Shown here piece by piece: positions 1 to 49,114 of a stretch of 49,114 bases of DNA. Both the position numbers and the translations under genes were made by a program. Every line of letters starts with the position of its first letter. Position 1 is the first letter of the stretch. Source of the DNA: Lachnospiraceae bacterium (GTDB lineage Bacteria; Bacillota; Clostridia; Lachnospirales; Lachnospiraceae); the NCBI GenBank assembly GCA_017436305.1, contig JAFSDJ010000101.1, positions 1 to 49,114 of the forward strand. The letters are read 5' to 3'. The notes below the pieces were generated by a model that saw only the letters and a list, made by a program, of their open reading frames with translations, had not been told where the DNA came from and searched no databases.

Positions 1-35
1 CGTTCATCCTGAGCCAGGATCAAACTCTCATGTTT
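1..35 (-). rRNA. 16S rRNA, 5' end only (partial)
   Basis: The reverse complement of bases 1-28 is the universal 16S 5' sequence (8F primer region, AGAGTTTGATCCTGGCTCAG followed by GATGAACG). The gene reads leftwards out of the window, so only about the first 35 nt are present. The exact 5' end is estimated by placing E. coli position 8 at base 28. Confidence 0.95.
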
Positions 36-245
36 GAATTTAATCCGGTCAAAATCAACTTCTAGCTAATTTTACCGTTCTTACTGTTTTTAGGTTGTTC
101 TTTTCGAACTCTCTGAATTTCTCTTTCCTGATTTATTATCAGGTTTTCTTGGAATTTCAGGGTTGCATTGCTGTTTGTTTGTCAAGGTTCTGTTGCCATT
201 TTCACGGCTTTGTTTTGTGTCTTGTTTTTGACACGCAACTCTGAT

Positions 246-274
246 ATCATATCACAGCTTTTGTATCTTGTCAA
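246..274 (-). promoter_or_regulatory. rRNA operon promoter, proximal
   Basis: On the minus strand there is TTGACA at 269-274, a 17-nt spacer, and TATGAT at 246-251. The start site would be near base 239, about 200 nt before the 16S gene. The leader between (36-239) holds no gene. This is the inner of two tandem promoters, a usual rrn arrangement. Confidence 0.8.
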
Positions 275-321
275 GACTTTTTTAAAATTTATTTTTCCAC
301 CTTCTTGCGCGGTGGACTTTT

Positions 322-351
322 ACTATATCATCCCCAACCACAATCTGTCAA
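322..351 (-). promoter_or_regulatory. rRNA operon promoter, distal
   Basis: On the minus strand there is TTGACA at 346-351 and TATAGT at 322-327 with an 18-nt spacer. It lies about 77 bp upstream of the proximal promoter. Both -35 boxes sit in the same short context (TGTCAAGAC followed by a T-run on the plus strand), which suggests the promoter was duplicated. Confidence 0.7.
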
Positions 352-362
352 GACCTTTTTTG

Positions 363-390
363 ATAAAAAAAGAAATCTAAATTGCAGATT
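363..390 (-). terminator. terminator of tRNA-Ser
   Basis: On the minus strand a short hairpin (AATCT/AGATT arms at 386-390 and 374-378) is followed by a T-rich run at 363-372. It lies 18 nt past the tRNA 3' end and directly before the distal rRNA promoter, so it separates the two transcription units. Confidence 0.6.
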
Positions 391-408
391 ACTTTTTTAG
401 GAACGAAA

Positions 409-496
409 CGGAGAAAGAGGGATTTGAACCCTCGCGCCGCGTGAACGACCTACACCCTTAGCAGGGGCGCCTCTTCAGCCTCTTGAGTATTTCTCC
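409..496 (-). tRNA. tRNA-Ser (anticodon GCT)
   Basis: An 88-nt class II tRNA. The acceptor stem GGAGAAA pairs with TTTCTCC and the discriminator is G. The anticodon loop contains GCT, reading serine AGC/AGU. A long variable arm precedes the T arm, as expected for tRNA-Ser. CCA is not encoded. It has its own promoter (591-619) and terminator (363-390). Confidence 0.95.
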
Positions 497-590
497 TTGA
501 TTCTGAACTTTATCCTCTACCAATTGTCTAACTTCTTTATAAAGCAAGACATCTTATAAAGTTTTTCACGTCTCGCATGACGCAAAAATT

Positions 591-619
591 ATTATACTAA
601 AGGTTTTTTTATTTGTCAA
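591..619 (-). promoter_or_regulatory. promoter of tRNA-Ser
   Basis: Consensus promoter on the minus strand: TTGACA (614-619), 17-nt spacer, TATAAT (591-596). The expected start near base 584 leaves an 88-nt leader before the mature tRNA. The leader contains a small hairpin formed by CTTTATAA and TTATAAAG around 534-561. Confidence 0.8.
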
Positions 620-699
620 TGGTTTTTTTTAATTTAAATTTAAATATTCTTCTTTTGCGACTATTTTTCCAAAAGAAAATTGATATATTCCGGTTCTTA

Positions 700-1130
700 T
701 TATTGGTATTCAATAATTGTCTTTCCAATTCTACTTTTTATTTTCGCTGCAATTTCCACTGTCTTCATATCTTTATAATCATCACAAAGAATAGGTGGTA
801 AGTATATAACTTTTACGGTAACCGGTTTAATAGAATTGTTTTACTGCCTTCTTTTTTATGACGAAAGCAAAAGGTGTGGTGCAGAAATGGAGAATTGCAA
901 GTACATCATAAAGTTCCTGATGATCTGGAAAGAAAATAAATCCTTTTTCTTTTGGAATGTTTTCCTGTCCATGCGCCTCAATCTTTACACGTCCTGCCCA
1001 ATTGACACTGTGTGTTATTTCTCTTGCTGCTTTAAAGCCCTGTCAAATACCATATTTTGTCGCAAACACTGCAATGCCATATTTTTATAAACAAGTAAGG
1101 TACTATAGACAATAGTTTGATTACCATCAT
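700..1130 (-). pseudogene. degenerate plsC-type acyltransferase gene
   Basis: Hand translation of the minus strand gives pieces of a 1-acyl-glycerol-3-phosphate acyltransferase in different frames. An N-terminal piece (start at 1130, MMVIKLLSIVPYLFIKIW) runs into a stop. The core piece continues in another frame with NWAGRVKIEAHGQENIPKEK and the active-site region FFPDHQELYDVL (usually NHQ..FD). After a further stop, the C-terminal piece PVTVKVIYLPPI...DDYKDMKT ends at TAA 700-702. About 100 residues, including the EGTRS-type motif, are missing. The remnant totals about 140 codons against a family norm near 240. It follows the fumarase genes on the same strand. The family call is by pattern recognition; the gene is clearly not functional as one protein. 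Confidence 0.75.
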
Positions 1131-1224
1131 CGCTATACGCATATTTTTACTCTTTCTATTCTTTTTAATATTAATTAAGAATTATGTTTTACCATAAGTT
1201 ATGTTCAAACCTATTAGAAAATAG

Positions 1225-1776
1225 CTAAATAGTTCTGTATTCTTTTACGGCCATTTCATAAAGATTGTTGCCTTCTTTATCAATTACAACAATTGCCGGG
1301 AAGTTTTCTACTTCCAATTTGCGGATTGCTTCTGTGCCTAAATCATCATATGCTATTACTTCCGAAGATTGAATGGATTTAGATAGTAAAGCTCCAGCTC
1401 CGCCAACAGCTGCAAGATAAACTCCTTCGTTACGAACAATACTTTCTTTTACTGCTTCGCTGCGTTTTCCTTTTCCAATCATGCCTTTTAAGCCTAAGTC
1501 CATTAGCTTTGGTGCATATTTATCCATACGGCTTGCTGTAGTGGGTCCTGCTGAACCAATGGGTCTTCCCTCTCTCGCCGGGGAAGGTCCCATATAGTAA
1601 ATCACATTATTTTTAATATCAAATGGTAATGCTTCTCCATTTTCCAGACTTTCATACATTCTTTTGTGAGCAGCATCTCTGGCAGTATAAATGGTACCGG
1701 ATATGTATACGTAATCTCCTGCCTTTAATGTGTCTATTTCTTCCTGAATAAATGGTGCTTGAATATGTTTATCCAT
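1225..1776 (-). CDS. fumarate hydratase, beta subunit (class I, two-subunit)
   Basis: A 183-aa protein matching the C-terminal (beta) half of iron-sulfur fumarases, which hydrate fumarate to L-malate reversibly. Family landmarks include GDYVYISGTIYTARDAAHKR, YYMGPSPAREGRPIGSAGPTT and GLKGMIGKG. This subunit forms the swivelling domain that closes over the cluster held by the alpha subunit. A Shine-Dalgarno sequence (AGGAAAGG) precedes the ATG at 1776. It lies 93 nt downstream of the alpha gene and is probably co-transcribed from the promoter at 2823-2851. In strict anaerobes this oxygen-labile enzyme serves the succinate/fumarate branch. A tartrate dehydratase or other Fe-S hydro-lyase is the main alternative, but the subunit sizes favour fumarase. 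Confidence 0.9.
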   Translation of the reverse strand: MDKHIQAPFIQEEIDTLKAGDYVYISGTIYTARDAAHKRMYESLENGEALPFDIKNNVIYYMGPSPAREGRPIGSAGPTTASRMDKYAPKLMDLGLKGMIGKGKRSEAVKESIVRNEGVYLAAVGGAGALLSKSIQSSEVIAYDDLGTEAIRKLEVENFPAIVVIDKEGNNLYEMAVKEYRTI

Positions 1777-1869
1777 AATATTCCTTTCCTATATATGTAT
1801 TGCTTTTAAAAGAGTTTCTTCTATATATAGTAGATTTACATTACTTTTCACATGTAAACGGCAACGAAT

Positions 1870-2712
1870 TTACAATTCTCTTACTGCGTGGCGGTTTACG
1901 TGACAGCAAATGTTGATGCCTACCGGAAGTCCTGCAATATGAGTCGGGTAGGTGTCAATGTTGACTGCTAATGCTGTTGTTGTTCCTCCCAATCCTCCCG
2001 GGCCAATTCCTGTTTTATTGATGGTAGCTAGAAGTTCTTCTTCCATTTCCTTAACATATGGAATTGAGGAATGGGTTCCTACCTCTCTCGTAAGTGCCTT
2101 TTTGGCCATGAGCGCACATTTTTCAAAGGTGCCTCCGATTCCGACTCCCACAACCATAGGTGGACAAGCGTTCGGACCCGCATCTTCTACAGCGGTTAGA
2201 ATAGCATTTTTAACTCCTTCTATGCCATCGGCCGGTTTTAGCATAAATACCCGGCTCATGTTTTCACTTCCAAAACCCTTAGGTGCTACTGTAATTTTTA
2301 CCTTATCTCCTGCAACCATCTGATAATGAATAATGGCAGGGGTATTGTCCTTTGTATTTTCTCTGATAAGAGGATCTTTAACTACTGATTTTCTAAGGAA
2401 TCCTTCCACGTATCCCTGGCGAACGCCTTCGTTAATGGCATCCTCCAAAAGACCGCCTTCAAAATGAATATCCTGACCTATTTCCATAAAAATAACCGCC
2501 ATACCTGTATCCTGGCAAATAGGAATCATATCTTCTCCTGCAATGGTAAGGTTTTCCTGAAGCTGGTTTAATACTTGCTTTCCAAGAGGAGATTTTTCTG
2601 TCACGCAGGCAGATTTTAATGCTTCATCCATATCTTTTGTGAGAAAATGGTTGGCTTCTATGCACATTTCTTTAATGTTTCTTGTAATTTCTGAAACTTG
2701 AATCGTTCTCAT
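1870..2712 (-). CDS. fumarate hydratase, alpha subunit (class I, two-subunit)
   Basis: A 280-aa protein that binds the [4Fe-4S] cluster of class I fumarase. Candidate cluster cysteines are in PICQDTGMA (about residue 67), in NACPPMVVGVGIGG (about residue 180), and in TFEKCALMAKKAL just after it. Substrate-loop regions PKGFGSENMS and GPGGLGGTTTALAVN are present. It has the usual length for the split alpha subunit. The ATG follows AAAGAGGACAGCT, and an upstream promoter is visible. It is the first gene of a two-gene unit with the beta subunit, so both halves of one enzyme are present. As with the beta subunit, a related dehydratase cannot be fully excluded from sequence alone. Confidence 0.9.
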   Translation of the reverse strand: MRTIQVSEITRNIKEMCIEANHFLTKDMDEALKSACVTEKSPLGKQVLNQLQENLTIAGEDMIPICQDTGMAVIFMEIGQDIHFEGGLLEDAINEGVRQGYVEGFLRKSVVKDPLIRENTKDNTPAIIHYQMVAGDKVKITVAPKGFGSENMSRVFMLKPADGIEGVKNAILTAVEDAGPNACPPMVVGVGIGGTFEKCALMAKKALTREVGTHSSIPYVKEMEEELLATINKTGIGPGGLGGTTTALAVNIDTYPTHIAGLPVGINICCHVNRHAVREL

Positions 2713-2822
2713 TAGCTGTCCTCTTTCCTTATTTATTATGGGATATGTAATAGTTAGTCTTTCATATGATATATATTTAAACTATTCATAAGTAAGATTT
2801 GTTTTAAAAATGACATGTGTAC

Positions 2823-2851
2823 ATTATATAATTTTTTTATAGGAATTACAA
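2823..2851 (-). promoter_or_regulatory. promoter of the fumarase genes
   Basis: Minus strand: TTGTAA (2846-2851), 17-nt spacer, TATAAT (2823-2828), giving a leader of about 105 nt before the alpha subunit. The remaining sequence to 3001 holds a short hairpin (CGATAG/CTATCG near 2918-2935) and two tandem GATTAGAGT copies near 2864-2882, with no clear function. Confidence 0.55.
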
Positions 2852-3001
2852 TGTAAAAAAATAGATTAGAGTGGATTAGAGTCGATTTTGGGGAAAATCT
2901 TGTCTCTATTTATGCCGATAGCTGTCTATCGTAATATGTAATACTCTTAATATATGGAGATAATGCCAAGAACATTTTATACAAAGTAAGAAGACAGCTG
3001 A

Positions 3002-3109
3002 TTAAGCTGCCTCTTCCATGTATTCCATATAATCACCTTCGCTGGCAAATAATATATATCCTCCGTTTACAAATCCCATGTAGCCATCTTTTACAATAAA
3101 ACCTTTCAT
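3002..3109 (-). CDS. 35-aa conserved-looking small protein
   Basis: A small ORF encoding 35 residues, starting MKGFIVKDGYMGFVNGGY and ending with an acidic tail (EGDYMEYMEEAA). The ATG at 3109 is preceded by a strong ribosome-binding site (GGGAGG, 8 nt upstream), and the codons look like real coding sequence. It stands alone, with about 180 bp before it and 290 bp after it. Tyr/Gly-rich proteins of this form are, from memory, common small hypotheticals in Lachnospiraceae; their function is unknown. There is no signal peptide or membrane segment, so it is probably cytosolic. Aromatic residues alternating with glycines could form a single small beta-sheet. Confidence 0.7.
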   Translation of the reverse strand: MKGFIVKDGYMGFVNGGYILFASEGDYMEYMEEAA

Positions 3110-3292
3110 AATAAAAACCTCCCTGCTATATAAATACATTTCCGATGTTTCTTTGAACTGTACTTATTCTAGCAGAGAGGTTGTACAATAAATGGTACTT
3201 TTATTTGTGTCTTGCTATTACGTAGCCGGCCCCTTCCTTTTTAACCTTTTTGGGAAACTTTTTTGCAAATCGGCTATGCCGGATTCCGCAAA

Positions 3293-3835
3293 TTATTGGA
3301 TTAGCTCCATAAATAATTGCATACCCGTTTTCATAGTATCTCCTTCTAAAAGAAGAAGTTTCCCTTTTAAAAACGGATTAAGTGCCGCTTTGGATGCTTC
3401 TTTGTCTGTGATTTGGTATTGTCCGTTTGTCAGGATTATAATAAGTTTACTTCTGGCATGAAATAATTTCAATTTTTGAAGTAGTATTTCTAAATTTTTT
3501 TGGTTACTTTCTATGTTGTTTTCTGTTTTTTTTACTTTTTTTGTCTCTTCAAAAAATTTTCCCATTTGTACAAACATCATTGGAACTACCTGACTGGTAA
3601 TTTCTGTATCACTTTCCCATTTTACACCATTAAAACGTACGTTACGAAATACAGGGCTGTGGGATTTTAAGGTAGATATGATTTGGGCAGCCTGTTCTTT
3701 TAGCTTTGTTTCATCTATGTCATAATCAAAAACCATTGTCATTTCCAGATTGCCACCTTGAAAATTTCCCGGTGTATTCAGGATTTTATCTACTTGCTTA
3801 TTTAATTGAAGCTTTTGTACCTGGGTTAATGCCAT
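3293..3835 (-). CDS. hypothetical protein downstream of tyrS
   Basis: A 180-aa protein of unrecognised family. The N-terminal 25 residues are basic and helical (MALTQVQKLQLNKQVDKIL). A mixed region follows with a FRNVRFNGVKWESDTEIT stretch, then a Lys/Glu/Asn helix around residues 95-120. The C-terminal part contains a hydrophobic strand followed by a turn (KLIIILTNGQYQI), faintly like a von Willebrand A-type core strand; this is only an impression. No transmembrane segment or signal peptide is seen. It begins 23 nt after tyrS with a short SD (AAAGGAAG) and is presumably co-transcribed with it under T-box control. Confidence 0.75.
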   Translation of the reverse strand: MALTQVQKLQLNKQVDKILNTPGNFQGGNLEMTMVFDYDIDETKLKEQAAQIISTLKSHSPVFRNVRFNGVKWESDTEITSQVVPMMFVQMGKFFEETKKVKKTENNIESNQKNLEILLQKLKLFHARSKLIIILTNGQYQITDKEASKAALNPFLKGKLLLLEGDTMKTGMQLFMELIQ

Positions 3836-3858
3836 TTTAGGACTTCCTTTTTTGAAAA

Positions 3859-5082
3859 TTACTGGGCTAATACCTTGCGGAAATTTTTCTTTCCACGTTT
3901 TAACACAATGCCTTCCCCTGTTAATGCATCTTTTGCGAAGGTTGCTTTAATATCAGTTACTTTTTCTCCGTCTACAGATACACCGCCCTGTTCTACTGCA
4001 CGGCGGGCTTCTGATTTGGAAGGAACAAGACCTGATTTTACAAGCATTGTAAGAATATCAATTTCACCTTCCGTAAAGTCAGCGTCTGCTAACTCTGCTG
4101 TAGGCATATCTGCTGCATTTCCGCTTGAGAATAAAGCTCTTGCACTTTGCTGTGCTTTCGTTGCTTCTTCTTCACCATGAACCATTTTGGTAAGCTCGAA
4201 AGCAAGAATCTCTTTCGCTTCGTTTAACTGGCTTCCTTCCCAGCCATCCATTTTCTTGATTTCATCAAGCGGAAGAAAAGTAAGCATACGAATACATTTT
4301 AATACATCAGCATCTGCCACGTTTCTCCAGTACTGATAGAATTCAAATGGAGAGGTTTTGTTTGGATCAAGCCATACTGCGCCTTTTTGTGTTTTACCCA
4401 TTTTCTTTCCTTCAGAGTTAAGAAGCAAGGTAATTGTCATGGCATATGCGTCTTTTCCAAGTTTACGGCGAATCAGCTCGGTTCCCCCAAGCATGTTGCT
4501 CCACTGGTCGTCTCCACCAAACTGCATGTTACAGCCGTATTTTCTGTATAATTCATAGAAATCGTAGCTTTGCATAATCATGTAGTTAAACTCTAAGAAG
4601 CTAAGGCCCTTTTCCATTCTTTGTTTGTAACATTCCGCTGTAAGCATTCGGTTTACACTGAAATGAGGTCCTATGTCTCTTAATACTTCCACGTAATTCA
4701 AGTCTAAGAGCCAGTCTGCGTTATTTACCATCATAGCTTTTCCATCGGAAAAGTCGATAAATTTGCTCATCTGCTCTTTAAAGCAGTCACAGTTGTGCTG
4801 AATCTGCTCCTTAGTCATCATGGAACGCATGTCACTTCTACCGGAAGGATCGCCGATCATTGCAGTTCCGCCACCGATTAATGCAATTGGTTTGTTGCCT
4901 GCCATCTGCATTCTTTTCATAAGGCAAAGTGCCATAAAATGGCCTACATGTAAGCTGTCTGCTGTTGGGTCAAATCCAATGTAAAATGTTGCTTTTCCGT
5001 TGTTGATTAATTCTTTGATTTCTTCTTCGTCTGTTAACTGGGCAAGTAAGCCTCTTTCTTTCAACTCGTCAAATACTGTCAT
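3859..5082 (-). CDS. tyrS: tyrosyl-tRNA synthetase
   Basis: A 407-aa class Ic synthetase that charges tRNA-Tyr with tyrosine using ATP. The HIGH signature is HVGH at residues 45-48 and the KMSKS-type loop is KMGKT at 227-231. The tyrosine pocket region ([20 protein letters not shown]) is present. The C-terminal ~70 residues form an S4 RNA-binding domain ([19 protein letters not shown]). The length is normal for bacterial TyrS. The ATG at 5082 follows AAAAGGAGAAAAAT. A T-box leader (5200-5548) directly upstream, ending in an intrinsic terminator, shows control by uncharged tRNA-Tyr. The hypothetical gene downstream probably shares the transcript. Confidence 0.97.
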
Positions 5083-5199
5083 GATATTTTTCTCCTTTTC
5101 TTTCTGGTTTTACATATTTGCTTTTATTTTTGATAGTTTAGGACTATTGAGTTACTTTTAATTGTATAGAAAAATTTAGTAAAATTTCCTGTACGCATC

Positions 5200-5548
5200 A
5201 AAAAACCCTCGTCCTAAAAATAAGGACGAGGGCATCATCTCGTGTTACCACCTTAATTCACAGTTAGCTCGCGCTAACTGCCTCTGCAAGTACTGAATAA
5301 ATTTGGAGAGTTTCAAAAATCTGCTATTGATATGTTGATATTTGCAACGAAACTCCTTTTGCTATTTTGCAATACTCTGGTGCGATAACGGGCACTACCG
5401 TTGCAGCCTACTGGTATCAATACGTTTGGTGCAAAGCTCAGAGATGTATTCGGTATAAGCTTCCCATGCGCCTCTCATCAACCGGCTACTTTCTGTTCGT
5501 TTCACTTATCTTACTTGTTCTCTTCATTGCTGTTGGTTTGTTGAAATT
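5200..5548 (-). promoter_or_regulatory. T-box riboswitch, tyrosine-specific, before tyrS
   Basis: The minus strand carries the conserved T-box AAGGTGGTAACACG at 5241-5254. It is followed by a terminator with GC-rich arms (5206-5215 and 5223-5232) and a U-run at 5200-5205. In stem I, GAATACATC places a UAC tyrosine codon at 5446-5448 in the expected specifier-loop context. Uncharged tRNA-Tyr should pair with this codon and the T-box bulge and favour the antiterminator. The specifier assignment is by eye; T-box identity is certain. Confidence 0.92.
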
Positions 5549-5554
5549 ATTTAC

Positions 5555-5583
5555 ATTTTAGGGAAGAACCCTCTATTTGTCAA
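5555..5583 (-). promoter_or_regulatory. promoter of the tyrS T-box leader
   Basis: Minus strand: TTGACA (5578-5583), 17-nt spacer, TAAAAT (5555-5560). It places the start near 5548, giving a leader of about 465 nt before tyrS that includes the T-box. Confidence 0.75.
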
Positions 5584-5687
5584 GGTAATTCCTTAAATTT
5601 GCTTTTACTTTGGCATTTTATCCACAATCATACATTATTTATTATGACTTTTCCACTTTATTAAACACTATGTCCGTTTATTAACAG

Positions 5688-6761
5688 CTAAAATTTAATA
5701 TTTTCTACAGATACTTTCTTTTGAAGCCACAATAATTTTGAAGGAATTTCTTTTGTGTCTTTTGGAACGGGAGATAGTACTGCTGTGTGAAGTTTTCCAC
5801 CATGTAAACCGGTTTCTTTATCAGGTCGTATCATAAAAGCCATAGTGTTGCAACTTCCTTTATGAACTTCTACTTTCTGTTGCAAAAATTCTATACTATA
5901 AAAATCTAAAATAATATCTTCCGTTGCTTCATATTCGACTACCGGCAGGTACATACCCTTAGGACAGGTTTCTTCTAATGCTTTGAAAAAATATCCTTTC
6001 ATTTCTCTTACTTCTTCCATAGTCATATGTTCTAAATATTTTTCCAGTTGTTCGCCTTCAAATCGTTTTTCTTCCTCTGCCCATACATCATACAGAGATA
6101 CCCTTTCAATAACTGCTTCATAACGGGTTTTCGATTCTTTATCCTGGAAAGATAAATTTACTTCTTGATTTTCTCCTACCTGGAAAGTTACTTTTTTGTT
6201 TATCGAAAATCTTTTATACACAGGTTCGTTTTCTAAAAGGATTGTTGCTTTCCCTTTTTTACTTTCAAAACATTCTTTTGGAATTTTTTCGTATTCACCT
6301 TCCACTTCCAATTCAAGAAGGCTCATGTCTTCCAACTCTATTTCTTCTAATTCTCCGAAGAATGGAATTTTTTCCAAAAAATGTGCAAGCAGTAAATAAG
6401 CATCCCATGAATGTTCCATAATTCTTCTGCTCTCAGCTGATTGAAAAGTAAACCTTTTTCCATTTATTACAACCGCTTCTAATGAGTCCACTAACTTTAT
6501 TTCAGTTTCCTGTTCACTTAATAATTGTTTTTCATTGGTCAAGGTGCCTTTTTTGAGTTTATTATGGAGTTTTTTGCTATCTTCCTCTTCTTCCGCTAAT
6601 GGTTTTTCCTCGCCATATATTAAAAACCAGGCTTTTAATGTTTCTTCTTCCCTTGTAATGGCAATAAAATTGCCGGATATTTTTTCATTTTGAAATGACT
6701 TTCCGATGACTGCCTCTTCATCAAAGTTAGATTTATAATCACGCAATAATTCTATGTTCAC
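5688..6761 (-). CDS. hypothetical protein, 357 aa
   Basis: The family was not recognised. The protein is acidic, with no signal peptide or membrane segment, so probably cytosolic. The N-terminal ~50 residues (NIELLRDYKSNFDEEAVIGK) resemble a small beta domain with FIAITREEETLKAWFLIYGE. A charged Lys/Glu linker (about 55-90) follows. The middle has the pattern SAESRRIMEHSWDAYLLLAHF, and the C-terminal half is predicted beta-rich. The start is GTG at 6761, chosen because AAGGAG lies 7 nt upstream and the next in-frame ATG is far inside. The gene ends 105 nt before the tyrS promoter. Its neighbour upstream is the TraX-like gene, 92 nt away. Confidence 0.75.
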   Translation of the reverse strand: MNIELLRDYKSNFDEEAVIGKSFQNEKISGNFIAITREEETLKAWFLIYGEEKPLAEEEEDSKKLHNKLKKGTLTNEKQLLSEQETEIKLVDSLEAVVINGKRFTFQSAESRRIMEHSWDAYLLLAHFLEKIPFFGELEEIELEDMSLLELEVEGEYEKIPKECFESKKGKATILLENEPVYKRFSINKKVTFQVGENQEVNLSFQDKESKTRYEAVIERVSLYDVWAEEEKRFEGEQLEKYLEHMTMEEVREMKGYFFKALEETCPKGMYLPVVEYEATEDIILDFYSIEFLQQKVEVHKGSCNTMAFMIRPDKETGLHGGKLHTAVLSPVPKDTKEIPSKLLWLQKKVSVENIKF

Positions 6762-6853
6762 GAGTTTGCTCCTTATCTATGTCGATTTGTGTTGTAAAAC
6801 AGGCCAATATATATTTTTTAAATCTAAATTGAAACTTTTAAGATAATTAAAAA

Positions 6854-7555
6854 TTACAAAATCATGTCCAATAAAAATAAAATACAAAGGTGAAGGGGGT
6901 AAAAAATGTAAAAGAAATATTTCATTTTAATGGTTCCCTTTTTACCCATGTATAAAAACAGGATGGGGACTGCTAACAAGCAAAAAGACTGGGTAGGTGT
7001 ATGCATAGAAAATGCTAATAATACAATACTTATGGCAAAAGCTATTTTTCTTTCCCATAGACCATCAAAAATACTTACAAGCACAGGAATCATAACTCCA
7101 AAAAAGCCATAATCTACTGTAATTTTATTTGTAAATAGATAAACGAAAAACAGTGCTGCCAAAAAAGAAATCCCGGAAACAGCCTTCCCCCACAGCTTTT
7201 TTGTTTGAAGTTCCTTCTTAAACCATTGCAGAAAATACACCAATATAATAGATAAAGAAAATGTAAGAAAAATATTTAGCATTGTCTGTTTGGTTGCCAA
7301 AGTAAAAACTGCCTGAAAAATAGAACCAAGACACAGAATCAATCCCAAATATTTCTTCTTATTACGAGTATAGCGACAGCCTTCTGCTATAAAAAAGGCA
7401 AAAATAGGAAACGCTATTCTTCCTATCATACGGAAAATCGTTTCCTGTGGAAAAAGAATCATTCCTACATGATCGATGAACATTGTAATTGCCGCTATTA
7501 TTTTTAATGCATTCCCATTTAAACCTTTAAATTTCATATTCTTTCCATAAAACAT
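6854..7555 (-). CDS. TraX-like membrane protein
   Basis: A 233-aa integral membrane protein of the TraX family. TraX proteins are polytopic and related to membrane acyltransferases; the founding member N-acetylates F pilin. Landmarks are NGNALKIIAAITMFIDHVGMIL near the N-terminus (the conserved His sits in the first membrane segment), IFRMIGRIAFPIFAFFIAEG, and the YFFYIFYPLHLCILFLL stretch at the C-terminus. About seven hydrophobic segments are visible. The start is ambiguous: ATG 7555 lacks a clear SD, while an internal ATG at 7537 (MKFKGLNGN) fits the family start better and has a GGAAAG close by. The chromosomal role in clostridia is unknown. Confidence 0.8.
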   Translation of the reverse strand: MFYGKNMKFKGLNGNALKIIAAITMFIDHVGMILFPQETIFRMIGRIAFPIFAFFIAEGCRYTRNKKKYLGLILCLGSIFQAVFTLATKQTMLNIFLTFSLSIILVYFLQWFKKELQTKKLWGKAVSGISFLAALFFVYLFTNKITVDYGFFGVMIPVLVSIFDGLWERKIAFAISIVLLAFSMHTPTQSFCLLAVPILFLYMGKKGTIKMKYFFYIFYPLHLCILFLLDMIL

Positions 7556-7596
7556 CTAAACCCATACTTTTTTAAAACTACCTAAAAATTCGATTA

Positions 7597-7974
7597 TTAT
7601 TGATTGTATTCGCCTACTTCTTTCACAAATTTTTTGATACCCTTAAAAGTTTTTTCATTTAAAAAATGTTCCATTTTGCAGGCATCTTCTTCAGCTATTT
7701 CCTGACTTACATCTGCTGTCATCATTAAAAATGTAGTAATCGTTTCATGTCTGTCTAGTAAAGCTTTTGCCTTTTTTAAACCTTCTTTTGTTAGTGTAAG
7801 GCAATTACCGTCTTCTGACTCTAACATTCCTTCCGCTTTTAAAATGCCCATAGCGCGGCTTACGCTTGGCTTTGAATAGCCCAACGCATTTGCCACATCA
7901 ATGGCACGTACTGTTTCATTGTCTCTTTGTAACAAAAGAATAGTCTCCAAATAATTTTCTGCTGACTCTTTCAT
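7597..7974 (-). CDS. DtxR/MntR-family metal-dependent repressor
   Basis: A 125-aa regulator. The N-terminal winged helix carries NYLETILLLQRDNETVRAIDVANALGYSKPSVSRAM, typical of DtxR/MntR. The second domain contains candidate metal ligands (DRHETITTFL, then EEDACKMEHFL), where His, Glu, Asp and Cys side chains bind Mn or Fe in the family. The start at 7974 is preferred over an upstream in-frame extension to 8121, because AAAGGAG lies 6 nt before it and the extension runs through a repeat element. There is no SH3-like third domain, as in MntR. The perfect dyad at 7998-8015 next to the start suggests autoregulation. No transporter lies adjacent in the window. Confidence 0.88.
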   Translation of the reverse strand: MKESAENYLETILLLQRDNETVRAIDVANALGYSKPSVSRAMGILKAEGMLESEDGNCLTLTKEGLKKAKALLDRHETITTFLMMTADVSQEIAEEDACKMEHFLNEKTFKGIKKFVKEVGEYNQ

Positions 7975-7997
7975 ACTTTTCTCCTTTAATGTTCCTT

Positions 7998-8015
7998 TGT
8001 TAGCCTTTGCTAACA
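7998..8015 (-). promoter_or_regulatory. candidate operator of the DtxR-like gene
   Basis: A perfect inverted repeat TGTTAGC-4 nt-GCTAACA lies 24-41 nt upstream of the DtxR-family start codon. Its half-site (TTAGC/GCTAA) resembles the TTAGG/CCTAA halves bound by DtxR-family repressors. It could instead be a small RNA hairpin masking the leader. Confidence 0.5.
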
Positions 8016-8029
8016 TCGTATCTGTAGAT

Positions 8030-8072
8030 TCGTTACTGTTCACACAACTAAACACTTGTTGTGAGACCACGT
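8030..8072. repeat. dispersed intergenic repeat, copy 1
   Basis: This segment shares GTTACTGTTCACAC and, 6-7 nt further, ACACTTGT with the element at 17283-17332. It shares CACTTG plus TGTGA and GACC with 41365-41405. The spacing is nearly conserved, so the three copies look like one degenerate family rather than chance matches. It lies between the HIT gene and the DtxR-like gene. Confidence 0.5.
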
Positions 8073-8144
8073 GATAGTCTGATTTACGTAGCTCCTTCTG
8101 CTTTCCAAAGCGAATTAACATACAGTAACATAGATTTACCCTAA

Positions 8145-8555
8145 TTATTCTACTATTTGTTTTTGAATTTCTTCTAACTCTTCTCCGGTAGGAGTTCCCG
8201 GTTCCCAGTTTATTTTCTGATTATCGTCTTTGTAGCGTGGAATCAAATGCATATGGAAATGAAACACTGTCTGTCCTGCTGCTTCACCGTTATTTTGCAT
8301 AAGATTAAAGCCGTCTGCATTCAACTTTTCTACCATCCGGGCACCTAGTTTTTTGGCTAAAACAATGGCATTCTTAGCCTTTTCTTCCGGTAACTGGAAA
8401 AGGTTGGAGTAATGATTCTTTGGAAGAATCAAAGCATGTCCCTTTGCAGCTGGTGCTAAATCCAAAATTACCCGAAACTCTTCATCCTCGTAAATAGTTT
8501 TTGAAGGAATTTCTCCATTTGCAATTTTACAAAAGATACAGTTTTCTTCTTTCAT
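8145..8555 (-). CDS. HIT-family nucleotide hydrolase
   Basis: A 136-aa histidine-triad protein of the Hint/HinT branch, which hydrolyses AMP-linked substrates such as nucleoside phosphoramidates. The triad FHFHMHLIPRY sits near residues 95-105. The N-terminal CIFCKIANGEIPS matches the family and supplies two cysteines. The start at 8555 (MKEENCIFCK) has GGGGAGG 9 nt upstream inside the end of the previous gene; an ATG 18 nt further up is less likely. The gap to the flavodoxin-SCP2 gene is 1 nt, so both are probably translated from one message. The physiological substrate is unknown. Confidence 0.93.
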   Translation of the reverse strand: MKEENCIFCKIANGEIPSKTIYEDEEFRVILDLAPAAKGHALILPKNHYSNLFQLPEEKAKNAIVLAKKLGARMVEKLNADGFNLMQNNGEAAGQTVFHFHMHLIPRYKDDNQKINWEPGTPTGEELEEIQKQIVE

Positions 8556-8556
8556 G

Positions 8557-9558
8557 CTAATTTGCCTCCCCAAAATTAAATATTTGATCTAATAATCTCA
8601 AAAGTTTAAAATCACCCTTCATTTTAATGTTTCCTGCCATAAAAGCTCTCTGGAACGTCATTCTTCCTGAAACAATCTCATTCATAATATCAGAAGGTGT
8701 CTGAATTTCCACATCTGCGCTGACTTCTTTTCCGTAAGACACATCCAATTCATCCTCTTCTACCAGTATGATAAAAGGTTTCTTTTTCCCTTCAATATTA
8801 AACTTGTAAGTGGCTTTACTTCCTGCCTGGGGCTTAAAACCAGACTTAAAGTCTTCTATATATTCATTACCGGAAGGATTATTTTCGCTTTCCAACATTT
8901 CTTTAAAGTAGCTGGCTAACTCCTGAATATCCTCTTTTTGTTTCTGCACATAGCTTTCATCAGATGCATATTTAGACAGTTGTTCATTTTCCTGAGGTGT
9001 TAAATCTGTATTTTTCTGAACTGCCACAACCCGACTGATTTCCTGATTGCTTGTAGGAAATGTAGCTACTTTTTGCTGAATGGAACGGTAAAGATTTTCT
9101 GTTTTTTTCTCAATCATGTACCGATATTCTTCATTGTTTTCAAATTGGGGCATTTCTTTTACATAACCACAAATACCACTACAGGGACGTCCGCCTAAAA
9201 TTTCCCAGGCAACTGCCAAATCCAGCTTTCCTTCCCTTTCTCCATAAGTAGTGCTCATGACTACAGGACACATGTAAAGACTACTAATTTTCTCCTTATC
9301 TCCATACAACCAACAAGCATCCAAAAAAGACTGCATGTAACCACCCACACCATACCACTCTACTGTAGAGGCTAATATGATGCCATCCGCTGTCTTCAAT
9401 GTCTGCGGTAGCGAAGTAATCCTGCTGCGTAATTCGTGAAGATCAAATCTTTCAACTTTTACATTTAATTCTTCTAGCACCTGTTGCATAATGCTAAGTA
9501 CATACAAGGTAGGATCATCTATAAGACCGCGTCCACCATAATATATATTTACTTTCAT
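8557..9558 (-). CDS. flavodoxin-fold NAD(P)H-oxidoreductase-like protein fused to SCP2 domain
   Basis: A 333-aa two-domain protein. Residues 1-~150 look like an FMN-dependent NAD(P)H reductase or flavodoxin fold: an initial beta strand MKVNIYYGG, then GIILASTVEWYGVGGYMQSFLDACW, then PVVMSTTYGEREG. A charged helical linker (about 160-225) follows. The C-terminal ~100 residues match an SCP2 sterol/lipid-binding domain (EVSADVEIQTPSDIMNEIV, then GRMTFQRAFMAGNIKMKGD). The start overlaps the rhomboid stop (ATGA) with AGAGAGG upstream, implying translational coupling. The combination suggests flavin redox chemistry on a hydrophobic ligand; the substrate is unknown. Confidence 0.82.
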   Translation of the reverse strand: MKVNIYYGGRGLIDDPTLYVLSIMQQVLEELNVKVERFDLHELRSRITSLPQTLKTADGIILASTVEWYGVGGYMQSFLDACWLYGDKEKISSLYMCPVVMSTTYGEREGKLDLAVAWEILGGRPCSGICGYVKEMPQFENNEEYRYMIEKKTENLYRSIQQKVATFPTSNQEISRVVAVQKNTDLTPQENEQLSKYASDESYVQKQKEDIQELASYFKEMLESENNPSGNEYIEDFKSGFKPQAGSKATYKFNIEGKKKPFIILVEEDELDVSYGKEVSADVEIQTPSDIMNEIVSGRMTFQRAFMAGNIKMKGDFKLLRLLDQIFNFGEAN

Positions 9559-10601
9559 TCTGTTACCTCTCTATTTTTTGCTGACTTTTTACGGTAAAGG
9601 AGCACACATAAAAGGAATCCCGTTAGAAGTCCCCCCAAATGTGCCATGTTGTCCACATTTGTACTAATCAGCCCATAATAAGCGGAATAACCAATTAGAA
9701 ACAATATTTTCGAAATAGACATAGTTTCCAAATGGCCTTTATTACGAATAAGCAGCCATAACAAAGCTCCTACCATTCCGAAAATAGCTCCGCTCGCTCC
9801 CAAAGACTGAGTATAATAATCACCTGTATAATTACCATACCATAAGGAAAGCAGATTGCCTCCAAGACCCGATATTAAATACAGGATAAAATATTTCACA
9901 TGTCCTAATCTTCTCTCTGCAATGTCTCCTAAAAAAAATAAAATCATCATATTGCTAAACAGGTGGTCAATACCTGCATGAAGAAACATGGATGTAAACA
10001 GACGATACCACTGTTTCATATGGACAACCAGATCCACGCTCATAACACCTTTAGTATACAACAAATCACCTGTAAATGTACACAAAGTAAATGCTAAAAC
10101 ATTAATTAAAAAGAAAAGATGATTGGATAAAGGTCTGTCCTTTATACTTTTGTACGATTGTTTTCCATAACAGTTATATTTTATATCATCATCCTCGTAC
10201 TCTCTGGGGACTTTTGGGTCTTTTAAAAAATCCTGTAATTTTGTCTTTACACCGTAAAAATCTTCCATACTTTCTTTTGGAATCACTAAATTTCCATCAT
10301 GTATAATCCAGCAAAAAGCATTTTCTTTAGCAAAGTCTTCTGCCTGCTCTAGATTCTCGCTTATAATAAAGGAAAAGGAATGAACCTCTTCTGATCCACG
10401 ATCCCGAAACTGCCATTCAATTTTTTCCACAATGCGTCCATATTCCTGAGGCTTTATTTGTGTATTTTCTGTAATATCCACTACATGTATAACATTCACA
10501 AAGGAATTTTCCAATCGAAAAAATACAGTAAATTTATTTAAATTTGTATCTAACGGAATGTAATCCTGCGTACGCAAAAAATAGCTGATTTCTTTTAACA
10601 T
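9555..10601 (-). CDS. rhomboid-family intramembrane serine protease
   Basis: A 348-aa membrane protease. Residues 1-~165 form a cytosolic domain without recognised motifs (SYFLRTQDYIPLDTN, then several strands). The rhomboid core follows with about six membrane segments. The catalytic Ser is in GASGAIFG and the catalytic His in NMAHLGG. The HAGIDHLFSNMMIL segment supplies the conserved H...N of TM2, and WYRLFTSMFLHAG is the L1 loop signature. ATG 10601 is preferred over TTG 10619 because AAAGGG precedes it. It follows the FHA gene by about 60 nt and overlaps the flavodoxin-SCP2 gene by 4 nt, so it may be at the tail of the pilus transcript. Substrate unknown. Confidence 0.93.
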   Translation of the reverse strand: MLKEISYFLRTQDYIPLDTNLNKFTVFFRLENSFVNVIHVVDITENTQIKPQEYGRIVEKIEWQFRDRGSEEVHSFSFIISENLEQAEDFAKENAFCWIIHDGNLVIPKESMEDFYGVKTKLQDFLKDPKVPREYEDDDIKYNCYGKQSYKSIKDRPLSNHLFFLINVLAFTLCTFTGDLLYTKGVMSVDLVVHMKQWYRLFTSMFLHAGIDHLFSNMMILFFLGDIAERRLGHVKYFILYLISGLGGNLLSLWYGNYTGDYYTQSLGASGAIFGMVGALLWLLIRNKGHLETMSISKILFLIGYSAYYGLISTNVDNMAHLGGLLTGFLLCVLLYRKKSAKNREVTE

Positions 10602-10659
10602 GTTAGACCCTTTCTGCAAAATTATACTGTAAAAAGGGTATCATTTATCTTTTCTTGTG

Positions 10660-12108
10660 TCAATGATAGGTAAAAGTAACTTTTCCAAAAGTAATTTCAT
10701 CTTCTGCTGTTAAAGGTACAAGTTCGTTAACCTCTAATGGAATCCCATTTTTCAAGGTACCATTTTTAGAATTCAGATCCATTAAATACACCATATCCTC
10801 TGATTCGTTTTTTATAAATTTTGCATGAATACGACTTACTGATTTGTCGGAAATAACATAATCTGCAACACCCTCCAGTTTTCCTATAACAAATGGAAAA
10901 CTATCCAAAGCGATTTTTAATGGCTGTCTTTTATCAAGCTTCTTTAATTTTTCAATTAATATGCCTTCCTCTTTGTAAATATATTCCTTTAATAGAACCG
11001 TTTCCCCATATTCCTCCAATTGGTTATAACAGTTGGAATCTTCTATCAGATTTGTGTCTGCTTTATAAGCCTTTCCACTTTGGGCAAAATATTCTCTTTC
11101 CATTTGCTGTCTGGTGGTTTCTTCTCCATCATCTTCCGGATCTCGCTCCTTCTCCAATATTTTTTTGTATAAAAATAATAGAAGAAAGCCTACCATGCCA
11201 ACAGTAACTATGGCTGTTGCCAAAATCATATCCCTTGTACCAAAAAACTGGGTTATAGAAATTGGAATAGTTTTATCTCTCATTAAATATTGGTAGAACC
11301 CATATCCTGTTCCTGCTAAAATAAGCGCCAAAAAGAAAAAAACAATCAGTTTAAATTCCTTCCCTGAAATGGTCTGATTTTTATCTTCAGATTCTTGCTG
11401 TTCTTCATATATAGAAGTTTCTTCATAATTCTCACTGGAATAATTTTCAAGATCATAGCTATGATTTATGTTGCTATTTTCAAGATTACCATCGTTTTGA
11501 CATATATTCTCATGGTAAATCAATGGTTTTCTAAAATTACCCGCACAATTGTCTTTTTCTGTCTCGTGTTCTGTCAAAATTTCTTCTACAATCTGAGTAA
11601 AGCTAAAATTTTCTTCTCTCGTAAATCGATAGAGCTGATAGCCTGCTGCCACTGCTTTTTCATCCTGATGGTCAATGCAATTTAATAAATATTCTGCAAA
11701 CTGTCTGATCCCTGTAAAAAACTCTTCCTCCTCACAAGGATAAAAGCAAAGATATAATTGCTTTGTATTCACATTCAGATACATGTATTCCGGATTAAGA
11801 CACAGATAGTTTTCTTCTAAAAAGTAATTTTCCAGTTCTGACAGTGCCTCAGAAAGACCTGATAAAATGGAAATTAGCTGGTCTGCATCCATTTCTCTTT
11901 TTTCAAAGAGACAGGCAATGGTTTGTTTTCCACTTATATCATAATAAAACTGTTTTTCCCCATTAAAGTTATGGATAGATACTTTCAACAAATGCCTGAG
12001 ATTATTTTCTGTTACCATCTTCATCTGATAATACTGTGCACTGTCCATAGCCTGCTCTTCAAATATAAGGTAGCTGGAATTTAACTCTCTTTTATAAGTT
12101 CCCTTCAT
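10660..12108 (-). CDS. DUF6382-like FHA-domain membrane protein of the Tad cluster
   Basis: A 482-aa protein. The N-terminal ~190 residues look like DUF6382 (YLIFEEQAMDSAQYYQMKMV, CLNPEYMYLNVNTKQLYLCF). An acidic Asn/Ser/Glu-rich linker and two membrane segments (around residues 250-275 and 290-312) follow. The C-terminal ~85 residues are a forkhead-associated domain (FVIGKLEGVADYVISDKSVS then RIHAKF and LNSKNGTLKNG), which binds phosphothreonine peptides. So a cytosolic phospho-reader is anchored at the membrane. It overlaps the TadE-like gene by 17 nt and closes the pilus operon. It probably couples pilus assembly to a Ser/Thr kinase not present in the window (inference). Confidence 0.88.
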   Translation of the reverse strand: MKGTYKRELNSSYLIFEEQAMDSAQYYQMKMVTENNLRHLLKVSIHNFNGEKQFYYDISGKQTIACLFEKREMDADQLISILSGLSEALSELENYFLEENYLCLNPEYMYLNVNTKQLYLCFYPCEEEEFFTGIRQFAEYLLNCIDHQDEKAVAAGYQLYRFTREENFSFTQIVEEILTEHETEKDNCAGNFRKPLIYHENICQNDGNLENSNINHSYDLENYSSENYEETSIYEEQQESEDKNQTISGKEFKLIVFFFLALILAGTGYGFYQYLMRDKTIPISITQFFGTRDMILATAIVTVGMVGFLLLFLYKKILEKERDPEDDGEETTRQQMEREYFAQSGKAYKADTNLIEDSNCYNQLEEYGETVLLKEYIYKEEGILIEKLKKLDKRQPLKIALDSFPFVIGKLEGVADYVISDKSVSRIHAKFIKNESEDMVYLMDLNSKNGTLKNGIPLEVNELVPLTAEDEITFGKVTFTYH

Positions 12109-12574
12109 TTTTTGTGTCCTTTCCTGATTGATTTTTTAAATTGCTTATTTTTCTACAATTTCTTATAAAAAGCACTGGCTGCAGCTTTTTTGTTTTCTTT
12201 GTAATTTTATAATTCCAAGTATTTTCTTCAAATATATTACTAAGAATAACGGCTCCCGGAACTTGTATCGATACACTGTAAGTTACCTGAATATTATCGC
12301 CCTTTACTTTCATTTGTTCCCCATATTTCTTTATAGCTAATAAATTTCCACTCATCAGCTTAGAGCTTTCTTTTTTCATATACCGGTAAGTTTCCTTTGC
12401 AGTTTCTGACTCCATTCTGCTGCCTCTTAGTGCCAGAATGTAGGCATTAGTTGTTACTTCTACCCGATTATATAGAAAAAAAGATAGATATATGAAAAAT
12501 GCAAATATAGTTAAAATCATTGGCATAATAAGACTTGCTTCAATAGTGCTGCTACCTTTTAATTTTTTTCCCAT
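12092..12574 (-). CDS. TadE-like minor pseudopilin
   Basis: A 160-aa protein with a prepilin-type N-terminus: basic MGKKLKG, the cleavage glycine followed by SSTIEASLIMPM with Glu at +5, and then a long hydrophobic helix (to about residue 35). This is the TadE/TadF pattern; these minor pilins are processed by the Tad prepilin peptidase. The remainder contains a short helix and beta-like region plus a basic C-terminal tail. ATG 12574 is chosen over TTG 12580, as GAGGTGG lies 7 nt upstream. It follows the second prepilin peptidase by 69 nt and overlaps the FHA gene. Confidence 0.85.
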   Translation of the reverse strand: MGKKLKGSSTIEASLIMPMILTIFAFFIYLSFFLYNRVEVTTNAYILALRGSRMESETAKETYRYMKKESSKLMSGNLLAIKKYGEQMKVKGDNIQVTYSVSIQVPGAVILSNIFEENTWNYKITKKTKKLQPVLFIRNCRKISNLKNQSGKDTKNEGNL

Positions 12575-12643
12575 TTTCAAACCACCTCGCTGTTACAATC
12601 TGTCTCATCTTTTCGCAAAACCTATCATTTAACCCCGGCATCA

Positions 12644-13078
12644 TCATTTATAACTGAAAAAGCATAATATACTATAAGCCACATATAAGAAAGGCACTAA
12701 AGGCAGTTCTGCCTTCATTTCCTTCTTCCATCCTGCCATAAGAACAAGCCCCACAATCCCTGTAAGTAAAAATCCAAAAAAGAATAATCCCAGAGTTTCA
12801 TAAAATCCAATACATATTCCACAAGCACCGGCTAACATACCATCTCCTAATCCAAGCCCGCCTTTCGAAAGCAGTGAAAAACCACAAAAAGCAATACCAA
12901 TGAACAATCCTACTACAAAACCACCTATGGAAAAATCCTTCTCATAAACAGAAAATCCCACACTTGCAATTACACACAACAAAATTGGAAAAATGGGAAT
13001 CTTTTTTTCTTTAATATCAAAATAAGTACAGATGCCTAGTAACATCATAATTAGGGTCATATTCAGAAGTTCTTTCAT
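12644..13078 (-). CDS. A24-family prepilin peptidase (second copy)
   Basis: A 144-aa aspartic membrane protease of the TadV/CpaA type, which cleaves Flp and TadE leader peptides. The two catalytic aspartates are in TYFDIKEKKIP (after TM1) and in the GxGD motif GLGLGDGML. Five to six hydrophobic segments are visible. It lacks the N-methylation domain of PilD, as is typical for Tad peptidases. Its ATG (13078) follows directly on the stop of the TadE-2 gene (TAAATG) with GGAG just before. A second, less canonical A24 peptidase heads the operon (20435-20956), so this may be the principal enzyme. Confidence 0.92.
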   Translation of the reverse strand: MKELLNMTLIMMLLGICTYFDIKEKKIPIFPILLCVIASVGFSVYEKDFSIGGFVVGLFIGIAFCGFSLLSKGGLGLGDGMLAGACGICIGFYETLGLFFFGFLLTGIVGLVLMAGWKKEMKAELPLVPFLYVAYSILCFFSYK

Positions 13079-14035
13079 TTAATCTCCTCCACATCTGCTA
13101 CAGGGACTTTTATTGCCCACTTTGCTAATTGGAATGGCATCCACCGTTCTTTTTAAACCAGAACAACTGATTGTGGTGTGGTACCGATTTCCCTCACTGG
13201 TAATGTATACAGCATCTTTTGAATTTTTCCCACATTTTTCACAAGGCTTATATTTTTCTCCTGAGTCATTTCTAAGCTTTTTTACTCCTTTATAATTTAC
13301 TCTGGAAATAGAAAGGTCTAAATGAGTACAATTTTTGCTTGAATGGTACACACTTCCGGTTTCTGCAACATAAACAATTTGTTCCTCTTGTTGACCGGTA
13401 ATACTTTCTGCATTGTGGTAGCCTGTGAAAGCTCTTACCGTACATCCTGTAACCATATAAAACCCTCTAAAACCAATATAAGGAATTTGTGGCTCTACTT
13501 TATAAATAGCTTTTAGCTCAATTCTGTCATTCTCCATAAATTTGCTAAAGCTATAAATAATCCCACTGCTGCCTCCTTTAATGCAGGAATTGTTTAAATA
13601 ATCCTTTCCAAGAAGCTTATTTACCTGATTTCGCACATAAGTTTCACTAAATGCCACGGAACCTAAGGTAGATGACAGCATTTCATTTTTATCTGTCTGT
13701 TTAATTGCATAACCATATACTGCCATTTCCTTTGCAGTCTGATGAAGGGCACTTTCTAATTGAATGTGAACAGCCAATATATTAAACATAGAAAGTAGAT
13801 TGATTATGAAAAACAAAAACAGAGGCAGCGCCAAAGAAGCTTCTATTGTAATACTGCCTCTTTTTTGTTCCATTAGTGAGTTTTTAGAGAAGAAAGTGCC
13901 AAGGGATGCCCTTTTTGGAAATAAAGTGGATCTTTTTGGACTTGTACGGAGAGCAAAACCTTTCGTAATTTTTGATAGCTTCTTAATGTTTGATATGATA
14001 TTATTTACAAATATGGAATTTTCCAAAAAGAACAC
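13079..14035 (-). CDS. TadE-like pseudopilin with C-terminal duplicated Cys/His motif
   Basis: A 318-aa protein. The prepilin signal is internal: QKRG then SITIEASLALPLFLFFIINL, with cleavage Gly at 60 and Glu at +5. A basic 54-residue leader precedes it, much longer than usual. The surface part (about 95-220) resembles TadE proteins. The last ~95 residues contain two related units: VYHSSKNCTHL ... KPCEKCG and RYHTTISCSGL ... SPCSRCGG. Each has one His and three Cys, suggesting metal binding or disulfides outside the cell. The start is GTG 14035, with GGAGG upstream. A shorter ATG start just before QKRGS has no SD. Confidence 0.85.
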   Translation of the reverse strand: MFFLENSIFVNNIISNIKKLSKITKGFALRTSPKRSTLFPKRASLGTFFSKNSLMEQKRGSITIEASLALPLFLFFIINLLSMFNILAVHIQLESALHQTAKEMAVYGYAIKQTDKNEMLSSTLGSVAFSETYVRNQVNKLLGKDYLNNSCIKGGSSGIIYSFSKFMENDRIELKAIYKVEPQIPYIGFRGFYMVTGCTVRAFTGYHNAESITGQQEEQIVYVAETGSVYHSSKNCTHLDLSISRVNYKGVKKLRNDSGEKYKPCEKCGKNSKDAVYITSEGNRYHTTISCSGLKRTVDAIPISKVGNKSPCSRCGGD

Positions 14036-14082
14036 CCCTTGACACCTCCTAACTGTAGAATCAATTTCAAATCATTCTATTT

Positions 14083-15537
14083 TTAAAAATAGCAATAATC
14101 TCTGGTAATTTGGCAGTCATACCCATACTGACTGGATATGGAACCCGTAACTTCTATATAATCTACACAACCATCCATGCGGAATTTTTCATTTCCAGCA
14201 GTTTTGCGAATATCCATTTCAATTAAATCCATAGCTCTGAAGATCTTTGTTTCCTCATCTATACAGGTTAACAAGATCATCAAATAGTCCTCATAAGAAA
14301 TTCCCTCACTGATTGAATCCTGCTCTGAACTATCTAATCCTTCTTCGTAAGAAAGCATACCTTCTAATCCAAAATGCCATGTTTCATCTGTTTTAATTAA
14401 AGGAACCCTGTTACCTGCTAACAGCTGTTTCACATCATAAACACTTTCTGCATATGCCCATGCAAACAGAATGGCTACTTTTACAAGCTCTGCCAGTTCC
14501 GGAAGCTGAATCACAGCTGACAAAGTAAGAGCTAATGCCTCTGCTTCCGCCATTTTTGTTTTATCAGAAAATAAATAGACAACATTGGCTGTCTCTCTTA
14601 TTAATAAAAGTCTGTTAACTACCCACTTTAAGTTGTCTGTATCGTTGTTCTTTCCACCCAATATGTACTCAATCTGATATTTTAACCGGCTTTTTTCCAG
14701 CTGATTTACATAGCTTCCATACTTGTCCATAATATATCCCTGAAAAAATAAGCTATCTGAGTCGCTACAGCCATCTCTTTTCAAAAGTCCGAATCCCTGA
14801 CTTCTTTTTCTGGAAGATATATAATTTTCTTTTGCAACAGTTTCATTGGAAATAACAGCATCTTTTTCTGTTACCAATGCCAAAACGCCCTTCCCTCTTG
14901 TGGCATTTACTTCATCAGCCGGGTTGTCTAAAGGAATTTCCTCCCATTCATCCTCTCCTACCTGTTTTTTAGGAAGTTCTGTATCATCTATTGCCTTTTG
15001 ATTGGCATTTCTTTCAGTGGTAATATCCCGTTCTAACAAATTGGCATCTTCTGCCTGCTCCATATATTTTTCCAGCTCTTTTACATAAGACAATCCATAC
15101 TTATCTTTTATGTAAGAAACTGCCTGTCTTTTAAATACTTCTCCTTTTTCATCTGTTGCCAGAGTAAACTTGTTTACTTGTACATCCTCCACTGCCATAG
15201 CAAGCAAATCCCTGGTTATATAAGGAGAAATGCCGGAATCTTTTTCTGTATTTTCCTTAAAATAGCTTTTCAAATGGGCAGCCGTGTTTTCTACTGTACA
15301 TTTTCCATTCCCATAGGAAGTATCTATGAAAAAAAGGTCATATTGCTCTAAAAGCTCTCTGTTGTATTCTCCAAAAACAGAATACAGGCTTAAATCCATG
15401 GCACATTCTGTCTGCATGCGAATGGCATTTGTTCTGGCACCTTCTATTAAAGTTAAAAAAAGTGACAGCATCACTGACAAAGTAAGCGCTAAATAAACAG
15501 TAATGGACCCTCTATTATCAACACAACCTCTTCTCAT
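14083..15537 (-). CDS. DUF5702-like Tad-associated surface protein
   Basis: A 484-aa protein encoded just after the Flp pilin. The N-terminus, NRGSITVYLALTLSVMLSLFLT, is prepilin-like (basic residues, Gly, hydrophobic helix). Position +5 is Tyr rather than Glu, so it may not be processed like the TadE proteins. The exported portion (residues ~40-484) begins EGARTNAIRMQTECAMDLSLYS, as in the DUF5702 family found in clostridial Tad loci, and is long and acidic. The start is ATG 15537, because AAGGAGAAAGGA lies just upstream; the in-frame TTG at 15570 lacks an SD. It probably acts as a TadG-like component; the precise role is unknown. Confidence 0.82.
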   Translation of the reverse strand: MRRGCVDNRGSITVYLALTLSVMLSLFLTLIEGARTNAIRMQTECAMDLSLYSVFGEYNRELLEQYDLFFIDTSYGNGKCTVENTAAHLKSYFKENTEKDSGISPYITRDLLAMAVEDVQVNKFTLATDEKGEVFKRQAVSYIKDKYGLSYVKELEKYMEQAEDANLLERDITTERNANQKAIDDTELPKKQVGEDEWEEIPLDNPADEVNATRGKGVLALVTEKDAVISNETVAKENYISSRKRSQGFGLLKRDGCSDSDSLFFQGYIMDKYGSYVNQLEKSRLKYQIEYILGGKNNDTDNLKWVVNRLLLIRETANVVYLFSDKTKMAEAEALALTLSAVIQLPELAELVKVAILFAWAYAESVYDVKQLLAGNRVPLIKTDETWHFGLEGMLSYEEGLDSSEQDSISEGISYEDYLMILLTCIDEETKIFRAMDLIEMDIRKTAGNEKFRMDGCVDYIEVTGSISSQYGYDCQITRDYCYF

Positions 15538-15647
15538 AGCTTCCTTTCTCCTTACAAATTTTTTTAACAAATTCTGTACAGTTTTTCTTATAGATTATTC
15601 TTTACAGAATTTCTTCCTACAGTATTTCTTAAATTTCTCTCTAATTT

Positions 15648-15824
15648 TTAAATACTTTTACTCTTAGAAGTAATAGTCTTGAAAATATCATTTACAAGAT
15701 CCGTAAGCTGCTTTTTAAAAATTATGACAAGCCCGATTAACACCACTAAAATAAGAATCAACTCTACTGTTCCAATTCCATCCTCCTTAAACCAAAAATC
15801 TTTTAACAAATTCCACACTTTCAT
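15648..15824 (-). CDS. flp: Flp-type major pilin
   Basis: A 58-aa prepilin, the size of Flp pilins. The leader MKVWNLLKDFWFKEDG ends in Gly. The mature part starts IGTVELILILVVLIGL, with Glu at +5 as required for Tad pilin processing and assembly. After the hydrophobic helix comes a short basic tail (FKKQLTDLVNDIFKTITSK). The start at 15824 has GAAAGGAG 8 nt upstream; a longer ORF to 15896 overlaps the tadC stop region and lacks an SD. It sits 22 nt after the tadC-like gene. The high expression expected of the pilin relative to the ATPase would need a further promoter or mRNA processing. Confidence 0.93.
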   Translation of the reverse strand: MKVWNLLKDFWFKEDGIGTVELILILVVLIGLVIIFKKQLTDLVNDIFKTITSKSKSI

Positions 15825-15846
15825 AAAACTTTCTCCTTTCCTTTGT

Positions 15847-17283
15847 TTATATTTGATAAGAGAGAAAAGCCGGCACAATAATGAGAACCATAACAATTCC
15901 CAGCATAAGCATCATTGGCAACAGAAGCTTTGTTCCGGCTTCTTCTCCTAATCTCCTGCCATTATTTTTTCTTTCCTCAAAGGACTCTCTCACTTCTTTT
16001 TCTAAAGTTGCAGCCATATCCTTTGAGCCTTTTTTTAGATTTTGAATAAGTAGACCACTAAACTTTATGTATTGGGGTATTTCACATCTTTTTCCAAAAT
16101 GGTCGTAAGCTGCTTCCTCTAAAACCCCACTTTCCATTTCATACATGGTTATTAACAATTCCTCGTAGGTAATATTAGTCTGTCCTTTCATCTTTTCATT
16201 GTTTTTGTAATCCATGGCTAACTTTTTTAATGCTGCTTTTACCGGCATACCGGCACCTGTAAGCAGTGTGAATTTACTGATAAATTCAGGATATTCAAGA
16301 ACCAGAGTCTTCCTTCGTTTCTCTACCTCCTGACTTAATTCCCGATCCTTTAACAAATACAGTAAAATACCTGTTCCAATTACTAAAAGAAAAAGTGTGT
16401 TTTCGCTGTTGTCCTTTATTTCCTCATAAACAATAGTCTTATCTCCAACTTTTTGTGGCAGAATTAATTCTTCCTTAGTAGCCTGTTTTTTATCATTTTC
16501 TGCAATTGCCTGCTCTACTGCCTGAAACAAAGTCTCTTCTTTTGTGTATTTTTTTGGATATAAAGTAAATGGCACCGTAAATTCCCGCATATATGTCTCA
16601 TAGCTAAGAGTTACCTTAGCACTTACAATGAAAGGTTCCTTTAAAGCTTGGTTTTTCACTGTTCCATCTATATCAACATACTCATAGTTATCTGTTTCAT
16701 AAGAAATCTCTACCGGATAACCCTCTAAAGACCCGGGAAAATATAAGTCACTCCTTACTACATCAAAGCTTTCATTTTCCAAAAGCATTTCTTTTCTGAT
16801 TTTTTCTTCCATTTCATCAAAAATTTCTTCTATTTGCACCCTGTTATATTTGATGGGAGCAATCTCTAACACTAATTCTTTCTTACTTTCCCCTACAGCC
16901 GCCAAAAGCTTTATAAACCGCTTTTGTCCTTCATAGGAGTCTCTCATAATCCTGTTATTCTCCAAGTTCGATGTTTGCCAATTATTCACTCCTACCAAAA
17001 ACACAAGACAGTTTCCTACAAAAACAACGGTCAGCACAAAGGCCAACTTTTCTTTATAGTAGATTTCTGCCTGTTTGGTGGCGGCTTCTAAGGGGTGTAA
17101 GATTTTCAAATTTTCTTTGACAGATTCGCTGTTAATCTGTTTCATTGGGGACTTATTTACCAGATAACCTGCCATTTTCCAAAAGGGATTTTTATCCGGC
17201 TCTTTTCTGCCTAAGAAAATAAGAAACAAATATATTCCAAATAAAATAAAACTAATTATCATATTAAAAAACTCCCTACTCAT
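15847..17283 (-). CDS. tadC: TadC-like T2SSF platform protein with extracytoplasmic Ig-like insert
   Basis: A 478-aa inner-membrane platform protein of the pilus motor. The C-terminal ~160 residues are the GspF/T2SSF domain (KFTLLTGAGMPVKAALKKLA, then ITYEELLITMYEMESGVLE) with final membrane segments. Unlike short TadC proteins it has a long N-terminal half. TM segments lie at about 10-25 and 80-97, followed by an external region (about 105-295) containing FDVVRSDLYFPGSLEGYPVE, ISYETDNYEYVDIDGTVKN and AKVTLSYETYMREFTVPFTL. That pattern resembles atrophied bacterial Ig-like domains. ATG 17283 is used; a TTG at 17295 is possible. The start region lies in a dispersed repeat (17283-17332). Confidence 0.85.
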   Translation of the reverse strand: MSREFFNMIISFILFGIYLFLIFLGRKEPDKNPFWKMAGYLVNKSPMKQINSESVKENLKILHPLEAATKQAEIYYKEKLAFVLTVVFVGNCLVFLVGVNNWQTSNLENNRIMRDSYEGQKRFIKLLAAVGESKKELVLEIAPIKYNRVQIEEIFDEMEEKIRKEMLLENESFDVVRSDLYFPGSLEGYPVEISYETDNYEYVDIDGTVKNQALKEPFIVSAKVTLSYETYMREFTVPFTLYPKKYTKEETLFQAVEQAIAENDKKQATKEELILPQKVGDKTIVYEEIKDNSENTLFLLVIGTGILLYLLKDRELSQEVEKRRKTLVLEYPEFISKFTLLTGAGMPVKAALKKLAMDYKNNEKMKGQTNITYEELLITMYEMESGVLEEAAYDHFGKRCEIPQYIKFSGLLIQNLKKGSKDMAATLEKEVRESFEERKNNGRRLGEEAGTKLLLPMMLMLGIVMVLIIVPAFLSYQI

Positions 17284-17332
17284 ACTGTTACCCAACCTGA
17301 CACAAGTGTGGGCTGCGTGTGAACAGTAACCT
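17283..17332. repeat. dispersed intergenic repeat, copy 2 (at tadB-tadC junction)
   Basis: Read on the minus strand this begins GTTACTGTTCACAC, continues with CACACTTGTGTC and ends GGGTAACAGTATG, so the ATG of tadC is its last three bases. The ends are inverted (TACTGTT/AACAGTA). It shares 14 nt plus an 8-nt block at similar spacing with 8030-8072. An RNA hairpin here would cover the tadC ribosome-binding region. Confidence 0.5.
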
Positions 17333-17341
17333 CAAAATAAT

Positions 17342-18130
17342 CTATACTTCAATTGCCACGATTTTTCGGGATAGTAAATAAGCAGCAAAATAAACTGCCA
17401 GACAAATTGTCATAATACATATACCTGCAGGATTTTTGTACATGGGAGAGAAAAATCCCGGAGATGTTACCTCTATATAGAACAAAATAAAAAGAGGAAC
17501 CATATTCATTACCTTCTGCTCAAATTGTTTGGATGCCAAAATAGTCTGAATATCCCGTTTTACCTGGATTTTCTCGCTAATAATCAATGCTGTATTTTCA
17601 ATGATTTTGTTTAAATTTCCTCCACTTCGCTTTGCAATGGAAAATACCTCTGCAAAATCTTTGATTTCCTCTACCTGACTTCGTATTGCAAAATCCATAA
17701 GAAGAGTTTCTAAAACAACATTATTTTTTAATTGCCTGTTTATATGTAAAAATTCCTTTACAATCGTGTCATCTTGTTTATACAAATGGCATAAATCCTT
17801 ATATGCTTCAAAAAAAGCATTCTCTATGGAATACCCTGCCTTTAAGGCCGCAGAAACTGCTAATATGCCATCCTTAAACTGTAAACTCAGTTTCTGCTTT
17901 CTTAAACGCGCTCTCTCTATTTCACAAAGCCTTCGATAAACTAATAAAATGGGAGATAAGAAAACCATCGGTACGAGAGAATGATAGAAAAAGTAACTAA
18001 TGCACAGAAGAATCACTAATCCACCAACCATATCCTGGAGGAATTCATATCTATCTATTTTTTTTCTATACAAATCAAATCTATTATTTTTTACGCATTT
18101 ATATTTTCTCCCAGCGCGCTTTCTTACCAT
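17342..18130 (-). CDS. tadB: TadB-like T2SSF platform protein
   Basis: A 262-aa membrane protein pairing with TadC to form the platform on which the TadA ATPase works. Two hydrophobic segments near residues 35-65 precede the cytosolic T2SSF domain (KDGILAVSAALKAGYSIENA, then FSIAKRSGGNLNKIIENTA). Two closing membrane segments follow at about 207-255. The SGGNLNKII motif is characteristic of GspF/TadB repeats. AAAGGAG lies 8 nt before the ATG at 18130, and it starts 13 nt after tadA. Confidence 0.92.
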   Translation of the reverse strand: MVRKRAGRKYKCVKNNRFDLYRKKIDRYEFLQDMVGGLVILLCISYFFYHSLVPMVFLSPILLVYRRLCEIERARLRKQKLSLQFKDGILAVSAALKAGYSIENAFFEAYKDLCHLYKQDDTIVKEFLHINRQLKNNVVLETLLMDFAIRSQVEEIKDFAEVFSIAKRSGGNLNKIIENTALIISEKIQVKRDIQTILASKQFEQKVMNMVPLFILFYIEVTSPGFFSPMYKNPAGICIMTICLAVYFAAYLLSRKIVAIEV

Positions 18131-18143
18131 ACTTTACGCTCCT

Positions 18144-19373
18144 TTATTTTTTGCAGGTTCCCATTCCTGCAAAGATTAGTTTATCTTCGTGCATTAGTTT
18201 TCCTGTTTGCACCAGGGCACCTTTTACCGGCCCTTCCTTCCACCCAGCCTCTTCTTTAAATTCATAAAGAGGTGCTGTTATAATTTCACCGTTTTCAAAT
18301 CCTGTTATTTCTACAATTTCCAATACTTTTCTTGTATGATCCCTAAGCCTTCCCAAATGCACAATAATGTCTACACCGGAAGCTATTTGCCTTCTGATGG
18401 CCGGTAATGGTAAATCCATTCCCATAAGTACCATTGTTTCCAGACGGCTTAACATATCCCTTGAACTGTTACTATGACCTGTGGACAGGCTTCCGTCATG
18501 TCCTGTATTAAGGGCCTGCAATAAATCCACAGCCTCACCGCCTCGTACCTCCCCTACAATAATTCTGTCCGGCCTCATTCTTAAAGAGGTTTTAATTAAA
18601 TCCCGGATAGTAATTTCCTTACATCCATCCATATTGGCATTTCTTGTTTCCAAAGACACCAAATTGGGTATATCCGAAAGCTGAAGCTCTGCACTGTCTT
18701 CAATAGTAATAATTCTTTCTTCTTTGGGAATAAACTTAGACAGTACGTTTAAGAAAGTAGTTTTTCCGCTGCCTGTGCCGCCACTTATGAAAATGTTATA
18801 GCCTGACACTACCAGCTTTTTTAAAAACTCTGCCACTTCACTTGTAATAGATCCCGTTTTAATCAAATCTTCCATCGTAAGAGGATTATCAGGAAATCTG
18901 CGGATAGTTACGATAGGTCCGTTTAGAGCTACCGGTGCCAGCACTACATTTACTCTGGAACCATTTTCTAATCTGGCATCTACAATAGGGTTTGTTTCAT
19001 TCACTACCCGATTGGACTTTGCTACAATCTGCTGAATAACATCTTCTAACTTTTCCCTTGTTTCAAACTTGTTTTCCCATAAAGAAATCCTTCCTCTTTT
19101 TTCTAAAAATATCCGTTCCGGTCCATTTACCATAATTTCCGTAATCTCTGTATCTTCAATAAGTTCTTGTAAAACATCTAACTTTCGTATGGAGAAAAAC
19201 AGCTCTTTTCCAAGTCTTTTCTTTTGGGAAAGAGGAATATAATCCTCTTTTTTTAGATTCATAATCTTTTCATCAATTAAATCCTGTATTTCCTCGTCTC
19301 TAAGCTCTCTGGAAAAATCAATATTTTCAAAAAGTTCTGTTTTTAGTTGTCTCTTTATTTCTTCGTAGTCCAT
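18144..19373 (-). CDS. tadA: TadA/CpaF-family pilus assembly ATPase
   Basis: A 409-aa hexameric secretion ATPase that powers Tad pilus assembly. The N-terminal domain (about 1-110) includes LIEDTEITEIMVNGPERIF, diagnostic of CpaF. Walker A is GGTGSGKTT (about 198-206). The Asp box ITIEDSAELQL, the Walker B region RPDRIIVGEVRGGEA and the His box LSTGHSNSS follow in order. The start is ATG 19373 (MDYEEIK), with AAAGG 7 nt upstream, not the ATG 6 nt earlier. It lies between tadZ and tadB in the standard order. Confidence 0.96.
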   Translation of the reverse strand: MDYEEIKRQLKTELFENIDFSRELRDEEIQDLIDEKIMNLKKEDYIPLSQKKRLGKELFFSIRKLDVLQELIEDTEITEIMVNGPERIFLEKRGRISLWENKFETREKLEDVIQQIVAKSNRVVNETNPIVDARLENGSRVNVVLAPVALNGPIVTIRRFPDNPLTMEDLIKTGSITSEVAEFLKKLVVSGYNIFISGGTGSGKTTFLNVLSKFIPKEERIITIEDSAELQLSDIPNLVSLETRNANMDGCKEITIRDLIKTSLRMRPDRIIVGEVRGGEAVDLLQALNTGHDGSLSTGHSNSSRDMLSRLETMVLMGMDLPLPAIRRQIASGVDIIVHLGRLRDHTRKVLEIVEITGFENGEIITAPLYEFKEEAGWKEGPVKGALVQTGKLMHEDKLIFAGMGTCKK

Positions 19374-19442
19374 TTGCATACCTTTCTTTGTTGTGACAAT
19401 TAGTGACTTTCCCCTTACCTTTCCAGGTTACTGCTTGCACTG

Positions 19443-20450
19443 CTATGTCTGTTCCGTTAGCAGACTTTTTACATAATCAGTTAATTGACTATGGGATAAA
19501 TAAATCAGGTTGTGAGGCAGCTGTTTTAGTGCCGGAATTTTACAGGTAACTGTTTTATCCAGAATATCTTCTTTTTTCATGCAGGTTAGCAACTGTTTAT
19601 ACTGCTCCATTTTTGCCATTGCCACACCATCCATTTTCGTAATAGTATAAATCCTGTCACACCGTTCCAATAGTTCAAATAAGCCTCTTACATGATCCGA
19701 TAAGTCTAAAATAACCACATCATAATCTGTGCTCCGTTCCAGCTCTTTTAAAAGCAACTGCCATTTTTCACCTTCCATTTCCAGTACATCTAAAAAGGAA
19801 ACAGCCGGAGGGATAAAATCCAGATTGCCTATGGACTCCACCATACTTCCTAACTTGTAAACAAACTTCTCACTTCCTTCTTTTAAGAAATACATCAAAT
19901 CCATAAAATCGTGATGAAAGCTTGTTTCAAAAATTCCGGAAAATCCTGAATATGCTTCAAAATTTATATAAAGACACCTTTTTTCCCGGGCTAACAGCTG
20001 ACCTAAAATCAAAGAAAAGGAAGTTTGAAGACATCTTCTAATTGGACTGTAAACTCCTATAATTTCCATATTTCTCTTTCCTTCATAGACGCTTACCCTG
20101 CCTCTTGCTTCCCCTTCTGCATAAAATTCCATAATCTCCTTCATAATGGCTGTTCCTGACTGATATTTATAAATACAGCTCTTCTTCTGTGGGCTTATAT
20201 CCTGTTCTTCCGTAAGATAAAGGGTTTGTCCGATTTTAAGTTCCCCGGCAAGTTCCCTTTCTGCCATTTTTTCCATAGCCTGTCCCAGTAGTAAAATTTC
20301 TACCTGATTTTCTTTAGAAAAAGCAGCAAACTTCTCTAAATTGTTAAAGGGCATAACCTGAAAAGGAAATTGCTTCTTTTTGCTTAAATATTCTGCTAAT
20401 TTGTATACATACTTTTTCTCGTAGTCACAAATAGCTAAAAGGTTATCCAT
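19443..20450 (-). CDS. tadZ: TadZ/CpaE-like pilus localisation protein
   Basis: A 335-aa protein. The N-terminal ~125 residues form a receiver-like atypical domain (LLAICDYEKKYVYKLAEYL, VEILLLGQAMEKM). The rest is a MinD/ParA-like domain. The expected P-loop is degenerate (IGVYSPIRRCLQTSFSLIL in place of GGxGKT), consistent with the atypical ATPase site known in Eubacterium TadZ. Switch-like segments CLYINFEAYSGF and DYDVVILDLSDHVRGLF are retained. TadZ directs the Tad machine to its site in the cell. The start at 20450 has GGAGGTATTTC before it and overlaps the upstream prepilin peptidase gene by 16 nt. Confidence 0.88.
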   Translation of the reverse strand: MDNLLAICDYEKKYVYKLAEYLSKKKQFPFQVMPFNNLEKFAAFSKENQVEILLLGQAMEKMAERELAGELKIGQTLYLTEEQDISPQKKSCIYKYQSGTAIMKEIMEFYAEGEARGRVSVYEGKRNMEIIGVYSPIRRCLQTSFSLILGQLLAREKRCLYINFEAYSGFSGIFETSFHHDFMDLMYFLKEGSEKFVYKLGSMVESIGNLDFIPPAVSFLDVLEMEGEKWQLLLKELERSTDYDVVILDLSDHVRGLFELLERCDRIYTITKMDGVAMAKMEQYKQLLTCMKKEDILDKTVTCKIPALKQLPHNLIYLSHSQLTDYVKSLLTEQT

Positions 20451-20956
20451 GAAATACCTCCTTTTATCCAATAAATACAAAAACTAATAAAAATGGGAAT
20501 TATAAAGTGAATGACTGCCCGTTTATCCGGCTGTCCATTGTGATATGGTTGAATTTCGTTTGTTGTTAGAATATTTCTGATATATCCTGAAAAATAAAAT
20601 AATCTTTCTAATAGATTTTTATAATAAAGCATTTGCAACAGACTATATATGGCTCCTAGTATCAGGGAGAGAATAATACAGCTAAGAGCCGGTTTCAGTC
20701 CCAGTAAAAATCCTAATAATAAATATATTTTCACGTCTGCGGCTCCCATAACCTGCAAGGCAAATATGGGAAATAGTAACAGGAAAAGTAGTAGCAGGGA
20801 GAAAAGCCCTTTTCCTATTGCCTGCATGCCATTTTCATGAACAAGAAACAGCGTTCCAATTGCAAAGCCTGACAATATAACCTGATTTTTTACTTTATAG
20901 CAGCAAATGTCCATAATCATCGCTACCAGTAAAAAACAAAATATAAAATAATATAT
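20435..20956 (-). CDS. A24-family prepilin peptidase (first gene of tad operon), possible ATA start
   Basis: A 173-aa (or 161-aa) membrane aspartic protease. The first catalytic Asp is in MIMDICCYKVKN; the second is in MGAADVKIY, where the canonical GxGD is GAAD. Five hydrophobic segments follow. The first standard ATG (20920) has no SD and would leave only three residues before the catalytic Asp, removing TM1. The frame is open upstream through IYYFIFCFLLVA to an ideal SD (AGGAGG at 20966-20971) with an ATA codon 8 nt after it at 20954-20956. Initiation at ATA, or a recent ATG-to-ATA mutation, is the simplest reading. A second peptidase lies at 12644-13078. Confidence 0.75.
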   Translation of the reverse strand: MYYFIFCFLLVAMIMDICCYKVKNQVILSGFAIGTLFLVHENGMQAIGKGLFSLLLLFLLLFPIFALQVMGAADVKIYLLLGFLLGLKPALSCIILSLILGAIYSLLQMLYYKNLLERLFYFSGYIRNILTTNEIQPYHNGQPDKRAVIHFIIPIFISFCIYWIKGGISWITF

Positions 20957-20998
20957 GTGTGCAACCTCCTATTCTTTATATGTTTACTCTGGGAATGT

Positions 20999-21013
20999 TG
21001 TCCGAACCGGACA
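20999..21013 (-). promoter_or_regulatory. perfect dyad in the tad operon leader
   Basis: The perfect inverted repeat TGTCCG-3 nt-CGGACA lies 32-46 nt downstream of the -10 box of the tad promoter and about 30 nt before the first gene's SD. It is GC-rich in an AT-rich leader, so it stands out as either an operator or a short RNA hairpin. Confidence 0.5.
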
Positions 21014-21044
21014 TTGTTTAAAATGAATTTGATTTGTAAAATGG

Positions 21045-21073
21045 ATTATATAGGATGAATTTTTAATTGTCTA
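21045..21073 (-). promoter_or_regulatory. promoter of the tad operon
   Basis: Minus strand: TAGACA (21068-21073), 17-nt spacer, TATAAT (21045-21050). It lies about 90 bp upstream of the first prepilin peptidase codon, just after the terminator of the CHR transporter gene. Confidence 0.7.
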
Positions 21074-21136
21074 TAGTTTTTTCTCAAATATTTTATTTTT
21101 GTGAATTTGTTACAACGAATCCTATAAGCCAAAGTA

Positions 21137-21175
21137 TTAAAAAGGCGCAACCCTTGTTAAATTAAAGGATTGCGC
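21137..21175 (-). terminator. terminator after the CHR transporter gene
   Basis: On the minus strand an 11-bp stem (arms at 21165-21175 and 21145-21155, GCGCAATCCTT pairing with AAGGGTTGCGC) is followed by CTTTTTA. The first arm overlaps the last codons of the CHR gene. It ends the sulfate-activation operon. Confidence 0.85.
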
Positions 21176-22622
21176 TTGTCAATAAATTCAATATACAGAA
21201 CATAATACCTGCAATAAATATGTTCATCAGTAATAATAGGCCTGCCTTCGGGCTTCTTTTTTTAGAATATATATAATCAATTGTTGACAGTAGCACAACT
21301 ACCACCAATATGACCTGACTGGAAACTCCCATTTCCACGGCTACTGATTTATTTTGATTACACAAAGAAAGAATAATATTGCATAAAAGCCCTGCCACCA
21401 TTGGGCGAATCCAACGACCGATTTTCCGAACAATGCCCATATCACTTACACTGTTGTATAAATGATAAATGACAAAAAAGCATCCGGCTGATGCAGCAAT
21501 ACTACAGGCAAAACCTGCGATTGCAAAGAGAATACCTCCTAAAATAGTTCCTAAGTGCTCTAAGCCCATGTAATATCCCACACCTGCCAATGTTTTACAC
21601 AAAATGGAGCCGGGCAAAATATTTACTACCGGTACAATCTGCCCGTAGTAAACATCCTCTCCCACCATATTGCCATCCACAAACAGACCATGGGCAATGG
21701 TAAGATAGGCATCTCCACCGCCAAAAGACATTAGTGCAGACAGTAAACCTTCTCCCATAAATACAATTCCATCTTTATACAACATAAGCGCCGGCAAGGA
21801 TAAAATCACCAGAAAAACTATCCAGACCGCTGCATCACGCCAAACTCCATTCCAGTTGGTATTACGTCCACTTACATTTTTTCGTAACTCCCAGAATACA
21901 GCAAAAACCGTAGCAATCATCATAAGAATTTCTACTATACTTAAAAGACTGTCGCTAATTACCTGTAACTTTCCATGACCAAGCAAATACAGGCCACACA
22001 ATAGTACTGCCGGTATGACTCTTTTCATGCTGTAATCTGTCTGGGTGCACAAAAGGAAAAAAAATGCTGCCAATAACACATGAATGGTTGATACTGAAAA
22101 TAAAGGTGTACTTTCTATTCCCAATAATCGATAGAAATTTTTCTCAAATACAAGTAAAAAAACACCTATCATAAGAAAAATGGCTTTCAACAGCCGGGCA
22201 TTGCTTTCTTCTTTACAGGATTTCATTACCCTTCCAATATAATCTGCCAGTAAATATATGATAAATGCAGATACTCCTACAGATATAATCTTTACTAGCT
22301 GAAGTAAATCATTCTGCGCTGTAGACAGTACAGTAAAAAGAAGCAGCGCTCCTAAAGTTCCCGGCAAAGCCAGGGCAATAGCTCCCAATATCATACCCTT
22401 ATAGCCAAAATTGCGCCTTCCTAAAGAAGATGCAATTTCTACCGGCAAAGCTCCCGGCGTAATATTGGCCACAACTACATCCTTGTCATAGTTTTCCTTC
22501 GTATCAATCCCCTGTTTATCCACTACTTCTTTTTCAATAACCGGAATTAATGCACTTCCTCCGCCAAATCCAATACAGCCTACTTTCAGCATGGAGATTA
22601 TAAATTTACGAAACTGACTCAT
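21162..22622 (-). CDS. two-domain CHR-family (chromate/oxyanion) transporter
   Basis: A 486-aa membrane protein with the duplicated CHR architecture. The N-half signature is KVGCIGFGGGSALIPVIEKE and ITPGALPVEIASSLGRR. The C-half has LMSFGGGDAYLTIAHGLFV, then YGQIVPVVNILPGSILCKTL. About 10-12 membrane segments are visible. CHR proteins are named for chromate export, but chromate is a sulfate analogue. Here the ATG overlaps the CysNC stop (ATGA), so translation is coupled to sulfate activation. This makes sulfate import, or balance of a sulfur oxyanion, a more likely job than chromate resistance (inference). It is the last gene of the operon, before the terminator at 21137-21175. Confidence 0.9.
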   Translation of the reverse strand: MSQFRKFIISMLKVGCIGFGGGSALIPVIEKEVVDKQGIDTKENYDKDVVVANITPGALPVEIASSLGRRNFGYKGMILGAIALALPGTLGALLLFTVLSTAQNDLLQLVKIISVGVSAFIIYLLADYIGRVMKSCKEESNARLLKAIFLMIGVFLLVFEKNFYRLLGIESTPLFSVSTIHVLLAAFFFLLCTQTDYSMKRVIPAVLLCGLYLLGHGKLQVISDSLLSIVEILMMIATVFAVFWELRKNVSGRNTNWNGVWRDAAVWIVFLVILSLPALMLYKDGIVFMGEGLLSALMSFGGGDAYLTIAHGLFVDGNMVGEDVYYGQIVPVVNILPGSILCKTLAGVGYYMGLEHLGTILGGILFAIAGFACSIAASAGCFFVIYHLYNSVSDMGIVRKIGRWIRPMVAGLLCNIILSLCNQNKSVAVEMGVSSQVILVVVVLLSTIDYIYSKKRSPKAGLLLLMNIFIAGIMFCILNLLTSAIL

Positions 22623-24457
22623 GCTTCTGTCTCCCAAAAGCGTTCTAATGCCTGTAAAATTTCATCCACACATGCTTCCATACTTAACTTACTGGTATCC
22701 ACCATAACGTCCGGATTTTCCGGCTCTTCGTAAGGACTGCTGATACCTGTAAAATCCGATATTTTACCGGCACGTGCTGCTTTATACAGACCTTTCACAT
22801 CCCGTCTTTCACATTCCTCTAAGGGAGCATTTACATACACTTCAATAAAGCTGTCGCCAATAATCTCTTTTGCTCTTCTACGGTCTAAGCGATAAGGGGA
22901 AATAAAGGAAGTAAGCACAATCAGTCCTGCAGAATTCATTAGCTTGGATACTTCTGCAATTCTCCTGATATTTTCAATTCTGTCTTTTTCTCCAAATCCC
23001 AAATCTTTATTGAGACCCATGCGAACATTGTCCCCATCTAAAAGCATGGTATGCTTACCCATGGCAAACAGCCTTTTTTCCAGTTCGTTGGCAATGGTGG
23101 ATTTTCCTGCACCGGAAAGTCCGGTCATCCATACGGTAACTGCTTTCTGGTTCAAATGCTGTTGTCTTAGTTCCCTTGTAATGTCCATATTATGCCTTGT
23201 AAGGTTATCTTCCCTTGAGATGCTGTGTTCTACCACACCGCAGGCAGATGTCATATTGGTAATACGGTCAATAAGGATCAGGGAACCCATATCCCTGTTA
23301 TTATGGAATTCGTCAAAAACAATTTTACTTCCCGTAGAAATCTCGCAAAAAGCAATTTCATTTTTATAGATTGTTTCGGAATACACTTCTGCGCCTGTAT
23401 TCACATCCACTTTATACTTAATCTTCATGATTGTGGCCGGTACTGTCTGGGTTCCGATTTTAAGCATAAAATTCTTTCCTGCCACAAGACTGTTGTCATC
23501 CATCCATAGAATAGATGCTGCAAACATGGATCCAACATGTAGCTTATATTCTTTTTCTAATACACAGCCTCTGGATACGTCTACCTCTGTATCTAAACAA
23601 ATGGTAACACCTCGTCCGGCTTTGCTTTCATTTACAGACTTATCTCCCTGTAAAATCTCAGATACCTTTGCCTTTTCACCACTGGGAAGCACTGAAACCT
23701 GATCTCCCACAGCAATTTTTCCCGATGTAATCTGTCCTTGAAAACCACGGAACTGATGATTTGGGCGGCACACTCTCTGTACCGGCATAGAGAATTTTTC
23801 TGTTGAAGCTTCCCTGGAAACATCTACATTTTCAAGATACTCAAGCAGTGTTTCTTTCGTATACCAGGGCATCTTGTCTGACTTTTTCGTAATATTATCA
23901 CCGATGGTAGCAGACAATGGAATGATTTTGATACTCTTATAATCAAACTCTGCCATAAGGATCTTGATTTCTTTTTCTATTTTCTGAAACCGTTCCTGAC
24001 TGTAGTGAACCAAATCCATTTTATTTACTGCAAATACAAAATGTTCGATTCCCATCAGGTGACAAATTCTGGCATGACGCTTTGTCTGCACTAACACACC
24101 CTGACTGGCATCTGTTAAAATAACACTTAAGGAAGCAAAAGAAGCTCCCACTGCCATATTTCTTGTATATTCTTCATGTCCCGGAGTGTCCGCAACAATA
24201 AAACTTCTGTTTTCGGTAGAGAAATAGCGATATGCCACATCTATAGTAATTCCCTGCTCTCTCTCTGCCATAAGACCATCTAGCAATAGGGAATAATCAA
24301 TTCCGCCGCCGGCAGAACCTACTTTAGAATCAAGCTCCAATGCACGTTTCTGGTCTGCAAACAATAATTTTGCATCATAGAGCATATGTCCAATCAAGGT
24401 TGACTTTCCATCGTCTACACTTCCACAAGTAATAAATTTTAATAAATCATTTTTCAT
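22619..24457 (-). CDS. cysNC: sulfate adenylyltransferase large subunit fused to APS kinase (CysN-CysC)
   Basis: A 612-aa fusion that makes PAPS from sulfate together with CysD. Residues 1-~425 are the CysN GTPase: G1 GSVDDGKST (12-20), DTPGHE (90-95), NKMD (146-149), then beta-barrel domains. Residues ~438-612 are APS kinase: P-loop GLSGAGKST (about 446-454), LLDGDNVRMGLNKDLGF, the FISPYRLDR loop, and a C-terminal VDTSKLSMEACVDEIL. The NodQ-type fusion is complete and no catalytic motif is missing. The start at 24457 lies 1 nt after the cysD stop. It overlaps the CHR transporter gene by 4 nt. No PAPS reductase is seen nearby. Confidence 0.95.
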   Translation of the reverse strand: MKNDLLKFITCGSVDDGKSTLIGHMLYDAKLLFADQKRALELDSKVGSAGGGIDYSLLLDGLMAEREQGITIDVAYRYFSTENRSFIVADTPGHEEYTRNMAVGASFASLSVILTDASQGVLVQTKRHARICHLMGIEHFVFAVNKMDLVHYSQERFQKIEKEIKILMAEFDYKSIKIIPLSATIGDNITKKSDKMPWYTKETLLEYLENVDVSREASTEKFSMPVQRVCRPNHQFRGFQGQITSGKIAVGDQVSVLPSGEKAKVSEILQGDKSVNESKAGRGVTICLDTEVDVSRGCVLEKEYKLHVGSMFAASILWMDDNSLVAGKNFMLKIGTQTVPATIMKIKYKVDVNTGAEVYSETIYKNEIAFCEISTGSKIVFDEFHNNRDMGSLILIDRITNMTSACGVVEHSISREDNLTRHNMDITRELRQQHLNQKAVTVWMTGLSGAGKSTIANELEKRLFAMGKHTMLLDGDNVRMGLNKDLGFGEKDRIENIRRIAEVSKLMNSAGLIVLTSFISPYRLDRRRAKEIIGDSFIEVYVNAPLEECERRDVKGLYKAARAGKISDFTGISSPYEEPENPDVMVDTSKLSMEACVDEILQALERFWETEA

Positions 24458-24458
24458 C

Positions 24459-25352
24459 TTAAAAGTATCCCTCGCGTTTTCTTTTTTCCATGCTGGCAGA
24501 ACCGCCGTCAGAATCAATAACCCGGCTTGTACGTTCAGACTCTACTGCGGCTAATGTTTCATCAATAATCTCATCTAAGGTTGTAGCAGTAGACTCTACA
24601 CCCCCTGTCAGAGGATAACAGCCTAAGGTTCGAAACCGCACCATTTTATTTTCTACCACTTCACCCGGCAAAAGATTTAATCTTTCATCGTCCACCATAA
24701 TCAGATTGCCGCCGCGGTTTATTACCGGTCTTTCCTTTGCAAAGTACAATGACACAATAGGGATATTTTCCTGCTTAATATATTGCCAAATATCCTTTTC
24801 GGTCCAGTTAGACAATGGAAATACCCGGATACTTTCTCCTTTGTTAATTTTGGTATTAAAAAGCTTCCACATTTCCGGACGCTGATTTTTCGGGTCCCAT
24901 GCGTGGGATGCATTTCTAAAAGAAAAGATTCTTTCCTTAGCTCTGGATTTCTCTTCGTCTCTTCTTCCACCGCCAAAAGCTGCGGTAAAACCATATTTAT
25001 CCAGTGCCTGCTTTAATGCCTGTGTTTTCATAATATCCGTATAGGCTGAGCCATGGTCGAAGGGATTAATTCCCTGATTAACACCGTCTTCATTTATATA
25101 TTCTAGCATTTCAATCTGCAAATCCTGTGCCATCTTATCCCGAAATTCAATCATTTCCTTAAACTTCCATGTGGTGTTCACATGAAGAAATGGAAATGGT
25201 GGTTTCTCCGGGTAAAATGCTTTTAATGCAAGATGCAGCATTACAGAAGAATCTTTCCCGATAGAATACAACATTACCGGTTTTTCACACTCTGCCGCCA
25301 CTTCCCGCATAATATATATGGCTTCTGCTTCAAGTTCATCCAAATGAGTCAT
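24459..25352 (-). CDS. cysD: sulfate adenylyltransferase small subunit (CysD)
   Basis: A 297-aa ATP-pyrophosphatase (PP-loop) subunit that adenylates sulfate to APS, driven by the CysN GTPase. The PP-loop is [18 protein letters not shown]. Further landmarks are [51 protein letters not shown] and the C-terminal [16 protein letters not shown]. The length matches CysD/NodP. The start is ATG 25352 (MTHLDELE), with TTAGGAG 8 nt upstream; an ATG 18 nt earlier overlaps that SD and is unlikely. It follows the sensor kinase, separated only by an intrinsic-terminator-like hairpin. Confidence 0.96.
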
Positions 25353-25371
25353 ATGTTTTTCTCCTAACATT

Positions 25372-25419
25372 AAAAAAAGACTTTAACGTTTATTATCCTA
25401 AACAATAAACATTAAAGTC
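25372..25419 (-). terminator. terminator/attenuator between sensor kinase and cysD
   Basis: On the minus strand a 16-bp stem (GACTTTAATGTTTATT with its near-complement, one G-U pair; 25379-25419, 9-nt loop) is followed at once by seven Ts (25372-25378) and then, a few bases on, by the cysD SD. No promoter fits between the T-run and cysD. A weak promoter (CTGACT, 18 nt, GATAAT) is embedded in the first arm and loop. Confidence 0.8.
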
Positions 25420-25436
25420 AGATTAAAAAATACTAA

Positions 25437-26759
25437 CTAAGATGGTAAAAGCAGTGTAAACATACTCCCCTTACCTACTTCACTGGAAACAGTAATAGTT
25501 CCCCCGTGTTTTTGTGCTATTTTCATGGAAAGTGGCAGACCTAAACCAAATCCTTCAATATTTCTGGATTTGTCACACTTATAGAATCGCTGGAAAATAT
25601 GCTCTAACTCTTCTTCCTCAATACCGATTCCATAATCTCTTACTGACACAAATACCTGATCCTCTTTTATTCCTGTCTCTACTTCAACGATGCCCTTATC
25701 ATGGCTGAACTTCACCGCATTACTAATCAGGTTTTGAATTACGATAGAAATCAGACTGATATCTCCGGTTGTGAAGACTTCTTCTAAATTTGTGACTATG
25801 GTTACTTTCTTCCCTACCTTCTCTTGCTGATCTTCGCAAATGGACCGGACAATCTCCCCAAGGTCCAGATTTTCCTTCTGTACCTGCATTGTTCCCTGAT
25901 CTAATCGGGAAAAATTTAAAAGTTGAGTAATGATTGTGCTGATTTTCTTAGACTGACGATAAATCACATCCAGAGCCTCTTTATACTCTTCCTCTGTATT
26001 AATTTGTTCTTTTGCATATTGACACTGTGCCATTACTACTGCCACAGGGGTTCTAAGCTCATGTGCAACATCTGAGGTAAACTGCTCCTGTTGCCTGAAG
26101 TTTTGCTCTATTCGGTCTAACATACGGTTATTTGCTTCCGCTAAAACGGCAATTTCAGAAAACCTATTATCCGGTTCCATTCGTTTGGACATATCTAAAT
26201 CGGAACCAATGCTTTCTGCAGTTTTTCGCATACTTTTCAGCTCAACTGAAATTCGTTTTGCTAAAAAAATCTCACAAAGTAAAATCCCGCAAAATACACC
26301 TATAATACTTAAATAAGATACCATTTCAATTGTCCGGTAGCTACTGTAGGCATCTGCCCGATTTACAATTCCACGGAGTATAATCCCTCCGGTAGTACTC
26401 TTTCCCACACGCACATCCCGCACATAATATTTTTCTCCATCACACACCACACTTCTACTAATATTGGTCATAATATGTGTATTGGCCAGACCCTTTGCAG
26501 GATAATTTCCCTCAAGAACTTTGCCATTCCTTTTTAAAAGAAGAAAGTACACACTATCACTCTTATATGTAAAATCATCCAAAATTTCTAATTGCCCATT
26601 CTGTACATTTACATATTTGGAATTTGTAGCTATGGCTTTTGTAAGTTCCTGCTTTATATCATATTCCACTGCCGCATTGGATAAAATACGGATTAAAACC
26701 AGCATAATAATCGTCATTACAATCATTGCCACAGATGGAAGAATTGCAACATAGCGCAT
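25437..26759 (-). CDS. membrane sensor histidine kinase
   Basis: A 440-aa class I histidine kinase. TM1 is residues 4-26, an extracytoplasmic sensor of about 115 residues follows, TM2 is about 146-168, then a HAMP-like linker. The HisKA box is FTSDVAHELRTPVAVV (His about 233). The ATPase lobe has NLISNAVKFS (N box), VRDYGIGIEEEELEHIFQRF (G1/F boxes) and GFGLGLPLSMKIAQKHGG (G2). The sensor domain shows no recognised family. It is paired with the OmpR-type regulator 14 nt upstream and sits inside the sulfotransferase/PAPS locus, so it may sense sulfate, an envelope state or a host signal (inference). Confidence 0.93.
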   Translation of the reverse strand: MRYVAILPSVAMIVMTIIMLVLIRILSNAAVEYDIKQELTKAIATNSKYVNVQNGQLEILDDFTYKSDSVYFLLLKRNGKVLEGNYPAKGLANTHIMTNISRSVVCDGEKYYVRDVRVGKSTTGGIILRGIVNRADAYSSYRTIEMVSYLSIIGVFCGILLCEIFLAKRISVELKSMRKTAESIGSDLDMSKRMEPDNRFSEIAVLAEANNRMLDRIEQNFRQQEQFTSDVAHELRTPVAVVMAQCQYAKEQINTEEEYKEALDVIYRQSKKISTIITQLLNFSRLDQGTMQVQKENLDLGEIVRSICEDQQEKVGKKVTIVTNLEEVFTTGDISLISIVIQNLISNAVKFSHDKGIVEVETGIKEDQVFVSVRDYGIGIEEEELEHIFQRFYKCDKSRNIEGFGLGLPLSMKIAQKHGGTITVSSEVGKGSMFTLLLPS

Positions 26760-26773
26760 AATGGATATTTGTT

Positions 26774-27448
26774 TTACTCGGTTCCTTTTAATATATATCC
26801 CACCCCTCTGATTGTCTGAATCATTTTAAACTCAAAGTCCTCATCTATTTTTTTCCTCAGATAACGAATATAAACATCTACCAGATTAGATGTGCCATCA
26901 CGGTTTAAATCCCAGATGTTCTCTTCTATTTGTTCTCTGGTAACTACAATATTCTGATTCCTTATGAGATATAATAACACAGAATATTCCTTTGGGGAAA
27001 GTTCAATTATTTTTCCTGCCCTTGTAACAGAACAAAGATTGCAGTCCACAACTAAATCACCGCAAGTATACACATTCTCGTGCACATCCGCTTTTTTTCT
27101 TGTAATCATACGCACTCTGGCTAGGAGTTCCTTAAAATCAAAGGGTTTTACTACATAATCATCGGCACCTGAATCCAGGCCCCGTACTATATCATTTACA
27201 TCACTTTTTGCAGTCAGAAATAAAATTGGTGTGGAAATTCCTTTGTTTCGAACCTTTTTAAGCACTGTAAATCCATCCATTTTGGGAAGCATAATGTCTA
27301 GTATAACGCCATCATATTCTGCCATACACAGATAATCGTAGGCACTTTCTCCATCATAGCAGCTATCCACAATATATCCTTCTGACTGCAGCGCTTTTAC
27401 TATAATGCGATTCATATCTTTCTCATCTTCTACTACAAGTATCCGCAT
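26774..27448 (-). CDS. OmpR/PhoB-family response regulator
   Basis: A 224-aa regulator. The receiver domain has the acidic pair VEDEKD, phospho-acceptor Asp51 in GVILDIMLPKMDGF, and LFLTAKSD and DYVVKPFDFKELL with the conserved Lys. The C-terminal winged helix has LSPKEYSVLLYLIRNQNIVV, TSNLVDVYIRYLRKKID and TIRGVGYIL. AGGAGG lies 5 nt before the ATG at 27448. The 63-bp gap to the sulfotransferase holds repeated GGTAACAG/GTTAC words (27460-27506), which may be its own binding sites. It is encoded directly before its kinase. Confidence 0.95.
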   Translation of the reverse strand: MRILVVEDEKDMNRIIVKALQSEGYIVDSCYDGESAYDYLCMAEYDGVILDIMLPKMDGFTVLKKVRNKGISTPILFLTAKSDVNDIVRGLDSGADDYVVKPFDFKELLARVRMITRKKADVHENVYTCGDLVVDCNLCSVTRAGKIIELSPKEYSVLLYLIRNQNIVVTREQIEENIWDLNRDGTSNLVDVYIRYLRKKIDEDFEFKMIQTIRGVGYILKGTE

Positions 27449-27459
27449 AATTGCCTCCT

Positions 27460-27506
27460 GTTACCTACCCACACGTTACTGTTACCTTCATCCCCTGTAA
27501 CGTATA
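27460..27506. repeat. GTAAC-rich repeat cluster upstream of the response regulator
   Basis: The minus strand reads GTTACAG, then AAGGTAACAGTAAC, then TAGGTAACAGGAGG within 47 bp, so the word GGTAACAG occurs twice about 18 nt apart with further GTAAC copies. The last copy merges into the SD of the response regulator. It could be related to the dispersed GTTACTGTT elements elsewhere in the window, or be direct-repeat binding sites of the regulator. Confidence 0.4.
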
Positions 27507-27512
27507 CATATT

Positions 27513-28658
27513 CTATTTCCGGCGAAATTTATTTAATATATTTTTACAAGATGCCGTTATAGAACGTTGCTCTTTTTGCAAAGTTTCAAATTCTTTTCTT
27601 AGCTTTTTATTTTCTTCCTTTAATTGGGTTATTTCATCCAATAAATACACATTGCTCATTCCGATAAAGCGCACTACATCCTCTAGCATATAAGGGTTGT
27701 CCGGTGTCCATTTTGGTAAATCCTTTACGGTGTTATCGAATAGTTCTTCTTCTCCAAAATATTCTATGGCAATTTTTTTATTTCCCTCTTCATATTTTGA
27801 AAGTAGCTCCAATGTTTCTTCTTTGGAAAGTGTGTCACATGGATATTTTTCTTTGGAAACTTCTGAACAATCCTTTAGCACATCCCTGAAAAAATTCTGG
27901 GTTTTTAAGTCCCTTGCTTTTGGAAGTGTATTTATAATACGTTTTATTTCAGTAGGATTTCCTGGTGCCAGCCCGGTATTACGGTCTTCCTTACCAACTT
28001 CATATTTATCTTCCCATTCTAAGCCAATGGCCTGTAAGAAATCTGTATATATATTGCCACCTATAAAGTTTTCTTTATCAAAGCGTCTGACAATAAGATT
28101 CTCTTTTCCTAGTATGGAAGCAAGCCTGTCAATTTTGTCCCCATAATTTAGCCTTGCCTCTAAATTCCTGTCTTTTATATAATCCTCAAATCTTCTGTCC
28201 GTATTTCCCGGCGGGCTTTTTATACTCTGGTTCCAGATAGAGCAAATCATTTTATCCTGTCTTCTAAGATAAACAATGGCTTTTATGGTAAAGTCGCCTT
28301 TTTTACTCTCTTCTTTTAATTTGTCCCATAAATCCTTGCTTTCTATATCCATGGCACGCCAGATAGATTCGTCTGACAAAATAACATTATCATACTTTGC
28401 AAACTGTTCCTGTACTTTTTCCATGCCTTCATTAAAAAGCTGTGCTTCCCTTTCAAGACATCTTTCGCCATTTTCATCCTTAATAACACCTACCAGAAAA
28501 TGTCCATTTCTGGCTTTGGCAACTACCGGATATTTATAGAAGCTGGGCGGATAACAGTATCCCCTCTCATTCAGCAAAGATTCATTATCCATACAGAACC
28601 GCTGAATAGATGTAGTTCCTGTTTTGGGCGTACCGATGTGTACGTATAAAGTTTTCAT
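27513..28658 (-). CDS. PAPS-dependent sulfotransferase-like protein
   Basis: A 381-aa protein. The N-terminus LYVHIGTPKTGTTSIQRFC is the 5'-phosphosulfate-binding loop of sulfotransferases. A second segment, AIVYLRRQDKMICSIWNQSI, fits the 3'-phosphate-binding strand-helix (Arg and Ser). LEWEDKYEVGKEDRNTGLAP lies in the C-terminal half. The last ~35 residues are a Lys/Glu coiled coil (EITQLKEENKKLRKEFETL) ending in basic residues. No signal peptide is seen, so it acts in the cytosol on an unknown acceptor. The start ATG 28658 is preferred (GAAAGAG 8 nt upstream) over GTG 28667. It has its own promoter and leads the locus that makes PAPS, its expected donor. Confidence 0.85.
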   Translation of the reverse strand: MKTLYVHIGTPKTGTTSIQRFCMDNESLLNERGYCYPPSFYKYPVVAKARNGHFLVGVIKDENGERCLEREAQLFNEGMEKVQEQFAKYDNVILSDESIWRAMDIESKDLWDKLKEESKKGDFTIKAIVYLRRQDKMICSIWNQSIKSPPGNTDRRFEDYIKDRNLEARLNYGDKIDRLASILGKENLIVRRFDKENFIGGNIYTDFLQAIGLEWEDKYEVGKEDRNTGLAPGNPTEIKRIINTLPKARDLKTQNFFRDVLKDCSEVSKEKYPCDTLSKEETLELLSKYEEGNKKIAIEYFGEEELFDNTVKDLPKWTPDNPYMLEDVVRFIGMSNVYLLDEITQLKEENKKLRKEFETLQKEQRSITASCKNILNKFRRK

Positions 28659-28704
28659 ATTGTTCACTCTTTCTACTTTATATTTTGTCTTTTGCGCACT
28701 ATAT

Positions 28705-28733
28705 TATATAATACGTCCCCAAAATTAAAGCAA
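28705..28733 (-). promoter_or_regulatory. promoter of the sulfotransferase gene
   Basis: Minus strand: TTGCTT (28728-28733), 17-nt spacer, TATATA (28705-28710; an overlapping TATAAT lies two bases further on). The leader is about 40 nt. This would start the sulfotransferase/two-component transcript. Confidence 0.5.
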
Positions 28734-28747
28734 CATTAAAAGTAGCA

Positions 28748-29020
28748 TTATATTAAAACAAGTGCAAAAAGAGCCATGACACCCGGAATTCCTAATACTG
28801 CACTTGTCAATATAGTAAGGGGATTTATTCCTACACTCTGAGCGATTCCATAAGAAAAAAGCAGTTGATTTACCCCGTAGATTGTAACTGTTCCCACAAT
28901 TCCTCTCATAATAAATCCCATAATAATTTCCAATTTATTTTTAAAGAAAAGAATTCCCAGCACCAAAATACATATTAAAATAATAAAGCAGCCACCCCAT
29001 ATTTCGTCTATTTTTATCAT
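28748..29020 (-). CDS. bofA: BofA-family sigma-K processing inhibitor-like protein
   Basis: A 90-aa membrane protein with three hydrophobic segments. The C-terminal signature matches BofA: GVNQLLFSYGIAQSVGINP, then TILTSAVLGIPGVMALFAL. In Bacillus, BofA holds the SpoIVFB protease inactive in the forespore membrane until sigma-K is needed, so its presence fits a spore-former or a recent descendant. The SD is weak (AAAGACGG). It is divergent from the YaaL-like gene; a bofA-yaaL association is also known in Bacillus, which supports both calls. Some clostridia carry BofA without the rest of the checkpoint, so the role here is not certain. Confidence 0.85.
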   Translation of the reverse strand: MIKIDEIWGGCFIILICILVLGILFFKNKLEIIMGFIMRGIVGTVTIYGVNQLLFSYGIAQSVGINPLTILTSAVLGIPGVMALFALVLI

Positions 29021-29125
29021 ATATGAGCCGTCTTTCTGATTTTTTAACCAGTATATGGTTCCATCAAAATATTTATGAATATTTTTTACAGAAATGACTA
29101 TACTTACTAAAAAAGAGAGTTTCAG

Positions 29126-29141
29126 GAAATTAATTAATTTC
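29126..29141 (+). repeat. 16-bp perfect palindrome in yaaL leader
   Basis: GAAATTAATTAATTTC is fully self-complementary and sits 20 nt before the yaaL-like start codon, ending just upstream of its SD. It may be an operator or only a consequence of AT richness. Confidence 0.35.
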
Positions 29142-29161
29142 TGGATGGAAAGGTAGTTTGT

Positions 29162-29413
29162 ATGAAAAAAAATAAAGAACGTTTACAGCTCTTAGATGAT
29201 ATAGATAAGACGAAATTCGCTTTAGAATGTGCTTACTCCAACTTTGATAATGTTACTGAGCCGGATTTAATTGACTGTTATATTTACGAGGTAAATTCCG
29301 GTTTAAAACGATATAAATACTTATTGGAACAGGCAGCAAAATTAAATTTGCTGCCTGAAGAATCAAACCAAAAATCCTCTATTTTCACCGACCTGATCCA
29401 GGTTTTCCACTAA
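29162..29413 (+). CDS. yaaL: YaaL-like DUF2508 family protein
   Basis: An 83-aa, all-helical, cytosolic protein and one of the few plus-strand genes. It matches DUF2508 by LLDDIDKTKFALECAYSNFD, a short linker, then LIDCYIYEVNSGLKRYKYLL. Its function is unknown; in Bacillus yaaL lies beside bofA, as here. GGAAAGG lies 8 nt before the ATG. The 3' end overlaps the convergent fliS gene by 51 bp, so the last 16 codons (QKSSIFTDLIQVFH and nearby) are antisense to the fliS C-terminus. Confidence 0.85.
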   Translation: MKKNKERLQLLDDIDKTKFALECAYSNFDNVTEPDLIDCYIYEVNSGLKRYKYLLEQAAKLNLLPEESNQKSSIFTDLIQVFH

Positions 29414-29839
29414 ATCACTTTTTCCGTAGGTTAACCCTGCATAAATGCTCTGGGAATTTGTCATAACAGCCGGGGATGTGTCCTGACTGCTGATTTCTTT
29501 GTATGCTTCCCATAACTCTGTCATAACCTTTATGGTGTTATCCAAATGCTCTGTTTTTCCATGCAAATCTGCCTCTACCAACTCTTTGTTTACATATATG
29601 TAAAGCTGTTTTAGCTCTTGTGCCGGCGAATAATCAAAGTTTAAGGAGTTCATTAGCTCTTTTACACAGCCTCTGGCATGGGATAGTGCATCCTTAAAGG
29701 CTGGTTTATTCCCTGTTTGTAAAGCATCTTTTGCTTCTTGCACGTATTGTAAATACATTTCATATAAAATCACTACCAGTTCTGTTTTATTGGCACTGGT
29801 AATTCGAAGCTTATATTGCTGTTTTAACTCATTGTTCAT
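29363..29839 (-). CDS. fliS: FliS-family flagellin chaperone
   Basis: A 158-aa helical chaperone that binds the C-terminal end of flagellin in the cytosol and keeps it unassembled until export. Landmarks are LVVILYEMYLQYVQEAKDAL, HARGCVKELMNSLNFDY and QLYIYVNKELVEADLHGKTE. The last ~30 residues (SQSIYAGLTYGKSDLVENL) extend past the usual core. CGGAGG lies 6 nt before the ATG. It sits 95 nt after the flagellin gene, its client, on the same strand. The 3' end overlaps the convergent yaaL-like gene. Confidence 0.93.
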   Translation of the reverse strand: MNNELKQQYKLRITSANKTELVVILYEMYLQYVQEAKDALQTGNKPAFKDALSHARGCVKELMNSLNFDYSPAQELKQLYIYVNKELVEADLHGKTEHLDNTIKVMTELWEAYKEISSQDTSPAVMTNSQSIYAGLTYGKSDLVENLDQVGENRGFLV

Positions 29840-29934
29840 CCTACACCTCCGGTACTTACCGAATATTCATTACGCATCCGGTTAGTCTCATATGTCACAA
29901 TAAATTTCTACTGTTTTTGACAACCTTTCAGTAA

Positions 29935-31062
29935 CTATTGTAACAATTGTAAGATTTGTTGAGGTCTTTCGTTAGCCTGCGCTAACATAGAAGTTCCTGC
30001 CTGAGTTAATACCTGAAGCTTTGTATACTCTGTCATTTCAGTTGCCATATCCACATCCATAATACGGGAATATGCGGAAGTGATACTTTCACTGGTTGTA
30101 TCTAAATTGGTTTCTGTATGCTCTAACCGGTTCTGATAAGCTCCCAATCTGGAACGAACAGAAGAAATGTAAGCGATAGCTTCTGCTACCTGGGAAATAC
30201 CATTTTGTCCTCCTTCTATTGTGGAAACATCAAGTTTATCAATGCCCATATTAACAAGAGAAATGGTTGGAATTCTAATTGGAAGCACCTGTCCTTCGTT
30301 TGCACCAATCTGGAAACGCATTGCTCCAATGCCTGTTAAATCCAAAGTCATTTCAGTTCCTGCTCCTGTAAAAGTATCCTGATCAATGGAAATCTTTACT
30401 TCATTCTCACTGGCATCAATAATAGTAATCGTATTTCCTCTTACCTTAGTAACGCATCCGGAATCAAATCGTAATGTTTCTTCGCCGGCTACAGATGTTC
30501 CAAAATCAACAGTTGTAGCCTCTGTTAAATTGCCATCAGCATCATAAACAGGATTAACAGTTAACAAATACTTACCAATCTTCATATCATCTGAGTAATA
30601 TTCCACTTTAGCTCCCGGCTCAGTTGTATATCCCCTTAAATCAAACTGTCCATTTAACAGCTTTTGTCCATTGAAATCAGTAGTTTCTGCAACCCTTTGA
30701 ACTTCTCCTTTTAACTGACTAATTTCTTCCTGAACAAGTGCTCTGTCATCATCTGTTAAAGAACCATTTGCTGCTTTTACAGACAGTTCATTCATTCTTT
30801 GAAGCATTTCCTGAATTTCAGATAAAGCACCTTCTGCTGTCTGTATAACAGAAATACCGTCTGTGGCATTTTGATTTGCTTTGTCTAAAGATTTTAACTG
30901 GGCATTCATTCTTTTTGCAATTGCCAGTCCTGACGGGTTATCCTTTGCCTCATTAATTTTGTATCCTGAAGACAGACGTCTGCTTGATACAGATAATTTA
31001 TTTTCACTTTTACTAAGTGCATTATTGGCAATAATTGCCTGTATGTTATAATTAACTCTCAT
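29935..31062 (-). CDS. fliC: flagellin
   Basis: A 375-aa flagellar filament subunit. The N-terminal D0/D1 region is canonical (VNYNIQAIIANNALSKSENK, RRLSSGYKINEAKDNPSGLA). The C-terminal D1/D0 is ASTEATET-free but typical (SAYSRIMDVDMATEMTEYTK, QAGTSMLAQANERPQQILQ). The middle (about 150-290) is a variable surface domain of beta strands. The TLR5-contact stretch reads LQRMNELSVKAANG, keeping the LQR and EL residues. AAAGGATGG lies 7 nt before the ATG. It lies 15 nt after the 1028-aa DUF6240-like gene, so the two are almost certainly co-transcribed. Confidence 0.97.
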   Translation of the reverse strand: MRVNYNIQAIIANNALSKSENKLSVSSRRLSSGYKINEAKDNPSGLAIAKRMNAQLKSLDKANQNATDGISVIQTAEGALSEIQEMLQRMNELSVKAANGSLTDDDRALVQEEISQLKGEVQRVAETTDFNGQKLLNGQFDLRGYTTEPGAKVEYYSDDMKIGKYLLTVNPVYDADGNLTEATTVDFGTSVAGEETLRFDSGCVTKVRGNTITIIDASENEVKISIDQDTFTGAGTEMTLDLTGIGAMRFQIGANEGQVLPIRIPTISLVNMGIDKLDVSTIEGGQNGISQVAEAIAYISSVRSRLGAYQNRLEHTETNLDTTSESITSAYSRIMDVDMATEMTEYTKLQVLTQAGTSMLAQANERPQQILQLLQ

Positions 31063-31077
31063 AAAAACACCATCCTT

Positions 31078-34000
31078 TTATTCTTCAATAAAGCTTATAA
31101 ATGCTTTGGCAATGTGATACAGCTCTTTTGTGGAAATGCCCGTATCCGGCTCTTTTTTATGTCCAAATCCTTCCATATCCATTTTTTTACTTTGAATTAG
31201 CTGGATTTTTACTGCTTTTTTTGTTTCTGCCTGAATTTTCTCGCAAAGTACAGATTCCTTATCTTTTAAAAGCTCCATGCCTTCCTTCATACCACATCCT
31301 ACATAGCCGGAAATCATATCTCCCTCAGCCTCAAAGAAGGCTGCTACTTTGCCATAAACCTCTGTTTCCAGGGAAGCGGTAACTTTGCCTTTTTCCTGTT
31401 TATTTCTAAGGATTTTAATATGGACGGAAGTAATATCATCTCCTATTTTAACAGGAACTTCATAGTTTTCTTCCTTTGCCATATTTTCAAGGAATTTCAG
31501 CTGTTTTGAGAAAATTGCCATACTCTTTACGTCTATGGCAGTTGCACCTTCTTCAAAGGAGCTTTCTTCTAATATATCTTTTGCAGTTTGTATAAACTCA
31601 CCATAGGCTTTTCCCATTGACTCTTTATCTGTCATAGATTCTTTAATCTGTTCCATATTTTCATCAAGTCGGGCAGCAAAAGTCTTTTCGCTGGTAGTTG
31701 CCCGGTTGGTGGCTCTGTCATTTTTTCTGCCATAGGAAGCAATCTGTTTAAATGTAGCCCCTCTGTAATTCATAAGATAATCGGCTGCCATCAGGTTATC
31801 CGGGGAAATCCGGGAACCGTACTCTAACAAGGTTTCCATTACATTATCATCCACCTTGCTAATTCCTCGCATATCGTTAACCTGGTCTTTTAAATATTCT
31901 TTTTCCAGCTGCTCATCCACTGCCTGCTCAGTTAACAGTTCATCTAACTGTTGTAAAGTAGCATCTCCGGTAATATCAGCTATGGTAAACTTTTCCGGTG
32001 AAAGATTCTCAAATACGTGATCCGTTTTTCTTTTGTAGTATCTCTCAATCTGAGCTGAAATGGATGTGCCGTTTTCGCTTATCTGGGAAATTGCCCCAAA
32101 ATCATCATCCACCTGAGCCTGAAAGCTTCCACGTTTTAAAGTTCTTACCTCACCAAGCAGATTAGCTAAAGACAACTCTCTTCCGGTCTGTAAAAGACTT
32201 CCAATAGCGGCACCGTCACCTTTTTCAATCTGTCTGAATAATCGGTAAATTCCTATGTACGCATCTCTTTCTTCTTTTGTAATACTGTCACTTTTCTCCA
32301 GTTTATATAGATATTTGCTGTATTTCTCTGTTTCCGTAGCATTGTCGGATTCTCTGTTTTTTAAATAATCATATAAATCCTCTATATTCATATTTAAAGG
32401 ATTCACATCTTCTCTAATCATATCAAGCACAGCAGATGGCGACATTTTCTCAATGACTCTGGTTAGTGCATCATTGGCGGTTTTTACAGATTTTATATTT
32501 TCTTCTGTAATTTCCATCTGATTATAACCTAAAATACGAACTGCTTTTGCATTTTCATCATTGTACTCTATTCCTAAATCGTCTAAAAGTACTTTAATTT
32601 TTCCGAACGCTTTTTTTATGGAATCTCCCAAATCCTGTCTTGGTCCGGTCATTAATGCTTCATAACTTTGTCCCGCTGCCTCGTAGGCACTTTTTAACAC
32701 AGTACCCTGGGTATGTACATAATTCAAAGTAAATACAGAACGGGTAAATGCTACCTTGCCAACAATAGTTGCCGGCATATTGCTAATTTCCGAAACCTTT
32801 TCTGTAACTTCTGTATATAAAGCTGCCTTTTCCTTTAAAGCAGTTTCTTCTAATTGTCCAAACATGGATTCCATCCGGGCCTGTTCCTGCTGTTTCAATT
32901 TATCTACAACCTGCTCAAGTTCTGCCGTTTCAATGGAAAATCCACTTTTTATTAATTTGTAATTGGCTTCTACCGTCATATGAAGACGAATTTCTTCTAA
33001 TTGTCTCTTAGCAGTTACTACTAAGGAGCTTTCTGTATTGGATTTTTCATAGCTATAGCTCTCTGCCATAACAGATAAAGAAAGCTCAATTCTTGCCTTG
33101 TCTAAGTTTTTAATGGTAAAGGTTTTTCCTTCTTCAAAAACCTTCTGAATTGCCTCATCTGTAATGCTTTTTACTGCTTCTTTAACAGAAACAGCTTCTT
33201 TTATAGCACTTTCTTTGTTTGATAAGAATGCCTCTTTTGCAGGCTTTCCTTCAGATAATGCGGCTGCAATGGAATTAATTATTTCTTCCGGATCTTTTGG
33301 GAATGAGATTCCTTTTAATTCATTTAAAAGAAATAAATTATTTTTTGTTAAAGGAATACCTTTTTCCACAAGCCATTTTGCCTGATTCATAGTGTCTTTA
33401 TAAACAACTAATCCGGCATCTTCAATCACTTTTTCCATCTGGCTTTGCAATCTGTCAAAGTGGATATCATCTGCTTTTCTACCATAATAACCTGTTAAAT
33501 CATCTGCAAAATATCCGGTTCCCTGTATATCTCCATTTTTTGCTGCACTAAACTGAGCTCTATATATATTATCGATGGTAGGCTGTTTTTTATTGGTAAC
33601 CATATATTTTATGGCACCATCGCTTAATTCCCTGATTTCTCCTGCCTTTTCAAATTCTTTCATGGCTTCTGTTACGTTTTCTTTTGTAACAGGCACATTA
33701 TATTCTTTAAATTTGCGGGCAATGGAAACCGCATAGCCGGCATTCCGGGTAATTTTTTTAAGCTCTTCCACACTAATATCATCGGTATAGCCGGCAATTT
33801 CAATTCCTGCCTCTGCAAGCTTCGCTTTTATTTGATCAACAACAGTAACCACTTCTTCTACATCCATGCTTCCCGGATGGAAACCTTCTTCCTCCAGTCT
33901 GGCAAAGTCTTCTGTAGACATAGAATTAGACATTATGGCCATGTAGTTGCGTTTATTGGTAATATCCATGTTCGCAACTTCGCTCATAACATCTTCTGTG

Positions 34001-34164
34001 GTCATTCCTTGACCTCCATAAGCTTTGTTATCCTTAACAGCACCAGAAATGTCTAATTGGAACCCCCTTTGTACCCGCATCCTTTGCGTATAAGGGGCGC
34101 TATATGTAATTTTACTGTTGTCTACATTTCGATTTTGGTTTGTTCCATCAAAATTAATCTTCAT
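31078..34164 (-). CDS. large DUF6240-like protein upstream of flagellin
   Basis: A 1028-aa, mostly helical and acidic protein without signal peptide or membrane segment. The N-terminal ~60 residues are low-complexity (MKINFDGTNQNRNVDNSKIT). Repeated units follow with the pattern V(P/A)LTKENVxxA or TxDNLxxA: VPVTKENVTEAMKEFEKAG, IPLTKNNLFLLNELKGI, ISPDNLMAADYLMNYRG. These look like short helical repeats. I recall the DUF6240 name for such proteins in clostridial flagellar loci; function unknown. ATG 34164 is chosen, with GGAGAAAAAGT just upstream; an ORF extension to 34233 lacks an SD. The direct link to flagellin suggests a cytosolic export, hook-length or assembly role (inference). Confidence 0.8.
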   Translation of the reverse strand: MKINFDGTNQNRNVDNSKITYSAPYTQRMRVQRGFQLDISGAVKDNKAYGGQGMTTEDVMSEVANMDITNKRNYMAIMSNSMSTEDFARLEEEGFHPGSMDVEEVVTVVDQIKAKLAEAGIEIAGYTDDISVEELKKITRNAGYAVSIARKFKEYNVPVTKENVTEAMKEFEKAGEIRELSDGAIKYMVTNKKQPTIDNIYRAQFSAAKNGDIQGTGYFADDLTGYYGRKADDIHFDRLQSQMEKVIEDAGLVVYKDTMNQAKWLVEKGIPLTKNNLFLLNELKGISFPKDPEEIINSIAAALSEGKPAKEAFLSNKESAIKEAVSVKEAVKSITDEAIQKVFEEGKTFTIKNLDKARIELSLSVMAESYSYEKSNTESSLVVTAKRQLEEIRLHMTVEANYKLIKSGFSIETAELEQVVDKLKQQEQARMESMFGQLEETALKEKAALYTEVTEKVSEISNMPATIVGKVAFTRSVFTLNYVHTQGTVLKSAYEAAGQSYEALMTGPRQDLGDSIKKAFGKIKVLLDDLGIEYNDENAKAVRILGYNQMEITEENIKSVKTANDALTRVIEKMSPSAVLDMIREDVNPLNMNIEDLYDYLKNRESDNATETEKYSKYLYKLEKSDSITKEERDAYIGIYRLFRQIEKGDGAAIGSLLQTGRELSLANLLGEVRTLKRGSFQAQVDDDFGAISQISENGTSISAQIERYYKRKTDHVFENLSPEKFTIADITGDATLQQLDELLTEQAVDEQLEKEYLKDQVNDMRGISKVDDNVMETLLEYGSRISPDNLMAADYLMNYRGATFKQIASYGRKNDRATNRATTSEKTFAARLDENMEQIKESMTDKESMGKAYGEFIQTAKDILEESSFEEGATAIDVKSMAIFSKQLKFLENMAKEENYEVPVKIGDDITSVHIKILRNKQEKGKVTASLETEVYGKVAAFFEAEGDMISGYVGCGMKEGMELLKDKESVLCEKIQAETKKAVKIQLIQSKKMDMEGFGHKKEPDTGISTKELYHIAKAFISFIEE

Positions 34165-34275
34165 ACTTTTTCTCCATGCAGACATTTTTATTTTTAATAT
34201 TAGATTGAACTGTGCGCAATCTCCCTGCACCATCAGTTTTGCAAAGCATCAAACTTTTTAATGCCAGCTACGCAC

Positions 34276-34308
34276 TGAAAAAGGGCGAATGCTTTCACAT
34301 TCACCCTT
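34276..34308 (-). terminator. terminator of glgB
   Basis: The hairpin with 11-bp arms (AAGGGTGAATG at 34298-34308 and its complement at 34281-34291) is followed on the minus strand by a T-run. It lies 64 bp after the glgB stop and separates it from the flagellin unit. Confidence 0.8.
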
Positions 34309-34371
34309 TATTTCGGCATATTATGTTAAAATCTTAACCTATCCTCTTTATTTCCTTTTATAAAACCACCT

Positions 34372-36291
34372 TTAGAAGGTAAATAAAACTGCTCCATAAG
34401 CCGGTAAATCAAAGGAAATGGAATACTCTTTTCCATTGGACTCTACTTTCTGGGCTGAAATTTCCTTTGGTATTACAGCACCGTTACCACCAAATTCTTC
34501 AGCAGAACTATTTAAAAGTAGTTTGTATTTTTTCTTCTTTGGAACTCCTACCCGGAAATCTTTTCTTTCCATTGGGGTCATATTTAATACAACTAAGACA
34601 TTGTTTTTTCCATTGGAAGCTTTTCTGAAATAGCTGTATGTACTATTGTTCAAATCATCTGCTTCTATCCATTCAAAACCTGCCCAGTCATTATCAATTT
34701 CATAAAGACATGGATATTTGTGATAAATTTCCAGAAGCTTCTTCACATAATTTTTCATACCTGCGTGAAGAGGATCACTTAAACAGTGCCATTCTAACTC
34801 TCTTGCTTCACTCCATTCACATTCCTGCGCAAAATCCTGTCCCATAAAGAGAAGTTTTTTACCGGAATGAGTAAACATGTATGTGTAGCCTGTTCGTAAA
34901 TTTGCAAATTTATCCACTGTAAATCCCGGCATTTTATTTAGCATAGAGCATTTTAAATGCACTACTTCATCATGGGAAAGGGATAAAATATAGTTTTCTG
35001 CATTGTTATAACTCATTGCAAATGTCATTTTGTAATGGTTATTTTTTCTAAAAATAGGGTCTAACTTCATGTAATCACAAAAATCATGCATCCATCCCAT
35101 GTTCCATTTAAAGGTAAATCCAAGACCATCTTCTTCCGGTGTCTTTGTTACTCCCGGCCATGCTGTAGATTCTTCTGCAATCATCAAAGTACCAGGGAAC
35201 CTTTTTGGAATAATGGAATTTAAATGACGGAAGAACTGAATTGCTTCAAGGTTTTTGTTTTCTCCGTATTTATTGGCAACCCATTGCCCATCTTTTTTAC
35301 CATAATCCAAGTAAAGCATGGAAGCTACTGCATCTACTCTAAGTCCATCAACATGGAACTCTTTTACCCAGTACATGGCATTTGCAATTAAAAAGTTTAC
35401 AACTTCTGTTTTTTCATAATTGAAAATCTTTGTTCCCCAGTCAGGATGCTCTCCTTTTCGTTTGTCCGGGTGTTCATATAAGCATGTTCCATCAAATTCA
35501 CTAAGTCCGAATTCATCTCTTGGGAAGTGAGCCGGTACCCAGTCTAAAATAACACCGATTTTATTTTCATGTAACTTGTTTACAAGATACATAAAGTCTT
35601 TTGGTGTGCCATATCTGGATGTAGGTGCATAATAACCTGTTACCTGATAACCCCAGGAGCCGTCAAAAGGATATTCTGCAATACCCATAAGCTCTACGTG
35701 GGTGTATTTCATTTCTTTTAAATAGTCTACAATGCGGTCTGCAAAAAGTCTGTAATTGTAGAAGGAATCTTCTTCTCTTTGTGCCGGATGCTTCATCCAT
35801 GAACCAATGTGACATTCGTAAATAGCAATAGGCTCTTTATTCCAGTCCTTTTTTTCCTTTTCACTTTGCCATGTTTTGTCTGTCCACTTAAATCCATTCA
35901 GGTCTGTTACTCTGGAAGCATTTCCAGGGCGCATTTCTGAATAATTGGCAAAAGGATCTGCCTTGTAAATTTTGCGGTTGTCTTTTGTAGTAATGACATA
36001 TTTATATAAATCATTTTCCTGCACGCCCGGAATAAATAATTCAAAAATTCCACTAACCGAAAGTCTATTCATATTGTGGCTGAAAATATCCCAATTGTTA
36101 AAGGATCCTGTCACATTTACATAGCGGGCATTTGGAGCCCACACAGCAAAATAAACACCTTCTATTCCATCTACTACTGTTTTATGAGCACCTAATTTTT
36201 TATAAATTTCATAATGGTTTCCCTGCGTAAATAAATATTCATCATACTCAGAAACGAAAATATCGTTTCCCTTTTTTGTGTTATCCACCAT
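34372..36291 (-). CDS. glgB: 1,4-alpha-glucan branching enzyme
   Basis: A 639-aa GH13 enzyme that adds alpha-1,6 branches to glycogen. An N-terminal CBM48-like domain (GVYFAVWAPNARYVNVTGSF) is followed by the catalytic barrel. The nucleophile Asp is in GLRVDAVASMLYLDYGK, the acid/base Glu in LMIAEESTAWPGV, and the third Asp in LSHDEVVHLK. AHFPRDEFGLSEFDGTCLYE is the typical GlgB region. The length is normal. AGAGAGGG precedes ATG 36291. It starts 21 nt after the 1327-aa gene and is probably co-transcribed with it. No other glycogen genes are in the window, which is unusual for glgB. Confidence 0.96.
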   Translation of the reverse strand: MVDNTKKGNDIFVSEYDEYLFTQGNHYEIYKKLGAHKTVVDGIEGVYFAVWAPNARYVNVTGSFNNWDIFSHNMNRLSVSGIFELFIPGVQENDLYKYVITTKDNRKIYKADPFANYSEMRPGNASRVTDLNGFKWTDKTWQSEKEKKDWNKEPIAIYECHIGSWMKHPAQREEDSFYNYRLFADRIVDYLKEMKYTHVELMGIAEYPFDGSWGYQVTGYYAPTSRYGTPKDFMYLVNKLHENKIGVILDWVPAHFPRDEFGLSEFDGTCLYEHPDKRKGEHPDWGTKIFNYEKTEVVNFLIANAMYWVKEFHVDGLRVDAVASMLYLDYGKKDGQWVANKYGENKNLEAIQFFRHLNSIIPKRFPGTLMIAEESTAWPGVTKTPEEDGLGFTFKWNMGWMHDFCDYMKLDPIFRKNNHYKMTFAMSYNNAENYILSLSHDEVVHLKCSMLNKMPGFTVDKFANLRTGYTYMFTHSGKKLLFMGQDFAQECEWSEARELEWHCLSDPLHAGMKNYVKKLLEIYHKYPCLYEIDNDWAGFEWIEADDLNNSTYSYFRKASNGKNNVLVVLNMTPMERKDFRVGVPKKKKYKLLLNSSAEEFGGNGAVIPKEISAQKVESNGKEYSISFDLPAYGAVLFTF

Positions 36292-36312
36292 ATTATTTCC
36301 CTCTCTTACATA

Positions 36313-39300
36313 TTAATTTAGAAAGTCTTTTTCCCTAAGTATAATCATATCATCCCCGTCGTAGCGTTTTGCTAAAATAATATCCATAAAATGGGCAACA
36401 TTTTTCTTTCCTGCATTGGCAATGGCCTTATCTACTATATCTTTAACTTCTGTAACGGTTACTGCATGTTCATTTGTCTGCAGATCAGCAATTTTAGTAT
36501 AAAGCGCCAATACACCCATATCATCAATGGCATATTCCTGTTCCTTTGCGTACTCCTTGGCATAGTTTACAAGTCCGTCATTGTCTAGTGCCTCAATATC
36601 CATTCTTGCATTAAATTTTACTGTTATTTCAGGATAAAGCAAAGATAATCTTTCAACTTCACTCTTTGTGTCCTCCATAATAACAAAAACCTTATGGTCT
36701 TTTAGTCTGTCCAGATGGAATAAGAGATTTCCAATGGCGTCTGCCGGCATATTTCCTGCTTTTTCAATAATCAGAGCGCTATTTTCCATACTCTGTAAGG
36801 TGGCTCCAATATCTTTTTCAGCTAATAATGCTCCTGTAATTTTGGCAACTCTTCCGGAAAATTCAGGATATTTTTCTGTTAAATTAATTACAACATTCTG
36901 AGCTGCCTGTAAAGTATTTGTTCCCTGTTCTCCTGTAATAAGCATATTTCCTACAGATGCGGAAAGTGATACTGAATCTAATGCCTTTGCTACTTTAATT
37001 TGTTCCTCTTTGCTTGGAGCAAAAGAAGCAAAATGTGCTCTTTCTTCTTTTGTCAATGAACGGGCCGGTATTTCCTGTTTCGGCATATATGCCTGAAGAT
37101 AATCTGTATTTTTTAAATCTACAGGATTTCCAATGGAAACTGCCCCATTTACCGTAGGCTGTGATGTTCCCGGTACATCTGCTGTGGGCTGGGATGTTAC
37201 AGTTGCAGATGGCTGTTGCGATATTCGGGATTTCATGGCTGCAACTGCTTCTGCGGCTGACTGGGCCTGTGGCTGATTTTCTATAGTAGAAACTGTAGGA
37301 ATAACTCCTGTGCGCGCCCTCATAGCTGCAACTGCCTCAGCAGCTGATTGTGGCTGATTCATAATTGGTGTTTCCTGCACTACAGGCTGTGGTGCCTGAG
37401 GCATTATTGGTGTTTCCTGCACTACAGGCTGTGGTGCCTGAGGCATTAACGGTGTTTCAGTTGTCATTGCCTGCTGTACCAGTGGTTGCTGTGACAGAGG
37501 TATTACCGGTGTTTCCTGTACTATAGGCTGTACTGTCTGTGACATTGTAACTGGTTCCGTCGCCATTGCCTGCTGTACTAATGGCTGTTGTGACAGAGGT
37601 ATTACCGTTTTTTCTAATTCTACCTGCTGCGGCATGTGAGCCTCTGTTTGCATTTCTGGTTTCACCGGCTGCCAAATTTGAGTGGCTGCCAGTGTTTCTT
37701 CTGCAACCGTCCGTTGTACTAAAGGTTGCTGTGACAATGGTATTACCGGTCTCTCCGGTTCTACATGTTCTATTGTCTGTGGCTCTTCTACAATTTCCGG
37801 TACAATTGGCTGTACTTCTTCTTTTGTATCTTCAAAAAAGGTGCTATCAATAGAAATTGGTTCAATGGGAGCTTCTTCTTTCATTTCAGGGCTATTTAGA
37901 GCATCTAACAGTTTTTCCTCAAGGCCAAAAATTTCCTCTGTATTGAAGGTTGTGGAATGCGGCTTTTCCTGAGGCATTTCTGTTTCTTCAACAGATTCTC
38001 CCATATCTTCTTCAATCTGTTGTTCCTCTAAATCAAATATATCCTCTATATAACTTCTGCTTTTAGGTTCTTCGTCTAGATGATCGTTTTTAAATACATC
38101 TTCTGCGGGATTAATCAAATCCAGATCTGCCGAAACACTGGCTCTTGCCATAGCATCAAAGTTGCTGAACATTGGACCTGTCTGTTGAATAACCCTTTCC
38201 CGCATTTCTTTTATACGACGTTCCTCACTGGCTTTTTTGGTTTCTTCCCATTCAGCCATAATATCCACCAGACTAAGCTGCCCCGTGATTTGTTCGTCTT
38301 CCGGCTTATTTTCTTCTTGCACTGAAACTTCCGGCTGTCCGGACTGCTGTTCCTGTACCGATTGCACTTTTTGTACTTCTTCTGTGGCTTGTACCGGCTC
38401 TACCACAGACTGCATTTGAACTGTCAGTTGCTCCGGTTCAGATGCTTCCTGTGCTAAAACCTCCGGTTGTCGCTGTTCAGTCTGCACTTCTTGTGGTTCT
38501 TCCGCTGATTGTATGGCCTCTACAACCAATGGGGCTTCCTGCTCTGGCTGAGCTTCCTGTATTGGTTGAGCTTCCAGCACCGGATGAGCTTCTTGTACTG
38601 GCTGAGATTCCTGCACCGGCTGGGCTTCCTGTACTGGTTGGGCTTCCAGCTCTGGCTGGGCTTCCTGTACTGGTTGGGCTTCCTGTATTGGCTGGGCTTC
38701 CTGCTCTGGCTGAGATTCCTGCACCGGTTGGGCTTCCTGCTCTGGCTGGGCTTCCTGTATTGGCTGGGCTTCCTGCTCTGGCTGAGATTCCTGCACCGGT
38801 TGGGCTTCCTGCTCTGGCTGGGCTTCCTGTACTGGTTGGGCTTCCTGCTCTGGTTGGGCTTCCAGCATCGGCTGGGCTTCTTGTACCGGCTGCGCTTCCT
38901 GCACTGGCTCCATTTCTTGCGATTGTTCTATGGATTGGGTTTGTCCCGCTGTTTCTTGTACTACAGGTTCCGCTTCCTTTATCGTTTGTACTGCTTCCGG
39001 AATGCGGGTAGTCTCTGCTGCCAAAGCCTCATTTTCCACCTGTGCGCTTTCCTGTTTCAGTTCATTTTCTTCATTTTCCTTCATAGAAGCTAACAAGTCC
39101 TCTTCTGTAATCGGTGTCAGCTCTGTAGTATCCTGAAGTAATGGCGCAATAATAGCATTTTTAATAGAATCATCTGTAATAGCACCCATAATCGTGTCAC
39201 TGTTTGCAGCTTCTGCCAATGTAGCAAAAGGCATTGCCAATGTGGCGTCGCTGGCAACCATGTCCTCTTCTGCCATAAATTTTGCAAGACTTTTTGCTAA

Positions 39301-40296
39301 TTCCTGCTGTAAATTAATAGTGCTATACTCATTGTCCACATCTATTGTTTTTACTTTAATATCTAAATCATCATCCGGCGGGGTAAGAGGAATTTCCTCT
39401 TCCTCAGCTTTTTCCTCCGTGTTTTCACATGACTCATTTTCGAAATTGTCGCCTTCTTCCACCTGCTCTATTGTTTCTTCCTGCTGTTCTGAAACTTCTT
39501 CTTGTGGAGCAATTTCCGTTTCTTCAGCTACTTCTGCTAACTCTGCCTCTACTTTTTTAGAAGGAATTTTAGCTGTTGGACCGTCGGAAGGCTCTATTGC
39601 CTTAATTTCAATTGGAAGGGCTGAGTCATCCTCTGCCTGTTCGTTAGTTACTTCCCCATTATTTTCATATGTAGGCTCTTCTTTTTCAAAGCGTCTGTCA
39701 TATTTTTCCTGCTGGCTTGCAGTTAAAGGACAATGAAGCATTTTTAGCTCCATAGCTTTAATGACATACTTGCCCTCTCCAAACCATAAAATCAGCTCGT
39801 CACATTCTTCCACGCATCTGGTAGCAAGTCCGATTCTATGATATAAATATGCCAGTTCATATGCCCATTTTTCACGATAATCTCTTTTTTTGTACTCTTC
39901 CAGTACCGCAATTCGCTCCTCTAAACTTACGTCCTGAGCTTCATACAGACGATACTGCAAAATAAACTTTCCGGTATCTCTCGGTGCAAGCTGTACAAAT
40001 TCTTTGTAATATTCAACTGCCTGAACGGTTTCTTCCAGTTTAATAGCAAGTTCGCACAAAGAATACACAATTTTTCTGGAACCGGGATTTCTATCGTATG
40101 CTAATAATAAAATCTCTTTACTATCTTCGTAACGACGATTGATTTTATATAGTTCACTAACTTTACAAAGCATCATTACACTTTTAACCCTGCGCCAATC
40201 AATTGTATCTGCAATTTTTACAGCTTCCACATATTCCTTTTTGTCTATGAGAGCATTGATTTCCTCTGCCCGAATACGATATTCATATTTATCCAA
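36313..40296 (-). CDS. 1327-aa TPR / Gln-Pro-Glu repeat / AAA-like protein
   Basis: Three parts. Residues 1-~205 are TPR-like helices (RAEEINALIDKKEYVEAVKI, YRIGLATRCVEECDELILWF). Residues ~210-1060 are disordered, acidic and rich in Glu, Gln and Pro; they include 20 tandem hexads of the type VQEAQP, at least three copies of IPLSQQPLVQ, and two QSAAEAVAAM units. Residues ~1080-1327 resemble an AAA-type core (VGNMLITGEQGTNTLQAAQN, SALIIEKAG, HKVFVIMEDTKSEVERL). The Walker A lacks the Gly-Lys-Thr/Ser, so ATP hydrolysis is unlikely. The start is TTG 40296, with GAGGTGAAGG upstream. No signal peptide. It may be a cytoplasmic scaffold (inference). glgB follows by 21 nt. Confidence 0.8.
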   Translation of the reverse strand: MDKYEYRIRAEEINALIDKKEYVEAVKIADTIDWRRVKSVMMLCKVSELYKINRRYEDSKEILLLAYDRNPGSRKIVYSLCELAIKLEETVQAVEYYKEFVQLAPRDTGKFILQYRLYEAQDVSLEERIAVLEEYKKRDYREKWAYELAYLYHRIGLATRCVEECDELILWFGEGKYVIKAMELKMLHCPLTASQQEKYDRRFEKEEPTYENNGEVTNEQAEDDSALPIEIKAIEPSDGPTAKIPSKKVEAELAEVAEETEIAPQEEVSEQQEETIEQVEEGDNFENESCENTEEKAEEEEIPLTPPDDDLDIKVKTIDVDNEYSTINLQQELAKSLAKFMAEEDMVASDATLAMPFATLAEAANSDTIMGAITDDSIKNAIIAPLLQDTTELTPITEEDLLASMKENEENELKQESAQVENEALAAETTRIPEAVQTIKEAEPVVQETAGQTQSIEQSQEMEPVQEAQPVQEAQPMLEAQPEQEAQPVQEAQPEQEAQPVQESQPEQEAQPIQEAQPEQEAQPVQESQPEQEAQPIQEAQPVQEAQPELEAQPVQEAQPVQESQPVQEAHPVLEAQPIQEAQPEQEAPLVVEAIQSAEEPQEVQTEQRQPEVLAQEASEPEQLTVQMQSVVEPVQATEEVQKVQSVQEQQSGQPEVSVQEENKPEDEQITGQLSLVDIMAEWEETKKASEERRIKEMRERVIQQTGPMFSNFDAMARASVSADLDLINPAEDVFKNDHLDEEPKSRSYIEDIFDLEEQQIEEDMGESVEETEMPQEKPHSTTFNTEEIFGLEEKLLDALNSPEMKEEAPIEPISIDSTFFEDTKEEVQPIVPEIVEEPQTIEHVEPERPVIPLSQQPLVQRTVAEETLAATQIWQPVKPEMQTEAHMPQQVELEKTVIPLSQQPLVQQAMATEPVTMSQTVQPIVQETPVIPLSQQPLVQQAMTTETPLMPQAPQPVVQETPIMPQAPQPVVQETPIMNQPQSAAEAVAAMRARTGVIPTVSTIENQPQAQSAAEAVAAMKSRISQQPSATVTSQPTADVPGTSQPTVNGAVSIGNPVDLKNTDYLQAYMPKQEIPARSLTKEERAHFASFAPSKEEQIKVAKALDSVSLSASVGNMLITGEQGTNTLQAAQNVVINLTEKYPEFSGRVAKITGALLAEKDIGATLQSMENSALIIEKAGNMPADAIGNLLFHLDRLKDHKVFVIMEDTKSEVERLSLLYPEITVKFNARMDIEALDNDGLVNYAKEYAKEQEYAIDDMGVLALYTKIADLQTNEHAVTVTEVKDIVDKAIANAGKKNVAHFMDIILAKRYDGDDMIILREKDFLN
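38545..38904. repeat. coding 18-bp tandem repeat (20 units)
   Basis: Twenty in-frame copies of an 18-bp unit encode (V/E/I/M)(Q/L)E(A/S)(Q/H)P hexads of the 1327-aa protein. Variation is mostly at codon 1, with EQEAQP/VQESQP/IQEAQP higher-order blocks, which points to recent duplication and likely copy-number variation between strains. Confidence 0.9.
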
Positions 40297-40352
40297 GTTC
40301 CTTCACCTCGTAGCCGGAATTATACACTAAATTCCCTATTTTCATACCTTTT

Positions 40353-40381
40353 AGTTTATCATAGGTGCATAGTGTTGTCAA
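40353..40381 (-). promoter_or_regulatory. promoter of the 1327-aa gene and glgB
   Basis: Minus strand: TTGACA (40376-40381), 17-nt spacer, TAAACT (40353-40358). A second TATAAT at about 40318-40323 lacks a good -35 box. It lies just past the rsmA terminator. Confidence 0.55.
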
Positions 40382-40387
40382 AAAAAT

Positions 40388-40417
40388 AACGCATAAAACA
40401 CTACATTTTTATGCGTT
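40388..40417. terminator. terminator of rsmA (symmetrical)
   Basis: The perfect 11-bp arms AACGCATAAAA/TTTTATGCGTT enclose an 8-nt loop, with runs of A on one side and T on the other. On the minus strand it ends rsmA 23 bp after its stop; it would also work in the other direction. Confidence 0.9.
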
Positions 40418-40439
40418 TTTTTCTGAAAATTTTGTGAAC

Positions 40440-41300
40440 TTACTCTTTCAGCAAATTACTTAATTGGGCAAATTGCTCCAAGGTTAGTGTTTCCCCTCTG
40501 ATGGATGGGGAAAGTTTCATTTTTTCCAGTGCTTCTAAAATTTGTTCTTTTGTTACATTTAAGTTTCCTGCATTGGTTAATCCATTTAACAAGGTTTTTC
40601 TTCTTTGATTAAAGGATGCTCTGATAATTGCAAACAGATATGCCTCATCCTTTACTTGTACCGGTGGTTTTTCGTAACGGGACAGCTTAATGACTGCGCT
40701 GCCTACATTTGGCCTTGGCATAAAGCAGTTAGGCGGTACATTTGCTACAATTTCAGGCTTTGCATAATACTGGACTGCCAAAGAAAGTGCGCCATAGTCT
40801 TTCGTTCCGGGGCCCACCTGCATCCGGTCTGCTACTTCTTTTTGCACCATGATGGTAATGCTTTCCAATGGCACGTGGCTTTCAAAAAGCCCCATTATAA
40901 TCGGTGTGGTAATGTAATAAGGCAGATTTGCTACGACTTTAATGGATTTGCCATTATTTTTTTCTTCTGCAATTTTGTTAATATCAACCTTTAAAATATC
41001 TTCATTAATTACTGTCACATTATCATATGCAGACAGGGTATCACTTAGAATAGGAATTAGATTTTTATCGATTTCTACTGCCACTACTTCTCTGGCATTT
41101 TCCGCCAGATACTGGGTCATTGTGCCAATTCCGGGACCAATTTCCAGAACAAGATCATCTTTTGTAATGCCGGATTCTCTAATGATTTTTTCCAGTACAT
41201 GGGTGTCAATTAAAAAATTCTGGCCATATTTTTTCTGAAAGTTAAAATTGTATTTTTGTAAAACTGCAATAGTATTAGTCGGGTTTCCAAGTGTTGCCAT
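40440..41300 (-). CDS. rsmA: 16S rRNA dimethyladenosine transferase (KsgA)
   Basis: A 286-aa SAM-dependent methyltransferase that dimethylates two adjacent adenosines near the 3' end of 16S rRNA. Motif I is LVLEIGPGIGTMTQYLA, VAVEIDKNLIPIL is motif II, and the catalytic NLPY is in VVANLPYYITTPIIM. The N-terminal FQKKYGQNFLIDTHVL is typical. The C-terminal helical domain includes FNQRRKTLLNGL. The start is ATG 41300 (MATLGNPT), since AAAGGAG lies 6 nt upstream; the longer reading frame to 41345 has no SD. The nearest upstream gene is tatD, 355 bp away; this pairing is common in Firmicutes. Confidence 0.96.
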   Translation of the reverse strand: MATLGNPTNTIAVLQKYNFNFQKKYGQNFLIDTHVLEKIIRESGITKDDLVLEIGPGIGTMTQYLAENAREVVAVEIDKNLIPILSDTLSAYDNVTVINEDILKVDINKIAEEKNNGKSIKVVANLPYYITTPIIMGLFESHVPLESITIMVQKEVADRMQVGPGTKDYGALSLAVQYYAKPEIVANVPPNCFMPRPNVGSAVIKLSRYEKPPVQVKDEAYLFAIIRASFNQRRKTLLNGLTNAGNLNVTKEQILEALEKMKLSPSIRGETLTLEQFAQLSNLLKE

Positions 41301-41364
41301 AGGTTCTCCTTTATGGGTAATTGTTATAAATTTCTCATTTTGCACTATTTAATCATGTTCTTAC

Positions 41365-41405
41365 GGTCTTCACAGCAAGTGCACAGACCCGTTCTGAATA
41401 GTTAC
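41365..41405. repeat. dispersed intergenic repeat, copy 3
   Basis: Read on the minus strand: GTAACTATTCA, 15 nt, CACTTGCTGTGA, GACC. It matches 8030-8072 (GTTACTGTTCA ... CACTTGTTGTGA, GACC) and 17283-17332 in order and nearly in spacing. It lies 65-105 bp upstream of rsmA. Confidence 0.45.
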
Positions 41406-41521
41406 GTACATTCTATCATTCTTTCCACTCAAAGTCACGGATTTTAATATAGTCGTGGGATTTACTAGTAACCGTTTGCTACTGTTTCGTCAGTACCCAA
41501 TAAATATATCAATACTCAGCC

Positions 41522-41601
41522 CCAGCCCTGCTTAGGCAGTTTTTTCACAACCTTGACAACGGGTGTTGTAGGTTGTGAAAAAATTGCTTAAGTAGGGCTG
41601 G
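41522..41601. repeat. 80-nt imperfect hairpin between tatD and rsmA
   Basis: The arms are about 31 nt each (41522-41552 and 41571-41601) and differ at about four positions. They begin CCAGCCCT and end CACAACC, with an inner short stem (ACAAC/GTTGT). No gene lies in this 355-bp gap. It has no T-run after the stem in either direction, so it is not a plain terminator. It may be a repeat element, an RNA processing site or a small RNA. Confidence 0.75.
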
Positions 41602-41655
41602 AGCGTCCTATTTATCTATTATTATGTTTTTGGTTACAGGTTACAGAGTGGACAG

Positions 41656-42420
41656 TTACATCCCAAACAATCTTTTAGCATTCTGACTTGTAATCTCTAT
41701 TACTTCTTCTTTGCTAATCCCTTTAATCCGGGCAATTTCCTCTGCCACATAAGGCAGATTCAGGCTGGAATTACGCTTTCCCCGGAAAGGAACCGGTGCC
41801 AGGTAAGGACTATCGGTTTCCAAAAGAATTTTATCCATCGGAAGGTATTCTACTACTTCTTTTAGCTTTTTGCCATTTTGGAATGTAACAACTCCGCCAA
41901 TTCCAAAATAAAAGTCCATGTTTAAAAATTCCCTTGCCATGTCCTTTCCATAAGAAAAACAATGGATTTCTCCGCCAATTTCCTCTGCTTTTTCTTCCTT
42001 CATAATGTCCAAAGTGTCTTTTGCTGCATCTCTGGAATGAATGACTACCGGAAGCTTTACCTCTCTTGCCAACTGTAATTGTCTACGAAACCATTTTTTC
42101 TGAATATCTCTATCAGGCTCGTCCCAGTAATAATCTAAACCGATTTCCCCTACTGCTACTGCTTTTTCTAAAGCATACTGATCTTTTAACCATTTAAAAT
42201 TTTCTTCATTTAATTGGGCTGTATCACTTGGGTGTACTCCTAATGCGCCGTATACAAAAGGATATTTTTTCATTAATTCTATTGTGTTCTTAGTAGATTC
42301 CAGACTTGCGCCTACATTAATAATATACTCGATTCCATTTTGCTGCATGCCTGCCAGTAACTGCTCTCTATCTTCATTAAATGCTTCATCATCATAATGT
42401 GCATGAGTTTCAAATATCAT
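41656..42420 (-). CDS. tatD: TatD-family metal-dependent hydrolase
   Basis: A 254-aa amidohydrolase-fold nuclease. Metal ligands are seen in order: HAHYDD (6-11), VGEIGLDYYWDE, PVVIHSRDA, IHCFSYGK and LLETDSPYLAP. PVPFRGKRNSSLNLPYVAEE is the typical TatD C-terminal stretch. TatD proteins have 3'-5' exonuclease activity on damaged DNA/RNA. The length is normal. GGGAGG precedes the ATG at 42420. The promoter is at 42445-42473; rsmA lies downstream on the same strand after a repeat-rich gap. Confidence 0.95.
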   Translation of the reverse strand: MIFETHAHYDDEAFNEDREQLLAGMQQNGIEYIINVGASLESTKNTIELMKKYPFVYGALGVHPSDTAQLNEENFKWLKDQYALEKAVAVGEIGLDYYWDEPDRDIQKKWFRRQLQLAREVKLPVVIHSRDAAKDTLDIMKEEKAEEIGGEIHCFSYGKDMAREFLNMDFYFGIGGVVTFQNGKKLKEVVEYLPMDKILLETDSPYLAPVPFRGKRNSSLNLPYVAEEIARIKGISKEEVIEITSQNAKRLFGM

Positions 42421-42444
42421 AATAGCCTCCCGGTTTTTCTTTTC

Positions 42445-42473
42445 ATTCTATACTTTTTTTATATAAATTACAA
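42445..42473 (-). promoter_or_regulatory. promoter of tatD
   Basis: Minus strand: TTGTAA (42468-42473), 17-nt spacer, TAGAAT (42445-42450), 25 bp from the tatD start. It is back-to-back with the tRNA-Lys promoter. Confidence 0.55.
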
Positions 42474-42490
42474 TTTTTTTCAAAAAAGAC

Positions 42491-42519
42491 TTGCGTTTTC
42501 TATTTCTTTATACTATAAT
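42491..42519 (+). promoter_or_regulatory. promoter of tRNA-Lys
   Basis: Plus strand: TTGCGT (42491-42496), 17-nt spacer, TATAAT (42514-42519), 21 bp before the tRNA 5' end. Confidence 0.75.
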
Positions 42520-42540
42520 AAATCTTGCGTTTTAACAAAT

Positions 42541-42613
42541 GCGCGATTAGCTCAGTTGGTAGAGCACCTGACTCTTAATCAGGGTGTCCAGGGTTCGAGC
42601 CCCTGATCGCGCA
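42541..42613 (+). tRNA. tRNA-Lys (anticodon CTT)
   Basis: A 73-nt tRNA with acceptor GCGCGAT pairing ATCGCGC and discriminator A. The D arm is TAGCTCAGTTGG, the anticodon loop CTCTTAA contains CTT (lysine AAG), and the T loop is GGTTCGAGCC. CCA is not encoded. It has its own promoter and terminator. The DNA after it is an accessory pocket, and tRNA 3' ends are common integration sites, but no repeated tRNA 3' end was found nearby. Confidence 0.96.
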
Positions 42614-42619
42614 CTTTCT

Positions 42620-42667
42620 AAAGCACTATTTTTAAGGACTTGCGAGCCTTGGGGATGGTGCTTTTTT
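42620..42667 (+). terminator. terminator of tRNA-Lys
   Basis: Arms AAAGCAC (42620-42626) and GTGCTTT (42658-42664), with a nested AAGG/CCTT stem, are followed by a T-run. Confidence 0.75.
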
Positions 42668-42733
42668 GTTATGTCTAATGTTTAGGATGCCTGTTGAAAT
42701 TTCCTTTTATCTGTTCATTCAGATATACAATAA

Positions 42734-42916
42734 CTACATCTGCTTCCGTACAATTTTATACTCATCATCCAGACGGAAATATGGGCAATTGTCAAAGGTA
42801 CAGCTCATAAACTTTGCCATTTCATCTTCGTCTAAATTTACCTCACATACGTAATAATCATATTCCTCATCATAAATGTAATTACTGCAATATTCACAGT
42901 TTGTTGATTGTGACAT
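42734..42916 (-). CDS. DUF6472-like Cys-rich small protein
   Basis: A 60-aa acidic protein with four main cysteines: NCEYCSNYIYDEEYDYYVC, then MSCTFDNCPYFRLDDEY. The spacing CxxC ... C ... C..CP suggests a zinc or Fe-S site. The pattern YDEEYDYYxCxxNLDEDEM and CPYFRxxDEYxIVRKQ matches a small clostridial family I know as DUF6472, of unknown function. GGGAG lies 7 nt before ATG 42916. It is cytosolic (no signal or membrane segment) and monocistronic. Confidence 0.82.
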   Translation of the reverse strand: MSQSTNCEYCSNYIYDEEYDYYVCEVNLDEDEMAKFMSCTFDNCPYFRLDDEYKIVRKQM

Positions 42917-42958
42917 GGTTTTTCTCCCGAAAATATATTATGCTATGTATGTTCTGAA

Positions 42959-43198
42959 TTATTTTCCAGTTTTTTGAACCTCTTCTACAGGTGCTTTCAA
43001 CGCTCCATTATAAACTGATGTTGCTCTAATAACTCCCATAATAAGAATGCAACCTGCAACGTTTAATTCACCGCCACCCGTTGTAATACTTAATAAAACA
43101 TATGATAAGCCTATCCTATAAAGTAAAATACAATAAATTATATCTTGCTAACATATCTCCGTCAACGATTTTCGGATTTTTTATTTTTGTCTTGCCAT
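42959..43198 (-). pseudogene. possible broken gene for a small membrane protein
   Basis: Hand translation of the minus strand joins three frames into one plausible protein: MARQK (ATG 43198), then KNPKIVDGDMLARYNLLYF, then RIGLSYVLLSITTGGGELNV and AGCILIMGVIRATSVYNGAL, to a stop at 42959. Two frameshifts would be needed. The middle part is hydrophobic. No SD is seen before the ATG and no family was recognised. This could be random AT-rich DNA with a chance open segment, so the call is weak. Confidence 0.3.
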
Positions 43199-43306
43199 TT
43201 ATTATTTTATATGATATTATTTTCTCACGTCTTAAAAAGATGTTACTTCTTTGGTCAAATCGACCAATTTTCCCAGTATACATTTTAACTTCTATGCACC
43301 TTGATA

Positions 43307-43349
43307 ACTTCATAAAAGACTTTCCACCTTGTAAAAAATCCCTTATAAT
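43307..43349 (+). promoter_or_regulatory. cassette 1 promoter with upstream 17-nt box
   Basis: TTTCCA (43321-43326), 17-nt spacer, TATAAT (43344-43349). The 17 bp ACTTCATAAAAGACTTT at 43307-43323 is identical at 43663-43679 before the second small gene, and the whole spacer (GTAAAAAATC..) is nearly the same. Confidence 0.65.
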
Positions 43350-43417
43350 ATAGGTAATAATCGTAATTATAAAGGTATCGAATAGTTACTAGTAATCTAT
43401 AAAAGGAGGGAATGTAC

Positions 43418-43609
43418 ATGGAGGTTGATAACTTGGGCGAAAATGCAAGTGAAATGATTAATAAATTATCAAGGCAGCTTGAACATTCAAGAGACTTGAA
43501 CGACTTGTTCATATCTTTTGTAGACATTGATACATTAAATATTCCACAAGAAGTGAAAGATATTATTAAAACAAAAATTCAAGTTTGCAGGGATGATAAA
43601 GAACAATAA
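43418..43609 (+). CDS. 63-aa hypothetical protein (cassette 1)
   Basis: A small acidic helical protein (MEVDNLGENASEMINKLSRQ, then DIDTLNIPQEVKDIIKTKIQ) with no recognised family and no membrane segment. The start is ATG 43418, with AAGGAGGG 7 nt upstream; an ATG 6 nt earlier is too close to the SD. It has a promoter (43321-43349) and a hairpin terminator (43619-43658), so it is an independent unit. The promoter and terminator are near-copies of those flanking the next small gene, while the two proteins themselves show no clear similarity. Confidence 0.7.
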   Translation: MEVDNLGENASEMINKLSRQLEHSRDLNDLFISFVDIDTLNIPQEVKDIIKTKIQVCRDDKEQ

Positions 43610-43618
43610 ACTGAAAAG

Positions 43619-43658
43619 AAGGTGTAAAGTCTTTTATTTGTTTAAGATTTTACATCTT
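43619..43658 (+). terminator. hairpin terminator of cassette 1
   Basis: Arms of 15 nt, AAGGTGTAAAGTCTT (43619-43633) and AAGATTTTACATCTT (43644-43658), pair with two G-U or mismatched positions around a 10-nt T-rich loop. A near-identical hairpin ends cassette 2. Confidence 0.65.
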
Positions 43659-43662
43659 AACT

Positions 43663-43704
43663 ACTTCATAAAAGACTTTACATCGTTAAAAAATCACCTA
43701 TAAT
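43663..43704 (+). promoter_or_regulatory. cassette 2 promoter with upstream 17-nt box
   Basis: TTTACA (43677-43682), 16-nt spacer, TATAAT (43699-43704), with the shared box ACTTCATAAAAGACTTT at 43663-43679. The box is the reverse complement of the loop-proximal part of the cassette terminators (AAAGTCTTTTAT). Confidence 0.65.
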
Positions 43705-43769
43705 GTAAGTATATACTTATTATTAGAAAAGGCGGTGAATATATGAACGATATAAAAGGAGGTAGTCCC

Positions 43770-43907
43770 ATGACAGACAACCAGTTAAAACATTTAAACA
43801 GATTATATCAATTCATTAGAAAACTGTTAAAATTAGTCCCTCAGGAACAAAGGGAAGATCTCGAAAAAGAGTTTGACGATATTCTGCAAGCTAATATTGA
43901 AAGCTAA
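43770..43907 (+). CDS. 45-aa hypothetical protein (cassette 2)
   Basis: A small amphipathic helical protein (MTDNQLKHLNRLYQFIRKLL, then KLVPQEQREDLEKEFDDIL) with basic N-terminal and acidic C-terminal halves. The start is ATG 43770, with a textbook AAAGGAGGT 6 nt upstream. An in-frame ATG at 43743 with a weaker SD (AAGGCGGTG) would add MNDIKGGSP. No family was recognised. The size and two-helix character are compatible with a small regulatory or antitoxin-like protein, but nothing proves this. Confidence 0.65.
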   Translation: MTDNQLKHLNRLYQFIRKLLKLVPQEQREDLEKEFDDILQANIES

Positions 43908-43929
43908 CAATTATATATAAACCCATATC

Positions 43930-43970
43930 AAGGTGTAAAGTCTTTTATTTAGTTTAAGACTTTACACCTT
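43930..43970. terminator. perfect 15-bp hairpin between cassette 2 and the MBL gene
   Basis: AAGGTGTAAAGTCTT (43930-43944) and its exact complement (43956-43970) flank an 11-nt loop. It can end cassette 2 on the plus strand. On the minus strand its first arm contains the stop codon of the MBL gene. There is no strong T-run on either side, so termination strength is uncertain. Confidence 0.6.
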
Positions 43971-44783
43971 AATTTCATCCCCACTATGTACATAATGAAG
44001 TTTTTGTCCCATGACTTCTTTTAATATTTCATAAGGAACTTCTCCGGTACAGTGACCTGTGTAAAACTCAGTGTTATATTTTTTCAGCTGGAGTCCTGTT
44101 TCTTTTACCATTTCCAAATCTTTTTCCGAATACCCGGATTTTTTCTGCATATGGAAGCCACTGATAACTGCATCCGGATCAGCGCCGTAGATTTCCCTGT
44201 ACTTATCCAAAATATTTAAAATTCCATTGTGGGCACAACCGGAAATCAATACTTTTTTTTCATTTTCTTCTATTACAAGATACTGTTCATGGCAAAAATC
44301 GTCCTGATAAAATTCATTTCCTCTTTTTACCATAAGTTCTAAATTTCCAAGAGGCCATAATTTTCTGCCTGTAACCCCGGAAAATAGGGAAATTCCCTCT
44401 TCTATCCGATAGCTTCCATCGATTAATTTTAAACTGGGAAGCTCTTTTATTCTTGAATCAATTCCTATATATTTTTCCAAAGTTTCGTTTTTATGGTAAT
44501 ATTCACAAATTGCCTGTTTCTGCATAAATATTGGTGCAGTTGGATTTATTTGTGCAAATGATAATATTCCTCCGGCATGGTCATAGTGTCCATGACTTAA
44601 AATCATATAGTCAACCTGCCCTAAATCCACATCCAGCTTCCCTGCATTTGTTATAAAAGCATCTGTTGCACCTGTATCTATGAGTAATTTACGGTCTAAA
44701 GCTTCTACATAAAAGCTTAGTCCGTGTTCAAAAAGGCAGCCTTGACTGCCTTCTGTATTTTCAATTAAATTAATGATTTTCAT
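43962..44783 (-). CDS. MBL-fold metallo-hydrolase
   Basis: A 273-aa metallo-beta-lactamase-fold protein. Metal ligands are in LSHGHYDHAGG (the HxHxDH motif), CAHNG and GFHM/TGHCTGE. The N-terminal LIENTEGSQGCLFEHGLSFY and LLIDTGATDAF match the subgroup related to archaeal ribofuranosylaminobenzene-phosphate synthases and similar proteins, so the substrate is unknown. The start at 44783 (MKIINLIEN) has AGGAGG 4 nt before it and is preferred over an upstream ORF start at 44810. Its 3' end lies inside the hairpin shared with cassette 2. It follows the ABC permease gene by 43 nt. Confidence 0.9.
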   Translation of the reverse strand: MKIINLIENTEGSQGCLFEHGLSFYVEALDRKLLIDTGATDAFITNAGKLDVDLGQVDYMILSHGHYDHAGGILSFAQINPTAPIFMQKQAICEYYHKNETLEKYIGIDSRIKELPSLKLIDGSYRIEEGISLFSGVTGRKLWPLGNLELMVKRGNEFYQDDFCHEQYLVIEENEKKVLISGCAHNGILNILDKYREIYGADPDAVISGFHMQKKSGYSEKDLEMVKETGLQLKKYNTEFYTGHCTGEVPYEILKEVMGQKLHYVHSGDEIKV

Positions 44784-44826
44784 ATTGCCTCCTATTAGTT
44801 TTCTCAACATTTATGTAACAAATTTT

Positions 44827-45558
44827 TTATTCAAACCGCTTTTTATCCATAATCCATACATAAAAAACCACTTGAATAAATACATAGGCTGTCATCCAAA
44901 GAAAATAAATCCATGTTTCTTTCCACAAGGAAACTTCTATATGGCTGTATGCTGCGCTTAAATCATACAAAGGTGGCAAAATCCAGCTTAAAAACCTGGT
45001 AATTGGATATTTATCGTGCAATCCCCCTTTTACTATGGTCAGTAAAGCAGTTAAAATACATATACTGATAGAGGCTTCTTTTTTGGGAATCAGTCTTCCA
45101 TTTAATAATAAGGCCACCATTCCACCGGAAAATCCGGATATAAAAAACAAATAAAAGCCGGAAATTCCATATCCTATTGTAAATGGTGTGGTAAAAAATC
45201 CAGGCCCATTTATAATACACTGAAATATTGGTACTAAAATTCCAATAAGAGCCGCTATAAAACTCACTGCTACTACCATAAGAACTCTTCCAAGATAATA
45301 AGTTTTTTTATTGGAAAGCCGGATAAAAATTGTCTGATCCATTGTCTGACAGCGATTATCCTCACACATGAAAATCACCACTAATACCCCAATAAATGCC
45401 ACTAATGAACACAAACCAAGACTGCTTACTATTTCCAAGGGACCCACAGAGTATGAAAATCCAAGATACATAGCCAAAAAGATAAGAGGTGTCAGCCATT
45501 TTCGGCTTTTAAGGAGCTTTTGCATCTCATATTTATATACTGCATATGCACTTAACAT
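44827..45558 (-). CDS. ABC-2-type exporter permease
   Basis: A 243-aa integral membrane protein with about six hydrophobic segments (LTPLIFLAMYLGFSYSVG, LCSLVAFIGVLVVIFM, VSFIAALIGILVPIF, ISGFYLFFISGFSGGMVALL, YIFIQVVFY-like C-terminus). The N-terminal YAVYKYEMQKLLKSRKWL and CEDNRCQTMDQTIFIRLSNK after TM2 are typical of ABC-2 subunits. Its ATG overlaps the ATPase gene by 7 nt, so it is the partner permease. The exported substrate is unknown; small two-gene exporters like this often handle peptides or drugs. Confidence 0.85.
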   Translation of the reverse strand: MLSAYAVYKYEMQKLLKSRKWLTPLIFLAMYLGFSYSVGPLEIVSSLGLCSLVAFIGVLVVIFMCEDNRCQTMDQTIFIRLSNKKTYYLGRVLMVVAVSFIAALIGILVPIFQCIINGPGFFTTPFTIGYGISGFYLFFISGFSGGMVALLLNGRLIPKKEASISICILTALLTIVKGGLHDKYPITRFLSWILPPLYDLSAAYSHIEVSLWKETWIYFLWMTAYVFIQVVFYVWIMDKKRFE

Positions 45559-46208
45559 GTTTCGTCCCTCCCCAAAGTTTCCTCTGATTTTCCTGTTACA
45601 TAAGTTGTACCATCTATTAATATACCATCCTTAATCTGATAAACCTTATCTGCCAGTTCTTCTATCAAAAATGGTTCGTGACATGCCATAATAATAGAAA
45701 GTCCTTGCTTTTTCTGCCTTTTTAATTCTTGTGCAAAAAACTGTTCAGACTTTTTATCCTGACCGGATAGTGGCTCGTCCATAAAAAGTATATCTTTTTC
45801 TCCAAGCAAAGCCTGAATAACCGCTGCCTTTTGCAAGGTTCCTTTAGAAAGCTGTTTCATAGGTGTATCTAACATGTTTTCCAAATAAAAATTCTTATAG
45901 TATTCCTCTAACTGCTCACTGGCATCTATCTGTAAAACACTTTGAATATGCTTCATAAATTCCGGAATGGTAAAGCCGGATTTTTCATACCGGTCCGGAA
46001 TAAAAGAATAACTACAGCCTGGATTTGTTATAATTTCTCCTGTATCAGCTGTAGTAATTCCTGCCAGTATACGAAGGAGTGTACTTTTTCCACAGCCGTT
46101 AGTGCCTACGAAAGCAACAGCTTCTCCTTTTTTTAAAGAAAAATCCACCCCTTTTAAAATCTCTTTTCTTTTATAAACCTTTTTAACATTTTTTGCTTGT
46201 AGTATCAT
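45552..46208 (-). CDS. ABC transporter ATP-binding protein
   Basis: A 218-aa ATPase. Walker A is GTNGCGKST, the Q-loop region is CSYSFIPDRYEKSGFTI (less canonical), the signature is QLSKGTLQKAAV, Walker B is ILFMDEPLSG and the switch His is in IMACHEPFLIEEL. It has the expected length of a single nucleotide-binding subunit. Its stop overlaps the permease start by 7 nt. AAAAGGAAATG precedes ATG 46208. It lies 64 bp after trpA, so readthrough from the trp operon is possible, but an inverted repeat lies between. Confidence 0.94.
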   Translation of the reverse strand: MILQAKNVKKVYKRKEILKGVDFSLKKGEAVAFVGTNGCGKSTLLRILAGITTADTGEIITNPGCSYSFIPDRYEKSGFTIPEFMKHIQSVLQIDASEQLEEYYKNFYLENMLDTPMKQLSKGTLQKAAVIQALLGEKDILFMDEPLSGQDKKSEQFFAQELKRQKKQGLSIIMACHEPFLIEELADKVYQIKDGILIDGTTYVTGKSEETLGRDETC

Positions 46209-46238
46209 TTATCACATTTCCTTTTTCAAGCTACTAAT

Positions 46239-46275
46239 TAGTTGTTATGAAAAACAAAGTAAACAGTAACAACTA
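46239..46275. repeat. inverted repeat after trpA
   Basis: The perfect 9-bp arms TAGTTGTTA (46239-46247) and TAACAACTA (46267-46275) flank a 19-nt loop that contains the GTTACTGTTTAC word (minus strand) also seen in the dispersed repeats. The second arm includes the trpA stop codon. There is no T-run, so termination is doubtful. Confidence 0.55.
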
Positions 46276-47052
46276 GTTTTCCATGCCACGAGCCATAGAT
46301 TTTACATATTCATAAACATACTTTCCTGCATTATTTCCATGCTCTGCAATAATCTTTACAATGGCACTTGCTACAATGATGCCGTCAGCCAACCTGCTGT
46401 ATTTTGCCGCCTGTTCAAAATCATTAGCGCCAAAACCAATAGCTACCGGAGTATCTGTGACTTTTTTAATATTTTCCACGACTTTTTCTATATCCGTAGT
46501 TTTTTCACCAGACGCACCGGTTATATCCATGGAAGGAACAACATAAATGTAACCTTTTGCTTCCTTTGCAATCATCTGCACTCTATCTTCACTGGTAGGT
46601 GCGATTAAGGAAATAAGCTCAACATTGTATTTTTCTGCTGTGGGGGTTAATTCTACTCTTTCCTCAAATGGCATATCCGGGATAATCAATCCACTGATTC
46701 CTGTTTCATTGCATCTTGCACAGAATTTTTCATATCCGTATTTGTATACAGGATTTAAATATGTAAAAAATACTAACGGAACCGATACCTTTTTGCTTAC
46801 TCTTTTTACCATATCAAATACCATGTCCGTTGTGCAGCCGCCGGGAACAGACAAAGCCCTTACGTTGGCATCCTGAATAACCGGACCTTCTGCTATCGGA
46901 TCTGAAAATGGAATTCCAATTTGAATTAAAGCAGCTCCCGCTTTTTCCATTTCTATAATAAATTCTTCGGTTTTTTCAAGGGTTGGATCACCGGCTGTTA
47001 GAAAACCAATAAATGCCTTCTTATTCTGAAATGCTTCATTAATCTTACTCAT
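46273..47052 (-). CDS. trpA: tryptophan synthase alpha chain (substituted catalytic acids)
   Basis: A 259-aa TIM-barrel subunit that normally cleaves indole-3-glycerol phosphate to indole. [61 protein letters not shown] and ASAIVKII are all conserved. In the active-site strand the sequence is [16 protein letters not shown]: the catalytic Glu (E. coli E49) is Gln (codon CAA) and Asp60 is Glu. The second change is common in Firmicutes; the first is unusual and would impair catalysis in E. coli TrpA. ATG 47052 overlaps the trpB stop by 8 nt with AGGAG upstream. Confidence 0.95.
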
Positions 47053-48229
47053 ATAAATTTACTCCTCTATATCTTGCTATTGCTGCCACGTCCTTGTCTC
47101 CACGACCTGATAAGCAGCAGATAATAATCTTGTCCTTATCCATTTTGGGGGCGATTTTCATTAAATGGGCCACTGCGTGGGAGCTTTCGATGGCTGCAAT
47201 AATTCCCTCTGTTTTTGCAATGTACTCAAAGGCATTTACTGCTTCTTCATCGGTAACCGGCACATACTGAGCCCTTTTAATGTCATGTAAATATGCGTGT
47301 TCCGGTCCGATTCCCGGATAATCAAGCCCTGCGGAAATAGAATAAACAGGAGCAATCTGACCGTATTCGTTCTGGCAAAAATAAGATTTCATACCATGGA
47401 AAACACCTTTTGTTCCGGTAGCAATGGTAGCTGCTGTTTTATCCGTATCAACACCAAGGCCTGCTGCCTCACAACCAATAAGCTGTACCGATTCATCTTT
47501 AATAAACTCATAAAACATTCCCATAGCATTACTTCCACCGCCGACACATGCCATAACCACATCAGGAAGTTTTCCTTCCATTTCTAAAATTTGTTCTCGT
47601 GCTTCACGACTGATAACACTCTGGAAATCTCTAACAATCATTGGAAATGGGTGAGGTCCCATAACAGAACCTAACACATAAAGTGTATCATCCACTCGTT
47701 TTGTCCACTCTCTCATACATTCATTTACCGCATCCTTTAGTGTCTTAGTTCCTGACTCTACGGCGTGAACCTTTGCTCCTAAAAGCTCCATACGGTATAC
47801 GTTTAAAGCCTGCCTTATTGTATCTTCTTTTCCCATGAAAATTTCACATTCAAGACCTAATAGTGCGGCAGCAGTTGCAGTTGCTACCCCGTGCTGTCCC
47901 GCACCGGTTTCTGCAATAATTCTGGTTTTTCCCATTTTTTTTGCCAATAATGCCTGACCTAATACGTTATTGATTTTGTGGGAACCGGTGTGATTTAAGT
48001 CCTCGCGTTTAAAATAGATTTTGGCACCCCCTAAATCCTTTGTCATTTTCTCTGCATAATAAAGTAAAGAAGGTCTTCCTGCATACTCCTTTAATAATGT
48101 ATTCAGTTCCTTATTAAAATCCGGGTCATTTTTGTAATTCCCGTAAGCCTCTTCTAACTTTATGACCTCATTCATCAGTGTTTCCGGAATATATTGTCCA
48201 CCATGAACGCCATATCTTCCTTTTGACAT
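47045..48229 (-). CDS. trpB: tryptophan synthase beta chain
   Basis: A 394-aa PLP enzyme that joins indole and serine to tryptophan. The PLP lysine is in [12 protein letters not shown], the catalytic Glu in [20 protein letters not shown], and the glycine-rich phosphate loop in [26 protein letters not shown] and [16 protein letters not shown] match the TrpB1 type that partners TrpA. The start has GGGAGG 6 nt upstream. The gene lies behind a Trp T-box leader. Only trpB and trpA follow it, so the upstream pathway genes are elsewhere or the cell salvages indole. Confidence 0.97.
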
Positions 48230-48320
48230 ATTATTACCTCCCTAATCCTCTTGATAAAGAACAAAAGTGTGCTTTATACTGCGTACCGGTAGCACGAAGT
48301 GCTCCATTTTCCTATGTACC

Positions 48321-48639
48321 AAAAAACGCCCTCGACAACAGAAATGCTCTGCTGTCAAGGACGGTAAAATTTCGTTTATATACCGCGGTGCCACCTTGAT
48401 TTGTGGAATCCACACTCTCATTAGAATACTAACATATTCCCGGCAACTGACGTATGCCCTCACGTCATGGAATACTCGGAATGAAAACTCCTTTGACCAT
48501 GCCCTCTGTGGCCCATTTAATAAACTGCGTTCTGCCGGCTCTCAGCCTCCCGGCTCTCTGTAAGTGCATTTTTTATTTTTATCTCCACTTCAACGGTTTA
48601 GACTCTATTAAATTTACGTGTTAAATTAGTGCTAACACG
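48321..48639 (-). promoter_or_regulatory. T-box riboswitch, tryptophan-specific, before trpBA
   Basis: The minus strand has the T-box AAGGTGGCACCGCGG at 48383-48397, then a terminator with 12-nt arms (48349-48360 and 48330-48341) and a T-run at 48321-48326. A UGG codon in AAATGGGCC (48513-48515) is in the specifier position of stem I, fitting tRNA-Trp and the genes controlled. The specifier is read by eye; the T-box is certain. Confidence 0.92.
48617..48639 (-). promoter_or_regulatory. dyad at the trp leader start site
   Basis: The perfect inverted repeat CGTGTTA-9 nt-TAACACG begins at the predicted start site, 7 bp past the -10 box. It is placed like a repressor operator and would add a second level of control on top of the T-box. 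Confidence 0.5.
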
Positions 48640-48645
48640 TTGTTT

Positions 48646-48673
48646 ATTATACTATCGTGAAATTGATTGTCAA
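48646..48673 (-). promoter_or_regulatory. promoter of the trpBA T-box leader
   Basis: Minus strand: TTGACA (48668-48673), 16-nt spacer, TATAAT (48646-48651), both boxes consensus. Confidence 0.8.
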
Positions 48674-48701
48674 GACCCATTTTATTTAAAATGGTAAAAA
48701 A

Positions 48702-48739
48702 CGGAGTATCTCTTGAAATGTAAGGATACTCCGAATTTT
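48702..48739. terminator. bidirectional terminator after the flippase gene
   Basis: Arms CGGAGTATC (48702-48710) and GATACTCCG (48725-48733) with T-runs after the stem on both strands. On the minus strand it ends the flippase gene 38 bp past its stop. Confidence 0.85.
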
Positions 48740-48771
48740 TTTTCTTATAATTGATACCCAAGTAGAACCTG

Positions 48772-49114
48772 CTACAGTAAATGCACTTTCTTCGCCACAT
48801 TTACTAATAGCCCACCCTTTGGAAATCTTCTAAGCTCCGGCTCTGTAATGGCACCGATTTTAATAGCCACCACAAAATAAATAACAGCTCCTATGCCAAT
48901 TGACACAACCAGACAGACTGCATTGATTTTAATAAGATAATAAAGTCCTTTGTAAATATAGTGGGCAACTACACCCATAACTGCTGCTGCCAAAAATGGA
49001 AGCAGAAAGCTTTTTACATATCTTTGTTTATAACCTAAGCATCTCTTTAAGGATAACCCATTTAAAAAGCACATAAAGAAAGAATAAATAATCATAGATG
49101 TTGCCAGGGCATAC
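48772..49114 (-). CDS. MurJ/SpoVB-type polysaccharide flippase, C-terminal part (partial)
   Basis: The frame is open to the window edge, so only the C-terminal ~113 residues are seen. They form two to three membrane segments (FLLPFLAAAVMGVVAHYIY, AVCLVVSIGIGAVIYFVVAI). The motif LNGLSLKRCLGYKQRYVKSF and the tail LRRFPKGGLLVNVAKK match the C-terminus of MOP-superfamily flippases such as SpoVB/MurJ and oligosaccharide flippases. These move lipid-linked sugars across the membrane. SpoVB-like is favoured by the LALATSMIIYSFFMCFLNG context; a polysaccharide-export flippase is an alternative. Confidence 0.75.
   Translation of the reverse strand, partial: YALATSMIIYSFFMCFLNGLSLKRCLGYKQRYVKSFLLPFLAAAVMGVVAHYIYKGLYYLIKINAVCLVVSIGIGAVIYFVVAIKIGAITEPELRRFPKGGLLVNVAKKVHLL

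What the first reader, a model, noticed from the sequence alone, without database searches (positions are those of the whole stretch)
21137..28733. NodHPQ-like sulfonation locus in a clostridial background
Seen: a sulfotransferase-type protein with a PAPS-loop (HIGTPKTGTTS), a two-component system, CysD, a complete CysN-CysC fusion and a CHR transporter are consecutive on one strand between one promoter and one terminator. Known: CysD plus CysNC make PAPS; NodP/NodQ plus sulfotransferase NodH sulfate rhizobial Nod factors. No PAPS reductase or sulfite reductase lies in the window. Inference: the locus makes PAPS to sulfonate a specific acceptor (surface glycan, lipid or secreted metabolite), and is not for assimilation. 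The two-component system inside it suggests the modification is conditional.
Basis: partly seen in the sequence, partly recalled or inferred. Interest (0 to 1): 0.78.

Follow-up and report, generated by a model that had tools for sequence, protein, structure and literature searches.

The report
Switchable sulfate-tagging gene island
A gut-type Clostridia genome carries an inserted six-gene island that probably imports sulfate, activates it and attaches it to some cell product, most likely a surface sugar polymer, under the control of its own environmental sensor.

Summary
The genes are as described, but not "one promoter, one terminator": a strong hairpin separates sulfotransferase-RR-HK from CysD-CysNC-CHR. 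The six genes form an island beside bofA, absent from that site in 5 of 5 genus mates, with a bofA-end scar. The first gene matches no Pfam or NCBIfam family, but its AlphaFold model (pLDDT 94.6) has a sulfotransferase fold, nearest heparan-sulfate enzymes. Sulfonation rather than assimilation is supported: 8 of 8 family genomes with this sulfotransferase (of 150) have CysD; PAPS genes lie within five ORFs in 49 of 80 related loci; CysNC-fusion loci lack AprA (0 of 14, versus 10 of 13 CysN-only loci); no CysH, AprA or sulfite reductase was found in the 84%-complete genome. New: the direct repeat TTTAAT-N5-TTTAAT occurs exactly twice in the window, before the sulfotransferase and before CysD, and precedes 17 of 155 module genes but 0 of 943 other genes in the 80 loci, more often where the same response regulator is present. 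It resembles the CiaR box. NodHPQ is only an analogy; Bacteroides BT0412-0416 is nearer. Acceptor, signal and activity are unproven; a surface glycan or wall polymer is the likeliest acceptor.

The parts
27513..28667 (-). SULF: sulfotransferase of a family without a Pfam or NCBIfam model; likelier start 28658; 57-residue C-terminal helix with basic end
   Evidence: AlphaFold pLDDT 94.6; fold matches; K15, R135, S143 motif residues conserved in the family
26774..27448 (-). RR: OmpR-family response regulator
   Evidence: Response_reg and Trans_reg_C; orthologues of 60% or more only in sulfotransferase genomes, 3 of 150
25437..26759 (-). HK: histidine kinase, two predicted TM segments (5-23, 149-167)
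   Evidence: HisKA, HATPase_c; hydropathy
24459..25370 (-). CysD, sulfate adenylyltransferase small subunit; likelier start 25352
   Evidence: NF009214 507 bits, cut-off 413
22619..24517 (-). CysNC, sulfate adenylyltransferase large subunit fused to APS kinase; likelier start 24457
   Evidence: NF004035 840 bits, cut-off 715
21162..22637 (-). CHR-family transporter, probable sulfate importer (inferred)
   Evidence: Chromate_transp 117 bits; chromate-efflux model TIGR00937 73.6 bits, below its cut-off 171.7
28724..28740 (-). direct repeat TTTAAT-N5-TTTAAT before SULF, probable RR operator, followed by TATAAT
   Evidence: one of two matches in the window, 0.16 expected; sequence
25411..25427 (-). 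direct repeat TTTAAT-N5-TTTAAT before CysD, probable RR operator, followed by GATAAT
   Evidence: the second of two matches; sequence
25379..25419 (-). terminator-like hairpin, 19-bp stem then U7, between HK and CysD; overlaps the CysD promoter box
21166..21182 (-). remnant of the resident bofA 3' end (start of the scar), read as the last codons of CHR
   Evidence: 17 of 17 nt identical to 4 of 5 genus mates' bofA, 16 of 17 in the fifth; alignment runs on into resident intergenic DNA
28791..28810 (-). partner word near the 3' end of intact bofA at the other edge of the island

Best explanation
The block is an acquired, self-regulated sulfonation cassette. CHR imports sulfate (inferred); CysD and CysN make APS; the CysC domain makes PAPS; SULF transfers the sulfonate from PAPS to an acceptor, most likely a membrane-proximal surface glycan or wall polymer made by genes elsewhere. 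The linked HK/RR pair senses an extracytoplasmic signal, and phosphorylated RR binds TTTAAT-N5-TTTAAT repeats in the two promoters, switching on SULF-RR-HK and CysD-CysNC-CHR together. Shown by computation: gene content, fold, linkage, assimilation genes not found, insertion, recurrent box. Inferred: direction of transport, RR binding, activation rather than repression, acceptor class. My rough odds by step: PAPS sulfotransferase cassette 0.9, TCS control of both units 0.75, glycan or wall-polymer acceptor 0.55.
Against: 31 of 80 SULF loci have no PAPS gene within five ORFs (some contigs are short). The genome is only 84% complete, 5 of 5 genus mates have a NIR_SIR protein, and so have 5 of 8 SULF genomes. 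G172, with the most similar module of the family set, has an extra large PF01507 protein. With one mismatch the box is no commoner in the window than chance (4 versus 4.4); genome-wide it is near background (8 versus 5 reversed controls). Most module genes lack an exact box (138 of 155), and four of the five boxes in loci not read beforehand lie in loci without this RR. Foldseek TM scores are moderate and 12 of its 13 hits with E up to 0.001 are phosphofructokinase/bisphosphatases, which share the P-loop fold. No acceptor gene lies in the island.
Confidence: 0.72

Rival explanations
1. The cassette serves sulfate assimilation: CysDNC and CHR feed a reductive pathway located elsewhere, and SULF is a passenger.
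For: The genome is 84% complete; genus mates have a NIR_SIR protein, 5 of 5; G001 and G172 have large extra PF01507 proteins.
Against: No CysH, AprA or NIR_SIR found in the genome; family loci with AprA carry CysN without CysC, 10 of 10; APS kinase is not needed for the AprA route (established knowledge); SULF never without CysD in the 150-genome set, 8 of 8.
Confidence: 0.1
2. The acceptor is a small molecule (host sterol, bile acid, phenol or a secreted metabolite) rather than a cell-surface polymer.
For: In Bacteroides a cluster of similar logic (BT0412-0416) sulfonates cholesterol (PMC9417993, passages). No glycosyltransferase lies in the island.
Against: Fold closest to glycan sulfotransferases, with SULTs about 4 Z units lower; polymer genes near some SULF relatives; long C-terminal helix with a basic end suggests membrane association (inference).
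Confidence: 0.25
3. The two-component system is an unrelated neighbour that regulates other genes, for instance efflux or metal resistance; the cassette is constitutive.
For: RR and HK score best against heavy-metal families, though below their cut-offs; in L033/L079 the same RR follows what looks by eye like an efflux gene set; 64 of 80 SULF loci lack this RR within five ORFs.
Against: It came with the block; RR orthologues of 60% or more occur only in SULF genomes, 3 of 3 (p 1e-4, or 0.002 without own); SULF genes carry the box in 9 of 20 cases in RR loci and 2 of 83 in others (p 2.9e-6; 5 of 16 versus 2 of 83 after dropping the four I had read first, p 0.001); RR linkage needs at least 7 gains or losses on the SULF tree, so it recurs.
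Confidence: 0.15

Closest known systems
Bacteroides BT_0412-BT_0416 cholesterol sulfonation cluster (PMC9417993, passages seen)
   Same: Gut anaerobe; proposed sulfate importer, PAPS synthesis genes and a sulfotransferase side by side; transcript levels respond to conditions
   Different: No two-component system was mentioned in the passages seen; Bacteroidota; whether BT_0416 is related to SULF was not tested
Rhizobial NodPQ/NodH (recalled)
   Same: CysD plus CysNC-type PAPS synthesis dedicated to a sulfotransferase with a glycan-type acceptor
   Different: No nod genes seen in the island; relation of NodH to SULF not tested; here a linked TCS and CHR
Xanthomonas rax system: raxST, raxP/raxQ, raxR/raxH (recalled; only a search listing seen)
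   Same: Sulfotransferase, PAPS genes and a two-component system
   Different: Peptide acceptor there; no small ORF seen beside SULF here; gene layout differs (recalled)
Heparan sulfate 3-O-sulfotransferases and NDST1
   Different: 11-14% identity; eukaryotic; acceptor here unknown; SULF has an extra long C-terminal helix
CiaRH of streptococci (PMC8317062, passages seen)
   Same: Box TTTAAG-N5-TTTAAG versus TTTAAT-N5-TTTAAT; CiaR regulon includes teichoic-acid modification operons dlt and lic
   Different: Last base of each half site; orthology of RR to CiaR not tested
AprAB-linked CysDN loci of the same family (L037, L039, L041-L044, L047, L048, L052, L061)
   Same: CysD 79-87% identical in these loci
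   Different: CysN without APS kinase, adenylyl-sulfate reductase beside it, no SULF

Membership tests
PAPS-dependent sulfotransferase | Sulfotransferase fold | tested here: met
PAPS-dependent sulfotransferase | 5'-phosphosulfate loop (Lys-Thr) and 3'-phosphate motif (Arg, then Ser eight residues on) | tested here: met
   T16, R135 and S143 invariant, K15 and T18 at least 90% in 56 sequences; LRRQD....S in 80 of 93 relatives. The assignment of these residues to PAPS binding is recalled
PAPS-dependent sulfotransferase | Match to a curated sulfotransferase profile | tested here: not met
   No Pfam or NCBIfam sulfotransferase match for the window protein; 2 of 8 relatives reach Sulfotransfer_1 only at E 0.042 or worse. 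A profile match is not essential to the enzyme class
PAPS-dependent sulfotransferase | Sulfonate transfer from PAPS | not testable with these tools
   needs an enzyme assay
Dedicated PAPS cluster (CysD, CysN, CysC) | ATP sulfurylase subunits and APS kinase present over cut-off | tested here: met
Assimilatory sulfate reduction locus | APS or PAPS reductase and sulfite reductase | tested here: not met
   none found in the 84%-complete genome
NodHPQ | Nod-factor backbone genes and NodH homology | not tested
   No NodH sequence was compared; no nod gene was seen among the window genes profiled
Chromate efflux transporter (ChrA) | Match over the curated chromate-efflux cut-off | tested here: not met
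   TIGR00937 73.6 bits, cut-off 171.7; the superfamily Chromate_transp is met
CiaR-type regulator | Direct repeat with N5 spacer before target promoters | tested here: inconclusive
   Same geometry, last base of each half site differs; binding not tested
CiaR-type regulator | Orthology to CiaR | not tested
   No CiaR sequence was compared; best solved-structure match is DNA binding response regulator D, 1kgs
Integrative element inserted at a gene 3' end | Displaced gene end at the far side of the insert | tested here: met
Integrative element inserted at a gene 3' end | Integrase gene in the element | tested here: not met
   none among the six island genes

The most novel reading that the evidence does not exclude
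A widespread, horizontally moving regulon of gut Lachnospiraceae sulfonates a teichoic-acid-like or capsular wall polymer under envelope-stress control, adding negative charge on demand (the reverse in charge of CiaR-controlled D-alanylation), through a sulfotransferase family that the libraries searched do not model and whose fold is closest to animal heparan-sulfate enzymes.
Probability: 0.25. Interest if true: 0.82.

Novelty: new variant of a known kind. Interest (0 to 1): 0.64.

Why it matters
Gut bacterial sulfonation with a dedicated PAPS cluster is described for Bacteroides (PMC9417993, passages). Here is a large sulfotransferase family without a library model in Lachnospiraceae, with cultured carriers such as Anaerobutyricum hallii DSM 3353 and Roseburia faecis M72, with PAPS supply, a probable importer and, in a subset, a dedicated sensor and promoter box. 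It makes directly testable whether common gut Firmicutes sulfate their surface or a metabolite, and when.

Tried and rejected
Flagellin sulfation, suggested by the flagellin and FliS neighbours: dropped, because those neighbours are core synteny in 5 of 5 genus mates without the island.

A peptide acceptor as in rax: the gaps beside SULF are 64 and 80 nt and no ORF was called there at the lengths listed (90 or 100 aa), so a very short peptide is not formally excluded.

GTAAC repeats before RR as an RR site: not shared by the relatives printed.

A genome-collection scan with the single SULF sequence confirmed nothing; the scan with the eight-sequence alignment found 400 relatives, of which the best 80 are kept. 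A viral-contig scan gave one weak partial match.

Six other genome matches of the box: three lie inside genes on the opposite strand (L184, L187, L189), one is intergenic with no called gene on its strand (L188), one lies 114 bp before a 75-aa ORF (L185), one 81 bp before a secreted amidase/glucosaminidase wall hydrolase (L186; distances).

Sequence search of solved structures with SULF alone or as a profile found no sulfotransferase. PHROGs gave only weak hits in the coiled-coil range for the window protein. Foldseek against viral models gave two hits with E up to 0.001, neither of them named as a sulfotransferase. A putative polysaccharide flippase in L151, judged by eye, had no NCBIfam match.

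Literature: searches listed nothing that describes this cluster in Lachnospiraceae (listings only, open-licence library); that is not proof that none is in print.
Full report
1. What is there. The six minus-strand ORFs are real and lie in the order SULF, RR, HK, CysD, CysNC, CHR. CysD and the CysN-CysC fusion exceed their curated cut-offs; TCS and CHR are secure at domain level. SULF matches no Pfam or NCBIfam sulfotransferase family. 'One promoter and one terminator' does not hold: between HK and CysD lies a 19-bp hairpin with a U7 tail that overlaps a promoter-like element. I read this as the end of SULF-RR-HK and the start of CysD-CysNC-CHR; no transcript data exist here.

2. Where it comes from. 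The window is a whole contig of an unnamed draft genome, 2.6 Mb, 84% complete, 3.7% contaminated. Its family also holds G172, whose record is named Lachnospiraceae bacterium RGIG8549 (the same DNA as L079), so I take the family to be Lachnospiraceae.

3. The block is an island. In 5 of 5 genus mates bofA is followed after 254-273 bp by the Tad-type prepilin peptidase gene; the window has the six genes in between. CysD is absent from all 5 mates, and SULF from all 60 relatives searched with the single sequence. A remnant of the bofA 3' end sits at the far side: 17 nt at 21182-21166 are identical to 4 of 5 mates' bofA (16 of 17 in the fifth) and the alignment runs on into resident intergenic DNA, while intact bofA carries the partner word at 28810-28791. 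CHR's last residues, LLTSAIL, match the bofA reading there; CHR ends two or more columns later than 18 of 19 aligned homologues (the other, L111, has one stray last residue). This fits insertion at the 3' end of bofA with that end restored; no integrase lies in the block, so the mechanism is inferred.

5. PAPS for sulfonation. Over 150 family genomes SULF occurs in 8 and CysD in 28; 8 of 8 overlap, 7 of 8 on the same contig (not G132). Among the 80 best SULF loci (72 assemblies; chosen by SULF alone) a PAPS gene lies within five ORFs in 49, CHR in 13 and ABC-type transporter genes in 15. The 29 family CysD loci, own excluded, comprise 14 with a CysNC fusion, 13 with CysN only and 2 cut by contig ends. 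AprA lies in 0 of 14 and 10 of 13 (p 3.4e-5); two more of the 13 look like contig-cut AprA by eye. AprA identity was checked at cut-off for two of the ten. SULF is linked in 5 of 14 (6 with a weak divergent copy in L059) and 0 of 13 (p 0.041 or 0.016). L033/L079 and L035/L088 are the same DNA, so the two surveys overlap. In the own genome no second PF01507 protein, no NIR_SIR and no AprA was found. Against: 5 of 5 genus mates and 5 of 8 SULF genomes have a NIR_SIR protein; G001 and G172 have a large extra PF01507 protein; 31 of 80 SULF loci have no PAPS gene nearby.

6. The two-component system belongs. RR copies of at least 60% identity occur in 3 of 150 family genomes, 3 of 3 with SULF, although in G086 on another contig. 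HK gave only 31-34% matches, in 3 of 40 relatives. In the 80 loci the orthologous RR lies within five ORFs of SULF in 16, for instance as RR-HK-SULF-CysD-CysNC or RR-HK-CysC-SULF. Several other loci show a different RR/HK pair divergent from the module.

7. A shared promoter box. TTTAAT-N5-TTTAAT occurs exactly twice in the window, at 28740-28724 before SULF and 25427-25411 before CysD (0.16 expected); with one mismatch allowed it is not above chance (4 versus 4.4). I noticed it by reading upstream regions and then tested it. In the 80 loci there are 19 exact matches; 17 lie 14-100 bp before SULF, CysD or the RR on the coding strand. In 120-bp upstream regions it precedes 17 of 155 such genes and 0 of 943 other genes; no other spacer from 0 to 15 gives more than 2 in any class. 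In loci not read beforehand: 5 of 124 versus 0 of 785, with two of the five (L088, L099) near-copies and only one in an RR-bearing locus. SULF genes carry it in 9 of 20 cases in RR-bearing loci and 2 of 83 elsewhere; after dropping the four I had read first, 5 of 16 versus 2 of 83, p 0.001. Genome-wide it is near background (8 versus 5 reversed controls; genus mates 3-7 each). The box resembles CiaR's TTTAAG-N5-TTTAAG, whose regulon includes teichoic-acid modification (PMC8317062, passages). One further match in the genome lies 81 bp before a secreted wall hydrolase.

8. Acceptor. Not shown. Hints for a surface polymer: glycan-type fold neighbours; SULF relatives within five ORFs of CDP-glycerol glycerophosphotransferase-type genes in 6 of 80 loci; TagD-type, GDPD, Stealth and acyltransferase genes near some. 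More than one SULF ORF occurs in 21 of 80 loci (split ORFs such as L118 included). Hint for a small molecule: the Bacteroides precedent.

9. Evolution. The window SULF lies in a supported 10-row clade of 5 RR-locus rows (itself included), 4 PAPS-linked rows and 1 other. RR linkage needs 12 changes on the tree (shuffled mean 18.4; at least 7 forced by supported branches), that is, repeated gain or loss.

10. Verdict. A new variant of a known kind. Sulfotransferase plus dedicated PAPS synthesis is known; the unmodelled family, the linked TCS with its box, the CHR slot and the bofA insertion are not described in what I saw of the literature (searches under Tried and rejected).

Noticed in passing
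window 21166-21182 and 28791-28810: bofA 3'-end scar: the resident gene end lies on the far side of the island, and CHR's last codons read from it; a possible integration site for mobile DNA in Lachnospiraceae.
   Followed up: partly
L186 (G000:C91) box 1979-1995, gene 2077-5274: The repeat box lies 81 bp before a secreted protein with Amidase_3, GBS Bsp-like repeats and Glucosaminidase: a possible third target of the island's regulator.
   Followed up: partly
L037, L039, L041-L044, L047, L048, L052, L061: Lachnospiraceae CysD-CysN loci with adenylyl-sulfate reductase AprA beside them and no APS kinase domain: a separate, probably assimilatory or dissimilatory class.
   Followed up: partly
L080-L083, L085, L096: A compact variant RR-HK-CysC-SULF with an acyltransferase-3 gene just upstream and no CysD or CysN in the stretch seen.
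   Followed up: no
L104, L111, L116, L123, L148, L152, L114, L124: A different RR/HK pair divergent from the sulfotransferase module, as if two regulators had been recruited independently.
   Followed up: no
L058: CysD-CysNC followed by another sulfotransferase-like protein (FICIGFQKCGTTS) and CHR, without the SULF family; no NCBIfam match.
   Followed up: no
window 36313-40296: A 1327-aa protein with a long QPVQEAQPEQEA-type repeat and no Pfam match.
   Followed up: no
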